Assembly: GCA_040702975.1 (NCBI GenBank)
Contig: CP159990.1
Span: 3,844,001 to 3,908,000, forward strand
Reading direction: 5' to 3'
Source: Roseburia hominis
Lineage (GTDB): Bacteria > Bacillota > Clostridia > Lachnospirales > Lachnospiraceae
DNA: 64,000 bases
Shown here: positions 1 to 64,000 of the stretch, in pieces
Numbering within the stretch: the stretch's first letter is position 1
Layout of the letters: every line of letters begins with the position of its first letter
The notes under the pieces: generated by a model
The model's input: only the letters and a program-made list of their open reading frames with translations
Databases searched by the model: none
Told to the model about the DNA's origin: nothing
Translations under genes and position numbers: made by a program

Positions 1-405
1 CACCTTGCCGCCATAGAAACCGGAAATACCGCCCATAATAGAGCCGACACAGGCATTGATGATACTTGCCGCAAATCCAATGATGAAGGAAACTCTCGCT
101 CCCATCCATGCACGCACCCAGAGATCCCGTCCCAGAGAATCGGTTCCAAACCAGTGCTTGGTTGAGAAGCTCTGATTCATCTCCGCTACGCTCTGTGACG
201 CAAAATCATATTTACTAAACATCGGTGCAAAAATTGCAAGAAGAATATAAAATACAATCAGGCACAGCGAAAAGAACGCAATTTTATTCTTTCTGATTCG
301 TCTCCACGCATCCTGCCAGTATCCGATGTTCGGACGGGAAATAGACTCCATACTTTTTAAATTTTTACCAATAACCTTAAATTGATCTCTCGTAATTTCA
401 GCCAT
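1..405 (-). CDS. oppC: Oligopeptide ABC transporter permease OppC (partial, C-terminus outside window)
   Basis: The minus strand reads open from an ATG at 405 to the window edge, giving the first 135 residues of a DppC/OppC-type permease. It begins MAEITRDQF, has a cytoplasmic stretch, then a first membrane helix at about residues 44-62, and the conserved FGTDSLGRD motif at about 87-95. This is the N-terminal signature of the OppC half of peptide importers, which pairs with OppB to form the channel. It starts 9 bases after the oppB stop, so it is in the same transcript as oppB and oppA. The C-terminal half with the EAA loop is beyond position 1. Confidence 0.93.
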   Translation of the reverse strand, partial: MAEITRDQFKVIGKNLKSMESISRPNIGYWQDAWRRIRKNKIAFFSLCLIVFYILLAIFAPMFSKYDFASQSVAEMNQSFSTKHWFGTDSLGRDLWVRAWMGARVSFIIGFAASIINACVGSIMGGISGFYGGKV

Positions 406-414
406 CCCTGTCAC

Positions 415-1341
415 CTACCTTTTCTTACCGCTGAGACGAATTCTCGGATCTACGATACCATATAAAATGTCTACAACCAAAATTGCGAAAACCAGGAAAG
501 CGCCATAGAAGATCGTCATACCAAGTACCATCGTATAGTCATTCATGTTGATACTTTCCACATAATATCTTCCCATACCCGGAATTGCGAACAGCGCCTC
601 AATTACAAACGTACCGGTAAGCACGGATGCAACCGTCGGACCCATGATCGTAATAATCGGAGTGATAGCGTTTCTAATCTGATGTTTGAAGGTCACACGG
701 AACTCAGAAAGTCCCTTTGCCCTTGCCGTCTTCGTATAATCCGAGGTGACTACTTCCAGCATACTTGAACGCATCAGACGGGAAACGGATGCCAGCGTAT
801 AGAAGCCTACCGCTATGGACGGCAGAATCGTATGTCTAAAGCTGGTGTACTGTGCTACCGGGAGCACCTGCAATTTAATACCAAAGAAATACTGGAGCAA
901 TGACCCCATAATAAAGTCCGGAATCGATGTACCGATAATAGCAATCAGAATGCAGACAAAATCCAGCTTCTTTCCTCGATTCAAAGCTGCGATAATTCCC
1001 AAAATAATTCCAAAGAAAAACGCGAAACAAAGTGCACGTATTCCCAGGTCTGCAGAAAACGGGAAGGATTCTGCAATAATTCTGTTAACGGTTCGTCCCT
1101 CATATTTCATAGAATATCCCAAATCTCCATGAAGGACATTTTTCATATATGTAACATACTGCACCGGCAGCGGTTTATCAAAACCATAATATGCTTCCAG
1201 ATTCGCTTTGATCTCCGGCGTCATCTTATCACTCGAAAACGGGTCTCCGGGCATCAGACGTACCAGGACAAATACTACGCTGGTCAGAACAAACAGCGTC
1301 ACGATAGCAAGCAATACTCTTTTTGCGATATATTTTGCCAT
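415..1341 (-). CDS. oppB: Oligopeptide ABC transporter permease OppB
   Basis: A 308-residue integral membrane protein of the usual length for DppB/OppB permeases. It has an N-terminal helix (about 9-29), the RLMPGDPF motif that typifies OppB N-termini, and an EAA-type coupling loop around DYTKTARAKGLSEF. It would form the import channel with OppC and receive peptides from the lipoprotein OppA encoded just upstream. The start is preceded by a GGAGAGG-like ribosome site. The order on the minus strand is oppA, oppB, oppC; the ATPase genes (oppD, oppF) should lie beyond the window. Confidence 0.95.
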   Translation of the reverse strand: MAKYIAKRVLLAIVTLFVLTSVVFVLVRLMPGDPFSSDKMTPEIKANLEAYYGFDKPLPVQYVTYMKNVLHGDLGYSMKYEGRTVNRIIAESFPFSADLGIRALCFAFFFGIILGIIAALNRGKKLDFVCILIAIIGTSIPDFIMGSLLQYFFGIKLQVLPVAQYTSFRHTILPSIAVGFYTLASVSRLMRSSMLEVVTSDYTKTARAKGLSEFRVTFKHQIRNAITPIITIMGPTVASVLTGTFVIEALFAIPGMGRYYVESINMNDYTMVLGMTIFYGAFLVFAILVVDILYGIVDPRIRLSGKKR

Positions 1342-1372
1342 GCGCCTCTCCTTTCTCCTTCTTAACTGCCTT

Positions 1373-1420
1373 GACGGTTTTGATTATCCCACACCACGTC
1401 TCTGGATAATCAAAACCGTC
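1373..1420 (-). promoter_or_regulatory. Perfect 17-bp intercistronic hairpin between oppA and oppB
   Basis: Arms at 1373-1389 and 1404-1420 are exact reverse complements with a 14-base loop. On the transcribed minus strand no T-run follows the stem, so it does not look like a simple terminator. Such stems after binding-protein genes commonly slow 3' decay and leave more oppA message than oppB-oppC message. The differential-expression role is inference. Confidence 0.7.
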
Positions 1421-1523
1421 AAAGAGGGGGCTGTAATCCAGACCCCCCTCCTGACAATCTCTTCTTTCAGCTGCAGGAAGACTCTGTCAGTCTCCTTTCG
1501 CTGTATCTTACTCTATGCTCGTA

Positions 1524-3170
1524 TTAGTTCTCAATATCTGCATAAACCAGGTTGAAGTCATATCCAACGAAGTAAACGTTGAAGTTCTTGATCTTCGGAT
1601 TTACGAGGTACTGGTCACGACGAAGCTGAAGCGGTACTAAAGCAGCATCTTCTTCCAGGAAGATCTTCTCTGCCTCGAACAGCATATCCTGTCTCTTCTT
1701 GGCATCTGTCTCTGTCTGAGAACCTTTCAGTAATTCATCGTATCTCGGATTGTTGTAACCAGAGTGGTTGTACTGTCCATCACTGATCCACAGCTCAAGG
1801 TAAGAATAAGCGTCAGAGTAGTCCGGTACCCATCCGGTAACTACCATATCATAATCAAGAACCTGCTCTCTTTCCAGTCTCTGTTTGTAGGTTACCTGAT
1901 CGATCTCAACAGTGATTCCCAGATTCTTCTGGAACTGCTCCTGAAGAACCTCAGCCTGTTTCTTAGCGCCCTCTGTGTCAGTGGTAAGAAGCGTGATTTT
2001 GATGTCTGCTGCAGAAGCTACACCAAGTTCTTTCACTGCTGCATCAATATATTCTTTTGCTTTTGCTTCATCATTCTCAAGCGGGAACGGTTCATACGGA
2101 TAAGCCTCTCCGTAAGTAGTATCTGCAGATGTTACATTCGGCAGCACCAGTCTCTGTGCCGGCTCATATACATCGTTATTTACCAGAGTGTTGTATTCTT
2201 TTCTGTTGATACCATAGTTCAGAGCGAATCTCAGGTTCTTGTTAGCAAGCATCTTACCCTCTGTCTGGTTCAGCATGATATAGTCGTCTGCACCGGTGAA
2301 GTAGAATTCAGAATTCTCTTCGTACTGTTTGGTCAGCTCAGTCGGAACAACGGTGATATCAACCTCGCCCTGCTCCCACATAGCAACCGCGGTCTTAGCG
2401 TCAGCTACGGTCTTAATGCAGATCTCGTCAAGCTTAATGCTGTCTGCTTCCCAGTAGTCCGGGTTCTTGGAAAGAATAAGCTCATCGCCATGTTTCCACT
2501 CAGACATTACGAACGGTCCGTTGTAAGCTGCTTTTTCCGGATCTGCTGCATATTCTGCACCGTATTTCTCAACAAGGTCTTTTCTTGCAGGTCCTAAAGA
2601 ACACATAGAGATCATGCTTTCAAAGTAAACTGCCGGATGCTCCAGTGTGATCTCAACGGTCTTATCGTCCGGAGCCTTCACTCCAAGTTCCTCAACCGGT
2701 ACTTCACCATTATTTACTGCTGCTCCGTTTTTCAGGATATAACCGATGAATGCGTAGTCACAAGCAGCCTCCGGGTCCATCAGTCTCTGCATACCATAAA
2801 CATAATCCTCTGCCTTTACGTCAACACCGTCACTCCATTTCAGGCCGTCACGAAGGTGGAAAGTATATACCAGACCATCATCAGAAACTTCCCATTTCTC
2901 TGCTGCGTCGCCTTTTACCTCGCCCTCGACATTTCTGGTAAGACATGCCAGAGTACAGATGTTTGCAGTTGCAGAAGAGATAGAGTTACTGTTCTGCGGG
3001 TCCATGGACGGAACATCTTCACGAAGAGTATAAGTAATTCTCTTCTTGCCTGATGCCTCGCCACTGTCTTTCTTGTCGCCGGAATCTTTGGATCCCGGTG
3101 TACCACAGCCGGTAAATGTAGCCACTACCATAGCTGCGGCAAGTAATGCGGCTAATAATCTCTTTTTCAT
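1524..3170 (-). CDS. oppA: Oligopeptide ABC transporter substrate-binding lipoprotein OppA
   Basis: A 548-residue SBP family 5 protein. The N-terminus MKKRLLAALL followed by a hydrophobic stretch and TFTGC marks a lipoprotein signal, with Cys22 as the lipidated residue. A Gly/Ser/Lys-rich linker follows, then the mature domain beginning RITYTLREDVPSMDPQNS, typical of OppA/DppA. Later blocks such as LKWSDGVDVKAEDYVYGMQR are family signatures. It captures peptides at the outer face of the membrane for OppBC. It is first in the operon, with an AAGGAGG site before the ATG and a stable hairpin after the stop. Confidence 0.95.
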   Translation of the reverse strand: MKKRLLAALLAAAMVVATFTGCGTPGSKDSGDKKDSGEASGKKRITYTLREDVPSMDPQNSNSISSATANICTLACLTRNVEGEVKGDAAEKWEVSDDGLVYTFHLRDGLKWSDGVDVKAEDYVYGMQRLMDPEAACDYAFIGYILKNGAAVNNGEVPVEELGVKAPDDKTVEITLEHPAVYFESMISMCSLGPARKDLVEKYGAEYAADPEKAAYNGPFVMSEWKHGDELILSKNPDYWEADSIKLDEICIKTVADAKTAVAMWEQGEVDITVVPTELTKQYEENSEFYFTGADDYIMLNQTEGKMLANKNLRFALNYGINRKEYNTLVNNDVYEPAQRLVLPNVTSADTTYGEAYPYEPFPLENDEAKAKEYIDAAVKELGVASAADIKITLLTTDTEGAKKQAEVLQEQFQKNLGITVEIDQVTYKQRLEREQVLDYDMVVTGWVPDYSDAYSYLELWISDGQYNHSGYNNPRYDELLKGSQTETDAKKRQDMLFEAEKIFLEEDAALVPLQLRRDQYLVNPKIKNFNVYFVGYDFNLVYADIEN

Positions 3171-3309
3171 AAATAATCCTCCTTTTGTTATATTAGCTTT
3201 ATGTAGTCAAACGGAAATCCTGTAAGATTCCCGGATCTACCTCTTTCATTCCGTTTAGCGCTTTACCACGTTTTTGCTTCTGCGCGGCTGTGCTTCACCG
3301 TACTAAGTT

Positions 3310-3325
3310 CTAGACCGTAGTCTAG
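3310..3325. promoter_or_regulatory. Perfect dyad upstream of oppA, possible operator
   Basis: The 16-base element CTAGACCGTAGTCTAG has 6-bp perfect arms and a 4-base centre. It sits about 140 bases upstream of the oppA start and just beyond the terminator of the GH127 gene. It could be a regulator site for opp. No clear -35/-10 pair is seen beside it, so the role is open. Confidence 0.35.
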
Positions 3326-3330
3326 TTTTA

Positions 3331-3367
3331 AGAAAAGGCGGTGCCATGATCCTTGCCATGACACCGC
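3331..3367 (-). terminator. Intrinsic terminator of the GH127 gene
   Basis: Arms at 3338-3348 and 3357-3367 form an 11-bp stem with one G-U pair. On the minus strand it is followed by CTTTTCTT. It lies directly after the GH127 stop codon at 3380. Confidence 0.85.
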
Positions 3368-3379
3368 TTTCTGCATTCT

Positions 3380-5656
3380 TCATCTGATTTTACAAATAAA
3401 ATATACATGATATGCCTCATTTTCCACTTGATTAAGTGGAATCCAGCGTCTGCCATCGCAGACAAATCCTAATCCTTCTTCTCGCTTCATCTTCGTATCC
3501 ACGTCCGATTCGTCGAATGAAACAGGAATAAAATCCTGCTCTTCTGAAATAACCGCCATAATGTACGGTCCATAACGAAGTGCAGCCATCTCCGGCCTAT
3601 CCGGTGTCCTCAGAATCTGGAAATGGTAGGAGAAAGTCAGTTCATACTCCCTGCCCCCGGAAAAATCTCCGCCGATCTGCAGATACCCATTCTCATCCGG
3701 CTGCATATCCAGCGTCTCTTTGCCTTCCAGTATTCTGTGCTCCCTGGCCCATGCGGGCTTCCGGAACTTCAAGGTGCGAAGACCCGCACCTTTTACAAAA
3801 ACCCGGAAAGTCCCGGAAAAGGCCGTATCTTCCAGTCTGATTAATACATCTCTATCCTCCCACCACATCTCGGACGGGATGAACAGATTCAAATATATGG
3901 TATCAGCGTCATAGAAATAAATACCTTCCCGGTATTTGAAATGGCTCTCCATTCCGGTTCCATGACAGCAGCTATTCTCGCACAAAAACTCTTTCTTCAT
4001 TCCCGGACCCAGCGGCAAAAAATAGGTGCTTTCCCCTGTCGCCCGCCGATCCTGGGTAGAAAGAATGTGGTTCAAAACTGTCGTCTCATAATAATCCATG
4101 TAGGAAGCCTTCGGCTGATACTGATACAGTTCTTTTGTCAGCTTCAGCATATTGTAGGAGGCACAGGTCTCCTCCGTATTCTTCGTCAGAAGCGCACCTA
4201 TCTTGTTCCTTTCATGGAACATCTCTCCTTCACCGGTTCCTCCCGTGGCGTAACTGTGAAATCCAGTCACTGTCCTCCAGAAAAATTCTGAAATCTCAAA
4301 AAACTCTTCTTCTCCGGTTGCTTTATACAGCTCCATAGCACCTAAAATCTGCGGGATATGCTGATTCGCGTGCATGGTGCTCAGGGCATCTACCTGCTCC
4401 TTCAGCGGATAGAATAATTTGTCGTTATCAAATAACCGGGCGCATGAGAGGAACTCTTCCTTCCCCGTCAGCCGATAGAGCTGTGCCATTACGGCGTTCA
4501 TACCTCCAAACTCGCCCGCAATATACATACTCCACATCCTGCCAAGCTGTTCGTGCGTAAGTCTTTTCAATCTGCGGCATACCCACTGACCCAGTTTCTC
4601 GGAAATCTCCAGTGCTTCCGCTGCCTGTACATACTGATAACAATCCAATAGTCCTGCAAATATCTTATGTAATGTGTAATATGGCGCCCAAATCGTCGGA
4701 TACGGAGTATATTCTTCCAGCAGATCAAACTGTTCTTCGGAATACCCGCTTAGGAAGCCTTCCTGAATCCCCGGCACATCGGAAAATGCCTTCTGACATT
4801 CCCTCATGCTTTTTACCATATACAACGCTTTTTCTTTAATCCTTTTCTCCCCGGTAGCATGGTAGCAAAGCGCGAGAGCCGACATATAATGTCCTGTTGT
4901 ATGCCCTCTCAGCTGACTGTCCGGAGAATCCCAGCCTTCCATCGGTGATGCCCCACGGGTATCCAGCCCGGAAGCCTTACGGAAATTATAAAGCATCTGC
5001 TCATCGTCTACCGATAACAAGAACTCCTTCATCCGCTCCTGAGCGTTGTAGAACTCGCTGCCTTCCAGAAGTCTGATCCTGGCTGACCGGCATTCCTGCA
5101 CACGCATCTGCGGATCACTTTTTTTCTTCTCCAAGGTCTCTACTGCCCGAATCCTGGCAATCACGGGAACCTTAGTCCCGGTCAGAAAGCCTTCTGCCTG
5201 ATACTCGCCCGGAGAATCAAAGCATACACTGCCCTCTCCCTCCCAGGATACCGGATACGGTATCGTGTCGCCATCCGGGGTCTCCACAATGGCCGCCTGT
5301 GGAAGATAATGCTTCTCACCCGCCTGCGTGACTGCCTTGACAGGGTAAACGCTCTTTACACAGAGCTTATTCTCCTCTTCCAGTATACGCACCTCAAAGG
5401 TCTTCGTCGCCACCGCGCTGCCAAAACGAAACGTCGCTAAAAGCGGTACTACTCTGTCTCCCATCCCATAAGTGGGGCGTGTGACCTTGCCCTCACTCGT
5501 GAGCAGCCGTTCGTGACCGGATTCCCATGTGATTTCAGAGCCATACTGTCCCTTTTTCGGAAGCGTTAAATCAAATTCTACTGTATTCAGATTCCCAATA
5601 TATAACGAATCTCTGTCAAGCCGAACCGCTTCTTCTTCCGCAAATACTCTCTTCAT
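3380..5656 (-). CDS. GH127 family beta-L-arabinofuranosidase (DUF1680)
   Basis: A 758-residue cytoplasmic glycoside hydrolase with no signal peptide. Residues 1-170 hold two Ig-like modules; the catalytic (alpha/alpha)6 barrel spans about 195-600 and a beta-sandwich closes the C-terminus. Family markers include GHTTGHYMSALAL (251-263), the zinc-ligand motif ETC (E496, C498) and CC at 563-564 in the NSCCHGTG segment. In characterised GH127 enzymes these Glu and Cys residues bind zinc and one Cys is the nucleophile. The enzyme probably removes beta-linked L-arabinofuranose from imported plant or arabinan oligosaccharides. It is monocistronic with its own promoter and terminator. Exact substrate is inferred from family only. 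Confidence 0.9.
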   Translation of the reverse strand: MKRVFAEEEAVRLDRDSLYIGNLNTVEFDLTLPKKGQYGSEITWESGHERLLTSEGKVTRPTYGMGDRVVPLLATFRFGSAVATKTFEVRILEEENKLCVKSVYPVKAVTQAGEKHYLPQAAIVETPDGDTIPYPVSWEGEGSVCFDSPGEYQAEGFLTGTKVPVIARIRAVETLEKKKSDPQMRVQECRSARIRLLEGSEFYNAQERMKEFLLSVDDEQMLYNFRKASGLDTRGASPMEGWDSPDSQLRGHTTGHYMSALALCYHATGEKRIKEKALYMVKSMRECQKAFSDVPGIQEGFLSGYSEEQFDLLEEYTPYPTIWAPYYTLHKIFAGLLDCYQYVQAAEALEISEKLGQWVCRRLKRLTHEQLGRMWSMYIAGEFGGMNAVMAQLYRLTGKEEFLSCARLFDNDKLFYPLKEQVDALSTMHANQHIPQILGAMELYKATGEEEFFEISEFFWRTVTGFHSYATGGTGEGEMFHERNKIGALLTKNTEETCASYNMLKLTKELYQYQPKASYMDYYETTVLNHILSTQDRRATGESTYFLPLGPGMKKEFLCENSCCHGTGMESHFKYREGIYFYDADTIYLNLFIPSEMWWEDRDVLIRLEDTAFSGTFRVFVKGAGLRTLKFRKPAWAREHRILEGKETLDMQPDENGYLQIGGDFSGGREYELTFSYHFQILRTPDRPEMAALRYGPYIMAVISEEQDFIPVSFDESDVDTKMKREEGLGFVCDGRRWIPLNQVENEAYHVYFICKIR

Positions 5657-5751
5657 GTCACCTAGTCACCCGTATTGTTCTTGTTATATGCAAACCGTAT
5701 AACCAAAAATATATAAGTATTATAAGCATTTTTTAATTATACCATTTTTTA

Positions 5752-5780
5752 ATTATAGCAGTATTCTATACCCTCGTCAA
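5752..5780 (-). promoter_or_regulatory. Promoter of the GH127 gene
   Basis: On the minus strand TTGACG (5780-5775) is separated by 17 bases from TATAAT (5757-5752). The start codon lies about 100 bases downstream, and AT-rich sequence fills the leader. Confidence 0.8.
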
Positions 5781-5802
5781 GAATTTTTATTCACATGTTA
5801 CA

Positions 5803-5851
5803 AAGAAGAGGATATCCCAACCGTTTTTCGGCTTTCGGATATCCTCTTCTT
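5803..5851 (-). terminator. Terminator of the rpoB-rpoC operon
   Basis: A perfect 15-bp stem with arms at 5803-5817 and 5837-5851. It follows the rpoC stop and is T-rich on its minus-strand 3' side. It separates rpoC from the GH127 promoter. Confidence 0.85.
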
Positions 5852-5915
5852 ATTGTGCTTTATTTCTCAGGGAAGACCCGGGAATCATCTCCCGGTATCT
5901 CTATACAGGCACAGG

Positions 5916-8900
5916 CTACTCCGCCTCTACGCCTGTCAATTCTTCTTCCTCTTCTGCAGCTTCTTCCACTCCGACCATCTCTTCCACAGCTTCCGTCACT
6001 TCGGCCATCTCTTCCGCAGCAGCATCCTCCTGCATTTCTTCCTGTGATGCCTCGCTGCTTTCGGTTGCTTCCTCGTCTAATTCCTCAAAGCTGATCTCGT
6101 CATCAAGCTCGGTCTCTGTGTTCAGCTTAACGTCGCGGTATTTTCTCATACCTGTTCCGGCCGGAATCAGTTTGCCGATGATAACGTTCTCTTTAAGACC
6201 GATCAGATGATCGACTTTACCCTTAATTGCAGCCTCCGTAAGAACCTTTGTGGTCTCCTGGAAGGACGCGGAGGACAGGAAGGATTCTGTTGCCAGAGAC
6301 GCTTTCGTGATACCAAGCATAATCTGTTCGCCTACTGCCGGCTCCTTGCCTTCAGCCACCAGTTTCTCGTTGGTCTCGTTGAATTCCAGAACATCTACTA
6401 CGGTTCCCGGCAGGAACTCTGTATCTCCTCTTTCCTCAACACGAATCTTCTTAAGCATCTGACGCACGATCACCTCAATATGCTTGTCGTTGATATCAAC
6501 ACCCTGAAGCCTGTATACTCTCTGTACTTCCTGAAGCATATAATCCTGAACTGCGCGCAGGCCTTTGATCTTAAGCAGGTCATGCGGGTTGATACTACCC
6601 TCTGTCAACTCGTCACCGGCCTCAAGAACTGCACCGTCCATAACTTTGATTCTGGAACCATACGGAATCAGGTATGCTTTGCTTTCTCCCGTCTCCGGAT
6701 TGGTCACAATGACCTCACGTTTCTTCTTGGTATCATTAATGTTCGCAATACCGCCAAACTCTGTAATAATGGCAAGACCTTTCGGTTTTCTCGCCTCGAA
6801 AAGCTCCTCGACGCGGGGAAGACCCTGTGTGATATCATCACCCGCAACACCGCCGGTATGGAAGGTACGCATGGTAAGCTGGGTACCCGGCTCTCCGATG
6901 GACTGTGCCGCGATGATTCCGACAGCCTCTCCCACCTGAACAGCCTCACCTGTTGCCATGTTGGCTCCATAACATTTTGCACAGATACCTACATGCGATT
7001 TACAGGTAAGAATGGTACGGATCTTAACCTTCTTGATCGGGTGATTTCCATCTTCATCTACACCGTATTTCATGATTCTTTCTGCACGTTTCGGTGTGAT
7101 CATATGATTTGCTTTTACAAGCACATTGCCGTCTTTGTCATAGATCGTATGGCAGGAATATCTTCCCGTAATACGATCCTGCAGGCTCTCGATCTCCTCA
7201 TTGTTGTCCATAAACGCATGAACATACATACCTGGGATCTCTTCGCCCTTCTCTACACAGTCTACCTCACGGATAATAAGCTCCTGTGAAACGTCAACAA
7301 GACGTCTTGTCAGGTATCCGGAGTCGGCTGTACGAAGCGCGGTATCAGAAAGTCCTTTTCTCGCTCCATGAGCAGACATGAAGTACTCCAATACGTCCAG
7401 ACCTTCACGGAAGTTCGACTTGATCGGCAGCTCAATGGTACGTCCGGTCGTATCTGCCATCAGTCCACGCATTCCGGCAAGCTGTTTGATCTGCTTATCA
7501 GAACCACGGGCTCCTGAATCCGCCATCATAAAGATGTTGTTATATCTGTCAAGACCGGAAAGCAGTGCCTCTGTCAGCTCATCGTCAGTCTGCTTCCATG
7601 TCTCTACTACTTCTTTGTAACGCTCTTCCTCCGTAATCAGACCACGCTTAAAGTTTCTTGTGATCTTATCCACGGTATCCTGCGCTCTCTGAATCAGCTC
7701 CGGTTTCTGCGGCGGCACGGTCATGTCGGAAATAGATACCGTCATGGCGGCTCTCGTAGAATACTTGTAGCCGATTGCTTTTACACTGTCGAGCACTTCT
7801 GCTGTCGCAGATGCCCCATGTGTATTGATAACCTTCTCCAGAATCTTCTTGAGCTGTTTCTTTCCTACGTGGAAGTCGATCTCAAGGAGAAGCTCATTGC
7901 CTTCCTTCTCTCTGTCCACAAAGCCCAGATCCTGCGGAATGATCTCATTGAAAATGAAACGTCCCAACGTGGACTCTACTATACCGGTCTTTTCCGTACC
8001 ATCCGGCATCGTCTTTGTCACACGCGCTTTAATTCTGGAATGAAGCGTAAGTGCATTGTTCTCATATGCCAGGATCGCTTCATTCACATTCTTGAAGTAT
8101 TTGCCTTCGCCCAGCGCACCCGGTCTCTCCTGAGTCAGGTAATAGATACCAAGTACCATATCCTGGGACGGAACCGCTACCGGACCGCCATCAGACGGTT
8201 TCAGCAGGTTGTTCGGCGAGAGCAGAAGGAAACGGCACTCTGCCTGTGCCTCAACGGAAAGTGGCAGATGGACAGCCATCTGGTCGCCGTCAAAGTCTGC
8301 GTTGAATGCGGTACATACCAGCGGGTGCAGCTTGATCGCCTTACCCTCTACCAGAATCGGCTCGAAAGCCTGGATTCCAAGTCTGTGCAGTGTGGGGGCA
8401 CGGTTCAGCATAACCGGATGCTCTTTGATTACATCCTCAAGCACATCCCATACCTCCGGCTGGAGACGCTCTACCATTTTCTTGGCATTCTTAATATTGT
8501 GTGCAGCTCCGCTTTCTACCAGCTCCTTCATTACAAAAGGCTTGAACAGCTCGATAGCCATCTCTTTTGGAAGTCCGCACTGGTAAATCTTGAGTTCCGG
8601 TCCTACGACGATAACGGAACGTCCTGAATAGTCCACACGTTTACCCAAAAGGTTCTGACGGAAACGTCCGGATTTACCTTTCAGCATATCGGAAAGAGAT
8701 TTAAGTGCACGGTTACCCGGTCCTGTTACCGGACGTCCGCGGCGGCCGTTGTCGATCAGGGCATCTACCGCCTCCTGGAGCATTCTCTTCTCATTTCTCA
8801 CAATGATATCCGGTGCTCCCAGTTCAAGAAGTCTCTTCAAACGGTTATTTCTATTGATAATTCTACGATACAGGTCATTAAGGTCGGAGGTCGCAAAACG

Positions 8901-9665
8901 TCCGCCATCAAGCTGTACCATAGGACGCAGATCCGGCGGAATAACCGGGATTACAGTCATGATCATCCATTCCGGTTTGTTACCGGACTCACGGAACGCT
9001 TCTACCACTTCCAGACGTTTCACAATACGCGCACGTTTCTGGCCTGTAGCATTCTCCAGACCGCTCTGCAGTTCTTCATATTCTTTATCCAGATCAATAG
9101 CTTCAAGAAGCTCTTTGATCGCCTCTGCACCCATTCCTACACGGAACGCATTGCCCCAGTTCTCTCTTGCTTCCTGATACTCGGCTTCAGAGAGGATCTG
9201 CTTGTTCTGAAGATCCGTTTCCCCTTTGTCTAGCACGATATAAGATGCAAAATACAGGACTCTCTCCAGAGTTCTCGGAGATAAGTCAAGGATCAGACCC
9301 ATACGGCTGGGAATTCCCTTAAAATACCAGATATGGGATACCGGAGCTGCCAGGGAAATATGCCCCATACGCTCACGGCGCACGCTGGATTTGGTAACCT
9401 CAACGCCGCACCGGTCGCAGACAACGCCTTTATAACGAATCTTTTTGTATTTACCACAGTGGCATTCCCAGTCCTTGCTCGGTCCGAAGATTCTCTCACA
9501 GTAGAGACCGTCCCGTTCCGGCTTCAGAGTTCTGTAATTGATGGTTTCCGGTTTGGTCACTTCGCCGTGTGACCATTCCATAATCTTTTCCGGAGACGCC
9601 AGACCAATCTTAATCGCATCGAAAGTCATCGGCTGATACGTTGCTTCGTTTTTATTCTCTGTCAT
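5916..9665 (-). CDS. rpoC: DNA-directed RNA polymerase subunit beta'
   Basis: A 1249-residue beta' subunit, the normal length for Clostridia. The N-terminal zinc ribbon has C68, C70, C83 and C86. The universal catalytic NADFDGD motif is at 455-461 with its three magnesium-binding aspartates. A second zinc site is seen in [13 protein letters not shown] in the C-terminal third. The last 60 or so residues are a Glu/Ala-rich acidic tail, which is common in Lachnospiraceae. The gene starts 13 bases after the rpoB stop and ends the operon at the hairpin at 5803-5851. Confidence 0.98.
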
Positions 9666-9678
9666 ATCGGCATCCTCC

Positions 9679-13554
<3,876 letters not shown>

Positions 13555-13649
13555 TGACGTTTCACTCCTTATATAATTAATTTTCGGGTTATCTCCGCCT
13601 ATCATTAGGGCGCACTTATGGCGTAAGTGTCCACAATAGCGCATTTTTT

Positions 13650-13679
13650 AGTTTATCATAGCCTTTTCGGGGTTGTCAA
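13650..13679 (-). promoter_or_regulatory. Promoter upstream of rpoB
   Basis: TTGACA (13679-13674) and TAAACT (13655-13650) are separated by 18 bases on the minus strand. The pair lies between the rplL terminator and rpoB, so rpoBC can be transcribed apart from rplJL, with a leader of about 90 bases. Confidence 0.65.
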
Positions 13680-13770
13680 GGACTTTTTCAAAAAGTTTAT
13701 GCATTGTTTTCTCAATTAGTTTTAGAAATGTTTTCATAAATTGGATGGAATTGGTATTTTCCTACGAAAT

Positions 13771-13806
13771 AAAAAAGGATGCCAATGCAACACCTGCATG
13801 GCATCC
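13771..13806 (-). terminator. Terminator after rplL
   Basis: The stem GGATGCC (13777-13783) / GGCATCC (13800-13806) continues inward as ATGCA/TGCAT after one bulged base. Six Ts follow on the minus strand. It probably lets only part of the rplJL transcription continue into rpoBC. Confidence 0.85.
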
Positions 13807-13834
13807 CCCTATGGATTCATTATGATAAGCCAAA

Positions 13835-14209
13835 TTACTTAACGTTAACTTCTGCACCCTCAGCTTCAAGTTTAGCCTTGATCTCCTCAGCCTCTGCCTT
13901 GGAAACAGCCTCTTTAACTGTCTTCGGAGCCTCGTCAACGAGTGCCTTAGCTTCCTTAAGTCCAAGTCCGGTAATCTCACGAACAACTTTGATTACTTTA
14001 ACCTTAGAAGCGCCTGCTGCTACTAATTCAACATCGAATTCAGTCTTTTCTTCTTCTGCCGGAGCGTCTGCGCCTGCTGCTGCAACTACAACGCCTGCTG
14101 CTGCAGATACACCAAATTCTTCTTCACATGCTTTAACTAATTCATTTAATTCTAATACAGATAATTCTTTGATAGCTTCAATAAATTCTGCTGTTGTTAA
14201 TTTTGCCAT
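13835..14209 (-). CDS. rplL: 50S ribosomal protein L7/L12
   Basis: 124 residues. The N-terminal dimerisation helix, an Ala/Val/Gly-rich hinge ([19 protein letters not shown]) and the C-terminal factor-binding domain with [13 protein letters not shown] are all present. The start is the ATG at 14209; the upstream in-frame ATGGAG at 14224 contains the GGAGG ribosome site and is not the start. It forms the L12 stalk on L10 that recruits translation factors. It follows rplJ in the L10-controlled operon. Confidence 0.97.
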
Positions 14210-14283
14210 TTTATTTTCCTCCATTTGATTTTTGTTTTAATAAAGTGAACTTCACTTTGACTTTAAAATATTCCGTTTCTGAA

Positions 14284-14817
14284 TTACTCAGCTGCCGGAG
14301 CTTCCTCTACAGCCTCTGCTGCCTCAGCCGGAGCGCCGTTCTGTTCTGCGATCTGATTAAGAACGCGGGCCAGGTTGGTGATCGGTGACTGTAAGCTTCC
14401 AAGTAATTTGGACAAGAGTTCTTCTCTGGACGGAATCTGTGATAATGCATTCACGCCGTCAGCATCGTAAACTGAGCCTTCAACCACACCAGCTTTTACT
14501 TCAAGAGCCTTAGCTGTCTTTGCGAACTTGCAGATGATTCTTGCCGGAGCCGTTGCATCGTCTTTAGAAATAGCGATAGCGTTCGGTCCTTCCAGATATT
14601 CGTCAAGCTGTGCAAAATCTGTTCCTTCAAAAGCTCTCTTCATCATTGTGTTTTTGCAGACTTTGTAGATCACACCAGCTTCTCTTAACTGTTTACGAAG
14701 TTCTGTATCTTCTGCAACAGTTAATCCGCGGTAGTCAACCAGCACGATTGACTGAGCGTCTGTGATATCATCCACGATTGCCTGTACGATTGGTTGTTTT
14801 AATTCAACTTTTGCCAC
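14284..14817 (-). CDS. rplJ: 50S ribosomal protein L10
   Basis: 177 residues beginning MAKVELKQPIVQAI, with the conserved VLVDYRGLTVAEDTELRKQLR block near residues 25-46 and an Ala/Glu-rich C-terminal tail that carries L12 dimers. It is the stalk base protein on 23S rRNA and the autoregulator of its operon. A classical L10 leader and attenuator lie just upstream, and GGAGGTG precedes the ATG. Confidence 0.97.
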   Translation of the reverse strand: MAKVELKQPIVQAIVDDITDAQSIVLVDYRGLTVAEDTELRKQLREAGVIYKVCKNTMMKRAFEGTDFAQLDEYLEGPNAIAISKDDATAPARIICKFAKTAKALEVKAGVVEGSVYDADGVNALSQIPSREELLSKLLGSLQSPITNLARVLNQIAEQNGAPAEAAEAVEEAPAAE

Positions 14818-14858
14818 GAATAGTGCACCTCCTTATAGTATTTATGAGCTGCCTGGAA

Positions 14859-14889
14859 TAAAAAAATCCCCTTGTCCAAAAGACAGGGA
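14859..14889 (-). terminator. Attenuator hairpin of the rplJL leader
   Basis: On the minus strand CCCTGTC and GACAAGGG pair around a short loop and are followed by seven Ts. It sits between the L10-binding structure and rplJ, the expected place for a protein-controlled attenuator. Confidence 0.8.
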
Positions 14890-14894
14890 GACGC

Positions 14895-14985
14895 ATAAAT
14901 TCATCATATCTCGAATTTGTTCTTCCTCGGTAGGCGTTTTAATCCTTACGCTTTTCAGCACCTACTGTCTCTGGCAGTTACTTGA
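14895..14985 (-). ncRNA. Ribosomal protein L10 leader (cis-regulatory RNA)
   Basis: The minus strand holds the hallmarks of the Firmicutes L10 leader: GCCAGAGACAGTAGGTG, then AAGCGTAAGGATTAAAACG, then CCTACCGAGG, which pairs with the GTAGG of the first block. L10 (with L12) binds this fold and favours the downstream attenuator when ribosomal protein is in excess. It lies just downstream of a strong promoter. Confidence 0.9.
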
Positions 14986-14987
14986 GT

Positions 14988-15016
14988 ATAGTAGCATATC
15001 TATGTTTACATGTCAA
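14988..15016 (-). promoter_or_regulatory. Promoter of rplJ-rplL
   Basis: TTGACA (15016-15011), 17 bases, TACTAT (14993-14988) on the minus strand. It drives the L10 leader and rplJL. Confidence 0.85.
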
Positions 15017-15193
15017 TATATTTTTTAAAAAATGTGCTTTTTAATATTCTCTGCGTGCGAGCCAGTTACATAGCAGCGACTTCTTTTCTACGAGTCGCAC
15101 ATTGTTACCTCCATACGGCTTTCCTTTACCCATAGAGCAGTTTCACCTTACAAAGTGCATTTTGTCCAAAGAACGTACAGCACCTTCCTCGCC

Positions 15194-15236
15194 GAGATGA
15201 ACGTCCACTGGACGTTCACTCAGGTATGCTTGGCAA
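15194..15236 (+). repeat. Dispersed hairpin-tail repeat, copy A
   Basis: GAACGTCC and GGACGTTC pair around a 3-base loop, followed by ACTCAGGTATGCTTGGCAA. The same layout occurs at 24324, 30476 and 37148. In this copy a C/G pair in the stem replaces the G/C of the other copies, so pairing is kept. It lies 3' of the rplA terminator. Confidence 0.8.
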
Positions 15237-15246
15237 TAAAGCAAAA

Positions 15247-15276
15247 ACTCCCCGCAGAATAATCCACAGGGAGTTC
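15247..15276 (-). terminator. Terminator after rplA
   Basis: On the minus strand AACTCCC and GGGGAGTT pair around a loop of about 14 bases and are followed by TTTGC. It lies 30 bases past the rplA stop. Confidence 0.8.
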
Positions 15277-15304
15277 ATCAAACATGGCTTTTTAATCTAA
15301 GCGA

Positions 15305-15997
15305 TTAAACCAGCTTCATCGGGTTGAGCTTCACGCCCGGTCCCATTGTAGAAGTAAGGGTCACACTCTTTAAGAACTGACCTTTTACTGCTGCCGGTCT
15401 TGCTTTATTAATAGCGTCCATAAGCGTCTGGAAGTTGTCCGCTAACTGCTCTTCAGTGAAAGAAGCTTTTCCTAATGGCACGTGGATAATGTTGGTCTTA
15501 TCCAATCTGTACTCAATCTTACCAGCTTTGATATCGTTGATTGCTTTGGTAACATCCATGGTTACGGTACCAGCCTTCGGGTTCGGCATTAAGCCCTTCG
15601 GTCCAAGTACACGTCCCAGACGTCCTACGATACCCATCATGTCCGGTGTAGCAACAACAACATCAAATTCGAACCAGTTCTCATTCTGGATCTTCGGTAC
15701 CAGTTCAGCTCCGCCTACGTAATCTGCTCCTGCTGCTTTAGCTTCCTCAGCCTTAGCATCCTTAGCAAATACAAGGATACGAACTTTTTTACCGGTTCCG
15801 TGCGGCAGTACAACTGCGCCACGGATCTGCTGGTCAGCGTGACGTCCGTCACAGCCTGTTCTGACATGAGCTTCGATTGTTTCGTCAAATTTAGCATTCG
15901 CACACTTCTTAACCAGTGCGATTGCTTCTGCTTTATCATAAAGAACGCTTCTGTCCACCTGTTTTGCGTTCTCTACATATTTCTTTCCTCTTTTCAT
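15305..15997 (-). CDS. rplA: 50S ribosomal protein L1
   Basis: 230 residues beginning [15 protein letters not shown], with the L1 signatures [21 protein letters not shown] and [22 protein letters not shown]. It binds 23S rRNA at the mobile L1 stalk and helps release the E-site tRNA. AGGAGG lies 8 bases before the ATG. Unusually it is separated from rplK by about 290 bases that contain a 108-bp tandem duplication. Confidence 0.97.
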
Positions 15998-16054
15998 GTT
16001 AATACCTCCTAGTGGTAATTACGGGATGTCCCTCCCACGTTTTTGTTTACAGTT

Positions 16055-16282
16055 CAAGTTGCTTTCTTAAGGAAGTTCTCTTCGCTAACCTCATCCTTCG
16101 CCTGCGGCTCGGATTCGCTAATCTCAGAGAACGGCCTCGCACTAGGCTCGAAAATACCTCGCCAAGTTGCTTTCTTAAGGAAGTTCTCTTCGCTAACCTC
16201 ATCTTTCGCCTGCGGCTCGGATTCGCTAATCTCAGAGAACGGCCTCGCACTAGGCTCGAAAATACCTCGCCAAGTTGCTTTC
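16055..16282. repeat. 108-bp tandem duplication (two units plus 12 bp) between rplK and rplA
   Basis: Unit 1 (16055-16162) and unit 2 (16163-16270) are identical except for one C/T change, and the first 12 bases recur at 16271-16282, running to the rplK stop. Each unit also holds an internal near-repeat (TTCGCTAACCTCA and TTCGCTAATCTCA) and short inverted arms (GTTCTCT / AGAGAAC). A minus-strand reading frame through it gives Arg/Leu-rich repeats, which I take as a by-product of the repeat. Confidence 0.9.
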
Positions 16283-16285
16283 GGC

Positions 16286-16711
16286 CTACTCTACAACAGT
16301 TACGCCCATGCTTCGGCAGGTTCCTTCGATCATGCTCATGGCTGCCTCTACGGATGCTGCGTTCAGATCCGGCAGTTTAAGCTCTGCGATCTCTTTTACC
16401 TGAGCTTTGGTGATCTTTGCAACTTTGGTCTTGTTCGGTACGCCTGAACCGGACTTAAGGCCACATGCCTTCTTGATCAGAACTGCTGCCGGCGGTGTCT
16501 TTGTGATGAAGCTGAAGCTTCTGTCACTGTAAACAGTGATAACAACAGGAATGATCAGGTCGCCCTGGTCTGCTGTTCTTGCGTTGAACTGCTTCGTAAA
16601 TTCAACGATATTTACACCGTGCTGTCCAAGTGCCGGACCAACCGGTGGTGCCGGAGTTGCCTTTCCGGCCGGAATCTGTAATTTGATATAACCTGAAACT
16701 TTTTTTGCCAT
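16286..16711 (-). CDS. rplK: 50S ribosomal protein L11
   Basis: 141 residues with the L11 hallmarks: [22 protein letters not shown] near the N-terminus and a C-terminal rRNA-binding domain ending [15 protein letters not shown]. It binds the GTPase-associated region of 23S rRNA. It sits between nusG and rplA, the standard order, with an AAGGAGG ribosome site. Confidence 0.97.
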
Positions 16712-16777
16712 TTTAAAGTACCTCCTTGTGGTATTTGCGGGGATTTCCCTCCCACGTGTTCTTTGCCTTGCATAAAG

Positions 16778-17293
16778 CTACATTTTTTTGACTTCTGCGA
16801 AACTGATTTCTACCGGCGTTTCGCGGCCGAACAGTTCAACATTGATCGTCAGGCTCTGCTTCTGTGGATTAATAGACTGGACAACACCGACTGTGCCTTC
16901 CCAGGCTCCGGCAGTAACCGTTACGGTATCGCCTTCCTCATAAGCAACGACTATATTCTCTTTGTGGATACCAAGCGGTTCCATCTCAGCTTCCGTAAGC
17001 GGAACAGGTTTGGACCCGGGACCTACGAAGCCTGTCACGCCTCTGGTATTGCGGACAACGTACCAGGTATCGTCATTCATGATCATATGAATCAGAACAT
17101 AGCCCGGGAACAGCTTCTTCTGCGCAGCCTTCTGCACCCCGTTCTTCAGTTCCACGACTTCCTGCATCGGTACGCGCACCTCAAGAATCTCTTCTTCCAG
17201 ATGGCGGTTCTCGATCGTCTTGTCAATGTTTGCCTTTACTTTGTTCTCATACCCGGAATAGGTATGAACCACATACCATTTTGCTTCTGCCAT
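16778..17293 (-). CDS. nusG: Transcription termination/antitermination factor NusG
   Basis: 171 residues. The NGN domain begins AKWYVVHTYSGYENKVKANI; the C-terminal KOW domain contains EGDTVTVTAGAWEGTVG (about 113-129). NusG binds the RNA polymerase clamp and modulates pausing, termination and coupling to translation. It lies between secE and rplK in the conserved order. Confidence 0.96.
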   Translation of the reverse strand: MAEAKWYVVHTYSGYENKVKANIDKTIENRHLEEEILEVRVPMQEVVELKNGVQKAAQKKLFPGYVLIHMIMNDDTWYVVRNTRGVTGFVGPGSKPVPLTEAEMEPLGIHKENIVVAYEEGDTVTVTAGAWEGTVGVVQSINPQKQSLTINVELFGRETPVEISFAEVKKM

Positions 17294-17329
17294 AAAATCA
17301 CCTTTCCTGCGTCATCATTTATCAGTATC

Positions 17330-17527
17330 TTATCTAACCAATAAATCAATTCCGAATTTCACAAGGATATCAGCGATCGTGATGATAGCCCCTAAAATAA
17401 CGGAAACGGATACGACTGCCGCCGTCTGCTTGGCAAGTGTGGTTTTGTCTGGCCAGATTATCTTCTTAAACTCTGCTTTCAGTCCTTTGAAAAAAGGCGT
17501 CTTGCTCGTTTCTTTAGAATCTCCCAT
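17330..17527 (-). CDS. secE: Preprotein translocase subunit SecE
   Basis: 65 residues: a short amphipathic cytoplasmic helix (FFKGLKAEFKKIIWP) and one membrane helix, the minimal SecE form of Gram-positive bacteria. I choose ATG at 17527 (MGDSKETS), 11 bases after GAAGGG; a GTG nine bases upstream is too close to that site. It clamps SecY in the membrane. It precedes nusG. Confidence 0.93.
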   Translation of the reverse strand: MGDSKETSKTPFFKGLKAEFKKIIWPDKTTLAKQTAAVVSVSVILGAIITIADILVKFGIDLLVR

Positions 17528-17549
17528 AACATTCACTTCCCTTCAGCGA

Positions 17550-17699
17550 CTATTTCGTCTCTTTGTGCACTGTGTGTGATTTGCAGAATCTACAATACTT
17601 CTTCGTCTCCATACGCTCAGGATGAGATTTCTTATCCTTCGTCATGTTGTAGTTACGATGTTTGCATTCTGTACATTCCAGAGTAATTCTTGTACGCAC
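17550..17699 (-). CDS. rpmG: 50S ribosomal protein L33
   Basis: A 49-residue gene with a GTG start, encoding [18 protein letters not shown] and ending [10 protein letters not shown]. Two CxxC pairs (C9/C12 and C36/C39) make it the zinc-binding form of L33. GAGGTGG precedes the start. It sits at the head of the secE-nusG cluster as in other Firmicutes. It is easily missed because it is short and starts with GTG. Confidence 0.93.
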
Positions 17700-17813
17700 A
17701 ACTTCCACCTCGCTTTTATGTTCTTATTTTCAGTTACACGACAGCTTGCGAGGCTGTCACCAGAGTTCTGTATAGGAACTCCAGGGTGTTAAAAATAGGC
17801 ATAAAAAAAAGAC

Positions 17814-17876
17814 CTATACTTCCATTCGCTAGGATAGAATACCATACCTGGCCGCTAAAGTCAAGGTCTTTCTTTC
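17814..17876 (-). terminator. Terminator after the MATE gene
   Basis: AAAGACCT and AGGTCTTT pair around a long loop and are followed on the minus strand by nine Ts. The loop is unusually long, about 48 bases. The 17700-17810 stretch between it and rpmG holds two short hairpins and no clear promoter. Confidence 0.6.
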
Positions 17877-17942
17877 AGCTTGTCTCTTTTCTTTTCCTAC
17901 TATTTTATAAAAGCTATTTTATAAAAGCACGCGTCTCTGTGA

Positions 17943-19268
17943 TTATTTTATCTGCAAACGCATCACCGCAAACGCGACTCCTGCCGTCACTACCTCAGTG
18001 ATCCAGAACGCATTCCAGGCCCCCACAGGTCCCCAGATTCTGCTTAACGCAAACGCCACCGGGATAATGACCACAATATACCGTGACAGTGAAATTGCCA
18101 GAGACGGCGCCCCTTTTCCGAGCCCTTCAAGCGCACCGGAAGCGGTCACGGAAACCGCAGAAATAATAAATCCGGCGCTGATGATCCGCAGTGCCGTCTG
18201 TCCCGCCAGAATCGTCTCCTGATTCTCCGTGAACAGACCGATCAGCTGCCCCGGAATCGCAAGACAGATCACCGTTCCCACCGCCATGATCGCACCGCAC
18301 AGCCCAATCGTCATATAATAGATCTGTTTTACCCTCTTTTTCTCTCCCGCGCCGTAATTGTAACCGATCACCGGGCGCATGCCCTGGATAATCCCGCTTG
18401 CCGGCAGATAGAGGAATGTCTGCAGCTTATAGTAAATCCCCAGGATCACTACATAAATCTGCGAATATTCAGAAAGGATCGCATTAAAAGCCGAGATCAA
18501 TACGGACGGAAGCGCCAGATTCAAAATCGCCGGTACCCCGATCGCATAGAGCTTCCTGTCAATCCCCCCGTTTCGCACGAAATATTTTTTCCTGATCCGC
18601 ACGCGAATCGGACGCGCCGTATAGACGACCAGGTGAACAGCGGTCGACACCACCTGACCGATTCCGGTAGCAAGCGCCGCCCCGCTGATTCCCATAGCCG
18701 GGAATGGACCGAGCCCAAAAATCATGATCGGATCCAAAATAATATTTGTAATACACCCTGCCAGCATACTCACCATACCGACCTTCATCTTTCCTACTGC
18801 CTGAAAGACCTTCTCAAAATACAGACATAATGCAAGTACCGGAGAAAATGCAAAGACGATTCTTGAATATTTCATTCCAAGATCCACCACCTGCTCCGCC
18901 GATGTAAATCTTCCGAGAAATGCAGGCATCACCGCAATAGAACCTATCATCATCACGATTCCGTGTGTCAGAGACAGCACCAGCCCGTGTACTGCCGTGA
19001 TATTTGCCTTCTCCTCATCATCCGCCCCCAGATAAAATGCGATCACTGCGTTGATTCCTATTCCAAAACCGATCGCCACCGCACTCACAAAATTCTGGAC
19101 CGGGAAGACCAAAGAAAGCGCAGTCATCGCGTCCTCGCTGATCTTCGCCACGAAAAAGCTGTCGACAATATTGTATAAAGAATTCACGAGCATCGATATT
19201 ACCATCGGAAGCGCCATGGACGTAATGAGCGGTAAGATCGGCTTCTCTTTCATAAACGTTTCATTCAT
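17943..19268 (-). CDS. MATE family efflux transporter
   Basis: 441 residues and about 12 membrane helices, the full length for MATE exporters. It starts MNETFMKEKPILPLITSMALPMVISML and contains the family-typical repeat IFGLGPFPAMGISGAALATGIGQ. MATE proteins expel cationic drugs or metabolites in exchange for sodium or protons; the substrate cannot be read from sequence. An AAGGAGG site precedes the start. It is monocistronic between rpmG and the pucR-like gene. Confidence 0.92.
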   Translation of the reverse strand: MNETFMKEKPILPLITSMALPMVISMLVNSLYNIVDSFFVAKISEDAMTALSLVFPVQNFVSAVAIGFGIGINAVIAFYLGADDEEKANITAVHGLVLSLTHGIVMMIGSIAVMPAFLGRFTSAEQVVDLGMKYSRIVFAFSPVLALCLYFEKVFQAVGKMKVGMVSMLAGCITNIILDPIMIFGLGPFPAMGISGAALATGIGQVVSTAVHLVVYTARPIRVRIRKKYFVRNGGIDRKLYAIGVPAILNLALPSVLISAFNAILSEYSQIYVVILGIYYKLQTFLYLPASGIIQGMRPVIGYNYGAGEKKRVKQIYYMTIGLCGAIMAVGTVICLAIPGQLIGLFTENQETILAGQTALRIISAGFIISAVSVTASGALEGLGKGAPSLAISLSRYIVVIIPVAFALSRIWGPVGAWNAFWITEVVTAGVAFAVMRLQIK

Positions 19269-19379
19269 GCTTCATTCCTCCTTATTTCCATGATAAATAC
19301 TGTCTGGCCTCCATCCCTATATGCCGGCAGCTAAAAAACGGCCACCGGTCGTTTTTGCCGTATGCCTGACAGCAAAAAA

Positions 19380-19408
19380 CCACACAATTACAAAAAGTAA
19401 TTGTGTGG
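19380..19408 (-). terminator. Terminator after the PucR-family regulator
   Basis: A perfect 12-bp stem (19380-19391 / 19397-19408) with a 5-base loop, followed on the minus strand by six Ts. Confidence 0.9.
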
Positions 19409-19517
19409 CGAAAAATGGATAGACCAGAAAAATCCACATTTGTTTTTATACTCCTGATGCTAACATCAAACAGCCTGCTTGTCAAGTTCCCTTTCCCAGG
19501 AAACTCCAACGCACCCG

Positions 19518-21158
19518 CTACAAATTCAGGAATTGCAGCAGCATCTCAACCTTAAGCCTGGCAATCCGATCCTCTAACGGCAGATCAAGGATCTCCCTTA
19601 ATCTGCTGATTCTTTTTCGGATCGTGTTGATATGAACATACATTTTCTCCGCCGTGACGCTGTAATTCATATTATTTTCCAAATACACCTTCAGCGTCTT
19701 CAAAAGCTCTCTGTTCTTCTCGTCCTGCATTAGCAGACGGTACTGGCTCAGCATAACTTCCAGTTCCTCCTCCTGGATGTCGAACCACGCATAAGGTCCC
19801 AGCATCTCATAATCCCAGATCCGATTCTGCGGAAACAACTGTCGTCCCATCTTCAGCACCTTCTGGCACCTCTGCACACTCTTTTTCAGGGACAGCAGAT
19901 TGCTCTCCTCACGGTAAATAGCAAACTCCAGCTCCATACCGCCGCATTTTTCTTTTATCTTCTGCCTGAACTCTTCCAGAAGACCGCTTAAATATTCCAG
20001 ACTGCAAGTAGATTTTTCCTGAATATCCCAAAGGATCAGGCCGTTACTTTCGTCAAGAAATGCCATCTTCCCGTATTTGGAAACGCCGCTGTCCTGAAAC
20101 GCCCGCACAAAATTCTTCCGCTCATCCCGGGCGTTTACCGTCTCATCCCCGGTCTGGGAAAACAACATGCAGATATACTTTTTAGACATGGATATCCCAT
20201 GCTGGCTCGCCTGATAAATCAGCCTTTCTTTGTCTTCCTCATCATAATTCAGTGCGAACAATATAAAGTTCTCAAACCCGATATTCCCAACGCTTTGCGC
20301 GACCATAATCTGTTCATATACGGATTGCAGCTCCAGAAAGGCAATCCGTATAGAATACTCGTCACAATAATCCAGAAACTCCTTCGACTCCATTACCACA
20401 AAAAACGCCTGCGTCACATCGTTCATGATAATCGGAATCAGCACCCAGCTGATTCTGGGACCATCGGGATTCTTCGGATCGATCAGCCGATACCGGATCA
20501 TATGCATATGCTCGCACAAGGTATGCCTGGTATACTCCATAGAAGGCTTCCAGTAATCCTCGTCTCTCAGATGAAAGGACTCCGAAATCCTCCTGAAATT
20601 AGCCGAACTATAGTAGGAGCTTTCCTCATTTACATCGTACAGAAACGCCGGGAAACTCATCTCCGCTTCCACCGCCTGCAGGATCTTTTTGATCTTTCTT
20701 TCCTTAAAACTCAGATTCGTAAGCTGAAACACACTGTCATTCTGAATACGAAACCGCTTAAATGCCTGGTTCATCACAGCCACATTTACCTGATTGATGA
20801 CTTCCATAAACGCGATCTCAAAGGGCATACTGATCAGCGGCACATCGTACTTATCAAAGAGCGCAATGACGTGCTCCGGAATCGTATCGATATAACGCCC
20901 TCTTTTTATCATCAGCCCGGCCGATAACTGTGCCGTTCCCTCCAGGAAATTCTGCTCCAGACAGTGCGGTTCCTTTGACAGGGCATACCCCGAAGTTATG
21001 ATCAGTTCCTTCCCTTTCGTCCACCTGAGCGCGTCGGGTGCGTCCATGACCGCAACTCCCTGCACCTCCTTGGATATTCCCTTTCTTCCCGCCACAATAT
21101 AAAAATCCTTAAAAAATTCCTGCGCCAATAGTTGATACAATGCTATTCCCATCTTCAT
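19518..21158 (-). CDS. PucR family transcriptional regulator
   Basis: 546 residues. Residues 1-130 form the PucR N-terminal ligand domain (FKDFYIVAGRKGISKEVQGVAVMD). The C-terminus is the PucR helix-turn-helix: YLENNMNYSVTAEKMYVHINTIRKRISRLREIL. Family members control purine, amino acid or small-amide catabolism. The gene is immediately 3' of an amidohydrolase and a two-subunit membrane protein on the same strand, so it probably senses the substrate of that unit. Ligand unknown. Confidence 0.88.
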   Translation of the reverse strand: MKMGIALYQLLAQEFFKDFYIVAGRKGISKEVQGVAVMDAPDALRWTKGKELIITSGYALSKEPHCLEQNFLEGTAQLSAGLMIKRGRYIDTIPEHVIALFDKYDVPLISMPFEIAFMEVINQVNVAVMNQAFKRFRIQNDSVFQLTNLSFKERKIKKILQAVEAEMSFPAFLYDVNEESSYYSSANFRRISESFHLRDEDYWKPSMEYTRHTLCEHMHMIRYRLIDPKNPDGPRISWVLIPIIMNDVTQAFFVVMESKEFLDYCDEYSIRIAFLELQSVYEQIMVAQSVGNIGFENFILFALNYDEEDKERLIYQASQHGISMSKKYICMLFSQTGDETVNARDERKNFVRAFQDSGVSKYGKMAFLDESNGLILWDIQEKSTCSLEYLSGLLEEFRQKIKEKCGGMELEFAIYREESNLLSLKKSVQRCQKVLKMGRQLFPQNRIWDYEMLGPYAWFDIQEEELEVMLSQYRLLMQDEKNRELLKTLKVYLENNMNYSVTAEKMYVHINTIRKRISRLREILDLPLEDRIARLKVEMLLQFLNL

Positions 21159-21243
21159 TCCATCCTTTGTAATGAAAACAAGTGTAACATCCCCCCTGAC
21201 TTCCTGTCAAGAAATTGATATTACACTCATTTTTCTCATCTTC

Positions 21244-22614
21244 CTATGCCTCATACATTGGTGCGTAGTGATCCTTCTTTTCCTCAAATTCCTTCAATAT
21301 CGCTTCTCTTTCTTCCGGTTTGTTATAAAGATCATATGCAATTCCCGCAATCACCTGTGCCGCGCTAAGTGCGCCTTTTTCACCCAACGCGCTGCCCGCT
21401 GCAGCAGTCGCCTGCCAGGTATGCGGCGCTACCCCTGCCGGCCAGCAGGAAGTAGAGATCACGCACATCGGCATCAAGTGGCTGATATCTCCACTGTCCG
21501 AAGACGCGGTCAAAGGATTCACCTGATACAGATTTCTTGAACTTAATTTCCACGCCATTGGTTTTCCTTCCGTCTCGTAAAGCTTCTGGGCCTTATCGGC
21601 GTCCATCTTAGGCACCGTGTCGACCAGTCTCTGGGCAAAGGCCATCTCTTCTTCATCAAAGACAGGCAGCTCGGCTTCCTTCATATTCTGATACGCAAGA
21701 TCCCCGTAAGCATGATTTTCCTGCATCTCGCAGCAGCCATAATCCACTTTCATCTCAACCGTCGTCTCGGTCATGAGTGCAGCGCCTTGGGCCACCTTGC
21801 CTACTCGTTCCAGGATTTCCTTTACGTCCGTCATGTAAGGCGCCCGCACATAATACCAGGAGCCCGCTCTTGGCGGTACGATATTGGGCGCAAACCCGCC
21901 GCTGTCCGTGGTATAATGAATTCTCGCTTTCGAGGTCACATGCTCCCGCAGATAATTCACCCCTACGTTCATCAGTTCCACTGCATCCAGCGCACTTCTT
22001 CCAAGCTCCGGCGCAAATGCTGCGTGGGAACTTCTTCCCTTGAACTCAAAATGCGCCGATGCACTTGCCAGATACCCGCTGTCATATACCATATTAGCAC
22101 TCATTGGATGCCAGCTGATGGCAAAATCACAGCCATCAAACATATGGTAATACGCCATTTTCACCTTGCCACAGAGAAGTTCTTCCTCCGGGCAGCCATA
22201 GAACCGCACGGTCCCGCTGACTTTTTCCGCTTCCAGATACCGTTTTACCGCAATCGCACCGATCGCCGCTGCCGATCCGAGCAGATTATGTCCGCAGCCA
22301 TGCCCCGGTCCGCCCTCCACGATCGGCTCCTTGGCATCTGTTACCTTCTGTGATAATCCGGGAAGCGCATCATACTCTCCCATAATAGCGATCATCGGTT
22401 TTCCCGACCCGTACTCTGCATAAAATGCATGTTCCAAATGTTCTTCATTGACGATCCTGAATCCCTCATCACCCAGAAGTTTTCTGAAATAATCAGCAGA
22501 CTCTTTTTCCGTTCCTCCGACCTCTGGCCTTTCCCAGATGGTTCTGCAAGTGGACTGAAGCAGGGATTCCATTTTTTTCACTTCATTATGAAGCTCTTTC
22601 TTTCCCATTTTCAT
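21244..22614 (-). CDS. M20 family amidohydrolase (AbgB-like)
   Basis: About 456 residues of the M20D/AbgB type. Metal and catalytic motifs are visible: GEYDALPG, GHGCGHNLLG, and PEEELLCGKVKMAYYHMFDGCDF. AbgB cleaves p-aminobenzoyl-glutamate; related enzymes split other N-acyl amino acids or dipeptides. I choose the ATG at 22614 because AAAGGAAG lies just before it, although the frame is open to 22632 and a further ATG at 22608 is also possible. Downstream of the two transporter-like genes, upstream of pucR. Confidence 0.85.
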   Translation of the reverse strand: MKMGKKELHNEVKKMESLLQSTCRTIWERPEVGGTEKESADYFRKLLGDEGFRIVNEEHLEHAFYAEYGSGKPMIAIMGEYDALPGLSQKVTDAKEPIVEGGPGHGCGHNLLGSAAAIGAIAVKRYLEAEKVSGTVRFYGCPEEELLCGKVKMAYYHMFDGCDFAISWHPMSANMVYDSGYLASASAHFEFKGRSSHAAFAPELGRSALDAVELMNVGVNYLREHVTSKARIHYTTDSGGFAPNIVPPRAGSWYYVRAPYMTDVKEILERVGKVAQGAALMTETTVEMKVDYGCCEMQENHAYGDLAYQNMKEAELPVFDEEEMAFAQRLVDTVPKMDADKAQKLYETEGKPMAWKLSSRNLYQVNPLTASSDSGDISHLMPMCVISTSCWPAGVAPHTWQATAAAGSALGEKGALSAAQVIAGIAYDLYNKPEEREAILKEFEEKKDHYAPMYEA

Positions 22615-22635
22615 TTCTTCCTTTCGGCTCAAGAT

Positions 22636-23319
22636 TTATTTATTATTTGACAGAGTTGCGATACCTACTGCAATACTGATAAATACGCAGCCTAATGTTC
22701 CAAGCCAGTTCGATGCTCCCGGAAGCCAGTTAAATACTCCCATACCGATTGCAAAATAAAGTGCAAATGCGATAACGACCATGATCACGCTGTGTTTGAT
22801 CATCTTCATACCGAACTGAACCAACAGCGCGCCGAAAAGTGCCGGAAGCAGATAATTCAGAGCTGCCTTCACACTATCCGGAAGCATGGCAAGTACGGAT
22901 GTACCCAGAATCGCACCAATCGTAAGCACGGACACGTTAATGATGATGGACACTGCCATACCAAGGGTCGCGATAATAGAACCTTTTTCTGTACCCGGCT
23001 CCACATCTGCCGCTACCTGCGCCATACTCGCACAGGGAATTCTCATATTGGAAATATTTCCTGACAGGAAAGCCATGTAGGTTCCCGCCGGCCCTACTAC
23101 CGGGAAATAAGAAATCGGCTCAACAAACCACAATACTCCAAATGCACTGGCGCCGCTGATAAATGCAGTGAGAAGCGCTGCCGGCTTCGGAACGATACCA
23201 TATACAACCGCCAGCACAAGCGCTGGGGTAAATGCAACCAGAACTCCCAGATATCCGGTTAATTTTCCTATTTTATTTACCTGGGGCATATACTCGTCTT
23301 TATAAAAATTGCCATTCAT
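22636..23319 (-). CDS. Small integral membrane protein paired with DUF5058 protein
   Basis: 227 residues with about six hydrophobic segments and a polar N-terminus (MNGNFYKDEYMPQVNKIG). I do not recognise a named family with certainty. It is encoded 13 bases after the DUF5058 gene and directly before the amidohydrolase, so the two probably form one transporter that delivers an amidated or acylated substrate. GGYG-like loops and Pro-Val-Val-Gly-Pro-Ala-Gly motifs are conserved-looking. Confidence 0.7.
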   Translation of the reverse strand: MNGNFYKDEYMPQVNKIGKLTGYLGVLVAFTPALVLAVVYGIVPKPAALLTAFISGASAFGVLWFVEPISYFPVVGPAGTYMAFLSGNISNMRIPCASMAQVAADVEPGTEKGSIIATLGMAVSIIINVSVLTIGAILGTSVLAMLPDSVKAALNYLLPALFGALLVQFGMKMIKHSVIMVVIAFALYFAIGMGVFNWLPGASNWLGTLGCVFISIAVGIATLSNNK

Positions 23320-23332
23320 CTTCTCTTCCTCC

Positions 23333-24076
23333 TTATATAAGCGCTGTGATAATCATCGCGCCAAGAATCGTAATGGTAAGTGACCATTCTTTCAGCCAGC
23401 CGATATTTTTCTTATTCGCAATCTGAGTCAGAATGAACATGATCACGGCGCCTAAGATACATGCCATCAGGTTATGCCATGAAGATGACATCGCTGCCGC
23501 ATCGGCTTTCTGTAACATGGAATAGAATGGCTTGGACAGGTGGCTTGCACACATAGCGGAAAATACACCGATAATTGCCGCAGAGGCGATCGTTGTCAGC
23601 GTACCCGCATTTCCCTTGGAAAGCTTATGCTCGATCTTGTCCATCTTATTTGCTGCAAATGTAGAGAACAGCACCCAGCCTATGGAACATAATATCATAG
23701 TCCAGACTGCCATGCCAAGCGCTTCGCCCGTCATTGCATCTGTCCCCAGTGTCACGCCTACCGCAGAAGTACCAAGACCTGCCGCGATGGACTCAAACAT
23801 AACGGAACCGATCATGGAAAGACGCATCCAGCCCACCGGTCCTCCTACCGTTACCAATAAAGAAAGCATACCGCTAAGCACCACGATAGATGGTCCGATC
23901 GAAGTAACAGCACTGCTCTTCATCGCCTTCTTCATCTTCTCATCAGAAAGTCCCACTTTCTTTCCGGCGCTATACGCCCCCTTTGCAAAAAGAACCGCCT
24001 GAATCACTACGAACACTACCGGAATTCCACAGGCGATCCACATAGGCAATCCATTTGCGATCTGCATTACATCCAT
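23333..24076 (-). CDS. DUF5058 family membrane protein
   Basis: 247 residues. The arrangement GIPVVFVVIQAVLFAKGAYSAGKKVGLSD, then SSAVTSIGPSIVVLSGMLSLL and GGPVGWMRLSMIGSVMFE matches what I recall of DUF5058. It has about six membrane helices. It leads a minus-strand unit with a second membrane protein, an M20 amidohydrolase and a PucR regulator. Function is not established; a role in uptake of the hydrolase substrate is inferred from context. Confidence 0.8.
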   Translation of the reverse strand: MDVMQIANGLPMWIACGIPVVFVVIQAVLFAKGAYSAGKKVGLSDEKMKKAMKSSAVTSIGPSIVVLSGMLSLLVTVGGPVGWMRLSMIGSVMFESIAAGLGTSAVGVTLGTDAMTGEALGMAVWTMILCSIGWVLFSTFAANKMDKIEHKLSKGNAGTLTTIASAAIIGVFSAMCASHLSKPFYSMLQKADAAAMSSSWHNLMACILGAVIMFILTQIANKKNIGWLKEWSLTITILGAMIITALI

Positions 24077-24189
24077 TTTTGTCTCCTCCTTTTTATAACT
24101 TCTCTCTATAAGTGTTATTAATAATCATACCTGTTCGCGGAAACAGTAGAAATAAAAAAAAGTTCACTTTTCTTCTCATTTCCCTGCAC

Positions 24190-24207
24190 AGTGAATATTA
24201 TTTCACT
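24190..24207. promoter_or_regulatory. Dyad upstream of the DUF5058 operon, possible operator
   Basis: AGTGAA (24190-24195) and TTCACT (24202-24207) flank a 6-base centre, and another GTTCACTTTT lies about 30 bases nearer the gene. It is in the roughly 115-base stretch before the first gene of the unit, so it is a candidate PucR site. No direct evidence. Confidence 0.35.
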
Positions 24208-24323
24208 TTTTTTCCGTATTTTTTGTACAAATCGACATAATCGAACATTTTTTTCCTCAATCCAGAAAAAATATTTCTTATTCTTTTAAGAATTATAAGG
24301 CTATCCTATGTTTGACAACACCA

Positions 24324-24364
24324 AACTAAGGTCCACTGGACCTTAGTTCAGGTATGCATGGCAA
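24324..24364 (+). repeat. Dispersed hairpin-tail repeat, copy B
   Basis: AACTAAGGTCC and GGACCTTAGTT form a perfect 11-bp stem with a 3-base loop, followed by CAGGTATGCATGGCAA. It lies next to the terminator of the dnaJ-like gene, in the same orientation as copies A, C and D. Confidence 0.85.
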
Positions 24365-24369
24365 CGAAC

Positions 24370-24415
24370 AAGAAACGGGATACCCCGCCACGCTGCAAGG
24401 ATATCCCGCTTCTTT
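24370..24415 (-). terminator. Terminator of the dnaJ-like gene
   Basis: AAGAAGCGGGATA and TATCCCGTTTCTT pair on the minus strand with one mismatch. The stem-loop follows the stop codon by about 40 bases. Confidence 0.7.
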
Positions 24416-24455
24416 TATCATTGTAATACTTTATGTTACGACAAATCCGACCTTA

Positions 24456-25448
24456 TCACGCTGCCGCAAATTCTTTTAATTTTTGTTTAGCCTTTGTACT
24501 TAAATCTCTGGGAACCTGGATTTGAATCGTCACATACTGATCTCCCCGCACAGAGGAATCCTTCATCGATACAATTCCTTTCCCACGCAGCCGGATCTTA
24601 CTTCCGGACTGTGTCCCCTCCCGGATCTTGCAGCTGACATTTCCATAAAGCGTCGGCACGATTACCTCACCGCCCAGCACGGCCGTAACAAAAGGAATAC
24701 TGGCCGTCGTATAGACGTCCATGCCCTTCCGCTCATACCCTGTTTTTCCTTTTACCGTGACTTCCAGCAAAAGATCGCCCGCTTCCCCTCCATTAGGGCC
24801 CGGCTGTCCCTTCCCTTTCAGTCGAACCTTCTTCCCCGAGTCAATCCCGGCCGGTATGTGCACCTTAAGAGCCTGCCCGGCGCCCTTTCCGTCTTCAAAC
24901 CGAATCACTTTATCACAGCCAAATGCCGCCTCGTCAAAGCTGACCTGTACCTTTGCGGTAATATCCTGCCCTTTCCTGCGCAGTGTTCCCCCTCCAAAGC
25001 CCTGTCTATGGAAGCCTTGCCCGCCAAACCCGGATCCGCCAAAATTTTCACTGCCAAAGTCCTGACCATAGAATCCGCTGCCATGATAGGTCCCATAACC
25101 AGAACTCCCCTGAAATCCATGTCCGAAGAAGTTTTCAAAAATATCCTTCATATCGCCGCCTTCAAAATGAAATTCCTGATAACCCGCATTGGGATTCCCT
25201 CGAAAACCAGATGGATCTGCTGCTCCTTCAAACGCACCATGGCCAAACTGATCGTACAACTTTCTCTTCTCCTTATCACTCAGAACATTATAGGCTTCCG
25301 TTACTTCTTTAAACTTTGTCTCTGCCTCAGGATTGCCAGCATTCATGTCCGGGTGATATTTTTTAGCCAGCTTCCGGTATGCTTTTTTGATTGCCCCTTC
25401 GTCTGCATTCCTGTCAATTCCCAATGTTTCATAATAATCTCTTTTCAT
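24456..25448 (-). CDS. DnaJ C-terminal domain protein (CbpA-like co-chaperone)
   Basis: 330 residues. The J domain has the HPD motif in [10 protein letters not shown], followed by a Gly/Phe-rich stretch with [13 protein letters not shown] repeats and the two beta-barrel substrate domains ([21 protein letters not shown]). The CxxCxGxG zinc domain of true DnaJ is absent, so it is the CbpA type. The ATG at 25448 follows AAGGTG; the frame is open upstream but that part does not align. It would stimulate DnaK ATPase. It follows hsp20, pointing to a small stress unit. Confidence 0.9.
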
Positions 25449-25516
25449 TCTTCTCACCTTCTGCCCCCCGTTATAGGAGTTCTTCCTCATCACTCACAAA
25501 CGTCTTCCATTATGCA

Positions 25517-25546
25517 AGAAAACGCCCCAGGATATCTCCCGGGGCG
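25517..25546 (-). terminator. Terminator of hsp20
   Basis: CGCCCC (25523-25528) pairs with GGGGCG (25541-25546), followed on the minus strand by TTTTCTT. It stands between hsp20 and the dnaJ-like gene. Confidence 0.75.
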
Positions 25547-25559
25547 AAGGTCCTGCCTT

Positions 25560-26012
25560 TTATCCTTCGATGGTAATATATTTCTTCTCTTCCACCGCTT
25601 TTGCATCTTTCTTCGGAATACTCAGTCTCAGGATACCATCTTCAAACTTTGCATGAATCTCTTCTTCTGTTACATTCTCGCCGATATAAAAGCTCCTGCT
25701 CATAGAACCTGCATAACGCTCCTGGCGGATATATTTGCCTTTCTCGTTCTTCTCGTCCTTATCCAGACTCTTTGCTGCTGAAATCGTCAGATATCCATTG
25801 TCCAGGCGGAGCTTTAACTCCTCTTTCTTAAACCCCGGCAGATCCACATCCAGTTCATAGCTGCCTTCCTTCTCCCTGACATCCGTCTTCATCAGGTTCT
25901 TCTCATGTTTACCGTACAGTGGATTCTTCTGTCCAAAGAATTCTCTCTCAAACGGGAAATCCATCCACGCATTGTCAAACAAGTTCTCTCCAAAAATACT
26001 AGGCATCATCAT
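25560..26012 (-). CDS. Hsp20/alpha-crystallin small heat shock protein
   Basis: 150 residues. The alpha-crystallin domain runs from about 42 to 145: YELDVDLPGFKKEELKLRLDNGYLTISA, then SRSFYIGENVTEEEIHAKFEDGILRLSIPKK. It holds unfolding proteins for refolding. AAGGAG lies 9 bases before the first of three ATG codons. It has its own promoter; no CIRCE element is seen. Confidence 0.93.
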   Translation of the reverse strand: MMMPSIFGENLFDNAWMDFPFEREFFGQKNPLYGKHEKNLMKTDVREKEGSYELDVDLPGFKKEELKLRLDNGYLTISAAKSLDKDEKNEKGKYIRQERYAGSMSRSFYIGENVTEEEIHAKFEDGILRLSIPKKDAKAVEEKKYITIEG

Positions 26013-26144
26013 AAGTCATATCTCCTTTCAAAAAGCACATCAATTTTGTTAACTTCGCACGATCGGAGAAATCCGAGGTGTTTCTTCAATTATTGTTTCC
26101 AGAACTTTGGGAGTTTATTTTTTCTCTTCCTTTGTTCTATCTGT

Positions 26145-26173
26145 AATATAACACTCATATTTTCGAATGTCAA
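26145..26173 (-). promoter_or_regulatory. Promoter of hsp20
   Basis: TTGACA (26173-26168), 17 bases, TATATT (26150-26145) on the minus strand. A leader of about 130 bases follows before the hsp20 start. Confidence 0.8.
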
Positions 26174-26329
26174 CAAGAATTTGAATTTTATTTGTGAAGA
26201 TTCTGTGAAACCATTCTGCAAAACATTGTATGTGCTAGTTTTGCTTTCAGGGGGTGGATAAAGTTCTGAGAATCTTCTATAATAAGAAATAGCATTGCCG
26301 ACGCAAAATATTTAAAGGGGAATTTTGAT

Positions 26330-27208
26330 ATGAGAGACAAGAAATGGTTTTTAGAATTGCAGAAAATCGTCACCATATTTGCAGGTTGTACGCTTTTAGC
26401 GGTGGCCTTCAACATGATTTACGCCCCGTGTGAGATCGTAACGGGAGGCGTCAGCGGTCTGGGCATTGTAATCAAAAGCATGACCCGGAATATTTACCCC
26501 GGTGGTATTCCGCTGTGGATCTCCACCCTGGCACTGAATGTCCCGATCTATCTTGCCGGACTTTTGCTTCGCGGTAAGAAATTTGTGATAAATACGCTTA
26601 TGGGAACACTGCTTTTATCCCTGGCTCTGTACCTTGTCCCCACGATCGACATCGTTCAGGGTGACAAGATGCTCGCCTGCATTTTCGGCGCGGTCATTGG
26701 CGGAACCGGCGCCGCACTGGTTCTTATGACCATGTCCTCCACGGGAGGAACCGATATGCTCGGCGTCGCACTCTCCAAATTCTACCATGGGCGAAATGTC
26801 TCCGAGATCATCGGCCTTCTGGACGGAATCGTTGTTTTGGTCGGCGCAATGGTATTTGGACTTTACTCCACGATGTACGCGATCCTATCCGTATTTATCT
26901 ATTCAAAAGTATGCGATCTGGTGCTGACCGGACAGCGCGATGGCAAAATGTTCTATATCATTTCCAAGGAAAATGAAGCGATCGCGCAGGAGATTCTGGA
27001 AATGGAACGCGGAGTAACGCGAATGAAGATTCAGGGCGTGTATACCGGGGAATCCTGCAGTATGCTGATGTGTGTGGTATACCGCAAAGAGATTGTACCA
27101 ATCAAAAAAGTAATACGGAAGCATGACCCGAAAGCATTCGTGATCATCAGCGATGTGCGGGACGTGCGCGGGGAAGGATTTATCGAAGATATTCTGGATT
27201 CTCAATAA
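26330..27208 (+). CDS. YitT family membrane protein
   Basis: 292 residues. Five or six membrane helices (DUF161, about 1-190) include the glycine-rich GGVSGLGIV and SSTGGTDMLGVALSKF; the C-terminal soluble DUF2179 domain contains GVTRMKIQGVYTGESCSMLMCVV. Function of the family is not settled. AAAGGGG precedes the ATG and a TATAAT at 26278-26283 could be its -10 box, though the -35 region is weak. Confidence 0.9.
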   Translation: MRDKKWFLELQKIVTIFAGCTLLAVAFNMIYAPCEIVTGGVSGLGIVIKSMTRNIYPGGIPLWISTLALNVPIYLAGLLLRGKKFVINTLMGTLLLSLALYLVPTIDIVQGDKMLACIFGAVIGGTGAALVLMTMSSTGGTDMLGVALSKFYHGRNVSEIIGLLDGIVVLVGAMVFGLYSTMYAILSVFIYSKVCDLVLTGQRDGKMFYIISKENEAIAQEILEMERGVTRMKIQGVYTGESCSMLMCVVYRKEIVPIKKVIRKHDPKAFVIISDVRDVRGEGFIEDILDSQ

Positions 27209-27221
27209 ATAAGGACAGTAA

Positions 27222-27270
27222 AAAAAGGGCAGTTGCTGCATAGACGAGTATTCATCTATGTGGCAGCTGC
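27222..27270. terminator. Convergent terminator between yitT and the glycerol operon
   Basis: A 16-bp stem (27229-27244 / 27255-27270, two G-U or mismatch positions) with a 10-base loop. Read on the minus strand it is followed by seven Ts, ideal for the DUF1667 end of the glycerol operon. Read on plus it is followed by a weaker CTCCTTTAT. Confidence 0.85.
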
Positions 27271-27322
27271 TCCTTTATCTCCATTTTATGCCCTCGCTTT
27301 TGCGTCTGGGCATTTTCCCTGG

Positions 27323-27691
27323 CTATTTGCAGGTAATCTCCTTCGTTGCGATCACATCAACGCCCGTTCCTGCGATATCTGCCACGATCACGTCCCCGAT
27401 ATGCACCGGAGCTTTCACACAGACGCCCTTAAGTCCTTCCACGCACTCGAAAATCTTCCCTTTCGGGATATCGGACTTTGTCTTAACGGATACCATATCC
27501 AGGCTGCCGCCCTCCACCTTGACCGTAGAGGTCACGATTCTTGTCGGATTGGTCACTTCTTTTCTGGCGTAATCGTCTCCACGCTTGCAGGTATTTCCGG
27601 TCACGCCTACGATGCCGCCGTTCTCATCTGTTTCTACGACCACCGGGCAGCCCATCGGACAGCCGATACAGGTTAATTCTATTTTACTCAT
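27323..27691 (-). CDS. DUF1667 protein of the glycerol-3-phosphate oxidation cluster
   Basis: 122 residues with an N-terminal CxxCPxxC cluster (CIGCPMGCPV) and a later TCKRGDDYARKEV, the metal-binding signature of DUF1667. The family is almost always encoded with GlpA-like and GlpB-like flavoproteins, as here, and is thought to supply an iron-sulfur or electron-transfer site. It is last in the glpA-FAD oxidoreductase-DUF1667 unit, 2 bases after the previous gene. Confidence 0.88.
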   Translation of the reverse strand: MSKIELTCIGCPMGCPVVVETDENGGIVGVTGNTCKRGDDYARKEVTNPTRIVTSTVKVEGGSLDMVSVKTKSDIPKGKIFECVEGLKGVCVKAPVHIGDVIVADIAGTGVDVIATKEITCK

Positions 27692-27693
27692 GG

Positions 27694-28962
27694 CTATTCC
27701 TCCTCAATCTTCACTGTGATACTGCCAAGTCCGGCATGCTCTTCAAGCTGCTTTTTCGTGAGTTTGATCTCTTCCATCTCTCCCGGAGCCACGACCGGAC
27801 GTTTTCTGTGAAGAATACGCTCGTCGTCAAGATAAACGCCGATATAGCAGTTAGAGTAAACAGCGCCCACACGGAAACGAACCTTGAGGCTATCCTCCAT
27901 ATGGCTCACGCGAATCTTCTTCGGCACGGTATAGCGCACGCCGTCGGTCGCGATGATCGGGATTTCTTTCTCATCACTTTCACCGATCTCACCCTTGATA
28001 TATCTCGCGGCATTCTTTCCTGCCGCCGCTGCCTCTTCGGATACGAAGTCGACCAGATCATGTACATGCAGAACGTTTCCGCAGGCAAATACGCCCGGGA
28101 TATTGGTCTCCAGGCTTTCATTTACCACCGGTCCGTTGGTGACTGGAGACAATTCCACGCCTGCGTCCTTGGAAAGCTCATTTTCCGGAAGCAGACCTAC
28201 GGACAAAAGCAATGTGTCACAGGAATAATACTCCTCTGTTCCCGGAATCGGTTTGCCTTTGTTATCTACCTCTGCCAGAGTGATTCCTTTCACGCGCTCT
28301 TTTCCATCAATATCTACTACGGTATGACTGAGCTTAAGCGGAATGCCAAAGTCATTTAAGCACTGTACGATATTTCTCTTAAGACCTCCGGAATACGGCA
28401 TCAGCTCGGCAACTACCTTCACCTTAGCGCCTTCCAGCGTCATACGTCTTGCCATGATAAGACCGATATCACCGGAACCAAGAATAACTACCTCACGCCC
28501 CGGCATAAAGCCTTCCATATTTACCAGTCTCTGCGCCGTACCGGCGGAGTAGATACCTGCCGGACGGTAGCCCGGAATGTTCAGGGCTCCACGTGGTCTC
28601 TCACGGCAGCCCATGGCGAGGATCACAGACTTTGCCTGAATCTCGAACATTCCCTCTTCCCGGTTCATGGCGGTGACCACTTTTTCCTCGGAAATGTCCA
28701 TGACCATCGTATGCAGCTTATACTCAATCCCCAATTCCTTTACCCTGTCGATAAAACGCTGCGCGTACTCGGGGCCTGTCAACTCCTCTTTAAATGTATG
28801 CAGACCGAATCCGTTGTGAATGCACTGATTAAGGATTCCGCCAAGTTCTTTATCACGTTCCAGGATAATCATATTTTCCACGCCGTTCTTCCTGGCCGCC
28901 TCTGCTGCCGCAAGTCCTGCCGGACCGCCGCCCACGATTACTAAATCATATGATTTTCTCAT
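27694..28962 (-). CDS. FAD-dependent pyridine nucleotide-disulphide oxidoreductase (glycerol cluster)
   Basis: 422 residues. The FAD motif GGGPAGLAAAEAARKNG is at 11-27, an NAD motif ILGSGDIGLIMARR near 163, and AMGCRERPRGALNIPG and GVFACGNVLHVHDLVD are typical of the NirB/GlpB-associated flavoproteins. It probably passes electrons from the GlpA-like dehydrogenase to NAD or another acceptor. AAGGAG is 9 bases before the ATG. Its neighbours are glpA upstream and DUF1667 downstream. Confidence 0.88.
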   Translation of the reverse strand: MRKSYDLVIVGGGPAGLAAAEAARKNGVENMIILERDKELGGILNQCIHNGFGLHTFKEELTGPEYAQRFIDRVKELGIEYKLHTMVMDISEEKVVTAMNREEGMFEIQAKSVILAMGCRERPRGALNIPGYRPAGIYSAGTAQRLVNMEGFMPGREVVILGSGDIGLIMARRMTLEGAKVKVVAELMPYSGGLKRNIVQCLNDFGIPLKLSHTVVDIDGKERVKGITLAEVDNKGKPIPGTEEYYSCDTLLLSVGLLPENELSKDAGVELSPVTNGPVVNESLETNIPGVFACGNVLHVHDLVDFVSEEAAAAGKNAARYIKGEIGESDEKEIPIIATDGVRYTVPKKIRVSHMEDSLKVRFRVGAVYSNCYIGVYLDDERILHRKRPVVAPGEMEEIKLTKKQLEEHAGLGSITVKIEEE

Positions 28963-28976
28963 AGCCGCTCTCTCCT

Positions 28977-30416
28977 TTACTCCATCTCTTTATTCACGCC
29001 GACGATCAGTTCCGAACCCCTGCCGCACTTGGTAATCTCAGACATATCAAGGCCAAGCTCTCTTGCCAGGATTTCCATGGTTCTCGGTGAACAAAAGCCC
29101 GACTGACATCTTCCCATTCCTGCACGGGTACGTCTCTTCACTCCGTCCAGAGATTTTGCTCCGAGAGGCCTTCTGATCGCATCAATGATCTCGCCTTCCG
29201 TCACTTTCTCACAGCGGCAGATGATATTGCCATACGCCGGATTCTCCTTGATTAGTTCATTTCTTTCTTCGATCGACAAGGTCTTCGGATCGAGAATGCC
29301 CTTTCTGGTCGCCTTATAATCCTCTTTCTCAGTCGGTTTTAAGATACCTGTCACGATATCCTTCACCATCTCGCCGATGGCCGGAGAGCTTACAAGGCCC
29401 GGTGACTCGATTCCTGCACAATCCACGAAGCCCGGTGCTTCTTCCAGTTCTTTAATGATAAATTCATGTCCGTCCTCATGCGCGCGCAGACCTGCAAATG
29501 AGGTGATGACCTGGCGCATCGGAATATTCTTCACGGACTTTCCTGCCTGGGTGATGAGCTGATTGATACCAGCCTGCGTCGTTGCGGTAGCCTCCTTGTC
29601 CTCCTGGTCGATAGCCGTCGGTCCTACGATAATGTTTCCGTGAACGGTCGGAGATACCAATACACCTTTTCCAAGTGCGCTGGGAAGCTGGAAAATCGTT
29701 CTGGAAACCAGATTTCCTGCTGTCTTATCCAGCAGACAGTAGTCTCCTCTTCTCGGTGTAATATGAATTTTCTCATTTGCCATCATATTGTGGAACTTGT
29801 CGGCATATACGCCGGCTGCATTTACCACTACCTTCGCCTCGATCGGACCGTTCGTGGTGCTTAAGCGATAACCGCCCTCGATCTTTTCGATTCCTTCCAC
29901 CTCGGTGTCAAACTTGAATTCTACTCCATTTTCACATGCATTTTCCGCATAGGCGATGTTCAGTATGAACGGGCAGATTACGCCTGCCGTCGGAGCCCAG
30001 AGTGCAGCGACCACATCATCAGCCAGGTTCGGCTCCATCTCATGGACCTCTTCCTCATTTAAAATCTTAAGTCCTTCTACACCGTTGGCAATTCCCTGGT
30101 CGTAAAGCACCTGTAGTTTACTTGCATCATCACCTTTGGTACAGACAACCAGGGAACCGCAGGGATTGAAAGGTACGTCCAGATCTTTTGCAATCTTCGG
30201 CATCATCTTGTTGCCCTGTACATTTAATTTTGCCATCAGCGTTCCCGGCTTTGCATCAAATCCGGCATGTGCGATGGCACTGTTCGCTTTTGAAGTTCCG
30301 CAGCATACGTCCTCCTCTTTCTCTACCACACAAATATTCAGATTATATCTGGACAATGCTCTTGCAGATGAAGAACCGGAAACGCCAGCTCCTATGATAA
30401 CTACATCATACATCAT
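28977..30416 (-). CDS. glpA: GlpA-like FAD-dependent glycerol-3-phosphate dehydrogenase with BFD-type [2Fe-2S] domain
   Basis: 479 residues. The FAD-binding motif GAGVSGSSSARALSRYN starts at about residue 9; a DAO fold follows; the C-terminus has the four cysteines CRC (about 415-417) and CQSGFC (about 448-453) of a bacterioferredoxin-like [2Fe-2S] domain. Such proteins oxidise sn-glycerol-3-phosphate to dihydroxyacetone phosphate. AAGGAG precedes the ATG pair. It lies downstream of glpK and glpF and upstream of two electron-transfer partners. Substrate is inferred from context. Confidence 0.87.
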   Translation of the reverse strand: MMYDVVIIGAGVSGSSSARALSRYNLNICVVEKEEDVCCGTSKANSAIAHAGFDAKPGTLMAKLNVQGNKMMPKIAKDLDVPFNPCGSLVVCTKGDDASKLQVLYDQGIANGVEGLKILNEEEVHEMEPNLADDVVAALWAPTAGVICPFILNIAYAENACENGVEFKFDTEVEGIEKIEGGYRLSTTNGPIEAKVVVNAAGVYADKFHNMMANEKIHITPRRGDYCLLDKTAGNLVSRTIFQLPSALGKGVLVSPTVHGNIIVGPTAIDQEDKEATATTQAGINQLITQAGKSVKNIPMRQVITSFAGLRAHEDGHEFIIKELEEAPGFVDCAGIESPGLVSSPAIGEMVKDIVTGILKPTEKEDYKATRKGILDPKTLSIEERNELIKENPAYGNIICRCEKVTEGEIIDAIRRPLGAKSLDGVKRRTRAGMGRCQSGFCSPRTMEILARELGLDMSEITKCGRGSELIVGVNKEME

Positions 30417-30475
30417 ACATTTCTCCTTTTTCTTATTTACTCTTCCCTTTTGGGAAGGAATTTATTTACCAAAAC

Positions 30476-30512
30476 AAGGTCCACCGGACCTTCACTTAAG
30501 TATGCCTGGCAA
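30476..30512 (+). repeat. Dispersed hairpin-tail repeat, copy C
   Basis: AAGGTCC and GGACCTT pair around ACC, followed by CACTTAAGTATGCCTGGCAA. It lies in the glpF-glpA gap, 60 bases upstream of the glpA start. Same orientation as the other copies and, as they are, next to a longer hairpin on its right. Confidence 0.85.
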
Positions 30513-30517
30513 CTGGA

Positions 30518-30583
30518 AAAAGTCAGACAAATAGACCGTCATATGAATTTTTTTCCATATTACCATCTTTTCATCTGACTTTT
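30518..30583 (-). terminator. Long-loop hairpin after glpF
   Basis: AAAAGTCAGA (30518-30527) and TCTGACTTTT (30574-30583) pair perfectly around a 46-base loop; a second GC-rich stem, CCGGGGAG / CTCCCCGG, is at 30609-30630. Together they may attenuate transcription between glpF and glpA. Confidence 0.55.
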
Positions 30584-30674
30584 CTCTACTCTCTAAGTCG
30601 TATGCGCCCCGGGGAGACTCCTCTCCCCGGAAACACATTCCCTATTCAATTTTCATTCTGTTTCAGGATATTTC

Positions 30675-31385
30675 CTACCACGGAATTGCATTGTATAACA
30701 GAGCTGCTACAATACCGCCAATGATAGGTCCAATGATCGGAACGATACCATATGCGAAATCGGAGTCGCCTTTTCCTTTGATCGGAAGTAATGCATGAGC
30801 AAGACGAGGACCAAAGTCACGGGCCGGGTTGATCGCATATCCGGTAAGTCCGCCGAGAGACATACCGATGGAAACGATGATACCGAATACAAAGAGTTTA
30901 TCAACGCCTGTTGCGATTCCTTCTACATTGCCGATGCCAAGGATTGCAAATACAAGAACGAAGGTTCCAACTGCTTCACTTAAAATGTTAAGTCCCATGT
31001 TGCGGATAGACGGTGCGGTACAGAATACGCCACGTTTGGTCGCCGGATCGTCGGTCGCGTTGAACTGTCCCATGAACAGAAGATAAACGATACATGCGCC
31101 TACGAAAGCTCCTGCAACCTGAGCAACGATGTATCCAGGAACCATTGCCCACTCAAAGTTTCCGATACATGCAAGCGCGATGGTAAGTGCCGGGTTAAAG
31201 CTTGCGCCTGATGCTGCGCCGAAGATGAATGCCGGAACCAGAACTGCAAGACCCCATGCAATAGTGATCTGTACAGATCCGCCGCCCTTCATTCCTGATT
31301 TGTTAAGGTTTACGTTTGCAACAACGCCATCACCTAAAATGATAAGCATCATGGTTCCTAAAAATTCAGCTAAATATGGTAACAT
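30675..31385 (-). CDS. glpF: Glycerol uptake facilitator (MIP/aquaglyceroporin)
   Basis: 236 residues with six membrane helices and both pore motifs, NPA at 64-66 and NPAR at 186-189 followed by D190, the aspartate typical of glycerol-conducting channels. I choose the ATG at 31385 because GGAGGG lies 7 bases upstream; the frame starts five codons earlier. It sits between glpK and glpA, so glycerol enters here and is trapped by glycerol kinase. Confidence 0.95.
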   Translation of the reverse strand: MLPYLAEFLGTMMLIILGDGVVANVNLNKSGMKGGGSVQITIAWGLAVLVPAFIFGAASGASFNPALTIALACIGNFEWAMVPGYIVAQVAGAFVGACIVYLLFMGQFNATDDPATKRGVFCTAPSIRNMGLNILSEAVGTFVLVFAILGIGNVEGIATGVDKLFVFGIIVSIGMSLGGLTGYAINPARDFGPRLAHALLPIKGKGDSDFAYGIVPIIGPIIGGIVAALLYNAIPW

Positions 31386-31476
31386 AGTTTTACCCTCCAT
31401 TTCCTTCTTGCGGCTACTGTCCCCTTAAAGGACAGCAGCCTGAAAACTATTATGTCTCATGTAAGTCCTATCTAAA

Positions 31477-33099
<1,623 letters not shown>

Positions 33100-33149
33100 T
33101 TACTGTTTTTCTTCATTTTATCGTTGTTTTTTCGTTATATTGTTGATTT

Positions 33150-33740
33150 TCAGGCATATTTTCCCGCAATTATTTTCATAGACTTCTTTTCTTTCTCCGT
33201 AGCATAATATCCGTTCCACATATACTCCATCAGAAAGATCATGTGCTGCGCCATTATTTCTTTTGTCCCCGAATGGTATCCGCAGATCCACTTCTGCAAA
33301 TAATTCGCGCAGGACGAAGCCAGAAAATCTCTCAGGAAGTCGCGTTCCTCCTCCTTTCCCCATTTTGAGTCCGTTGGATTTCTCCGGAAAAATTCACGGC
33401 GTATCTCCTTTTTAAATTCCTCTTTAAGTAGCTGTTCCAGAAGCCGCTCGTCAAATTCCAGATAAATCTTCCGGTAGAATTTACGATTGTCCTGCATATG
33501 GTCAATCAGCGCCAGTATCCACGCTTTCATCGTGGCAGGTTCAGGTTCCTCCCTGAACAATTCATATGCGCAGGTCCACTCCAATAATTCATAAATATCA
33601 TGAAAATGATAATAAAATGCCTGACGGGTCATATGACTTTTCTCCACAATGTCATTCACCGTGATCTTTCTGAGAGACTTTTCCTCCATCAACTCCTGAA
33701 CTACCTGTGCAAATTTTAACTTTGTCTTGTTACCCGCCAT
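33150..33740 (-). CDS. TetR family regulator (DhaS-like)
   Basis: 196 residues. The N-terminal helix-turn-helix reads KITVNDIVEKSHMTRQAFYYHFHDIYELLEW, the form seen in DhaS-type regulators of dihydroxyacetone kinase, and the C-terminal half is helical. The start at 33740 (MAGNKTKLKF) follows AAAGGGG; the frame is open upstream but lacks support. It sits next to glpK, with dhaKLM 2.4 kb away, so control of glycerol or dihydroxyacetone use is likely. Confidence 0.85.
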   Translation of the reverse strand: MAGNKTKLKFAQVVQELMEEKSLRKITVNDIVEKSHMTRQAFYYHFHDIYELLEWTCAYELFREEPEPATMKAWILALIDHMQDNRKFYRKIYLEFDERLLEQLLKEEFKKEIRREFFRRNPTDSKWGKEEERDFLRDFLASSCANYLQKWICGYHSGTKEIMAQHMIFLMEYMWNGYYATEKEKKSMKIIAGKYA

Positions 33741-33881
33741 TGTTCTACCCCTTTCCTTGTTAAAAATCCAACATCTGTTCGCTTCCACTTTGTTCTCAAG
33801 GTTTTGTTCGACATGAGCTCTATTCTCATCACTCATCTTTTTGTGCTCTCTCTGTCACAAAATGGTGCAAATGATAAAATA

Positions 33882-33901
33882 GAATGTGCGCTCGCACATT
33901 C
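33882..33901. repeat. Perfect 9-bp inverted repeat in a 430-base gene-poor stretch
   Basis: GAATGTGCG and CGCACATTC around CT. About 60 bases further CGCAC-GAA-GTGCG is followed by TTTTATTTC. The 33741-34169 stretch holds these, a candidate small RNA, and no convincing gene. Confidence 0.5.
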
Positions 33902-34009
33902 TTCGCGCACGAGCGGGCTGCCAAGCAGTAATTTCCTTCCCGCAAGTTGTGCATTATCGCACGAAGTGCGTTTTATTTCACAGGGACATGCCACACACTT
34001 TCCTATGAA

Positions 34010-34092
34010 ATAAAAAAAGACAGGCAAATAAAAGCAATCTCTTGCAATCATTCCCTGTTCTCCGATCTCATGGGTAGCCTTCTTCAATTCAT
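34010..34092 (-). ncRNA. Candidate small RNA with own promoter and terminator
   Basis: A near-consensus promoter (TTGAAC at 34127-34122, 17 bases, TATAAT at 34104-34099) points into about 80 bases of noncoding sequence. It ends in a rod-like stem (ACAGG / CCTGT outside, GCAA-GAGA-TTGC inside) and seven Ts. No start codon with a ribosome site lies in the transcript. The -35 box is also inside the hairpin after the AhpF-N-like gene (ACCCGTCATT / AATGGCGGGT). Confidence 0.5.
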
Positions 34093-34098
34093 GTAGTT

Positions 34099-34127
34099 AT
34101 TATAACACAACCCGTCATTATGTTCAA
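34099..34127 (-). promoter_or_regulatory. Promoter of the candidate small RNA
   Basis: TTGAAC, 17 bases, TATAAT on the minus strand, downstream of the thioredoxin-fold gene and upstream of no recognisable protein gene within 250 bases. Confidence 0.7.
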
Positions 34128-34169
34128 TGGCGGGTCGCAGAGTTTTTCATTTTTCGTCAATTTCAACAG

Positions 34170-34856
34170 TTATGAGAACCATTTTTTCTTTTCACTGCCC
34201 TTATCACATACAATTTCCACAATAGTTTCCACCGTTTTGACTCCCATAATCCGCTCTTCCTCGTTCACGATCGTCACCGGAACACGTTCCAGTTTATACT
34301 TCTCCTGCATCTGGGGATAAAGTGACGCATCGACCATATCTGCCGAGATATAGGGCGACAGCATGCACAGTCTCTGACAGGTGATGACCATCTTAGGACA
34401 ATGATGGCACGCCAGGGACACAAAGGTGCGAAGATGTACCGGTTTCGTCACCTTTTCCAGTTTCTTTAACAGCCGTTTCTCTATGGGCTGTCCTGCGCTT
34501 CCTGCATTGTAAATGGCAAAAATCAGTGAATTCAGCTCCTGTCCGCCCGGCACGCCGTAGAATGCCGCTCCGGTGTATTCGCCATTTTCCAGGAACAGGC
34601 CACATACCGGACGCATCTGCGGATCAAAAAGCTCCTCCAGCTCTTTCTTACTGCCAGGCTCATAAAGTTCCGCCTTCACCAGTGGGTGCAGACTTCCCAG
34701 CACCAGCAGAAGCTCTCCCAGTTCTCTTCCCTTTTCATCAGTGGCGTCTACGATCCCTGTCAGGACCACCTTCTTCTCCAGCTTCTCGAACACGCCAAGG
34801 ATCTGCCCTTTTAGTTCTTCTGTGATCAGACGGCTTTCTGCCTTGATTCCTTCCAT
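34170..34856 (-). CDS. Thioredoxin-fold protein resembling the N-terminal domain of AhpF
   Basis: 228 residues. Two thioredoxin-like halves; the second has CHHC at 150-153 within LACHHCPKMV, matching the CxxC pattern of the AhpF N-terminal domain. The flavoprotein part of AhpF is absent. It starts 12 bases after ahpC, so it is probably the disulphide reductant of that peroxiredoxin, itself reduced by a thioredoxin reductase encoded elsewhere. Role is inference from position and motif. Confidence 0.82.
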   Translation of the reverse strand: MEGIKAESRLITEELKGQILGVFEKLEKKVVLTGIVDATDEKGRELGELLLVLGSLHPLVKAELYEPGSKKELEELFDPQMRPVCGLFLENGEYTGAAFYGVPGGQELNSLIFAIYNAGSAGQPIEKRLLKKLEKVTKPVHLRTFVSLACHHCPKMVITCQRLCMLSPYISADMVDASLYPQMQEKYKLERVPVTIVNEEERIMGVKTVETIVEIVCDKGSEKKKWFS

Positions 34857-34868
34857 CGCTGCTTCCTC

Positions 34869-35432
34869 CTACAACATTCCCACCAGATCGAGACTTGGCA
34901 TCAGGGTTTCCTCTCCCGGTTTCCATTTAGCCGGGCACACCTCATCGCCATGCTCCGCCACGAACTGCGCCGCCTGCAGTTTTCTCAGCAGCTCCGATGC
35001 ATTTCTTCCGATTCCGTTGTCATGGACCTCATAAGCCTTGACCCTGCCTTCGGGGTTAATGATAAAGGTTCCTCGATACGCCTGTCCTTCCTCCGGAATG
35101 TATACGTCCATCATTTTTGCCAGCTTCGCCGTCGGGTCCGCCAGCATCGGATATTCGACGCGGGCGATGGTCTCCGAGGCGTCTGCCCACGCCTTGTGTA
35201 CAAAATGGGTGTCGCAGGATACGGAGTAAATCTCGCAGCCCGCTTCCTTGAATTCTTCGTAATAGTCCTCAAGGTCACTCAGCTCCGTGGGGCATACAAA
35301 AGTGAAATCTGCAGGATAGAAGAACAAAATGGACCAGTGGCCCAGAAGATCCTCCTTCGTAATCCTGCAAAAATCTTTTTTGTAATAAGCCTGTACGCTG
35401 AAATCTTCCAATTCAAAATTAATAAAGCTCAT
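34869..35432 (-). CDS. ahpC: Peroxiredoxin AhpC
   Basis: 187 residues. The peroxidatic Cys47 lies in DFTFVCPTE and the resolving Cys166 in EVCPAKWKPGEE, so it is a typical two-cysteine AhpC/Prx1 enzyme reducing hydroperoxides. It is followed by the thioredoxin-fold partner. The start has AAGGAG 10 bases upstream and overlaps the stop of a short upstream frame. The leader carries a long hairpin and a direct repeat. Confidence 0.96.
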   Translation of the reverse strand: MSFINFELEDFSVQAYYKKDFCRITKEDLLGHWSILFFYPADFTFVCPTELSDLEDYYEEFKEAGCEIYSVSCDTHFVHKAWADASETIARVEYPMLADPTAKLAKMMDVYIPEEGQAYRGTFIINPEGRVKAYEVHDNGIGRNASELLRKLQAAQFVAEHGDEVCPAKWKPGEETLMPSLDLVGML

Positions 35433-35515
35433 AGGTATATCTCCTTTCTGCTTGTCATAAAATCTACTATAGTTTTGCGGGCCTCAAAGTCATAGGGGTT
35501 TTTGGCCGCTTCCAT
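35429..35515 (-). CDS. Possible 28-codon leader ORF translationally coupled to ahpC
   Basis: ATG at 35515 opens a frame encoding MEAAKNPYDFEARKTIVDFM and eight more residues. Its TGA overlaps the ahpC ATG in the ATGA arrangement typical of coupling. The ribosome site is poor, GGAG about 14 bases upstream. The PYDFEARK segment is encoded within a sequence that is repeated 125 bases upstream. It could be a remnant of a longer gene. Confidence 0.35.
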   Translation of the reverse strand: MEAAKNPYDFEARKTIVDFMTSRKEIYL

Positions 35516-35621
35516 GATACCACGGATTGCTCCGCACTTCGTGCTCCCGCAATCCTAAAAACATTCGAAATCCGCCCTATCGGGCTACTTTCTCATGTTT
35601 TTGCGGGCCTCAAAGTCATAG
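35474..35621. repeat. Direct repeat in the ahpC leader
   Basis: The 23-base sequence TTTGCGGGCCTCAAAGTCATAGG occurs at about 35474-35496 and again at about 35599-35621. Between them lies a hairpin-forming stretch (GGATTGC / GCAATCC). Confidence 0.75.
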
Positions 35622-35657
35622 GTTTTCATGCAAGCATGAAACCTATGACCTTTAGGC
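35605..35657 (-). promoter_or_regulatory. Long imperfect hairpin in the ahpC 5' leader
   Basis: GGGCCT, AAAG, TCATAGG and TTCATGC on one side pair with GCATGAA, CCTATGA, CTTT and AGGCCC on the other, about 24 pairs with a few bulges and a 2-base loop. It begins some 10 bases after the ahpC -10 box. No T-run follows, so it may protect or regulate the message rather than end it. Confidence 0.6.
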
Positions 35658-35666
35658 CCTTGGTAT

Positions 35667-35695
35667 CATTATATTTAAAATATTCCTTCAATTCA
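35667..35695 (-). promoter_or_regulatory. Promoter of ahpC
   Basis: On the minus strand TTGAAT, 17 bases, TATAAT, immediately upstream of the long hairpin, giving an ahpC leader of about 230 bases. An A/T-rich spacer could hold a PerR-type site but no full PerR box is visible. Confidence 0.65.
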
Positions 35696-35788
35696 ATAGA
35701 TATTTCGGCTAAATAGTAAAATTTTATTTAGATTTGTAATATAATAAATTTTTATGGAAAAATTTTGACAGTTTGCCAGTTATGCACA

Positions 35789-35817
35789 TTGCTATTCCAC
35801 AAAAAACTCACTATAAT
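35789..35817 (+). promoter_or_regulatory. Promoter of the six-cysteine peptide gene
   Basis: TTGCTA (35789-35794), 17 bases, TATAAT (35812-35817), about 35 bases before the start codon. Confidence 0.7.
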
Positions 35818-35852
35818 AATTATATATAATGGGATAAAGGAGGAGATTGCCC

Positions 35853-36041
35853 ATGAGCGAAAAGAAATTAGATATCACGAATTTGAACGGTGTCAGCGAC
35901 GATGAGGACACCACTTGCGGCATCACTGATATGAATTGTGTTGGCGACAAGGAAGACGAGAGCTGCAGTATTACGGATATGAACTGTGTGGACGGCAAGG
36001 ACACCACCTGTGACATTACGAATATGAACTGCAACGATTAA
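35853..36041 (+). CDS. Six-cysteine acidic repeat peptide, unknown function
   Basis: 62 residues from an ATG 9 bases after AAAGGAGGAG. It consists of four imperfect repeats of about 15 residues with the theme ITDMNCVxxxDxxC. Cysteines fall at 22, 29, 38, 45, 53 and 60, spacing 7-9-7-8-7. It is very acidic and lacks a signal peptide. Promoter and terminator make it monocistronic. I do not recognise a family. It could bind metal, or be a precursor for a modified peptide, but no maturase gene lies beside it. Confidence 0.8.
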   Translation: MSEKKLDITNLNGVSDDEDTTCGITDMNCVGDKEDESCSITDMNCVDGKDTTCDITNMNCND

Positions 36042-36052
36042 CAGACGTTTGG

Positions 36053-36089
36053 AAAAGGACGGCTATCCAGGCGGGGAACCGTCTTTTTC
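36053..36089 (+). terminator. Terminator of the six-cysteine peptide gene
   Basis: GACGG (36058-36062) and CCGTC (36079-36083) pair, flanked by an A-run and followed by TTTTTCT on plus. Confidence 0.7.
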
Positions 36090-36124
36090 TGATGAAATTT
36101 CATAAGTAAGGAGAGTGATTCAAG

Positions 36125-37114
36125 ATGAAAAAAATCATTAACGCAGTGGATCAGGTAGAAAACCAGATGATAGCAGGTATGGTAAAAGCGTATCCACAGT
36201 ATCTGAAAAAGCTGGATTGCGGAAATGTCGTTGTCCGCGCAGACAAAAAGGAAGGCAAGGTCGCTTTGATCAGTGGTGGCGGAAGCGGTCATGAACCGGC
36301 ACACGGGGGATATGTGGGCGAAGGTATGCTGGACGCTGCGGTTGCAGGCGCTGTATTTACCTCTCCGACACCGGATCAGGTCTACGAAGGAATCAAGGCA
36401 ATTGCTACAGATAAAGGTGTACTTCTCGTAATCAAGAACTATACCGGTGATGTTATGAACTTTGAGATGGCCCGCGAGATGGCTGAGATGGAAGGAATCA
36501 AGGTCGATCAGGTAATCGTAAATGATGATGTTGCCGTAGACGGAAGTCTTTATACTGTTGGACGCCGCGGCGTTGCCGGTACGGTATTTGTACATAAAAT
36601 CGCAGGCGCTCTGGCAGAGACCGGCGCTGAGCTTGAAGATGTAAAGGCTGTTGCCGAGAAGGTGATTGCAAATGTGCGCACCATGGGCATGGCGATCCGT
36701 CCATGTACGGTTCCCGCAGCAGGGGTACCGGGATTTGAACTGGGCGAGGACGAGATGGAGGTCGGCATCGGGATCCATGGCGAACCGGGCACCCACCGCG
36801 AGGCCTTAAAGAGTGCGGACGCAATCGTTGATATGCTGATGGAGAAGATTCTTGCAGATATCGACTACAGCGGAAGCGAGGTCGCTGTCATGATCAACAG
36901 CTCCGGCGCAACTCCTCTGATGGAACTGTTCATCGTAAATAATCATGTGGCTGACATTCTGGCAGAAAAAGGCATCAAGGTTTATAAGACCTTCTGCGGA
37001 GAATACATGACTTCTCTGGAAATGGAAGGCTTCTCCATTTCTCTGCTGAAACTGGACGACCAACTGAAAGAGCTTTTGGACGCAAAGGCTGATACTCCTG
37101 CATTCAAGGCGTAA
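36125..37114 (+). CDS. dhaK: Dihydroxyacetone kinase subunit DhaK
   Basis: 329 residues. The glycine-rich LISGGGSGHEPAHGGYVG is at 48-65, and His218 in GIGIHGEPG matches the residue that binds dihydroxyacetone covalently in characterised DhaK. It presents the substrate to DhaL for phosphorylation. AAGGAG precedes the ATG. It leads dhaK-dhaL-dhaM. Confidence 0.96.
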   Translation: MKKIINAVDQVENQMIAGMVKAYPQYLKKLDCGNVVVRADKKEGKVALISGGGSGHEPAHGGYVGEGMLDAAVAGAVFTSPTPDQVYEGIKAIATDKGVLLVIKNYTGDVMNFEMAREMAEMEGIKVDQVIVNDDVAVDGSLYTVGRRGVAGTVFVHKIAGALAETGAELEDVKAVAEKVIANVRTMGMAIRPCTVPAAGVPGFELGEDEMEVGIGIHGEPGTHREALKSADAIVDMLMEKILADIDYSGSEVAVMINSSGATPLMELFIVNNHVADILAEKGIKVYKTFCGEYMTSLEMEGFSISLLKLDDQLKELLDAKADTPAFKA

Positions 37115-37147
37115 TACATAAAGCAAATTAAAAATGGCAGTGTAGCC

Positions 37148-37190
37148 GAGATGAAGGTCCACCGGACCTTCACTTAGGTATGCATGACAA
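37148..37190 (+). repeat. Dispersed hairpin-tail repeat, copy D
   Basis: GAAGGTCC and GGACCTTC pair around ACC, followed by ACTTAGGTATGCATGACAA. Its GAGATGAA start also matches copy A. It lies between dhaK and the dhaK-dhaL hairpin. Confidence 0.85.
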
Positions 37191-37197
37191 AATATTC

Positions 37198-37235
37198 GCC
37201 GGCCCCAGGCTAAGTGCCGGGCCGGCGTTTTTAAA
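37198..37235 (+). terminator. Hairpin between dhaK and dhaL
   Basis: CGCCGGCCC and GGGCCGGCG pair around CAGGCTAAGTGCC-like loop sequence and are followed by TTTTTAAAA. It is a strong intrinsic terminator shape inside the operon, so it may give partial read-through. Confidence 0.75.
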
Positions 37236-37279
37236 ATCTGATCTAAAGTAAGTATATACTCGAAAGGAGATACAACATA

Positions 37280-37900
37280 ATGGACAGTAAAAAAGTATTG
37301 GATACCATTTTGGCAATCGGCAAACGGATTGAAGAGGAGAAAGATTTCCTCACTGAGCTAGACAATGTAATCGGAGACGGAGACCACGGAATCAATATGG
37401 CCCGCGGGTTCCACATGGTAGCCGAGAAACTTGCGCCGCTTGAAGGAAAAGATATCGGTACTTTGCTGAAAACAACAGGAATGACCCTGGTTTCCACCGT
37501 CGGCGGCGCTTCCGGTCCCTTATACGGGACCGCATTTATGAAAGCCGGCATGGTCATGGCCGGTAAAGAAGAAATGTCTCTTACTGATTTCTTTGCATGT
37601 ATGGACGCAGCGATAGAAGGCGTGAAGATGCGCGGCAAAGGAGATAAAGGCGAAAAGACGATGCTCGACGCCATGATTCCTGCACTTGACGCCATGAAAT
37701 CCTCTGCGGACGGTGGCGCGGGTGCTAAAGAGGTACTTAAAGCCGGAGTCCAGTCTGCAAAAGAAGGGGTGGAGTATACCAAGACGATCATCGCCACCAA
37801 AGGACGGGCAAGCTATGTTGGCGAGAGAAGTATCGGTCATCAGGACCCGGGCGCTACTTCCTTTACGGATATGCTGGAAGTAATCTGCCAGGCATTGTAA
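37280..37900 (+). CDS. dhaL: Dihydroxyacetone kinase subunit DhaL
   Basis: 206 residues. The ADP/Mg-binding aspartates are in NVIGDGDHGINMARG (about 29-43), followed by GTLLKTTGMTLVSTVGGASGPLYGTAF and the C-terminal GRASYVGERSIGHQDPGATS. DhaL carries ADP that is rephosphorylated by DhaM and transfers phosphate to DhaK-bound dihydroxyacetone. AAAGGAG precedes the ATG. Confidence 0.96.
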   Translation: MDSKKVLDTILAIGKRIEEEKDFLTELDNVIGDGDHGINMARGFHMVAEKLAPLEGKDIGTLLKTTGMTLVSTVGGASGPLYGTAFMKAGMVMAGKEEMSLTDFFACMDAAIEGVKMRGKGDKGEKTMLDAMIPALDAMKSSADGGAGAKEVLKAGVQSAKEGVEYTKTIIATKGRASYVGERSIGHQDPGATSFTDMLEVICQAL

Positions 37901-37914
37901 TCCCAGATACTACC

Positions 37915-38060
37915 CTACAATTCAAATACCGCGCAGCAAGCTACGGGGTATTTGACCCTCACGGCGGTCGCCAAACCTCCGTGCAAGCATGGCTGCTTGG
38001 CTCATTGCTCACGGGAATAAAAGGGAATAACATTTTTCGGTATATTTCAAGCAAGAACAG
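37915..38060 (+). other. Gap between dhaL and dhaM with hairpins
   Basis: CAAATACC and GGTATTTG pair around a 16-base loop near 37922-37953. GCAAGC and GCTTGG-like segments follow. No gene or T-run is seen; it may be a small repetitive insertion within the operon. Confidence 0.4.
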
Positions 38061-38071
38061 GAGGATCACAT

Positions 38072-38452
38072 ATGGTAGGAATCGTAATCGTATCCCACAG
38101 TGCTATGCTGGCGCAGGGAGTTGTGGATCTGACCCGCATGATGGCAGCCGACTGCCCCATCGCAGCGGCCGGTGGATTAGATGACGGAAGCTTTGGAACA
38201 AGCTATGAAAAAATCATGAATGCGATCGAGGATGTGCACGGCCCTGACGGCGTTGCGGTTCTCATGGACATGGGAAGCGCCGTAATGACCACGGAAATGG
38301 TTTTGGAGGACCTTCCGTATACAGATGTCAAGATGGTAGACTGCCCCATCGCAGAGGGAGCGGTGGCTGCTACCATTGCCTCGGTAGGCAGACTTGATCT
38401 GGATTCCGTGATTGCAGATGCCTTGGCAGCGAAGGATATGCAAAAATTTTAG
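38072..38452 (+). CDS. dhaM: PTS-dependent dihydroxyacetone kinase phosphoryl donor DhaM
   Basis: 126 residues, the EIIA-mannose-like domain only. His9 in IVIVSHSAMLAQGV is the phosphorylated residue. DMGSAVMTTEMV is also typical. It passes phosphate from HPr to DhaL-ADP. AGGAGG lies 8 bases before the ATG. Presence of DhaM shows the kinase here is PEP-dependent rather than ATP-dependent. Confidence 0.94.
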   Translation: MVGIVIVSHSAMLAQGVVDLTRMMAADCPIAAAGGLDDGSFGTSYEKIMNAIEDVHGPDGVAVLMDMGSAVMTTEMVLEDLPYTDVKMVDCPIAEGAVAATIASVGRLDLDSVIADALAAKDMQKF

Positions 38453-38506
38453 ACTTTTCCCTCATATAAAATTATGCTAAACTATTCTTGAAAGGAAGCG
38501 ATCATC

Positions 38507-38785
38507 ATGGCCTTACCTCAAGAATATTACATCTTAGCATTTGATACTACTACCAGTGTTATGGAAGCCGAGGCTTATTTAAAAAATCATTTTCCCATCA
38601 CGATCATGCCGGTTCCCCGCGAGATCAGCAAGGGCTGCGGTCTGGCTATCCGTTTTCAAAAGCCTGACGTGGAGACGATTATTGATTTTTTAAAAACCTC
38701 TCCCCTTACCTGCACTCTGTATCGTATGGGAACCAAAAAAATCGATGGAAAACACCCCATCGAATCTCTACTTTCTATTGGATAA
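38507..38785 (+). CDS. DUF3343 protein (putative Se/S carrier-like)
   Basis: 92 residues matching DUF3343: YILAFDTTTSVMEAEAYLKNHFPITIMPVPREISKGCGLAIRF with a single conserved Cys in the KGCGL motif. Members occur beside selenium and sulfur transfer genes in anaerobes and are described as putative Se/S carriers. Its place immediately 3' to a locus with five UGA-containing genes fits that. AAAGGAAG precedes the ATG. Confidence 0.85.
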   Translation: MALPQEYYILAFDTTTSVMEAEAYLKNHFPITIMPVPREISKGCGLAIRFQKPDVETIIDFLKTSPLTCTLYRMGTKKIDGKHPIESLLSIG

Positions 38786-38819
38786 AAGGCCTGACTGCTA
38801 TGATACAGTCAGACCTTTT
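38784..38819. terminator. Terminator between DUF3343 and the sao operon
   Basis: AAAAGG-CTGACTG pairs with CAGTCAG-CCTTTT with one bulge per side. Symmetrical A- and T-runs let it serve both converging units. Confidence 0.85.
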
Positions 38820-38915
38820 CTTCATAGATATATCCGCGCAAAACTCAGACGGCCGCTTTGACACTTCACATCTTACTGCTACAGTTACTTACGACCATCT
38901 CAGTCTAATAAGACA

Positions 38916-39113
38916 CTACGCAATTCTCTCCGCTTCAAATCCCATCTCTTTCAGGATATCCATCGCAACTTCCATGCAGTGATCGCAGTCGCAAACGGAC
39001 ACCTTCTTGCCTTCAAAATCCACCTCGTGATTGATTCCGGCCTCTTCCAGCGCTGCGTCAATTTTCTTCGCACAATTCGGGCAGCAAAGTCCCGGCACAC
39101 TAAGAACTCTCAT
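38916..39113 (-). CDS. Heavy-metal-associated (HMA) domain protein of the sao operon
   Basis: 65 residues. The HMA-type N-terminal motif is GLCCPNC (C10, C11, C14), followed by the expected AKKIDAALEEAGI helix. A second cysteine group, CDCDHC (C41, C43, C46), is unusual for HMA proteins. It is the last gene of the operon, 12 bases after saoD. It may bind and deliver the metal ion released by the lyase. Function inferred. Confidence 0.85.
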   Translation of the reverse strand: MRVLSVPGLCCPNCAKKIDAALEEAGINHEVDFEGKKVSVCDCDHCMEVAMDILKEMGFEAERIA

Positions 39114-39125
39114 TTCAAATTCCTC

Positions 39126-39458
39126 CTACAGCGTAATGACCTGGTCTACTCCTGCCGGTGCCAGTGCCGCATAAACATTCGGGAAGCAGCCGATTCCTGC
39201 CGGTGCGATCAGTTTATCAGCGATATCTCTCTGGTAGCAGCATCTGTCGCATGCCATCAGAAGCATTCCGGTCTTCTCACTCAGCTTCTGAAGCCTTGCA
39301 GCGATATCACTTCCTTCTACCAGCATATAAGCATTGTCAAAGAAAAACATCATTCCTACTACCTCTACGCCGTGGCGATCTTCCTCGAGCTGCGGAATGA
39401 TCATGTTTTCAAGAATCTCTCTTGCATACTGTGATTCAAATAAATAAGCTACTTTCAT
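39126..39458 (-). CDS. saoD: DsrE-related protein SaoD
   Basis: 110 residues with a DsrE-like fold: MKVAYLFESQYAREILENMI and FFFDNAYMLVEGSD. The cysteine cluster CDRCC (C70, C73, C74) is in the position of DsrE active cysteines. I use the ATG at 39458 because AGGAGG lies 9 bases upstream; the open frame begins six codons earlier. It lies between saoL and the HMA gene. A thiol or selenol relay role is likely but not proven. Confidence 0.82.
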   Translation of the reverse strand: MKVAYLFESQYAREILENMIIPQLEEDRHGVEVVGMMFFFDNAYMLVEGSDIAARLQKLSEKTGMLLMACDRCCYQRDIADKLIAPAGIGCFPNVYAALAPAGVDQVITL

Positions 39459-39485
39459 GGTTAAAAACCTCCTCAATAAAATTCT

Positions 39486-40106
39486 TTATACTTCAAATGT
39501 CGCTTTCGCCTCTCTTACCGCGACATCGATATCTGCCTTGATAAGACCGGCCGGATCAAGCTCCATTTCAGTAACATATTGATCAAATTCTGCACCGCTG
39601 CAGAAAAAGTTCATGACGTTTCAGCAGGAACCTGCCCAGTCAGAAATCTGTCCCAACGGGAATGTCAGCGCGTGAAGCGTCTTTGGTGAATACTCCGCCA
39701 CCTTCCCATCTACTATTTTTACAAAGACTGGCTCGCCCGACACCGCAGACATGGAATGGACCTCCGTATCCTGGTGGAAAGTAAAGGCCGCTCCGATCGC
39801 ATCAATCGCGCACATAGCGGTAAAGCTCCTTCCGTCGGCCAGCGTCACATGATGATTCGTTGCCAGAGCCGATACCGGATAGATAAAATTCACGTCCCGG
39901 TCCTCACTGATCACCATTCCATCCTTTGCAAGCAGTACGCTCACAATCTCCTCATATTCCTGTTCGGACATGGAAAGCGCCTCCAGTACCTTTTCCTTAT
40001 CCTGATCCAGATTGAACGCTCTCTTCTCATTCACTGTAAATTCGATGATAAACAGCCGCACTTCATTCTGCCTGTCCGTAAATTTCTTATGTACATTCTG
40101 TTCCAT
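39486..40106 (-). CDS. saoL: MerB-like organometallic lyase SaoL, selenoprotein (UGA at 39621-39623 read as Sec162)
   Basis: 206 residues if UGA is read through. Residues 1-85 form a winged-helix domain; MCAIDAIG (C99, D102) matches the C-x2-D of alkylmercury lyase MerB. At the site of the second MerB cysteine the sequence is GSC-UGA-NVMNFFCSGAEF, giving C161-U162, and the homologous region continues 44 residues to TAA. A stem TTCTGCA / TGCAGAA with loop GCGG begins 15 bases after UGA. A conventional call would stop at residue 161 and lose the conserved NFF helix. MerB cleaves carbon-mercury bonds; the substrate here is unknown. Confidence 0.9.
39588..39605 (-). promoter_or_regulatory. SECIS-like hairpin of saoL
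   Basis: A 7-bp perfect stem with a GCGG loop, 15 bases downstream of the UGA codon, the place of bacterial SECIS elements. Confidence 0.7.
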
Positions 40107-40107
40107 T

Positions 40108-40944
40108 TTAAACTGCCTCTTTTTCTTTTTCTTCCTGTCCCTGAATGAATTCCATCAGGTCCTTATCCTCCTGTGTAAACACACCGCCGCTCAGCGCCGC
40201 CTTCAAAATCGTCGTCAGGCGGTCTACATACTCATGATACTTCGGATTTGTACGATCCCTTGGTCTTGGCAAATCTATCTTCAAATCCTCAATAATTTTT
40301 CCGTGATCCCTGGACATCACCACAACACGGTCGCTCAAATAGATAGACTCGTCCACATCATGCGTGACCATGAGCGCCGTCGTCGTCTTCTGCTGCAGAA
40401 TGCTTTCAAGCTGCATCTGCAGCATCTGTCTCATCTGAAAATCCACCGCACCTAGCGGCTCGTCCATCAAAAGGACCTGAGGATCACAGGCAATCGCACG
40501 AAGCAGTGCGACCCTCTGCTTCATACCACCGGATATCTCATGAATATAGTAATGCTCATAATCCGTAAGCTGGGCAATCTCCAGGAGTTCTTTTAATTTC
40601 TGTTTTCGCTCAGACTTGGGCAGCTTCATCTTCTTCATCGGATACTCAATGTTCTCTCCTACCTTCAGCCATGGAAACAGCGCATAGTTCTGAAACATGA
40701 ACGAACGATCCGGTCCGGGCTTATGTACTTCCTTCCCATTCACCACGATTTTTCCTGCCTCCGGCTTCTGGAACCCGGCCACGATGGTGAGTGTGGTAGT
40801 CTTTCCGCAGCCTGACGGACCAAGAAGAGAGACGAACTCCCCTTCCTCAACCTTGAAGGAAACATCCCTCAAGACCACGTTCTCCGGATCTCCTTTTTTT
40901 CTTCCTTTAAATGTTTTTGTAATACCTTCTACCGATATCGACAT
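40108..40944 (-). CDS. saoA: ABC transporter ATP-binding protein SaoA
   Basis: 278 residues of the NrtD/SsuB/TauB type. Walker A is GPSGCGKTT (42-50), the signature ISGGMKQ (137-143), Walker B LLMDEP (158-163). It would energise SaoP, encoded divergently on plus, with SaoB as the binding protein. The stop is one base from the saoL start and the start is two bases from the saoB stop, so all are co-translated. Confidence 0.92.
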   Translation of the reverse strand: MSISVEGITKTFKGRKKGDPENVVLRDVSFKVEEGEFVSLLGPSGCGKTTTLTIVAGFQKPEAGKIVVNGKEVHKPGPDRSFMFQNYALFPWLKVGENIEYPMKKMKLPKSERKQKLKELLEIAQLTDYEHYYIHEISGGMKQRVALLRAIACDPQVLLMDEPLGAVDFQMRQMLQMQLESILQQKTTTALMVTHDVDESIYLSDRVVVMSRDHGKIIEDLKIDLPRPRDRTNPKYHEYVDRLTTILKAALSGGVFTQEDKDLMEFIQGQEEKEKEAV

Positions 40945-40946
40945 CT

Positions 40947-41738
40947 CTAATTCCTCACTTCTTCTAATGGTAAAAAATTAATATTTTTATCGGAAAGCCA
41001 TTCCTCTTCCACTCCCAGTTTTTCTGCAAGATATACAGGCTCATTCAACTTCCTGATTGCTTCATTATAGCTTTTTATAAAGTCAGAAAATGCTTCCGTC
41101 TGCACAAATTCCTTATCCACCACCAGGACATAGGAAATGTAATCCTCCTTTGCAAGCGGGTTGCAGGAATACTCCGGCACCTTCGCCGCTTTTGTCAAAT
41201 CCTGAATGGCAGCATCGACCTGTCCGTTCTCCAGCGAATACAGAATCCCTTTCTGCGTGATCTCCTGAAATTTTTCAATCTGAGGGTATGTCTCCTTTGC
41301 CTGTGTCTTCTGCGCCTGTCGTCCCTGGCTTATCCCTACATTCTTCACATTGCCCCAGTCCCCTTTATAGCAGATGACTTCTGCATTCATGATAACCGGG
41401 CCATAGATCATAACATTCTCATTCTCTTCAATCGTATGTAAGGCAATGTGGCTGCAATAGAAAGCCACATTGATTTCTTCCGCACTCAGTGCCCACTGAG
41501 CAATATTACTTCAGCAATCCTGAAAAGACGAACTTTCCAAATTCTCAGAAACCTTATACTTTTCGCTTAAACCTTCCACAGTCTCATCCATCAGGATTCC
41601 TGATATGTCATCTCCGGCGCCGATCCGCACCTCCGCCTCTGCATTTCTTGGCTTTTCCTGCGGGAAAAATACGGTTACAGATAATCCTACAAGAATGATA
41701 CCTGCAATAAATATTGCAATCTTTTTGTCATTTCCCAT
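40947..41738 (-). CDS. saoB: ABC transporter substrate-binding protein SaoB, selenoprotein (UGA at 41511-41513 read as Sec76)
   Basis: 263 residues when UGA is read through; otherwise a 75-residue and a 173-residue piece in the same frame. An N-terminal membrane anchor (6-25) is followed by a periplasmic-binding-like domain. The binding region reads SFQDC-UGA-SNIAQWALSAEEINVAFYCSH, giving C75-U76, plus later cysteines. A perfect CTCAGTG / CACTGAG stem starts 10 bases after UGA. It lies 4 bases after saoE and 2 bases before saoA. Ligand probably a soft-metal or organometal compound. Confidence 0.88.
41485..41500 (-). promoter_or_regulatory. SECIS-like hairpin of saoB
   Basis: A 7-bp perfect inverted repeat around GG, effectively a 6-bp stem with a four-base loop, 10 bases after UGA. 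Confidence 0.7.
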
Positions 41739-41742
41739 CTGT

Positions 41743-42882
41743 TTATGCCGTTTTCAGCTTTGTTTTTAAATATTTATACAGCGAATATACCGCATATCCG
41801 ACAAGAATACTGCTGCAGATCCACTCACCCCACTCTGGTATCGTAATCATCAGCTTATTGGCGTGTGCAATGGTATTGGATGTTCTGTCGAAATCCAGCA
41901 CCGGCGAAAACCCCGGCATCAGCAGCTGATTCGTAATCCACCCCACAAAATTGGAAATAGCAACGACCATCGTAAAGTACATGATCATGGCTCTTTTTCC
42001 AATCGTTTTGGTAATCGTCAGAAGTTCCGGGATATTGGTTCCCGCTCCTGCCATCAAAAACGTGATCGCTACGCCCGGAGCCGCTCCGCTTGCCACCAGA
42101 GCAGCGATAAACGGAATATGGCCCACTGCACATACGTACATCAGTCCGGCCACCACCGTAATGCCAAGAAGAGAGATCATGCCCGGATTGCCCAGATAAT
42201 CCTGTACAAACGATTGCGGCACTACTGTAAACAGGAATCCGGCGATTAGCATGCCCGATACGGTATATTTACTGATCGTCACACTCAGCTCCGTCAGCGA
42301 CCAACGAAGCCCACTCTTTACCTTCTCCCAGAAGGTCGGCTCCTCAAATTCAAGCTGAATCATAGTCGGCCCTTCCTCTTCGTCCATCTCCAGGGAAATC
42401 GGCTCTTCCTCTTCTTTTTTATGTATTTTATTGATTCCGATATGCAGTTCATCTCCGGCAAAATGATTAGCCACCACACCAATAATCATAGGAGCAACAA
42501 ACCCGGTAATAATGTAAATAATCGTAATCTCTTTTCCCAAAAGCCCCCACGCCAGAATCACTGCCAGCGGATTGATCATAGGGGTACTGGTCATAAATGC
42601 CAGTGTCGGCCCCAGATACGCTCCGCTATAATACATACTGATTCCCAGCGGAATCGTGCCGCAGCTGCAAATCGGAATAAACATTCCTGATACGGTCGTC
42701 CAGAATACTCCACTGATTCTTTTAGAACCGATTGCCGTCTTCTGAATCTTCTCCGGCTTTAAAAATTCATGCAGCAAGCCGGCCACGACAAAGCTGAATA
42801 TCAGCCATGGCGATGAGCTGTTCAGCATGGACCATGCAGACACGATAATGCTGTATATAAACTCCCATAAATCTGTTATCAT
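41743..42882 (-). CDS. saoE: Permease SaoE (DUF318/ArsP-like efflux transporter)
   Basis: 379 residues with eight to ten membrane helices in two halves joined by an acidic cytoplasmic loop (about 155-180, EEEEPISLEMDEEE). The membrane motif PICSCGTIPL has C72 and C74, as in the SO_0444/ArsP-type permeases; ArsP exports organoarsenicals. A second motif MAGAGTNIPELL is in the other half. Its ATG overlaps the saoT stop by four bases. A role in export of metal or organometal is inference. Confidence 0.88.
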   Translation of the reverse strand: MITDLWEFIYSIIVSAWSMLNSSSPWLIFSFVVAGLLHEFLKPEKIQKTAIGSKRISGVFWTTVSGMFIPICSCGTIPLGISMYYSGAYLGPTLAFMTSTPMINPLAVILAWGLLGKEITIIYIITGFVAPMIIGVVANHFAGDELHIGINKIHKKEEEEPISLEMDEEEGPTMIQLEFEEPTFWEKVKSGLRWSLTELSVTISKYTVSGMLIAGFLFTVVPQSFVQDYLGNPGMISLLGITVVAGLMYVCAVGHIPFIAALVASGAAPGVAITFLMAGAGTNIPELLTITKTIGKRAMIMYFTMVVAISNFVGWITNQLLMPGFSPVLDFDRTSNTIAHANKLMITIPEWGEWICSSILVGYAVYSLYKYLKTKLKTA

Positions 42883-43133
42883 ATTTTAAGTGCCTCCTCA
42901 AATGCCTTTCTTACTGCCGGCTTCGTGAGTTTCGTCACTGCTTTCTTCTCATTGATCACCAACATACTCTTCGTTACCGCGCCATATTTTTTGATATAAT
43001 CAAAATCCTGCCCCGCACGATAAATCCTGACATTTACTCTTCCCTCATACTCTTTTTCCAGGACTTGAACCAAGTCACCAAACACCTCGCATCATGCGCA
43101 TGCGCTGATATATTCAATACACGGTTTCTCCAC
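42879..43133 (-). CDS. saoT: Thioredoxin-like selenoprotein SaoT (UGA at 43092-43094 read as Sec14)
   Basis: 84 residues from a GTG at 43133 that has GGAGG 8 bases upstream. The N-terminus is MEKPCIEYISACA-U-CEVFGDLVQVL, so the redox motif is C12-A-U14-C15, a Sec version of CxxC. The remainder has the thioredoxin-fold order with RAGQDFDYIKKYGAVTKSMLVI. Without read-through only a 68-residue headless frame starting at an internal GTG would be called. A GACTTG / CAAGTC stem with GTT loop starts 15 bases after UGA. First gene of the operon. Confidence 0.9.
43062..43076 (-). promoter_or_regulatory. SECIS-like hairpin of saoT
   Basis: A 6-bp perfect stem with a GTT loop, 15 bases after UGA. Confidence 0.7.
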
Positions 43134-43380
43134 CGCTCACACCTCCATTATCACAAAATCATCTTATAGCACTTGGCGGCCGCATCGCATACTATGCCCG
43201 CAATCCAAATGCCACTCTATTATATCCTTAATTTTCCTAAGTTACTTTATTTATCAAAAAATGTAATATTCTGTCATCCCTTTATTCCTTTGTTCGATAT
43301 TTCTATTCTAATTATTAAAATTTTGTTATTATTTGGCTGTATATAATTATAAGTGAGAGATTCTCAGGGGAGGTGAACTA
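43134..43380. promoter_or_regulatory. Divergent regulatory region between saoT and saoP
   Basis: About 250 AT-rich bases between two divergent starts. A TATAAT at 43342-43347 could be the saoP -10 box, 33 bases before its start; no good -35 box is seen. A LysR gene lies 3' of saoP and may act here. Confidence 0.45.
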
Positions 43381-44202
43381 TTGGGAGAGAATAAACAAGT
43401 TGACCGTATGATACACGCCACCAAGACAAAGGACAGACAGAACTGGCGTAAGATGGGCGGCAAGAATTATAATGTCGGAGCGATGATTTCCATCGTCATC
43501 ATCTGTGTGGTATGGTATTTTGCCGCGCACGCGGTGGGTTCCCCCTTCCTGTTCCCATATTTGGAAGACGTGGCTTACCAGATTTACTATTCACTGACAG
43601 ATATGTATGTGCTGGAGAATCTTGCCATCACCATGCGACGTGTCATAACCGGTTCCTTCTATGCATTTATTATCGGCTTTCCACTTGGAATGATCATGGG
43701 ATATTCGCCGAAGTTTCTTCAGACGATGTCACCCTTTATCAACTCACTCCGCCAGGTTCCGATCATGGCATGGGTGCCGCTTACGATCGTATGGTTCGGT
43801 ATCGGAGATGGGCCTACCATTTTCCTGATTGCATTCAGTGGAATATTTACCATTATTTTGAACACGGTCGCCGGCGTGCAGGATATCAGCAAAGACTTTT
43901 ATAATGCCGCAAGGTCCATGGGAGCAAGTACCTTAAGTCTTATTAAAGACATCGTAATTCCCGGTTCTCTTCCCGGCGTACTTACCGGGGTGCGTCTGGC
44001 GATCGGACTTGGCTGGATGTCCGTTATATGAGCGGAATTCATTGCGACAAGTGCCGGGTTCGGTTACATAATGGTGGAAGCACAGGGAAGACTGGAGACC
44101 GAGAAGGTCATTGCCTACATGGTAATTGCAGGTCTCATCGGATACCTGATCGATGCCATCTTAGTCCTTTGCGAAAGATTACTGCTTAGATGGAAAGAAT
44201 AA
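43381..44202 (+). CDS. saoP: ABC transporter permease SaoP, selenoprotein (UGA at 44029-44031 read as Sec217)
   Basis: 273 residues from a TTG start that has GGAGG 7 bases upstream. It is a SsuC/TauC-type permease: membrane helices, EAA-loop sequence YNAARSMGASTLSLIKDIVIPGSLPG at about 178-203, and then GLGWMSVI-UGA-AEFIATSAGFGYIM. Family members have a small residue directly before the conserved AE, so Sec lies in a membrane helix of an otherwise complete protein. The frame continues 56 residues to TAA and covers the last helices. A GTGCCG / CGG-TTAC stem follows the UGA. Partner of SaoA and SaoB. Confidence 0.85.
44051..44067 (+). promoter_or_regulatory. SECIS-like hairpin of saoP
   Basis: GTG-CCG pairs with CGG-(T)TAC around GGTT with one bulged base; it begins 19 bases after UGA and is the weakest of the five. 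Confidence 0.5.
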
Positions 44203-44249
44203 TACGGACGGAATTACGGCATGGCCACCAGGTTGCTGCCGTCTGAAAA

Positions 44250-44306
44250 AACAGGAGCTTTTCTATATGATTAGTCATTTTTTAGTCATATAGAAAAGCT
44301 CCTGTT
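44250..44306. terminator. Bidirectional terminator between saoP and the LysR gene
   Basis: A perfect 21-bp stem (44250-44270 / 44286-44306) with a 15-base loop, preceded by six As and followed by five Ts. Confidence 0.95.
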
Positions 44307-44332
44307 TTTAATTGCCGGGTATATAATAGAAA

Positions 44333-45241
44333 CTATTTGTATTTTTCCGTACAAAAATCCCGAAGCGCCTGTACCGTATCTGCTGCCGCCTCGCTTAGCT
44401 TTCTGTCCTTATGATACATCAGATAGAACTGGCGTCTGGAACTGACGTTTTTAAAGGAAAAGCCCAGGACCTTCTGTCTGTCCAGCGCCTCCTTTGCCGC
44501 CATCTTACTGATGAACGCAATTCCGCTCCCCGCTTCGACCGCTTTGCGTACCGGCTCGGAAGTCTCGAACTGCGCCGCCACATGCAGAGCAGAAATATCC
44601 AGTTTCAACTCTCTTTCTACATTCTCGTATGCCTTCTTGGTCCCGCTTCCCAATTCCCGGGTAATGAACCATTCTCTCTTTAAACGTTCCACCGGAAATG
44701 AACCTTGCAGGTTTCTGTATTTTGCGGTATTCGGCGTGATCAGAATGATCTCATCCTCAAACAAGATCTCAGAATGAATCTTCTCACTTCCACTGGAAAG
44801 CCCCCCAATCCCGATCTCCACATCATAGTTCAGAATCTTCTGCAGGACAGATCCGCTATCTCTCTCCACAATCCGAAATATCACATCTGCATTCCTTGCT
44901 TTCATATAAGGAAGAAACTGCGGAAACATATAACCGCCCGGAACAGAAGACAAAGCCACAAGAACTGTTCTTTCTGCCTCATTTCCGCTATTACTAAGCT
45001 TTTCCAATGCCTTATTTTCCGTCTCCAATAGCTGCAATGCATATGGGTAGAACACCCGCCCCTCCTCCGAAAGGATCACATCCTTCGTGGACCGCACCAA
45101 AAGCTGCACTCCAAGCTCTGCTTCCAACTGTTTGATGTGGGTACTGATCGTAGGCTGCGACAAATACAGATATTTCGCCGCCAGTGAAAAACTTTTATAA
45201 TTAACTACTCCAATAAAACTTCTTACGTACTCTAATCTCAT
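44333..45241 (-). CDS. LysR family transcriptional regulator
   Basis: 302 residues. The N-terminal winged helix reads FSLAAKYLYLSQPTISTHIKQLEAELGVQLLVRS, with the usual effector domain behind. I choose ATG at 45241 (MRLEYVRSF) by family fit; ribosome sites are weak and the frame starts 14 codons earlier. It is divergent from the Cys-Cys binding protein gene at 45507 and convergent with saoP, so it may control either. Confidence 0.88.
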   Translation of the reverse strand: MRLEYVRSFIGVVNYKSFSLAAKYLYLSQPTISTHIKQLEAELGVQLLVRSTKDVILSEEGRVFYPYALQLLETENKALEKLSNSGNEAERTVLVALSSVPGGYMFPQFLPYMKARNADVIFRIVERDSGSVLQKILNYDVEIGIGGLSSGSEKIHSEILFEDEIILITPNTAKYRNLQGSFPVERLKREWFITRELGSGTKKAYENVERELKLDISALHVAAQFETSEPVRKAVEAGSGIAFISKMAAKEALDRQKVLGFSFKNVSSRRQFYLMYHKDRKLSEAAADTVQALRDFCTEKYK

Positions 45242-45506
45242 ATACTTTTTCTCAACTATCCTTTTATTGCATCTGTAACACATTTCTTACTCTGCATTTC
45301 ATACAAGCCACAACATGATTCTCTGATTTTATTATAATTTGTTAATAATTTTAAGTCTAATCGAAAAATATGATATCTCTCTTGCTTTTATTTAAATTAG
45401 TAATATATTTTATTGACTCTTTTTATTTGCACGTGTATCTGCTATTATAATTTTACAAATATTAACAAATATTAATTTTTACTTTTTCAAACAAAGGAGG
45501 ACAATT

Positions 45507-46793
45507 ATGAAAAAGAGATTAATTGCCGTGGCTCTGGTTGGTGCCCTGCTATGCTCTCTTCTTACTGCTTGTCATAACAGTAAAGAAAATGCTCATACGG
45601 TAGATGTGGAAGCTACTGATTTCGACCCGAAAGAAGCCGTGGCCGACTACGAATTCGGTGAACTAAGTGATGCGGAAAAGAATCATGTAATCGAAATGGG
45701 CTATTACAACTGTGACCACATGTGCTGTTCCATTATCGGAGAGAAATCAGGTATCTATGAGGCTCTCGGTCTTAATGTAAACCTCACCAAATCCGGTGAG
45801 ACTGTAAACGCTCTGATCAGTGGCGCCATGGACGTTGGATATATCTTCTTCAGCAAGAACCTGATGGCAGATACTTCCCCGGTATTCCAGGCAGCCGCTA
45901 ACCACCTGGGTGGTTCCCGTTATCTTGTAGTAAGTAATGATATTGATATTAATGATCCCAAATCCATCGAGGGAAAGACAATTGCCATGACCGCAGAACC
46001 AGAAATCAATCCAGAGTGGAGAAAGTGGTCTGAAGAATACGGTTTTTCTTACAATGCCGCTGACTACAACATCGTTACCATGGGACAAAAGGATGCTATG
46101 TTTGCATTAAAAGCAGGACAGATCGATGCTTTTACCTGTTGCGACCCTTATGCATCTCAGGCTGAATTTGAAGGATTTGGAAAGATTATGTGTATCAGTT
46201 GGGGCGCAAACCTGGACGAAGGCGAGCTTCTTACGGAGGAAAATGCAGGAACCTGTTGTAGTTATGCTATGTCCGTTGCATTCAGAGAACAGTATCCGGA
46301 ACTTGCAAAACGTCTAATCTACGCACACATGCTCTCTGTGAAATACTTATACGAGCATCCGTACAATGCAGCTATGATGTTTGCTGACGGATTCGAGGTT
46401 GATCCATATGTAGGTCTTCGTACCGTATATATGAAGACGGTTGCGGAGGGTCGTACCATTACCTGGCAGTGGTCTGAGCAGACCATGCAAAATGATGAAG
46501 ATTTTTCAACCCAGTGGACAAACCCCTCTGTACCAGAAGAAGATATTATTTATGTGGCAGATTCTAAGAAATCTCTGGAGCTTTCCAATGAGATTTTCAA
46601 GGAAGCGGGTATTCCTGATTTTAACGAATTTATCAAAGAGTCTGTAGATGACACTTTCCCGCTTGGCATGACTTTCGAGGATTGGTATAATACTGCCAAG
46701 ACAATCGATAGTATCTCTGACGAAGATGCCATTGATATCACCAAAACGGCTACACCATATTTGAATGAAAATCTGGAAGAGAAAGACAAATAG
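45507..46793 (+). CDS. Substrate-binding lipoprotein with three Cys-Cys pairs (NMT1/NrtA type)
   Basis: 428 residues. A lipoprotein signal ends SLLTAC (Cys22). The binding fold has DVGYIFFSKNLMADTSPVF and AGQIDAFTCCDPYASQA. Vicinal cysteines occur at 83-84, 221-222 and 260-261, with further Cys at 79 and 239. That is exceptional for this family and points to a soft-metal or organometal ligand. It fits the same NrtA-type permease family as SaoP. A perfect terminator follows. It may be a second binding protein for SaoPA; inference. Confidence 0.85.
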   Translation: MKKRLIAVALVGALLCSLLTACHNSKENAHTVDVEATDFDPKEAVADYEFGELSDAEKNHVIEMGYYNCDHMCCSIIGEKSGIYEALGLNVNLTKSGETVNALISGAMDVGYIFFSKNLMADTSPVFQAAANHLGGSRYLVVSNDIDINDPKSIEGKTIAMTAEPEINPEWRKWSEEYGFSYNAADYNIVTMGQKDAMFALKAGQIDAFTCCDPYASQAEFEGFGKIMCISWGANLDEGELLTEENAGTCCSYAMSVAFREQYPELAKRLIYAHMLSVKYLYEHPYNAAMMFADGFEVDPYVGLRTVYMKTVAEGRTITWQWSEQTMQNDEDFSTQWTNPSVPEEDIIYVADSKKSLELSNEIFKEAGIPDFNEFIKESVDDTFPLGMTFEDWYNTAKTIDSISDEDAIDITKTATPYLNENLEEKDK

Positions 46794-46805
46794 GCTATTT
46801 TCAAA

Positions 46806-46840
46806 GAAGACCTGCGGTACCTGGTATCCCGCAGGTCTTC
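46806..46840. terminator. Terminator after the Cys-Cys binding protein
   Basis: A 12-bp stem GAAGACCTGCGG / CCGCAGGTCTTC with an 11-base loop, active in either direction; it also ends the molybdopterin pseudogene. Confidence 0.75.
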
Positions 46841-46897
46841 TAAATTGCAGAAAAACGTTCTTGCTAAAGTCTAATCCCGGATTCAACCGGACAACAC

Positions 46898-48217
46898 TCA
46901 ATCCTTTATCTTCGTCACTTTACATGGCACCGACTTATGTGTCAAAAATCCGGTCAACGGATCTGCATATTTCATACTGCAAATCGCATTTACATTGTGA
47001 TTCTTCCAATCACCTACCATATAGGAGCCTCCAGCCCCCGCGGCAACATGGATACTTCCTTTTGCCATTGGACAGACTCTCACATAGAACTCCCCTTTGC
47101 CAAATGCAGGTCTCAAGCTCTGTCAGATCCCCGTCTGCAACACCGTACTCACTTTCTTTCAGTGCTTCTGCCATCTTTTCATTGCCGCCACACATCCAAA
47201 GAAGTAGTTCTTCGTCATTCCCAGGATATTTATCACCGAATCCCATCTTTTCAGCAATCGCCTGGAAAATAAAAATATCGGTTCTTGCTTCTCCCACCGG
47301 TTCGATGATACGTCTGCGCAGACACATACCACCGGGGACAGAAATCGGTGACTCGTCTTCATAATATGTGGTAGACGGAAGAATCACATCTGTATACTTC
47401 GCGTCCTCTGACATAAATCGTTCCAATACTACCAGGCAGTCCAATTTCTTATAGATCTTTTCCCACAATTTCTGATCCGGATAGGTCAGAATCGGAGACG
47501 CTGCGCACACGATCATACCACGCACCGGATATGGATCGTCCTCCAATACGGCCTCCGGGATTCTGCAAAATTGACCACTGCCCGTCAGACGGCTAAATAA
47601 CGGGAATTCTTTTGCGCCGACTGCCTGCTCTACTGCTGCCATCGGCATGAGCGGAACTGTTGGATTCTTTTCCGTCATGATGCAGATACCACCCGGTACA
47701 TCCACTTTCCCGGTTATGGCAAACAGCGTCTGAATCGCTCTGTTATTCTGAAGACCGCTGAGCTGATATTCCAGACCTGTATAGGAAATCAAAGAAATCT
47801 TCGTGGTACTGTAGAAAATATCTACGATTTCATGAATCATTTCTACGGAAATACCACAGTATCCTGACATCTCTTCCACTGTAACCGTCTTTAAATATTC
47901 TGCAAATTCATCAAAGCCCTTAGTATAGTTTTCCACGAATTCTTTATCGTATCTTTCTTCTTCAACAATAATCTTAAGCATCGCAATAGCAAGCGCCCCG
48001 TCTGCACCCGGAAAAACCGGAACCCACAGATCTGCCATGCCTTCCCCTCTGGGATCGATCACCACGATTCTGGTGCCTCGCGCCTTGGCCTCTTCCACCG
48101 CTTTGAGTGCTGTAAGCAATCTTTATCAGGCTCCACCTTTACAATCTTTCCCTCTTCTATTGTAGCAATGACCCGGCATTTATCCGGGCAAATACCACAA
48201 AACCCTTTTTTCTTCAT
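46898..48217 (-). pseudogene. Molybdopterin oxidoreductase, decayed by internal deletion and frameshift
   Basis: The N-terminus MKKKGFCGICPDKCRVIATIEEG is the [4Fe-4S] start of a DMSO-reductase-family enzyme. After EPDKDC the frame changes and homology resumes at LTALKAVEEAKARGTRIVVIDPR, so some 100 or more residues, including the fourth cluster Cys and part of the cofactor site, are missing. The middle part runs intact to about 47120, where a second frameshift separates the cofactor-binding C-terminus (RPAFGKGEFYVRVC to KVTKIKD, ending at 46898). The enzyme cannot be functional as written. Confidence 0.85.
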
Positions 48218-48259
48218 CTTTATATCCATTCCTTTCGCGCTGCTCAAGGCACAAAACGT

Positions 48260-49800
48260 GATGAAAAAACGTTGGACTCTCGCAGCTTTCTTTTTATAAT
48301 AGTTTCCATAGGGATACTCAGTACACTACAAATCACGGGGAGGTGAGTGGGCTGTCCGAACTATTGGGTGACCGTATTTTTATATGTGTAGAATGCTTTT
48401 TCAAGTACAAATAAGTGTGCCTCGAGCACGTAACCTTATCTTTGTTAAAACAACTCTCGTTTTAATCCTAAGCATTCAGTCAATGCTGTTTACTCCCTAT
48501 AATTCTATCGAACCTATGGTTCTGAAAGGTGGCCCTATGGCTTTAAAAATTGTGTATCAAATTTGTTGTGGTATCGATGTTCACAAGACTTTTGTTGTTG
48601 CCTGTATCGCTTCCACTAACAAACAAGGTGTTACCACCTACAAGCGCCATCGTTTCTCAACCTTCACACAAGGGTTGAAGGAATTGTTACAGTGGCTGCT
48701 TGACAATCATTGTAAGGATGTCTGCATGGAATCTACTGGCAAATACTGGATTCCAGTTTACAATGTGCTCGAAAAAAGCTGTACAATTGTACTTGCTCAT
48801 CCCAAATATGTTAAGGCTATCCGTGGTAAAAAAACTGACAAGAAAGACGCAAAATGGATTGCTGACCTCTTCAAGCATGATCTTGTTGCCGGTAGCTTCA
48901 TTCCCTCTGTTGATATCAGACAACTTCGTGACCTGATGCGCTATCGTTTCAAACTGACCTGCTTTATGTCCAGTGAGAAGAACCGTTTTCAAAACTGTCT
49001 CACGGTCTCCAACATTCAGTTGGCTTCCGTTGTCTCGGACACTTTTGGTAAAAGTTCACAACGAATTCTGGATAAGATTCTTGAAAATCCTGAAGATACT
49101 TCTTTTGATATTGGACCTTTAATTCATGGCTCCATGAAGAAAAAGCTTCCTGAACTGGAGCTCGCCATTGATGGTTTTATCACACCGGAACAGGCTGGTA
49201 AATTAAAGATCATCAAAAAGCATTTTGAAGATTTGGAATCCCGGAAAGCAGAGCTAGAAGAACTGATTCTTGCGCTCGCCAGTCCCTATCAGCAAGAACT
49301 CGACCTAATCCTAACCGCTCCATCATTCAAAAATAAATTTACCGCTATCGGAATCATTTCTGAAATCGGCGTGAATATGGAGGCTTTTCCTTCGGCGAAA
49401 CACTTATGCTCATGGGCTGGACTTACGCCGACCAACAATGAAAGTGCAGGGAAGAAAAAATCTGTCCGGGTTTCCAAAGCCGGATGCTATATCAAACCAC
49501 TTTTGGTTCAATGTGCCAACTCTGTGGTTAAAAGTGAAAAGCACCCTGAAATCCGCAACCGCTATCTTCGTTTAAGAAAGCGCCGCGGCCACAAGAAAGC
49601 AATCATTGCAATAGCAAGAATGCTTCTAACAGCATTATACAACATGCTGAAAAATAAGGAACCCTATAATGCACAACTTTACCGAAAAAGTGATGTTCTT
49701 CCTGTCAATCGTGAAATTACAATTGAACAGGCAATTTTAATGGCTCAGTTTCATGGTTATAAAATCAAGTCAGTTGCTGAATAAACCTTAACTTTGCTAC
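48260..49800 (+). mobile_element. IS110 family insertion sequence (ends not defined)
   Basis: The transposase gene below lies between the decayed oxidoreductase and the sensor kinase stop, only 20 bases from the latter. IS110 elements lack clear terminal inverted repeats, so limits are approximate. About 280 bases of noncoding sequence precede the gene and may include the left end. Confidence 0.6.
48537..49784 (+). CDS. IS110 family transposase
   Basis: 415 residues from ATG at 48537, preceded by AAAGGTGG. The N-terminal DEDD domain shows CGIDVHK (D14), CMESTGKYW (E65) and KTDKKDAKWIADL; the C-terminal Transposase_20 domain has FTAIGIISEIGVNMEAFPSAKHLCSWAGLTP and NESAGKKKS. The gene appears intact. 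The frame is open 51 codons upstream without family similarity. Confidence 0.93.
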   Translation: MALKIVYQICCGIDVHKTFVVACIASTNKQGVTTYKRHRFSTFTQGLKELLQWLLDNHCKDVCMESTGKYWIPVYNVLEKSCTIVLAHPKYVKAIRGKKTDKKDAKWIADLFKHDLVAGSFIPSVDIRQLRDLMRYRFKLTCFMSSEKNRFQNCLTVSNIQLASVVSDTFGKSSQRILDKILENPEDTSFDIGPLIHGSMKKKLPELELAIDGFITPEQAGKLKIIKKHFEDLESRKAELEELILALASPYQQELDLILTAPSFKNKFTAIGIISEIGVNMEAFPSAKHLCSWAGLTPTNNESAGKKKSVRVSKAGCYIKPLLVQCANSVVKSEKHPEIRNRYLRLRKRRGHKKAIIAIARMLLTALYNMLKNKEPYNAQLYRKSDVLPVNREITIEQAILMAQFHGYKIKSVAE

Positions 49801-49804
49801 ATAT

Positions 49805-51451
49805 TCACTTCTTTTCCTCCTCTTCACCAGGCTGCACCACTCTCGGAAAATCTAAGATAAATGTTGTCCCTTTTCCTTCTTTCGTCTTCACACGAATCTG
49901 GCCGCCATGTTCTTCCGTCAGTCTTCTCACCACAGTAAGCCCGATACCGGTACCCTCGCCTGCTCCCTTCGTAGTGAAGAAGGGCTGAAATACCTGGCGC
50001 TGGATTTCCGGAGCAATGCCGGTTCCGGTATCCTCCACTACCAGGCGCACATTTTTCTCGTCATCTACACTAAGCCCAAACTGTATCCGAAGTGTTCCCC
50101 CTTCCTTCATCGCATGGAATGCATTCGTCGCAAGATTCAATATGATCTGATTTAAGGCACCTACCTGTCCATGGATATAATAAGGTGTTCTACAAATATT
50201 TTCCTTAAGCTTAATCTGATCGGGAAGCAGTTTTTTTACCATATTTACAGCTTCGTTCACCGCATAGGTCGCATCATAGTCCGTCAAGACCTTCTCTGCC
50301 TTGCCCTGGCGGCTGTAACTTAGCAGCTGCCGGGCAAGCTCCTCGCAGCGCGAGGCAGCGCTTTTCAGCTCCGCCACCTCTTCAGGCATCTCCTCACAGA
50401 CCACCTCGTTTTCTTCCAGTAAATCGGCATATAGCACGATCGGAGTCATCAGATTGTTAAATTCATGCGCAATAGACCCGGTAAGTACACTCATGGTCTT
50501 GGAATGATTATATTTCTCCATCAAGCCTTCCTGCTTTTTCATGGTCTCGTTCAACGTCTTTTCATGCTGCAATTCTTTTACCAGCAGCACTTCCTTCTTC
50601 TGGTGCTCAGTGATTTTATAAAGAAGCACGATCGTCCAGATCAACACTGCCATTCCCAACAGGCAAAAATAAAGTGCGATCTGATCGATTGGACGAATCA
50701 CGTTGTCATAATCCTCAATGATGTAAAGAGAAAACTCTTCCTCCCCGACCTTGAACGTCTCATACGCAATCAGTTTCCGCGTTCTGCTCGGCGTGCCGCC
50801 TTTTGCTTCATATACCCATTCGATCGTACACCCGTTTCCCGTCGTATGGGAAAGCGAAAGCCCTGTATCTTCATAGTCGCTTGGCATAATAATCGCGCCG
50901 TCCGTGCCCTTGACAATACAGTATCTGTTGTCTTCAAGCTGCAGGCCGGAAAGCGCCTGTTCGCCGGCATAGATCTCGTCCAGATTCAGTTCTACCTGTA
51001 CGTACCCCAGAATACTTCCATTTACTCCGACCGTCTTCGTCATATACAGAATGTAATATCCTTCCTTGGACTGCCTGACAGGGCCAGCGATCACTTCTCC
51101 CGGATTCCATGCTGCCATCCTGCAGACCTCCTTCTCCCACTCCTCAAGGGAATCATCCTGCGACATAGGGATGTATTTTCCCTTTTCTCTTAGCCGTATC
51201 AGACCGGTTTCAATATCCTCTTCTTCCTTCATATCACCGGAAAAAACTGCATAAATCACATTCCCCTTTGCTTCCAGACTTGCCTTTAAGCTCTGGGCAT
51301 TTACTTTGGCCAGGCTTTTCAGACTCTTCTGCTCATTCACAACAATCGTACTGCGCACATTGCGATAACAAAAAACGGCAATCGCCAGAAAAAACGCAAC
51401 TCCAATCATCATGATGATGATCTGCTTTTTTAGTACCTTTTTCTTTTCCAT
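49805..51451 (-). CDS. Sensor histidine kinase
   Basis: 548 residues. Membrane helices at about 10-28 and 258-278 enclose an extracytoplasmic Cache-like sensor. The phospho-acceptor is H329 in SIAHEFNN; the ATP-binding HATPase domain shows NLATNAFHAM, DTGTGIAPE and GTGIGLTVV. HEFNN-type kinases are less common in Clostridia. The ATG at 51451 follows TGAGG. It is divergent from the response regulator at 51582, so the two form one system. Signal unknown. Confidence 0.9.
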   Translation of the reverse strand: MEKKKVLKKQIIIMMIGVAFFLAIAVFCYRNVRSTIVVNEQKSLKSLAKVNAQSLKASLEAKGNVIYAVFSGDMKEEEDIETGLIRLREKGKYIPMSQDDSLEEWEKEVCRMAAWNPGEVIAGPVRQSKEGYYILYMTKTVGVNGSILGYVQVELNLDEIYAGEQALSGLQLEDNRYCIVKGTDGAIIMPSDYEDTGLSLSHTTGNGCTIEWVYEAKGGTPSRTRKLIAYETFKVGEEEFSLYIIEDYDNVIRPIDQIALYFCLLGMAVLIWTIVLLYKITEHQKKEVLLVKELQHEKTLNETMKKQEGLMEKYNHSKTMSVLTGSIAHEFNNLMTPIVLYADLLEENEVVCEEMPEEVAELKSAASRCEELARQLLSYSRQGKAEKVLTDYDATYAVNEAVNMVKKLLPDQIKLKENICRTPYYIHGQVGALNQIILNLATNAFHAMKEGGTLRIQFGLSVDDEKNVRLVVEDTGTGIAPEIQRQVFQPFFTTKGAGEGTGIGLTVVRRLTEEHGGQIRVKTKEGKGTTFILDFPRVVQPGEEEEKK

Positions 51452-51469
51452 AAAAAACCTCAATAGTAT

Positions 51470-51498
51470 TTGACTTTAAAAATGTCGAAAGCTATAAT
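51470..51498 (+). promoter_or_regulatory. Promoter of the response regulator gene
   Basis: TTGACT (51470-51475), 17 bases, TATAAT (51493-51498), 84 bases before the start. Confidence 0.75.
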
Positions 51499-51581
51499 CT
51501 ATAATATGATACACGGACAATAAGTGTATGCTGTAATAGCTCCTTTTGGCCCGTAACACTTAAGAAAGGCAGGTCTCCCCG

Positions 51582-52277
51582 ATGAACGATATCTCGGTTC
51601 TCATCGTAGACGATGAAATATCTGTTTTGAAAGCAATTTCCTCCGTGCTAAAGCATGAAAGTATAAATGCTGCCTGCGCAAAAAGCAGTAGCGAAGCCTT
51701 TCGTTATCTGGAAACGGATACCTTTGATATCATTTTACTCGATATCATGATGCCGGGGCAAGATGGTTTTTCCTTTTTAAAAGAGCTTCGCGAGAGAAAA
51801 ATCCTGACCCCCGTCATTCTGCTAAGCGGACGGGAAGAGGATTCCGCTCAGGTAGAAGGACTTGGGCTTGGTGCTGACGATTATATGACGAAGCCCTTCA
51901 GTAAAGCAGTGCTCGTCTCTAAGATCCGTGCCATCGTCCGGCGCACGCAGCAATATGCCTCTACCGATATGACACTGAATACCACCGCCAGCCGCGGCAG
52001 CTTTACGCTTCATTTTGACTCACAGACCGTTCTCAAAAACGGAAAGGAAATCTCTCTTTCCTCCAAGGAATTTGCTTTGCTGTGCTTTTTTATGGAGAAT
52101 CCGGAGGTACTTCTGACCAAGCAGGAGATTTTTACCAAGGTATGGAAAAGCGAGAATCCTGATGACAATTCCATTCTCGTCTACATCAAGCGGTTACGCG
52201 ACAAGATTGAAGACACTCCTTCCAAACCGGAACACATCATGACTGTCTGGGGGAAAGGATATAAGTTCTTTCCTTAA
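51582..52277 (+). CDS. OmpR/PhoB-family response regulator
   Basis: 231 residues. Receiver domain with the phosphorylated D54 in LLDIMMP, DD at 10-11 and K104; winged-helix effector domain from about 130 (GKEISLSSKEFALLCFFMENPEVLLTKQEIF) to YIKRLRDKIEDTPSKPEHIMTVWGKGYKF. Pairs with the divergent kinase. It may regulate the neighbouring saoC or the sao genes; inferred from position only. Confidence 0.93.
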   Translation: MNDISVLIVDDEISVLKAISSVLKHESINAACAKSSSEAFRYLETDTFDIILLDIMMPGQDGFSFLKELRERKILTPVILLSGREEDSAQVEGLGLGADDYMTKPFSKAVLVSKIRAIVRRTQQYASTDMTLNTTASRGSFTLHFDSQTVLKNGKEISLSSKEFALLCFFMENPEVLLTKQEIFTKVWKSENPDDNSILVYIKRLRDKIEDTPSKPEHIMTVWGKGYKFFP

Positions 52278-52297
52278 TATTTATCAAAAAAGTAAGA

Positions 52298-52335
52298 GCG
52301 ATGCCGGAGCTTTTCTGCCCGACACCGCCTTTTTC
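52298..52335 (+). terminator. Terminator of the response regulator gene
   Basis: GCGATGCCGG (52298-52307) and CCGACACCGC (52319-52328) pair with two G-U positions and are followed by CTTTTTC. Confidence 0.8.
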
Positions 52336-52340
52336 ACCGT

Positions 52341-52358
52341 AATTAGAAATCTCTAATT
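52341..52358 (-). promoter_or_regulatory. SECIS-like hairpin of saoC
   Basis: AATTAGA and TCTAATT pair perfectly around GATT, 11 bases after the UGA codon and already past the UAG stop, so it is purely RNA structure. Confidence 0.65.
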
Positions 52359-52366
52359 CAAGAATT

Positions 52367-52945
52367 CTATCAGCAATCTTCCATCCCTTCTCCGAACAGA
52401 TTGATCGTTTTCCCATCAGCCACCCGGAAAATACCATAACCTACTTTATTATTTTTCTGTCCCTGAAGGACAAATTCAATCTCATCTTTTTTGTCAATAT
52501 TCTGGAATTGAATTTTCTGATTCTCCACAGGTGCCGGTATCGGCTCCGTAAATTCATAATTCATTCCATCTCCGGAATCTACCACGACCATCAACCTGAC
52601 ATGCCTGTGATTTCCCAGATCAGTAACCCCCTCATGAATATCATCTTCCTCAATCGTATACACTACAACCAAATCCTTCAGGTCGTCATTCGTCAAATCC
52701 TCCTCACACGCGACCAGTACCTCCGCGTCCGGATACTGGGCCTTAAACACTTGTAATATCTTATTATCCTCCGGGACATTCTCGGCGTAGGTCAATTCTC
52801 TTCCCACCCTCGTTCCATCCGTATATTCTGTCACTTTGCCTGGTTCTGCCGTTACCTGCTTCTTTTCATATACCTCATCCAGTTTTCCACGAATCAGGAA
52901 ACCTGCCAGAATAACAACCACCAACAATAAAATCTTCTTTTTCAC
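52367..52945 (-). CDS. saoC: SaoC, small anchored selenoprotein ending Cys-Sec (UGA at 52370-52372 read as Sec192)
   Basis: 192 residues when UGA is read. One N-terminal membrane helix (4-19) anchors an exported acidic domain. The end reads GEGMEDC-UGA-UAG, so the protein would finish C191-U192, matching my recollection of SaoC as a Cys-Cys-COOH (seleno)protein with Sec or Cys at the last residue. A 7-bp hairpin follows at SECIS distance. A vicinal Cys-Sec tail could be a metal-capture site. It lies 9 kb from the main operon, beyond an IS110 element. Confidence 0.83.
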
Positions 52946-53060
52946 TTCAGTTTCCTCTATATCTTCTTCACTCTATAGCTTCATTAATATTCTGTAATAT
53001 ATTTTATCTTCATTCGAATGGCTTGTAAAGCATTTCTCCTTTTTATCATGTAAATTCCCC

Positions 53061-53111
53061 ATTTATTGAAAAATCCAATAAATTTTGTTTTAATTATTAA
53101 CGCATGTTAAT
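53061..53111. promoter_or_regulatory. Divergent control region of saoC and the dehydratase-like genes
   Basis: ATTTATTG / CAATAAAT (53061-53068 / 53076-53083) and ATTAAC-GCAT-GTTAAT (53096-53111) are two dyads in the 250 AT-rich bases between divergent starts. Either could be an operator. Confidence 0.4.
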
Positions 53112-53195
53112 TTATATATAGAGACTTAAGACATGGGGAAGAATGCCATACTCCCAGTCGATATGCATGAAAAATATTTACAAGAAGGAGAAAAT

Positions 53196-54389
53196 ATGAT
53201 GCCAACTTCATTACCGGAACATTTTGAAGATTTTGCAGAAGCCCGTCGGGAAGGTTTTCTGCAAGTCAAAACATTAAAAGACAGTGGCAAAGATATCTGC
53301 GGAGCATTCTGCCAGTACACGCCGGCCGAGATTATCCGGGCTGCCGGATTGTGCCAGGTGGGACTCTGCGGACAGAGTGCCGCCCCGATCAAAACCGCCG
53401 AGACACGGCTCCCTGCAAACCTCTGCCCGCTGATCAAGGCAAGCTACGGACACGCACTGGAAGAGAGCTGTCCTTACGCCTACTTTTCCGATATCGTTGT
53501 GGGCGAGACCACCTGCGACGGAAAGAAAAAAATGTATGAGCTTTTGGGGGAATTAAAGCCCATGCAGGTCATTCATTTGCCAAATGTTCCCGATTATGAG
53601 CGTTCTCTTGAAATGTGGGTTTCGGAGATCCGCCGCTTTACCAGGGGGCTTGAAGAGCATTTTCATATTACGATTACTGAAGATCAGCTCAATGAAGCCA
53701 TTGAATGGTGCAACAAGGAGCGGATCCAGGCAGCCCGCATCTATGAACTGGGACGTTATGACCCGCCGGCGATCACCGGAATCAATATGAATAATATCAC
53801 AAACAACCAGCAATACCTGTTCGATCCGGAAGTAAAATATCAGAAAATAAACGAGATTCTGGATCAATGTGAGGAGAACTGGAAGAACGGGATCTATCCC
53901 TATGAACCGGATCCTTACCGTCCCAGACTGATCGTATCGGGCGGAGGATATTTTGGCACGTCCGCAAAGACGGTTGACGTCATTGAAGAGCTGGGCGGCG
54001 CGATTGTATGCTATGAGGGCTGCTGCGGCATTTCCTCACGCAGACGGCTGGTAGATGAGGACCGCAGCCGTGATCCGCTGGTGCGCATCGCCGAAAAATA
54101 TATCGAAGTTCCCTGCGCCGTAGTTTCACCGAATAACAGGCGTCTGGATCAGGTGCGGGAGACAATCACGGAATGGAAGGCCGACGGATACGTGAGCATT
54201 ACATTGCACTCCTGCAATCCATTTGCCATCGAAACAGAAAATATACGACGTGTCTGCGAGGAAATGGGAATCCCGCTCCTTCATATTGAGACGGACTTCT
54301 ATCCGGGAGACGAGGGACAGATCCGTACACGAATCGAAGCCTTCCTGGAAATGGTGCGGGAGGCAAAAAAGGAGGCTGCCCATGAATAA
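53196..54389 (+). CDS. 2-hydroxyacyl-CoA dehydratase family protein (HgdB/double-cubane type), first of pair
   Basis: 397 residues from the ATG at 53196, preceded by AGAAGGAG; the frame starts 21 codons earlier. Family signatures are GAFCQYTPAEIIRAAGLCQVGL, ANLCPLIKASYGHALEESCPY, ETTCDGKKKMYE, CYEGCCGISSRR and LHSCNPFAIE, giving several cluster-ligand cysteines. Proteins of this group carry [4Fe-4S] or double-cubane [8Fe-9S] clusters and perform ATP-driven low-potential reductions with an HgdC-like activator. No activator is in the window. Substrate unknown. Confidence 0.85.
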   Translation: MMPTSLPEHFEDFAEARREGFLQVKTLKDSGKDICGAFCQYTPAEIIRAAGLCQVGLCGQSAAPIKTAETRLPANLCPLIKASYGHALEESCPYAYFSDIVVGETTCDGKKKMYELLGELKPMQVIHLPNVPDYERSLEMWVSEIRRFTRGLEEHFHITITEDQLNEAIEWCNKERIQAARIYELGRYDPPAITGINMNNITNNQQYLFDPEVKYQKINEILDQCEENWKNGIYPYEPDPYRPRLIVSGGGYFGTSAKTVDVIEELGGAIVCYEGCCGISSRRRLVDEDRSRDPLVRIAEKYIEVPCAVVSPNNRRLDQVRETITEWKADGYVSITLHSCNPFAIETENIRRVCEEMGIPLLHIETDFYPGDEGQIRTRIEAFLEMVREAKKEAAHE

Positions 54390-55473
54390 CCTTGATTTAC
54401 AAAAGCTGATTTCCGATTGTCATGCAGCCGGGAAAAAGGCCGTGGTTTCTTTCTGTTCACACGTCCCGCAGGAAATCCTGCTGGCCGCTGACGTTTGTTC
54501 TCTGCGCATTCCGTATGTGCGGGAGGTCAAAGATGCCGCTTCGCATATCCTGCCGCGCAACGTCTGTCCGATCGTGAGAAATTGCTGCAATATCTGTGAA
54601 GATGAGTGCCTGAAGGAGGCCGATCTGATCATCGCAGAAACCTCCTGCGACGGGAAACGAAAAATGTATGAGCTTATTTCCAGGCAGGAGCGGGTCTATT
54701 TTTATCAGGTACCCCAGGGAGCAGACCGGGACTATGTGAAGCCTTTGATCCAGTCCGAGTGCCGCTATCTGGTCCGGGAATTGAAAAGGCGATTTGATGC
54801 GGATATCACGGAGGAGAAGATTCGCCTGGCGGGAGAACTTCTTGGCCGAGAACGAGAAAGCATCACAAAACTGATGGAAATCCAGCGGCAGGTTCCACCT
54901 GCTGCCTGGGGCCAGGAAATTTTCCAGGCGCTTGAGGAGCACCGCAGCCTGCCGGATGTGGAAGCACGGATCGTCGCGAACGAGGAGACGCGAAAGCTGT
55001 TGCTGTCCCGTCAATCTACCGTACCAAAAAAAGCAAAACGTATTCTCGTCACCGGCTGTCCGCTCAGCGGTCTTTACAAAAAAATTCTGGAGTCGGTCGA
55101 GCAAAACGGCGGAGTTGTCGTATGCTTTGAAAACTGTGAAGTGATGAAGTCTGCTTCCCGCCGATTTGACACCGAAAATCCGGACGTATATGAAGCATTA
55201 TCTGACTGCTATGCAAATACTGCCTGTGCGATTATGTCGCAGAACAATCTGCGTTTTGAACTGATCCGACGTCTGACTGCGGATTATCAGGTAGATGGTG
55301 TCCTTGATGTGACGCTTCAGGTCTGCCACCCCTACACCGTAGAGAGGGATAAAATGAGCCGTCTATGTGAGGATTCCCTGGGAATCCCTTACATGGCCGT
55401 GATCACGGACGATTCCGGGGAGGATATCGGACAGCTTACAACCAGGATTGCTGCATTTATTGAAATGCTGTAA
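54382..55473 (+). CDS. 2-hydroxyacyl-CoA dehydratase family protein, second of pair
   Basis: 363 residues from an ATG that overlaps the previous gene by 8 bases, with AGGAGG 6 bases upstream. It resembles the first protein in layout: SFCSHVPQEILLAADVCSLRIPY, RNVCPIVRNCCNICEDECLKEAD, ETSCDGKRKMYEL, CFENCEVMKSASRR and LQVCHPYTVE. The two probably form a heterodimer like HgdAB or BcrBC. The open frame upstream of 54382 overlaps the first gene and is not used. Confidence 0.85.
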   Translation: MNNLDLQKLISDCHAAGKKAVVSFCSHVPQEILLAADVCSLRIPYVREVKDAASHILPRNVCPIVRNCCNICEDECLKEADLIIAETSCDGKRKMYELISRQERVYFYQVPQGADRDYVKPLIQSECRYLVRELKRRFDADITEEKIRLAGELLGRERESITKLMEIQRQVPPAAWGQEIFQALEEHRSLPDVEARIVANEETRKLLLSRQSTVPKKAKRILVTGCPLSGLYKKILESVEQNGGVVVCFENCEVMKSASRRFDTENPDVYEALSDCYANTACAIMSQNNLRFELIRRLTADYQVDGVLDVTLQVCHPYTVERDKMSRLCEDSLGIPYMAVITDDSGEDIGQLTTRIAAFIEML

Positions 55474-55570
55474 GACCTGCAGGATTCTGATGCTGTTTAT
55501 TTCACTTGATTTTTCATAATATCCATGCTATGATTACCACGAATTTGAATCTACATCTGGAGAAAGTGAA

Positions 55571-56611
55571 ATGAATGCGAAAAACACACTGACCGAGGGG
55601 AAGCTATACCTCGCTCTTATAAAATTTACCATACCGTTTTTACTGTCCAGCCTGCTGCAGAATCTGTACGGAACGGTTGACCTTCTTGTTATCGGGAATT
55701 TTTCAACAAAGGCGAATGTATCTGCTGTAGCCACCGGAAGCCAAGTCATGTCACTTGTGACCTTCTTTATCCTGGGGCTTACCACAGGCGCGACGGTGCT
55801 GATCGGACAGTACCTGGGAGCAAAGCAGTACCGGACGGTCGCAGAAGTCATTGGAAACAGTATCTTCGTATTCGGAGGCCTCTCTGTACTCATGATGGTA
55901 CTGTTTCTTTTCGTACACCCTCAGATCCTGCGTTTGCTGAATATACCTGCTGAAGCAGAGGCCGCAGCAATAACCTATACGATGATATGCTGCCTGGGAG
56001 TTCCGCTCATTGTCGGATATAATACGGTATGTGCTATTCTCCGCGGAATCGGGGACAGCAAAAGTCCTCTGATCTTTGTTGCGATTGCCTGTGTTGTCAA
56101 TATTGCAGGTGATCTGTTACTTTCAGGCGCTTTGGACATGGGCGCCGCCGGAGTTGCTATTTCCACTGTTGTCGCTCAGGGAATCAGTTTTATCTCCGCA
56201 TTACTATTTCTAAAGAAAAGGGGAATGGGAATTCCATTTTCGAAAAAAGATATCCGTTTTTCCATGACAATGGCAAGACGAATCATTACACTGGGGATTC
56301 CGATCGGAATCAAGAGCATTCTGGTGAATTTGTCCTTTATGCTGATTACTTCTATCATCAATGCTATGGGAGTTACCTATAGTGCCGCTATGGGCGTCGG
56401 CGATAAGCAGGATCTGGCCTCCACCTTTCTGGTGCGTGTGCCGGTCACCTACTTCGTAAGCCGCATCGCAGGGGCGACCCTGTTTCAGATAGGGCTTGCG
56501 GCACCGGTTGCAAGTATCATGGGAATTGCCATGTGTTTAATTTACCTGAAATCCGGGCGCTGGAAAACCGGATTCTTAACCACTGATCATACAACAGGGG
56601 CAGCAGATTAA
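55571..56611 (+). pseudogene. MATE transporter with large internal in-frame deletion
   Basis: 346 residues against about 450 for the family. The N-terminal half is normal (LTEGKLYLALIKFTIPFLLSSLLQNLYGTVD). After SAAMGVGDKQD at about residue 279 the sequence jumps to LASTFLVRVPVTYFVSRI, skipping the expected stretch with helices 8-10. The reading frame is kept and the C-terminus is present. I regard it as a non-functional deletion allele, although an altered protein may be made. Confidence 0.75.
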
Positions 56612-56641
56612 TTCTGCCGCCCCTGTAGCGTCTTAGCCGGC

Positions 56642-58981
56642 TCATTCCCGCGCACTCTCCCAGTTCAGGTAAGGCGCCGTCACGGACTGCGGGCAGGAAC
56701 ACATCTCTTTGGGAGTGCCGATAAAGAGAAGCCGTCCTCCCTCATCTCCACCTCCCGGGCCGAGTTCGATCACATAATCCGCTGCCCCCAGCACGTCCAG
56801 ATTATGCTCGATCAGGAAAACCGAATTGCCGGCGTCCACCATTTCCTCGAACAGGCGAATAATATTATGAATATCGTCCATGTGCAGACCGTCCGTAGGC
56901 TCGTCCAGAATAAATATTTTCCCTTTGCTGCTCAGATAGGACGCGAGCTTTAACCGCTGCAGTTCTCCACCTGACAGGGTAGAAAGCGCCTGATTCAAAT
57001 GCAGGTAAGACAGGCCCACCCGTTTCAGCGGATACAAAAGCTCTGCAACGTTCGATCCGGCAAACCACTCTACCGCTTTTTCCACAGTCATATCCATCAC
57101 CTGCGCGATATTCATGCCGTCCACCTCGTATCCCAGCACTGCCTCGGAATATCGAAGACCGCCGCACGCCTCACAAGTGGTCTCGATTGCGTCCATAAAG
57201 GCCATATCAGAAACGATAACGCCTTTTCCGCCGCATACCGGACATTTTCCTTTTCCATTGAATGAAAACAAGCTCGCTTTTGCCTTGCAACGGGACGCAA
57301 ATATTTTACGAATCTCGTCGGCCGCTCCCAGGTATGTGGCCGGCGTAGAGCGGAGGCTGATCCCGATATTTTTCTGACTGATATAAATCGGCGCCTCTGC
57401 GGTGCCACCTGCTATCTGTCCGGCAAAATATTCCATCAGGGAGCTTTTTCCTGAGCCGGCAACTCCGGCGATCACGGTCAGGATTCCAAGCGGCAATTTC
57501 ACATTGACCTCTTTCAAATTATGATAATTCACATGTTCCAGACTATACCAGCCGACGGGCCTTCGGGTCTCTTTTTTTATCCCGGTATTGCACCGCAGCA
57601 GTTCCCCGGTCTTTGTATTACTTTTCAGCAATTCTTCGTAGTTTCCCTCAAATAGGATCGTCCCACCTGCCTGACCGGCTCCCGGTCCCATGTCTACAAT
57701 GTGGTCCGCCGCACGAATCATCTCCCGGTGATGCTCCACCAAAAGTACCGTATTTCCCCGGTCGCGCAGCCCCTTCACCGCTCGCAGGAGCCTGTCGATG
57801 TCATGGCTGTGAAGCCCCACACTTGGCTCGTCCAAAATATAGATAAGGTCTGTCAGCGGGGAATTCATGTATTTTGCGATCTTACAGCGCTGGGCTTCGC
57901 CTCCGGACAGCGTTCCCAATCCCCGATCAAGCGCCAGATAATCCAGGCCGATATCAATGAGTGCCTGAATCCTTGCACATAATGTTCTTTTGATATCGAC
58001 CGCCAGCGGATCGCCAATCCCCTCCAGCCACCGAAGCAGTTCCTTCAGCGGCATGGAAGCTGCCTCGGCTATATTTACCCCATTAATCCGGCAGGAAAGG
58101 ATCTTCTGGTTCAGACGCGCGCCTCCGCACGCAGGACAGGTTCCGTGATGCGTCATAGGTTCCAGAATCTGACGATGGAGCTTCCCTTCCTCGGAATTTA
58201 ACACGCTCCGATACATTCGGTGGACCAAGCCTTCATATTTGGCAGTCTTCGGCCACCCCTTGGGTGGATTCTTGAGGCGGATCTGGGGAGAATACAGGAA
58301 TAACTCCAACTCCTCCTCCGAATAGTCGCGGATCTTCTTATTCAGATCAAACAGGCCGCTATTCGCATACCTGATCCATCTCCACTGTCCCGGCTCGAAC
58401 GCTACATAATTAATGACGCCCGGATCATTCAGACATTTACCAAAATCCACCAGCTTATGCACGTCCAGCTCGGTAATCTCTCCCAAACCGTCGCACCTTG
58501 GACAGCTTCCCTGGGGATGATTGAAGGAAAAGGTGTCGGAATACCCCACGAACGGCTTTCCTACACGGGAAAATAAAAGTCTGAGTAGTGTATAGGTATC
58601 GGTATACGTCCCCACGGTAGAGCGCTGATTCGGCGCCGGTTTTTTCTGGTCGATCACGATAGCGGCCGGAAGATTCTCGATCTGTTTCACATGTGGGCGC
58701 CCGTATTTAGGGAGATAATTCTGAACGAAGCTGGGAAAGGTATCGTTCAGCTCCCGCCTGGACTGTGCCGCAATGGTGTCCAGCACCATGGAAGACTTTC
58801 CGGAACCGGATACGCCTGTAAATACCGTCATCCTGTATTTGGGGATATCTACGGAAATGTGTTTTAAATTGTTCTCGTATGCGTCTATGATATGAATGGT
58901 GTCTCTTCTCATTTTTCTTAATCTGCTCCTCCTCTGCTTGCATGGTTTCTTATGTATCAGGAACATTTTCTGCTTCATCAT
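56642..58981 (-). CDS. UvrA-like ABC ATPase (UvrA2/DrrC type)
   Basis: 779 residues, shorter than UvrA (about 940). Two ABC modules: Walker A GVSGSGKSS (56-64) and GVAGSGKSS in the second half; signatures LGTLSGGEAQR and LSTLSGGELQR; zinc modules CPRCDGLGE, CPACGGARLN and CPVCGGKG. The UvrB-binding region is reduced, as in UvrA2 proteins linked to drug tolerance. The start at 58981 has AGGAG 10 bases upstream. Damage repair itself is doubtful. Confidence 0.88.
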   Translation of the reverse strand: MMKQKMFLIHKKPCKQRRSRLRKMRRDTIHIIDAYENNLKHISVDIPKYRMTVFTGVSGSGKSSMVLDTIAAQSRRELNDTFPSFVQNYLPKYGRPHVKQIENLPAAIVIDQKKPAPNQRSTVGTYTDTYTLLRLLFSRVGKPFVGYSDTFSFNHPQGSCPRCDGLGEITELDVHKLVDFGKCLNDPGVINYVAFEPGQWRWIRYANSGLFDLNKKIRDYSEEELELFLYSPQIRLKNPPKGWPKTAKYEGLVHRMYRSVLNSEEGKLHRQILEPMTHHGTCPACGGARLNQKILSCRINGVNIAEAASMPLKELLRWLEGIGDPLAVDIKRTLCARIQALIDIGLDYLALDRGLGTLSGGEAQRCKIAKYMNSPLTDLIYILDEPSVGLHSHDIDRLLRAVKGLRDRGNTVLLVEHHREMIRAADHIVDMGPGAGQAGGTILFEGNYEELLKSNTKTGELLRCNTGIKKETRRPVGWYSLEHVNYHNLKEVNVKLPLGILTVIAGVAGSGKSSLMEYFAGQIAGGTAEAPIYISQKNIGISLRSTPATYLGAADEIRKIFASRCKAKASLFSFNGKGKCPVCGGKGVIVSDMAFMDAIETTCEACGGLRYSEAVLGYEVDGMNIAQVMDMTVEKAVEWFAGSNVAELLYPLKRVGLSYLHLNQALSTLSGGELQRLKLASYLSSKGKIFILDEPTDGLHMDDIHNIIRLFEEMVDAGNSVFLIEHNLDVLGAADYVIELGPGGGDEGGRLLFIGTPKEMCSCPQSVTAPYLNWESARE

Positions 58982-59076
58982 TTATTATAATCTCCTAAAT
59001 AAATAGGCGCAATTAGATTATTTAAAAAGACAAACCTGACCCATTTTCCAATTTGTATCTCGTAGCCCAGGCATTA

Positions 59077-59112
59077 CTGATGTACTATTGATGTACTTAC
59101 TGATGTACTTTT
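59077..59112. repeat. Three tandem copies of an 11-12-base unit
   Basis: TGATGTACT occurs three times in succession, spaced 11-12 bases, between the UvrA-like gene and the tRNA operon terminator. Confidence 0.7.
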
Positions 59113-59151
59113 CCCCAAAATCCTGCAACTCCCTCTCTCCCCCATAAACGC

Positions 59152-59190
59152 AAAAAAGCCGCAACCCCTCATATTTCAAGGGCTTGCGAC
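59152..59190 (-). terminator. Terminator of the tRNA operon
   Basis: GTCGCAAGCCCT and AGGGGTTGCGGC pair with one mismatch and are followed by six Ts on the minus strand. Confidence 0.85.
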
Positions 59191-59196
59191 CTGTCC

Positions 59197-59276
59197 TGCG
59201 GATAACAGGAATCGAACCTGCACGGTCTCCCACTAGATCCTAAGTCTAGCGCGTCTGCCAGTTCCGCCATATCCGC
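59197..59276 (-). tRNA. tRNA-Leu (UAG)
   Basis: Acceptor stem GCGGAT/ATCCGC with A73, long variable arm (class II), anticodon loop CTTAGGA with anticodon TAG, T-arm GGTTCGATTCC. CCA is not encoded. Last gene of the tRNA operon. Confidence 0.95.
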
Positions 59277-59310
59277 ATAATATATATGCCAGACCACGCT
59301 GACACATAAA

Positions 59311-59382
59311 CTGGGCCAGTTGGATTCGAACCAACGAGTGCAGGAGTCAAAGTCCTGTGCCTTACCGCTTGGCGATGGCCCA
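59311..59382 (-). tRNA. tRNA-Gln (UUG)
   Basis: Acceptor TGGGCCA pairs with TGGCCCA, discriminator G, anticodon TTG in the loop CTTTGAC, T-arm GGTTCGAATCC. CCA not encoded. Confidence 0.95.
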
Positions 59383-59500
59383 ATATATTCCCGGAATTCT
59401 CCCCGATATAAATCTTCCTATCCAAAGGAATCCTTCCCTCACCAGGAAATCTACCCGGTGATATAAAAAAATGCCGGCATCTCTGCTGGTCATTTTTAAG

Positions 59501-59575
59501 GGTGGATACAGGGACTCGAACCCTGGGCCTCCAGAGCCACAATCTGGCGCGCTAACCAACTGCGCTATACCCACC
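59501..59575 (-). tRNA. tRNA-His (GUG)
   Basis: Acceptor GTGGGTA with the extra G at -1 opposite C73, anticodon GTG in TTGTGGC, T-arm GGTTCGAGTCC. CCA not encoded. Confidence 0.95.
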
Positions 59576-59579
59576 ATAA

Positions 59580-59653
<74 letters not shown>

Positions 59654-59688
59654 ATAAGGTATTCACCTTGGCATACTTTCGCATGCAA

Positions 59689-59759
59689 AGCGGGTGATGG
59701 GAATCGAACCCACGTATCCAGCTTGGAAGGCTGGTGTTCTACCATTGAACTACACCCGC
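59689..59759 (-). tRNA. tRNA-Gly (UCC)
   Basis: Acceptor GCGGGTG / CACCCGC, discriminator T, anticodon TCC in CTTCCAA, T-arm GGTTCGATTCC. Confidence 0.95.
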
Positions 59760-59772
59760 ATATTTTTTCGCC

Positions 59773-59847
59773 TCGGGGTGACAGGATTCGAACCTGCGGC
59801 CTCCTGGTCCCAAACCAGGCGCTCTAGCCAAGCTGAGCCACACCCCG
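59773..59847 (-). tRNA. tRNA-Pro (UGG)
   Basis: Acceptor CGGGGTG / CACCCCG, discriminator A, anticodon TGG in TTTGGGA, T-arm GGTTCGAATCC. First gene of the operon. Confidence 0.95.
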
Positions 59848-59889
59848 ACATTTTTTATCTCCGTCTTAATCACTCACGACGCATCTGTT

Positions 59890-59918
59890 ATTATATAATA
59901 GAGTATTCAGCTTGTCAA
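59890..59918 (-). promoter_or_regulatory. Consensus promoter of the tRNA operon
   Basis: Exact TTGACA (59918-59913), 17 bases, exact TATAAT (59895-59890), about 40 bases before tRNA-Pro. Confidence 0.95.
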
Positions 59919-60032
59919 CTATTTTTTATTTCTTTTTTACATTTTCTCATTTGCAAAACTAAATTCCACCCTTATTTTCACAACCTTTAAACGTCCTGAT
60001 TTTTGAATCCAAATTCCCCTTAGAGAAGTATG

Positions 60033-60055
60033 GCGAAAAGTTAAATTCCCTTTTC
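60033..60055 (-). terminator. Possible weak terminator after the metallophosphoesterase
   Basis: CGAAAAG and CTTTTCG pair around a 9-base loop about 60 bases past the stop. No long T-run. The remaining 59919-60111 sequence shows nothing else, apart from a GAGGTATGCCGGACAAA segment on minus that weakly resembles the dispersed repeat tail. Confidence 0.35.
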
Positions 60056-60111
60056 GACCATTTTATCTCTATGCTATCGCAAAACAGATTTGTCCGGCAT
60101 ACCTCAAAGAA

Positions 60112-60591
60112 TCACAGATACTGAATCTCGAAATTTGTATCTCCGTTCTCGTCCATCTCCATGATGATAAAACTGCCTTTCCGCCCCTGCTGCCTGGGAT
60201 AGGACAAACTTCCCGGATTCAACACCGTCATACCATCCACTTCTTCCAGAAACGGTTTGTGGGTATGCCCGTACATGACAATATCTGCCCCACGCGCTTT
60301 TCCTTCCTCTATGAGACGCTCCGGCCCCAGGGAAACATAATAATAATGCCCGTGAGTCATAAATGCTTTTTTCTTTCCGAACCGTATCTCCATTTCTTTC
60401 GGAAGATCGCTGAAAAAGTCATTATTTCCCGCCAGGATATATGCGGGACAATGACAGATTGATTCAATAAAGAACTCGCCGCCTTCTGTGTCCCCCAAAT
60501 GCACCAAACAATCGATTTTTCCTGCTTTTTCCAGCGCCAGTTCCAGTCCTGCGTGCCTTCCGTGCGTGTCGCTTACAATTAATATTCGCAT
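60112..60591 (-). CDS. YfcE-family metallophosphoesterase
   Basis: 159 residues. Metal ligands are in VSDTHGR (7-13), LGDTEG, AGNNDF, THGHYYY and YGHTHKP. Family enzymes hydrolyse phosphodiesters with Mn or Mg; the natural substrate is not settled. It overlaps the rdgB end by 13 bases, so both are in one transcript. Confidence 0.93.
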   Translation of the reverse strand: MRILIVSDTHGRHAGLELALEKAGKIDCLVHLGDTEGGEFFIESICHCPAYILAGNNDFFSDLPKEMEIRFGKKKAFMTHGHYYYVSLGPERLIEEGKARGADIVMYGHTHKPFLEEVDGMTVLNPGSLSYPRQQGRKGSFIIMEMDENGDTNFEIQYL

Positions 60592-61193
60592 ATCCGTCTC
60601 TCCATTATCTTGCGCATCATCCGAAGCCCCTGTCCTCTGTGACTCAGTTCATTTTTCTTTTCCGGCGAAAGCTGTGCCGAAGTACAGCCATATTCCGGAA
60701 GGTAAAAAATAGGATCGTAACCAAAACCATTTTCGCCTGCCTGCTCATAGGCAAGACGGCCTTCCATCGTTCCCCTCACCACTTCCTTATGTCCGTCCGG
60801 AAATACAGCCGCAATCGCACATACGAATCTTGCGGTCCTTAATTCATCCGGAACCCCTTTCATGCGGGACAACAGAAGACTGTTTTTAATATCATAGGAA
60901 GTCTCCGTACCTGCGTAGCGTGCAGAATAGATTCCCGGTTCCTTATTTAAATAATCTATCTCCAGACCGGAATCATCTGCCAGAACAATGGCGTCCATGG
61001 CCTTTACCTCCGGCAGGGCAGCAATTGCCGATGCCTTGATCATGGCATTCTCCTCGAAGGTTGTCCCATCTTCCACCACGTCAATCTCGATCCCTGCTTC
61101 CTTCATGGAGAGGATCTCCATTCCCAGATCCGCAAGAATCATACGAATCTCGACCATTTTATTCTTATTTCCGGTCGCAAAAATAATTTTCAT
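60579..61193 (-). CDS. rdgB: Non-canonical purine NTP pyrophosphatase (RdgB/HAM1)
   Basis: 204 residues. N-terminal substrate motif FATGNKNKMVEI, catalytic VLADDSGLEIDYLNKEPGIYSARYAG, and C-terminal FGYDPIFYLPEYG and LSHRGQ. It removes dITP, XTP and similar nucleotides from the pool. Next to the phosphoesterase, a common pairing in Clostridia. Confidence 0.96.
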   Translation of the reverse strand: MKIIFATGNKNKMVEIRMILADLGMEILSMKEAGIEIDVVEDGTTFEENAMIKASAIAALPEVKAMDAIVLADDSGLEIDYLNKEPGIYSARYAGTETSYDIKNSLLLSRMKGVPDELRTARFVCAIAAVFPDGHKEVVRGTMEGRLAYEQAGENGFGYDPIFYLPEYGCTSAQLSPEKKNELSHRGQGLRMMRKIMERRICEY

Positions 61194-61225
61194 AATCTAT
61201 GCCTCTTTTCTTCCGAATCACACGA

Positions 61226-62374
61226 TCATTTACTCCGTTTTGGCGGCTTGGGTCCTAAAAACTGATAGAAATAGGTCTTCAGCATTCCGTTATAAATCTT
61301 TCTGTTCTTATCCGCTTTGCGCCCAAAATACCGCTCAGCATCTTCATAACTGGTAATCATATATGCAGACCACGAATCCAGCTTCTTAAAGCTGTCCCCG
61401 AATTCCCTGTACAGCTCCGGCAGATTCCTTTTTTCCTCCAGACGCTCACCGTAGGGCGGATTCGTAATCACAAATCCATATTTTTTCGGATGCCGCAAAT
61501 CCTTCACTGCCCGCTCCTGAAAATGAATCAGGTGATCTACTCCGGCATCCCGTGCATTCTGTCTGGCGGCCTTGATGGCCTCTCCGTCTATATCATATCC
61601 CTGGATATCGACTTCTACGTTCAAATCGACCGCTTCCTGCGCCTCATCCACCGCATCGTACCAGGCTTTTTTGGGAATCAGATTGCTCCACCCCTCAGCG
61701 GTAAAAGAGCGATTCATGCCCGGCGCTATATTAGCCGCCATCATAGCCGCCTCAATCGGAAATGTTCCGCTTCCGCAAAACGGATCCACCAGAATCCTGT
61801 CTTTTCTCCAGGGGGTAAGCATGATAAGCGCTGCTGCAAGCGTCTCCGTGATCGGTGCCTTTACCGTCATCTGCCGGTATCCCCGCTTATGCAGCGACAC
61901 GCCGGACGTGTCCAGACCTATGGTCACGATATCCTTCATAATAAATACCCGAAGCGGATATGCCGCCCCGTCCTCCGGAAAATGTTCCAGGCCGTATTTC
62001 ATTTTCAGCCGCTCTACCATGGCTTTTTTCATGATAGACTGAATATCAGAAGGACTGAATAATTTACTTTTTACAGACGCCGCTTTGGCGACCCAAAAGC
62101 GTCCGTCTTTCGGAATATAATCTTCCCACGGAAGCGCCTTTGTTCCCTCAAACAATTCATCAAATGTCTCCGCCCGGAAAGCTGCAACTTTCAAAAGAAC
62201 TCTCTCCGCCGTTCTGAGAAATACATTGGCATCGCAGATCGCCCTTGCATCTCCCCAGAAGCTGACCTTGCCGTCCTCTACCGCGGAAATCTCATATCCC
62301 AGCTCCTGTACTTCCCTTTTGAGTACCGCTTCCATGCCAAAATGACAGGGCGCAATGAGTTCCATTTTTTCCAT
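61226..62374 (-). CDS. THUMP-domain class I SAM-dependent RNA methyltransferase (RlmL/YpsC-like)
   Basis: 382 residues. N-terminal ferredoxin-like and THUMP domains (about 1-160), then a Rossmann methyltransferase domain with DPFCGSGTFPIEAA (SAM site) and the catalytic NPPYGERL. Relatives methylate 23S rRNA guanine N2. The exact site is not determined. Own promoter upstream; rdgB follows 32 bases later. Confidence 0.92.
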   Translation of the reverse strand: MEKMELIAPCHFGMEAVLKREVQELGYEISAVEDGKVSFWGDARAICDANVFLRTAERVLLKVAAFRAETFDELFEGTKALPWEDYIPKDGRFWVAKAASVKSKLFSPSDIQSIMKKAMVERLKMKYGLEHFPEDGAAYPLRVFIMKDIVTIGLDTSGVSLHKRGYRQMTVKAPITETLAAALIMLTPWRKDRILVDPFCGSGTFPIEAAMMAANIAPGMNRSFTAEGWSNLIPKKAWYDAVDEAQEAVDLNVEVDIQGYDIDGEAIKAARQNARDAGVDHLIHFQERAVKDLRHPKKYGFVITNPPYGERLEEKRNLPELYREFGDSFKKLDSWSAYMITSYEDAERYFGRKADKNRKIYNGMLKTYFYQFLGPKPPKRSK

Positions 62375-62420
62375 GTTGTTCCTCCCTTTAGCGGAATCAT
62401 CTGTAAATCCGCCTTTCTAT

Positions 62421-62450
62421 ATATTACGGGTATTCGCCCTCATTTGTCAA
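62421..62450 (-). promoter_or_regulatory. Promoter of the RNA methyltransferase gene
   Basis: TTGACA (62450-62445), 18 bases, TAATAT (62426-62421), 47 bases before the start. Confidence 0.75.
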
Positions 62451-62479
62451 CACTTCGATAAATTTCCTATGAAACAAAA

Positions 62480-62518
62480 GAAATGACCCTTCCTCACCGG
62501 AAGAGCCATCTCCTTTTT
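62480..62518 (-). terminator. Terminator of the Asn-rich protein gene
   Basis: GGCTCTTCC and GGAAGGGTC pair with G-U positions on the minus strand and are followed by ATTTCTTTTGTTTC. Confidence 0.6.
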
Positions 62519-62567
62519 CGCCGCACTCGGTCGAAATCTTTAGCATTCTTCTTGCATTCTACAATTT

Positions 62568-62783
62568 CTAGTAATCACTGCTATCAAAGCTGTTCTTAGA
62601 AGTTGTTGCATTCTTGTTCTGGCCTGACGCATTCTTGTTGGAAGCGTTGCGGTTGCTCTCGTTGGTCGTGTTCTTGTTAGACGCATTCTTGTTAGATGCA
62701 TTACGGTTGTTTTCATTACCATAAGAAGAGTATGCGTTCTTGTTTGTGCTGTTGTTGTCTGTTGCATTATTGTTCTTTGCCAT
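62568..62783 (-). CDS. Asn-rich low-complexity small protein, probably a spore protein
   Basis: 71 residues from ATG at 62783, with AGGAGG 8 bases upstream. Nearly half the residues are Asn, with NASNKNASNKN-type repeats plus Lys, Ser and Thr; no hydrophobic core. Low-complexity composition recalls gamma-type small acid-soluble spore proteins. The upstream promoter resembles a forespore promoter. No family is assigned with certainty. Confidence 0.75.
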   Translation of the reverse strand: MAKNNNATDNNSTNKNAYSSYGNENNRNASNKNASNKNTTNESNRNASNKNASGQNKNATTSKNSFDSSDY

Positions 62784-62840
62784 TTGATTTTCCTCCTGAC
62801 ACATTTTACTCTGTCCGAACATCTTGATCCGGTACAAGCA

Positions 62841-62870
62841 TAGTATCTTTCAAAACAACAATTTTATACA
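62841..62870 (-). promoter_or_regulatory. Forespore-type (sigma F/G) promoter of the Asn-rich gene
   Basis: TGTATA (62870-62865), 17 bases, GATACTA (62847-62841) on the minus strand. The -10 differs by one base from CATACTA and the -35 fits GHATR. No vegetative promoter is seen nearby. Confidence 0.6.
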
Positions 62871-63124
62871 CAAATTTCAAATTTCTAAATCATCTTCTTT
62901 ACAAAAGAATCTATATTTGGTAACTAATAAACAAAAACTTCAGGAACTTCACATTTTGTTAAGATTTTTCTATTTTTAACTTGATTTTTTTTCCAGATTA
63001 TATTATACTTATCTTCGTAGAAAGGACACTTTCTACAACCCCTTATTAATTATTTATACTCCCCTCAAACGCTCGGTAGCTCCCCTACCGGGCGTTTAAC
63101 GTTCGCGCAGGCAACGAACGGGAC

Positions 63125-63190
63125 AAGAATAGAAAAGGAAGGGCGTCGGGAGATGCTTGCATATCCCTGCGTCCTTCCTTTTCTATTCTT
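63125..63190. repeat. Perfect 18-bp inverted repeat between the Asn-rich and DUF1700 genes
   Basis: 63125-63142 and 63173-63190 are exact reverse complements (AAGAATAGAAAAGGAAGG and CCTTCCTTTTCTATTCTT) with a 30-base loop. No T-run follows in either direction. Around it lie GC-rich short repeats; the 62871-63313 stretch has no gene. Confidence 0.85.
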
Positions 63191-63313
63191 AGCGTGCGAC
63201 TGCACGCGACTGAGCAGCTTTGCTGCGAGGTTCCGCGGACTACCCTCCCCAGCTCTCTCTCCATCACACAACCGAGCAACTTTCACTGCAAATTCCCGCG
63301 TATTCCTCTTCCC

Positions 63314-63769
63314 CTACCTTCGTCTCCCCGAAATCATTCTCACAATAATCACCACCACCAGCACCGGAACCAAAATCGGTGCCACCAGTGAAATAATCCC
63401 GGTAATGACAGAAAATATCACAAAAATAATCCCGACCACACACAAAATCCCGAGCAGCCGTTTCCACCAGCTATCGAACGCAAACACTCTCACATGTCCC
63501 GGTCCGGCCTCCTGGCCTGTATATCCGCGCCTCTCCGCCTCATACTCCGCTCCATCATATGTCTGACTCTGCTCCTTAATATCTATGATCGTCTTCGCGA
63601 TCAGCCACGGATCGCCCAACTCCTCAAGGACCTCCTGCTCACTTCTCCCTTTTGCCATCTCATCGGCAATATATTGATGATAATAATTCACATTCTCATT
63701 CACGACCGCAGATGACACATTTCCATCTAATGCCTGTCTTAACTTCTCCAGAAATTCTACTCTATTCAT
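63314..63769 (-). CDS. DUF1700/HAAS domain membrane protein
   Basis: 151 residues. The N-terminal soluble helical domain MNRVEFLEKLRQALDG to EQEVLEELGDPWLIAKTI is the DUF1700 signature; two hydrophobic helices follow at about 103-146. Family members are usually encoded after a PadR-type regulator and tune envelope or signalling systems. No PadR gene is recognised directly upstream. AAGGAG lies 9 bases before the ATG. Confidence 0.87.
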   Translation of the reverse strand: MNRVEFLEKLRQALDGNVSSAVVNENVNYYHQYIADEMAKGRSEQEVLEELGDPWLIAKTIIDIKEQSQTYDGAEYEAERRGYTGQEAGPGHVRVFAFDSWWKRLLGILCVVGIIFVIFSVITGIISLVAPILVPVLVVVIIVRMISGRRR

Positions 63770-63889
63770 TGACTGCTTCTCCTTCTTCCACAGACATAAA
63801 AATGTCTTCCTCAGGCCGCACTAGCGACACTTTCCTATACCTTGTGAAACGGCCGAATGGCCATACGGTGTGCCCTTGGGTATAAAATA

Positions 63890-63950
63890 TAAAACCTTAG
63901 GCTTAGAGTAGCACAAAAATGTGCGAATTCCAAGTCTAAGGTCTTAAATT
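63890..63950 (-). terminator. Terminator of the gene entering from the right edge
   Basis: ACCTTAG-CTT pairs with AAG-CTAAGGT around a loop that itself contains GCACA / TGTGC, followed on minus by TTTTATATTTTA. The 63770-63889 stretch shows no gene. Confidence 0.65.
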
Positions 63951-63975
63951 TCTATTAGGATTTCCTATGATTTTT

Positions 63976-64000
63976 CTAAACTTCAAACAGCAGGTCGCCG
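63976..64000 (-). CDS. C-terminal end of an unidentified gene (partial)
   Basis: The minus strand at the right edge reads GDLLFEV and a TAG at 63978-63976, followed 25 bases later by the terminator above. Too short to identify. Confidence 0.35.

Follow-up and report, generated by a model that had tools for sequence, protein, structure and literature searches.

A selenocysteine-assisted organometal (SAO) locus of Roseburia hominis: conserved in-frame UGA codons, a MerB-like lyase and recurrent neighbouring modules

The stretch of 64,000 nucleotides of Roseburia hominis contig CP159990.1 analysed here, referred to as the window, contains a cluster of genes interrupted by in-frame TGA codons and raises the questions (i) to which system these genes belong, (ii) whether the codons are read as selenocysteine (Sec), and (iii) which cargo the encoded proteins would handle. 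In a profile scan of the window with curated cut-offs, all nine Sao families (A, B, C, D, E, L, P, T, and X) exceeded their NCBI curated equivalog models within one locus (Table 1), which establishes the identity of the genes. The name SAO (selenocysteine-assisted organometal) given by an earlier note on this DNA was thus correct; the note did not mention saoX or the accessory modules. The core of the locus is a further member of an already published system (Haft and Gwadz, 2023, J Bacteriol 205:e00259-22, cited in the available parts of PMC13188914 and PMC10418091); the review PMC13188914, in the same parts, describes SaoL, B, C, P, T, and X as having Sec forms. Compared with the published system as cited there, saoX carries Cys in place of Sec, saoC is set apart and adjoins a two-component system, and the neighbours are a double-cubane pair, a double-Cys HMA-domain protein, a decayed MopB gene and an IS110 element. 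The genes T-E-B-A-L are tightly linked as previously described, but the four overlaps reported between them were reduced to a single one of 4 bases (T-E), followed by gaps of 4, 2, and 1 bases (E-B, B-A, and A-L). The saoT start is a GTG with an upstream GGAGG, and its own stop codon is likewise UGA. The N-terminus of SaoB is hydrophobic and reads like a membrane anchor.

Table 1. Features of the SAO locus and its neighbourhood (positions in the window; scores in bits against the model cut-off).
Feature	Position	Strand	Remarks
DUF3343, putative Se/S carrier	38507..38785	+	PF11823 70.6 vs 25; convergent with operon
HMA (heavy-metal-associated) domain-like small protein	38916..39113	-	PF00403 23.4, just below cut-off 24.8
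saoD, DsrE-related protein	39126..39458	-	NF040732 191.6 vs 169; start with upstream GGAGG
saoL, MerB-like lyase	39486..40106	-	UGA 39623-39621, residue 162
saoA, ABC ATPase	40108..40944	-	NF040729 440 vs 360
saoB, substrate-binding (seleno)protein	40947..41738	-	NF040727 282 vs 140; UGA 41513-41511 after Cys
saoE, ArsP_1/SO_0444-related efflux permease	41743..42882	-	NF040736 567 vs 325; PF03773 177 vs 32
saoT, thioredoxin-like selenoprotein (predicted), motif C-A-U-C	42879..43133	-	NF040730 104 vs 65, scored on an ORF beginning 21 bases upstream of this start; UGA 43094-43092
saoP, ABC permease	43381..44202	+	NF040733 402 vs 295; UGA 44029-44031, residue 217
LysR-type regulator, selenium-metabolism-associated	44333..45283	-	NF040786 287 vs 250
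saoX, Cys-rich substrate-binding lipoprotein-like subunit, Cys form	45507..46793	+	NF040735 444 vs 300
MopB (molybdopterin oxidoreductase) remnant	46901..48217	-	three blocks, two internal stretches gone
IS110-family transposase	48384..49784	+	NF033542 248 vs 140; adjoins MopB remnant
Sensor histidine kinase	49805..51463	-	PF00512/PF02518
OmpR-type response regulator	51582..52277	+	PF00072/PF00486
saoC, hydrophobic N-terminus, Cys-Sec end	52367..52945	-	NF040734 179 vs 80; UGA 52372-52370, then TAG
DCCP1, double-cubane-cluster reductase family	53133..54389	+	NF040772 440 vs 350; PDB 6eno/7yyl
DCCP2, divergent paralogue	54382..55473	+	NF040772 307, below cut-off 350; 8-base overlap with DCCP1

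The five genes in question are saoL, saoB, saoT, saoP, and saoC, each of which contains one in-frame TGA that is spanned by the curated profile and beyond which the frame runs on to a normal stop. These readings agree with the earlier note, as do the Cys immediately upstream of the UGA in saoL, saoB, and saoC, the C-A-U-C motif of SaoT and the Cys-Sec end of SaoC. The codons are conserved among relatives: the SaoL column holds TGA in 16/16 relatives (locus L023 is without the SaoL site), the SaoP column in 14/14, the SaoB column in 10 of 13 (TGC in the remaining three), and the SaoT column in 10/13, the other three having TGA two residues earlier. For SaoC, TGA was found in only 1/11 relatives and Cys in the other 10, which have a Cys-Cys end, and column 212 of SaoX, a Cys in the window, is TGA in 3/13. 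Since no Cys form of SaoL or SaoP occurs among these 16 and 14 relatives, respectively, an exchange of U and C was not seen for these two proteins; the Sec of SaoP aligns with an Ala of the permease CmpB. Further internal stops were absent from the aligned saoL, saoB, saoT, and saoP of the relatives, with the exception of one at the extreme end of one SaoB alignment. Two observations had been named beforehand as refuting the reading of a selenoprotein-rich SAO locus, namely a genome lacking selA, selB or selC, and homologues with unrelated residues at the UGA positions and no conservation beyond them. The genome encodes selA, selB, selC, and selD, all above cut-off and the last with a TGA of its own, and the columns hold UGA or Cys apart from the two-residue shift of UGA in the three SaoT relatives. 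From sequence, the five genes are predicted to yield selenoproteins; Sec insertion, like the substrate and the direction of transport, is what we infer.

SaoL has the predicted fold of the organomercurial lyase MerB (PDB 5c17, 3f0o, and 1s6l), with which it shares 13 to 19% identity when the structures are aligned, and the catalytic MerB residues Cys96, Asp99, and Cys159 align with Cys99, Asp102, and Sec162 of the model. It differs from MerB in the predicted Sec at the position of Cys159 and in an extra Cys preceding it. SaoL is a MerB relative that is not filed as a classical MerB: its scores lie far under the curated cut-offs (37 vs 193 bits for NF009710 and 35 vs 200 bits for NF033555) and its frame, read by the standard code, ends at the UGA after 161 codons, so that merB searches based on the classical protein could miss it. 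Unlike the mer operon, which has the mercuric reductase MerA, none of the eight SAO genomes scanned had a MerA above cut-off, the best score being 357 vs 454 bits in the genome of the window itself.

The gene families, together with the predicted MerB fold and active site, would fit a sequence of capture, import, carbon-metal cleavage, and export. We consider the chances about even that the products of the UGA-containing genes capture, take up and cleave an organometal, for which an organomercurial, for instance methylmercury, is the most likely candidate, and that the freed metal is then exported. Outside the membrane, thiophilic R-M+ would be bound by the Cys-rich SaoX and by the Cys-Sec pairs of SaoB and SaoC, both presumably anchored, and SaoP and SaoA would import it past the Sec in the permease. 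SaoT could hand the cargo on or maintain the selenols in a reduced state. SaoL would act as a selenium MerB in which Cys99 and Sec162 hold the metal and Asp102 protonates the carbon, and the metal ion might then be carried by SaoD, and in this sublineage also by the HMA-domain protein, to SaoE for export. Control would be exerted by the selenium-linked LysR regulator and the two-component pair. The double-cubane proteins are likely accessory and may supply electrons of very low potential, with which, for example, selenols could be restored or the metal or chalcogenide set free could be reduced. The import of a toxic cargo would be odd unless the metal, the carbon group or selenium is wanted.

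DCCP1 aligned over 365 residues with the double-cubane-cluster protein DCCP (PDB 6eno and 7yyl) and, in a tree whose 32 rows came mainly from SAO genomes, fell into a clade of its own (SH-aLRT 100); L088 and L089, which represent the same genes as rows of L019 and L047, had been removed beforehand. Unlike the DCCP of these structures, members of the DCCP1 clade usually come with a divergent second subunit. A BadF-type partner activase adjoins DCCP in L047; none was found among the window genes scanned. In G708, which is without SaoL and SaoP, the DCCP1/2 pair adjoins a corrinoid methyltransferase cluster encoding three URO-D proteins, a B12-binding protein and a RACo-type activase, and the pair is therefore not exclusive to SAO. 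The content of this cluster resembles the type I mlp corrinoid methyltransferase clusters in the accessible part of the preprint PMC10418091, the legend to Fig. 5 of which names DCCP and Sao genes together with such clusters. Among the literature matches listed, a set outside the primary SAO papers, no link between SAO and double-cubane proteins was found beyond this legend. Unlike mlp clusters, the window has no URO-D, B12-binding or RACo gene among the genes scanned.

The cargo may instead be organoselenium, since DUF3343 and the LysR regulator within the locus point to selenium handling and the pair in G708 lies by a corrinoid cluster, for which kind of cluster PMC10418091, as far as accessible, proposes the handling of methyl-selenide. 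SAO would then import methyl-selenium, from which SaoL and the double-cubane pair would free selenide for selenoprotein synthesis. We regard this as unlikely, as the modelled SaoL retains the fold and residues for C-Hg protonolysis, SaoE is akin to metal-efflux families, the Cys motifs of the HMA protein are of the metal-binding type, and in G708 the pair occurs in the absence of SaoL and SaoP. Protonolysis of the MerB type is not known to act on C-Se bonds.

Organotin, organolead or a methylated arsenical would be a rather improbable cargo, although SaoE resembles the ArsP_1 family (PF03773), which is responsible for organoarsenical efflux, and MerB binds organotin and organolead. C-As bonds are cleaved by unrelated enzymes, which counts against an arsenical, and the residues aligned in SaoL are those of mercury cleavage.

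Returning to methylmercury, we propose tentatively, and with considerably more doubt than confidence, that anaerobes of the gut and elsewhere possess a selenium version of the mercury lyase pathway. In it, SaoL would be a Cys-Asp-Sec MerB demethylating the imported compound, and a dedicated double-cubane pair, found also with methyl-transferring corrinoid clusters, would be the ATP-driven electron source of the system, which would represent the missing merB-independent gut demethylase. In one study (Rothenberg, 2016, as related in the accessible part of PMC8220164), merB was reported missing from every human faecal sample. The SAO set could account for a breakdown of methylmercury in human faeces where merB was reported absent, and demethylation in the gut may lower the reabsorption of methylmercury. 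SaoL is a candidate for this activity, and the recurrent reductase and metal-domain modules are concrete candidates for its partners.

The hairpins downstream of the UGA codons, putative bacterial SECIS elements, were examined both in the window and across relatives. The earlier note had described a hairpin after every UGA; one can indeed be drawn in each case, but among 1200 codon positions sampled in the window 10 to 42% were equally good, and the combined signal was not exceptional in the window alone (p 0.08). When the window and its relatives were averaged, with rows without TGA kept in, the UGA column ranked 3/206 for saoL, 3/259 for saoB, 2/83 for saoT, and 12/271 for saoP, and the hairpins of these four genes stand out across the relatives (p about 1e-4). 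The folding energy of the whole 52 bases downstream of each UGA was unexceptional (13 to 54% of 3918 codon positions were as low). That the UGAs are true stops in decaying or shortened genes, as the ordinary hairpins within the window and the decayed MopB gene nearby might suggest, is very hard to reconcile with UGA columns kept in up to 16/16 relatives, with the conserved downstream sequence and the occasional Cys at the column, with relatives whose aligned genes are otherwise open but for the one SaoB alignment end, and with the full Sec machinery of the genome.

The remaining neighbours differ in how far they recur. At the SAO loci, counted without L045, L046, and L049 (taken as repeats of L010, L017, and L012), the sensor histidine kinase is established at 8/18 and the OmpR-type regulator, its likely partner, at 7/18 with at least 50% identity, the window included in both. 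The HMA-like protein has the motifs CCPNC and CDCDHC, with six Cys invariant in 13/13 aligned sequences, and some match to it occurs in 57/397 genomes of the family. It was rejected as a marker of SAO and marks only a sublineage, because at least 80% identity was limited to G000 and G642 and three of the five SaoL-bearing genomes among the 397 lacked it at this level. The predicted structure of SaoC (pLDDT 81) had no PDB match at E <= 0.001, and a partial resemblance to an integrin propeller repeat was too weak to be accepted (prob 0.97, E 0.36). A Cys-repeat peptide was found to form no tandem array. Relatives of MopB with an open frame are present in L016, L018, and L017, where the gene is truncated at the stretch end, and a more distant one in L011 from Extibacter muris, a culturable commensal. 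Among the records with SAO loci are some under the names Extibacter muris, Dorea, and uncultured Lachnospiraceae, which we take to be gut-associated.

The ten candidate proteins of the window were scanned with NCBIfam profiles, TGA being read as selenocysteine (Sec), and SaoD, SaoL, SaoA, SaoB, SaoE, SaoT, SaoP, SaoX, and SaoC each passed the curated threshold set for the matching equivalog profile. The selenocysteine-assisted organometal (SAO) locus claimed in the earlier note is real and correctly named. The tenth candidate, a small HMA-domain-like protein, had no NCBIfam match and scored slightly below the Pfam HMA cut-off. The core of the locus is an already known system, cited as such in PMC13188914 and PMC10418091; what is added to it is a lyase alignment with predicted Sec in place of MerB Cys159, together with recurrent reductase, metal-domain, and molybdenum modules.

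The genome carries selA, selB, selC, and selD, all four of the genes that the earlier note had named for checking, and selD contains an in-frame TGA of its own. The selC gene lies approximately 0.8 Mb from the other three, near genes that resemble a selenium-type molybdenum hydroxylase set. The UGA columns were compared in the fourteen relatives fetched by SaoL and the loci of three further genomes, counting only loci with the gene inside the fetched stretch. TGA was present in all 16 relatives having the SaoL site and in 14/14 for SaoP, with no Cys form of either. SaoB had TGA in ten and TGC in three of 13 relatives, SaoC had TGA in one and Cys in ten of 11, and SaoT had TGA in ten of 13, the remaining three having TGA two residues earlier. 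The five in-frame UGAs previously proposed thus fall in columns of UGA or Cys, barring this shift in SaoT. Since Cys forms of SaoL are lacking among these relatives, the argument for Sec there is that the UGA residue aligns with a catalytic Cys of MerB. The SaoP column is Ala in the distant permease CmpB, and column 212 of SaoX, Cys212 in the window, is TGA in 3/13 relatives.

Whole-fragment folding energies after the window UGAs were not exceptional. In a single-hairpin test (loop 14 to 26 bases 3' of the codon, G at the loop start) using the window alone, 10% (SaoL), 11% (SaoB), 14% (SaoT), 35% (SaoP), and 42% (SaoC) of 1200 sampled codons did equally well or better. When hairpin scores were averaged over the window and relatives, the UGA column ranked 3/206 for SaoL (14 rows), 3/259 for SaoB (12 rows, two with TGC), 2/83 for SaoT (12 rows, two lacking TGA in that column), and 12/271 for SaoP (13 rows); the combined p of 1.4e-4 is only rough because adjacent columns draw on the same hairpins and related sequences are being compared.

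Accessory modules were compared at 18 loci (window, L010–L023, L044, L048, and G269, the last comprising L047 and L070). A double-cubane-cluster (DCCP) reductase-family gene lay within the fetched stretch at seven (window, L011, L013, L019, L021, L023, G269), and the L012 genome has one on a separate contig (L071), adjoining saoC and saoP. The DCCP1 clade (SH-aLRT 100; members at least 62% identical to the window) includes the window, L019, L021, L023, L071, the L017 genome, and G708; the L011, L013, and G269 genes fall outside. DCCP1 sits between saoL and saoP at L019 and between saoA and saoP at L021, and the L017 genome has its pair 43 kb from saoP. SaoL is sparse (4/391 class and 5/397 family genomes, own genome counted). 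In one draw of the 397 family genomes DCCP1 (at least 72% identity) occurred in four, three shared with SaoL and one, G708, without it (Fisher p 3.9e-6, uncorrected for kinship). G614, of the window's own genus, had neither SaoL nor SaoP above cut-off, and the same held for G708. The G269 saoL lies about 60 kb from the remaining sao genes.

The HMA protein adjoins saoD at all four of the 18 loci having it (window, L010, L013, L023). A protein-collection search gave 21 close relatives, and six Cys are invariant across the 13 aligned of 22 sequences. Open-frame molybdopterin oxidoreductases (MopB) occur near the SAO loci L016, L017, and L018, with a more distant form at L011, and MobA/MoeA-like genes at L011, L016, and L018. 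Other recurrent neighbours are DUF3343, a LysR regulator linked to selenium, and a two-component pair; PMC5322559 proposes DUF3343 and a selenium LysR subfamily as selenium genes.

Mercuric reductase (MerA) above cut-off was absent from all eight SAO genomes searched. PMC8220164 describes one human study in which merB was absent from all faecal samples, yet degradation was inferred, and names further possible routes of degradation.

Coordinates of features in the window, its genome (G000), and related loci
Feature	Location	Strand	Remarks
Clostridiales-1 RNA	window 35515-35668	-	RF01699, 145 bits; adjoins putative peroxiredoxin-like gene
Short Cys-rich peptide	window 35847-36041	+	contains C-x-I-T-[DN]-M-N-C three times; no tandem array; unmatched in Pfam; upstream of putative dihydroxyacetone-kinase-like genes
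Decayed MopB (three blocks), adjoining IS110 transposase	window 46901-49784		
selB, selA, selD cluster	G000:C1:76058-80435		
selC	G000:C1:901998-902091		
saoL remnant, Dorea sp. 5-2	L023 10001-10126		most of gene lost, incl. UGA; other SAO genes kept
saoL neighbours, G269	L047 9710-12764, L070		DCCP with BadF-type activase, DUF3343-like gene, molybdenum hydroxylase
DCCP1/2 pair, G708	L105 3526-13202		downstream of corrinoid methyltransferase cluster: three URO-D proteins, B12-binding protein, RACo-type activase
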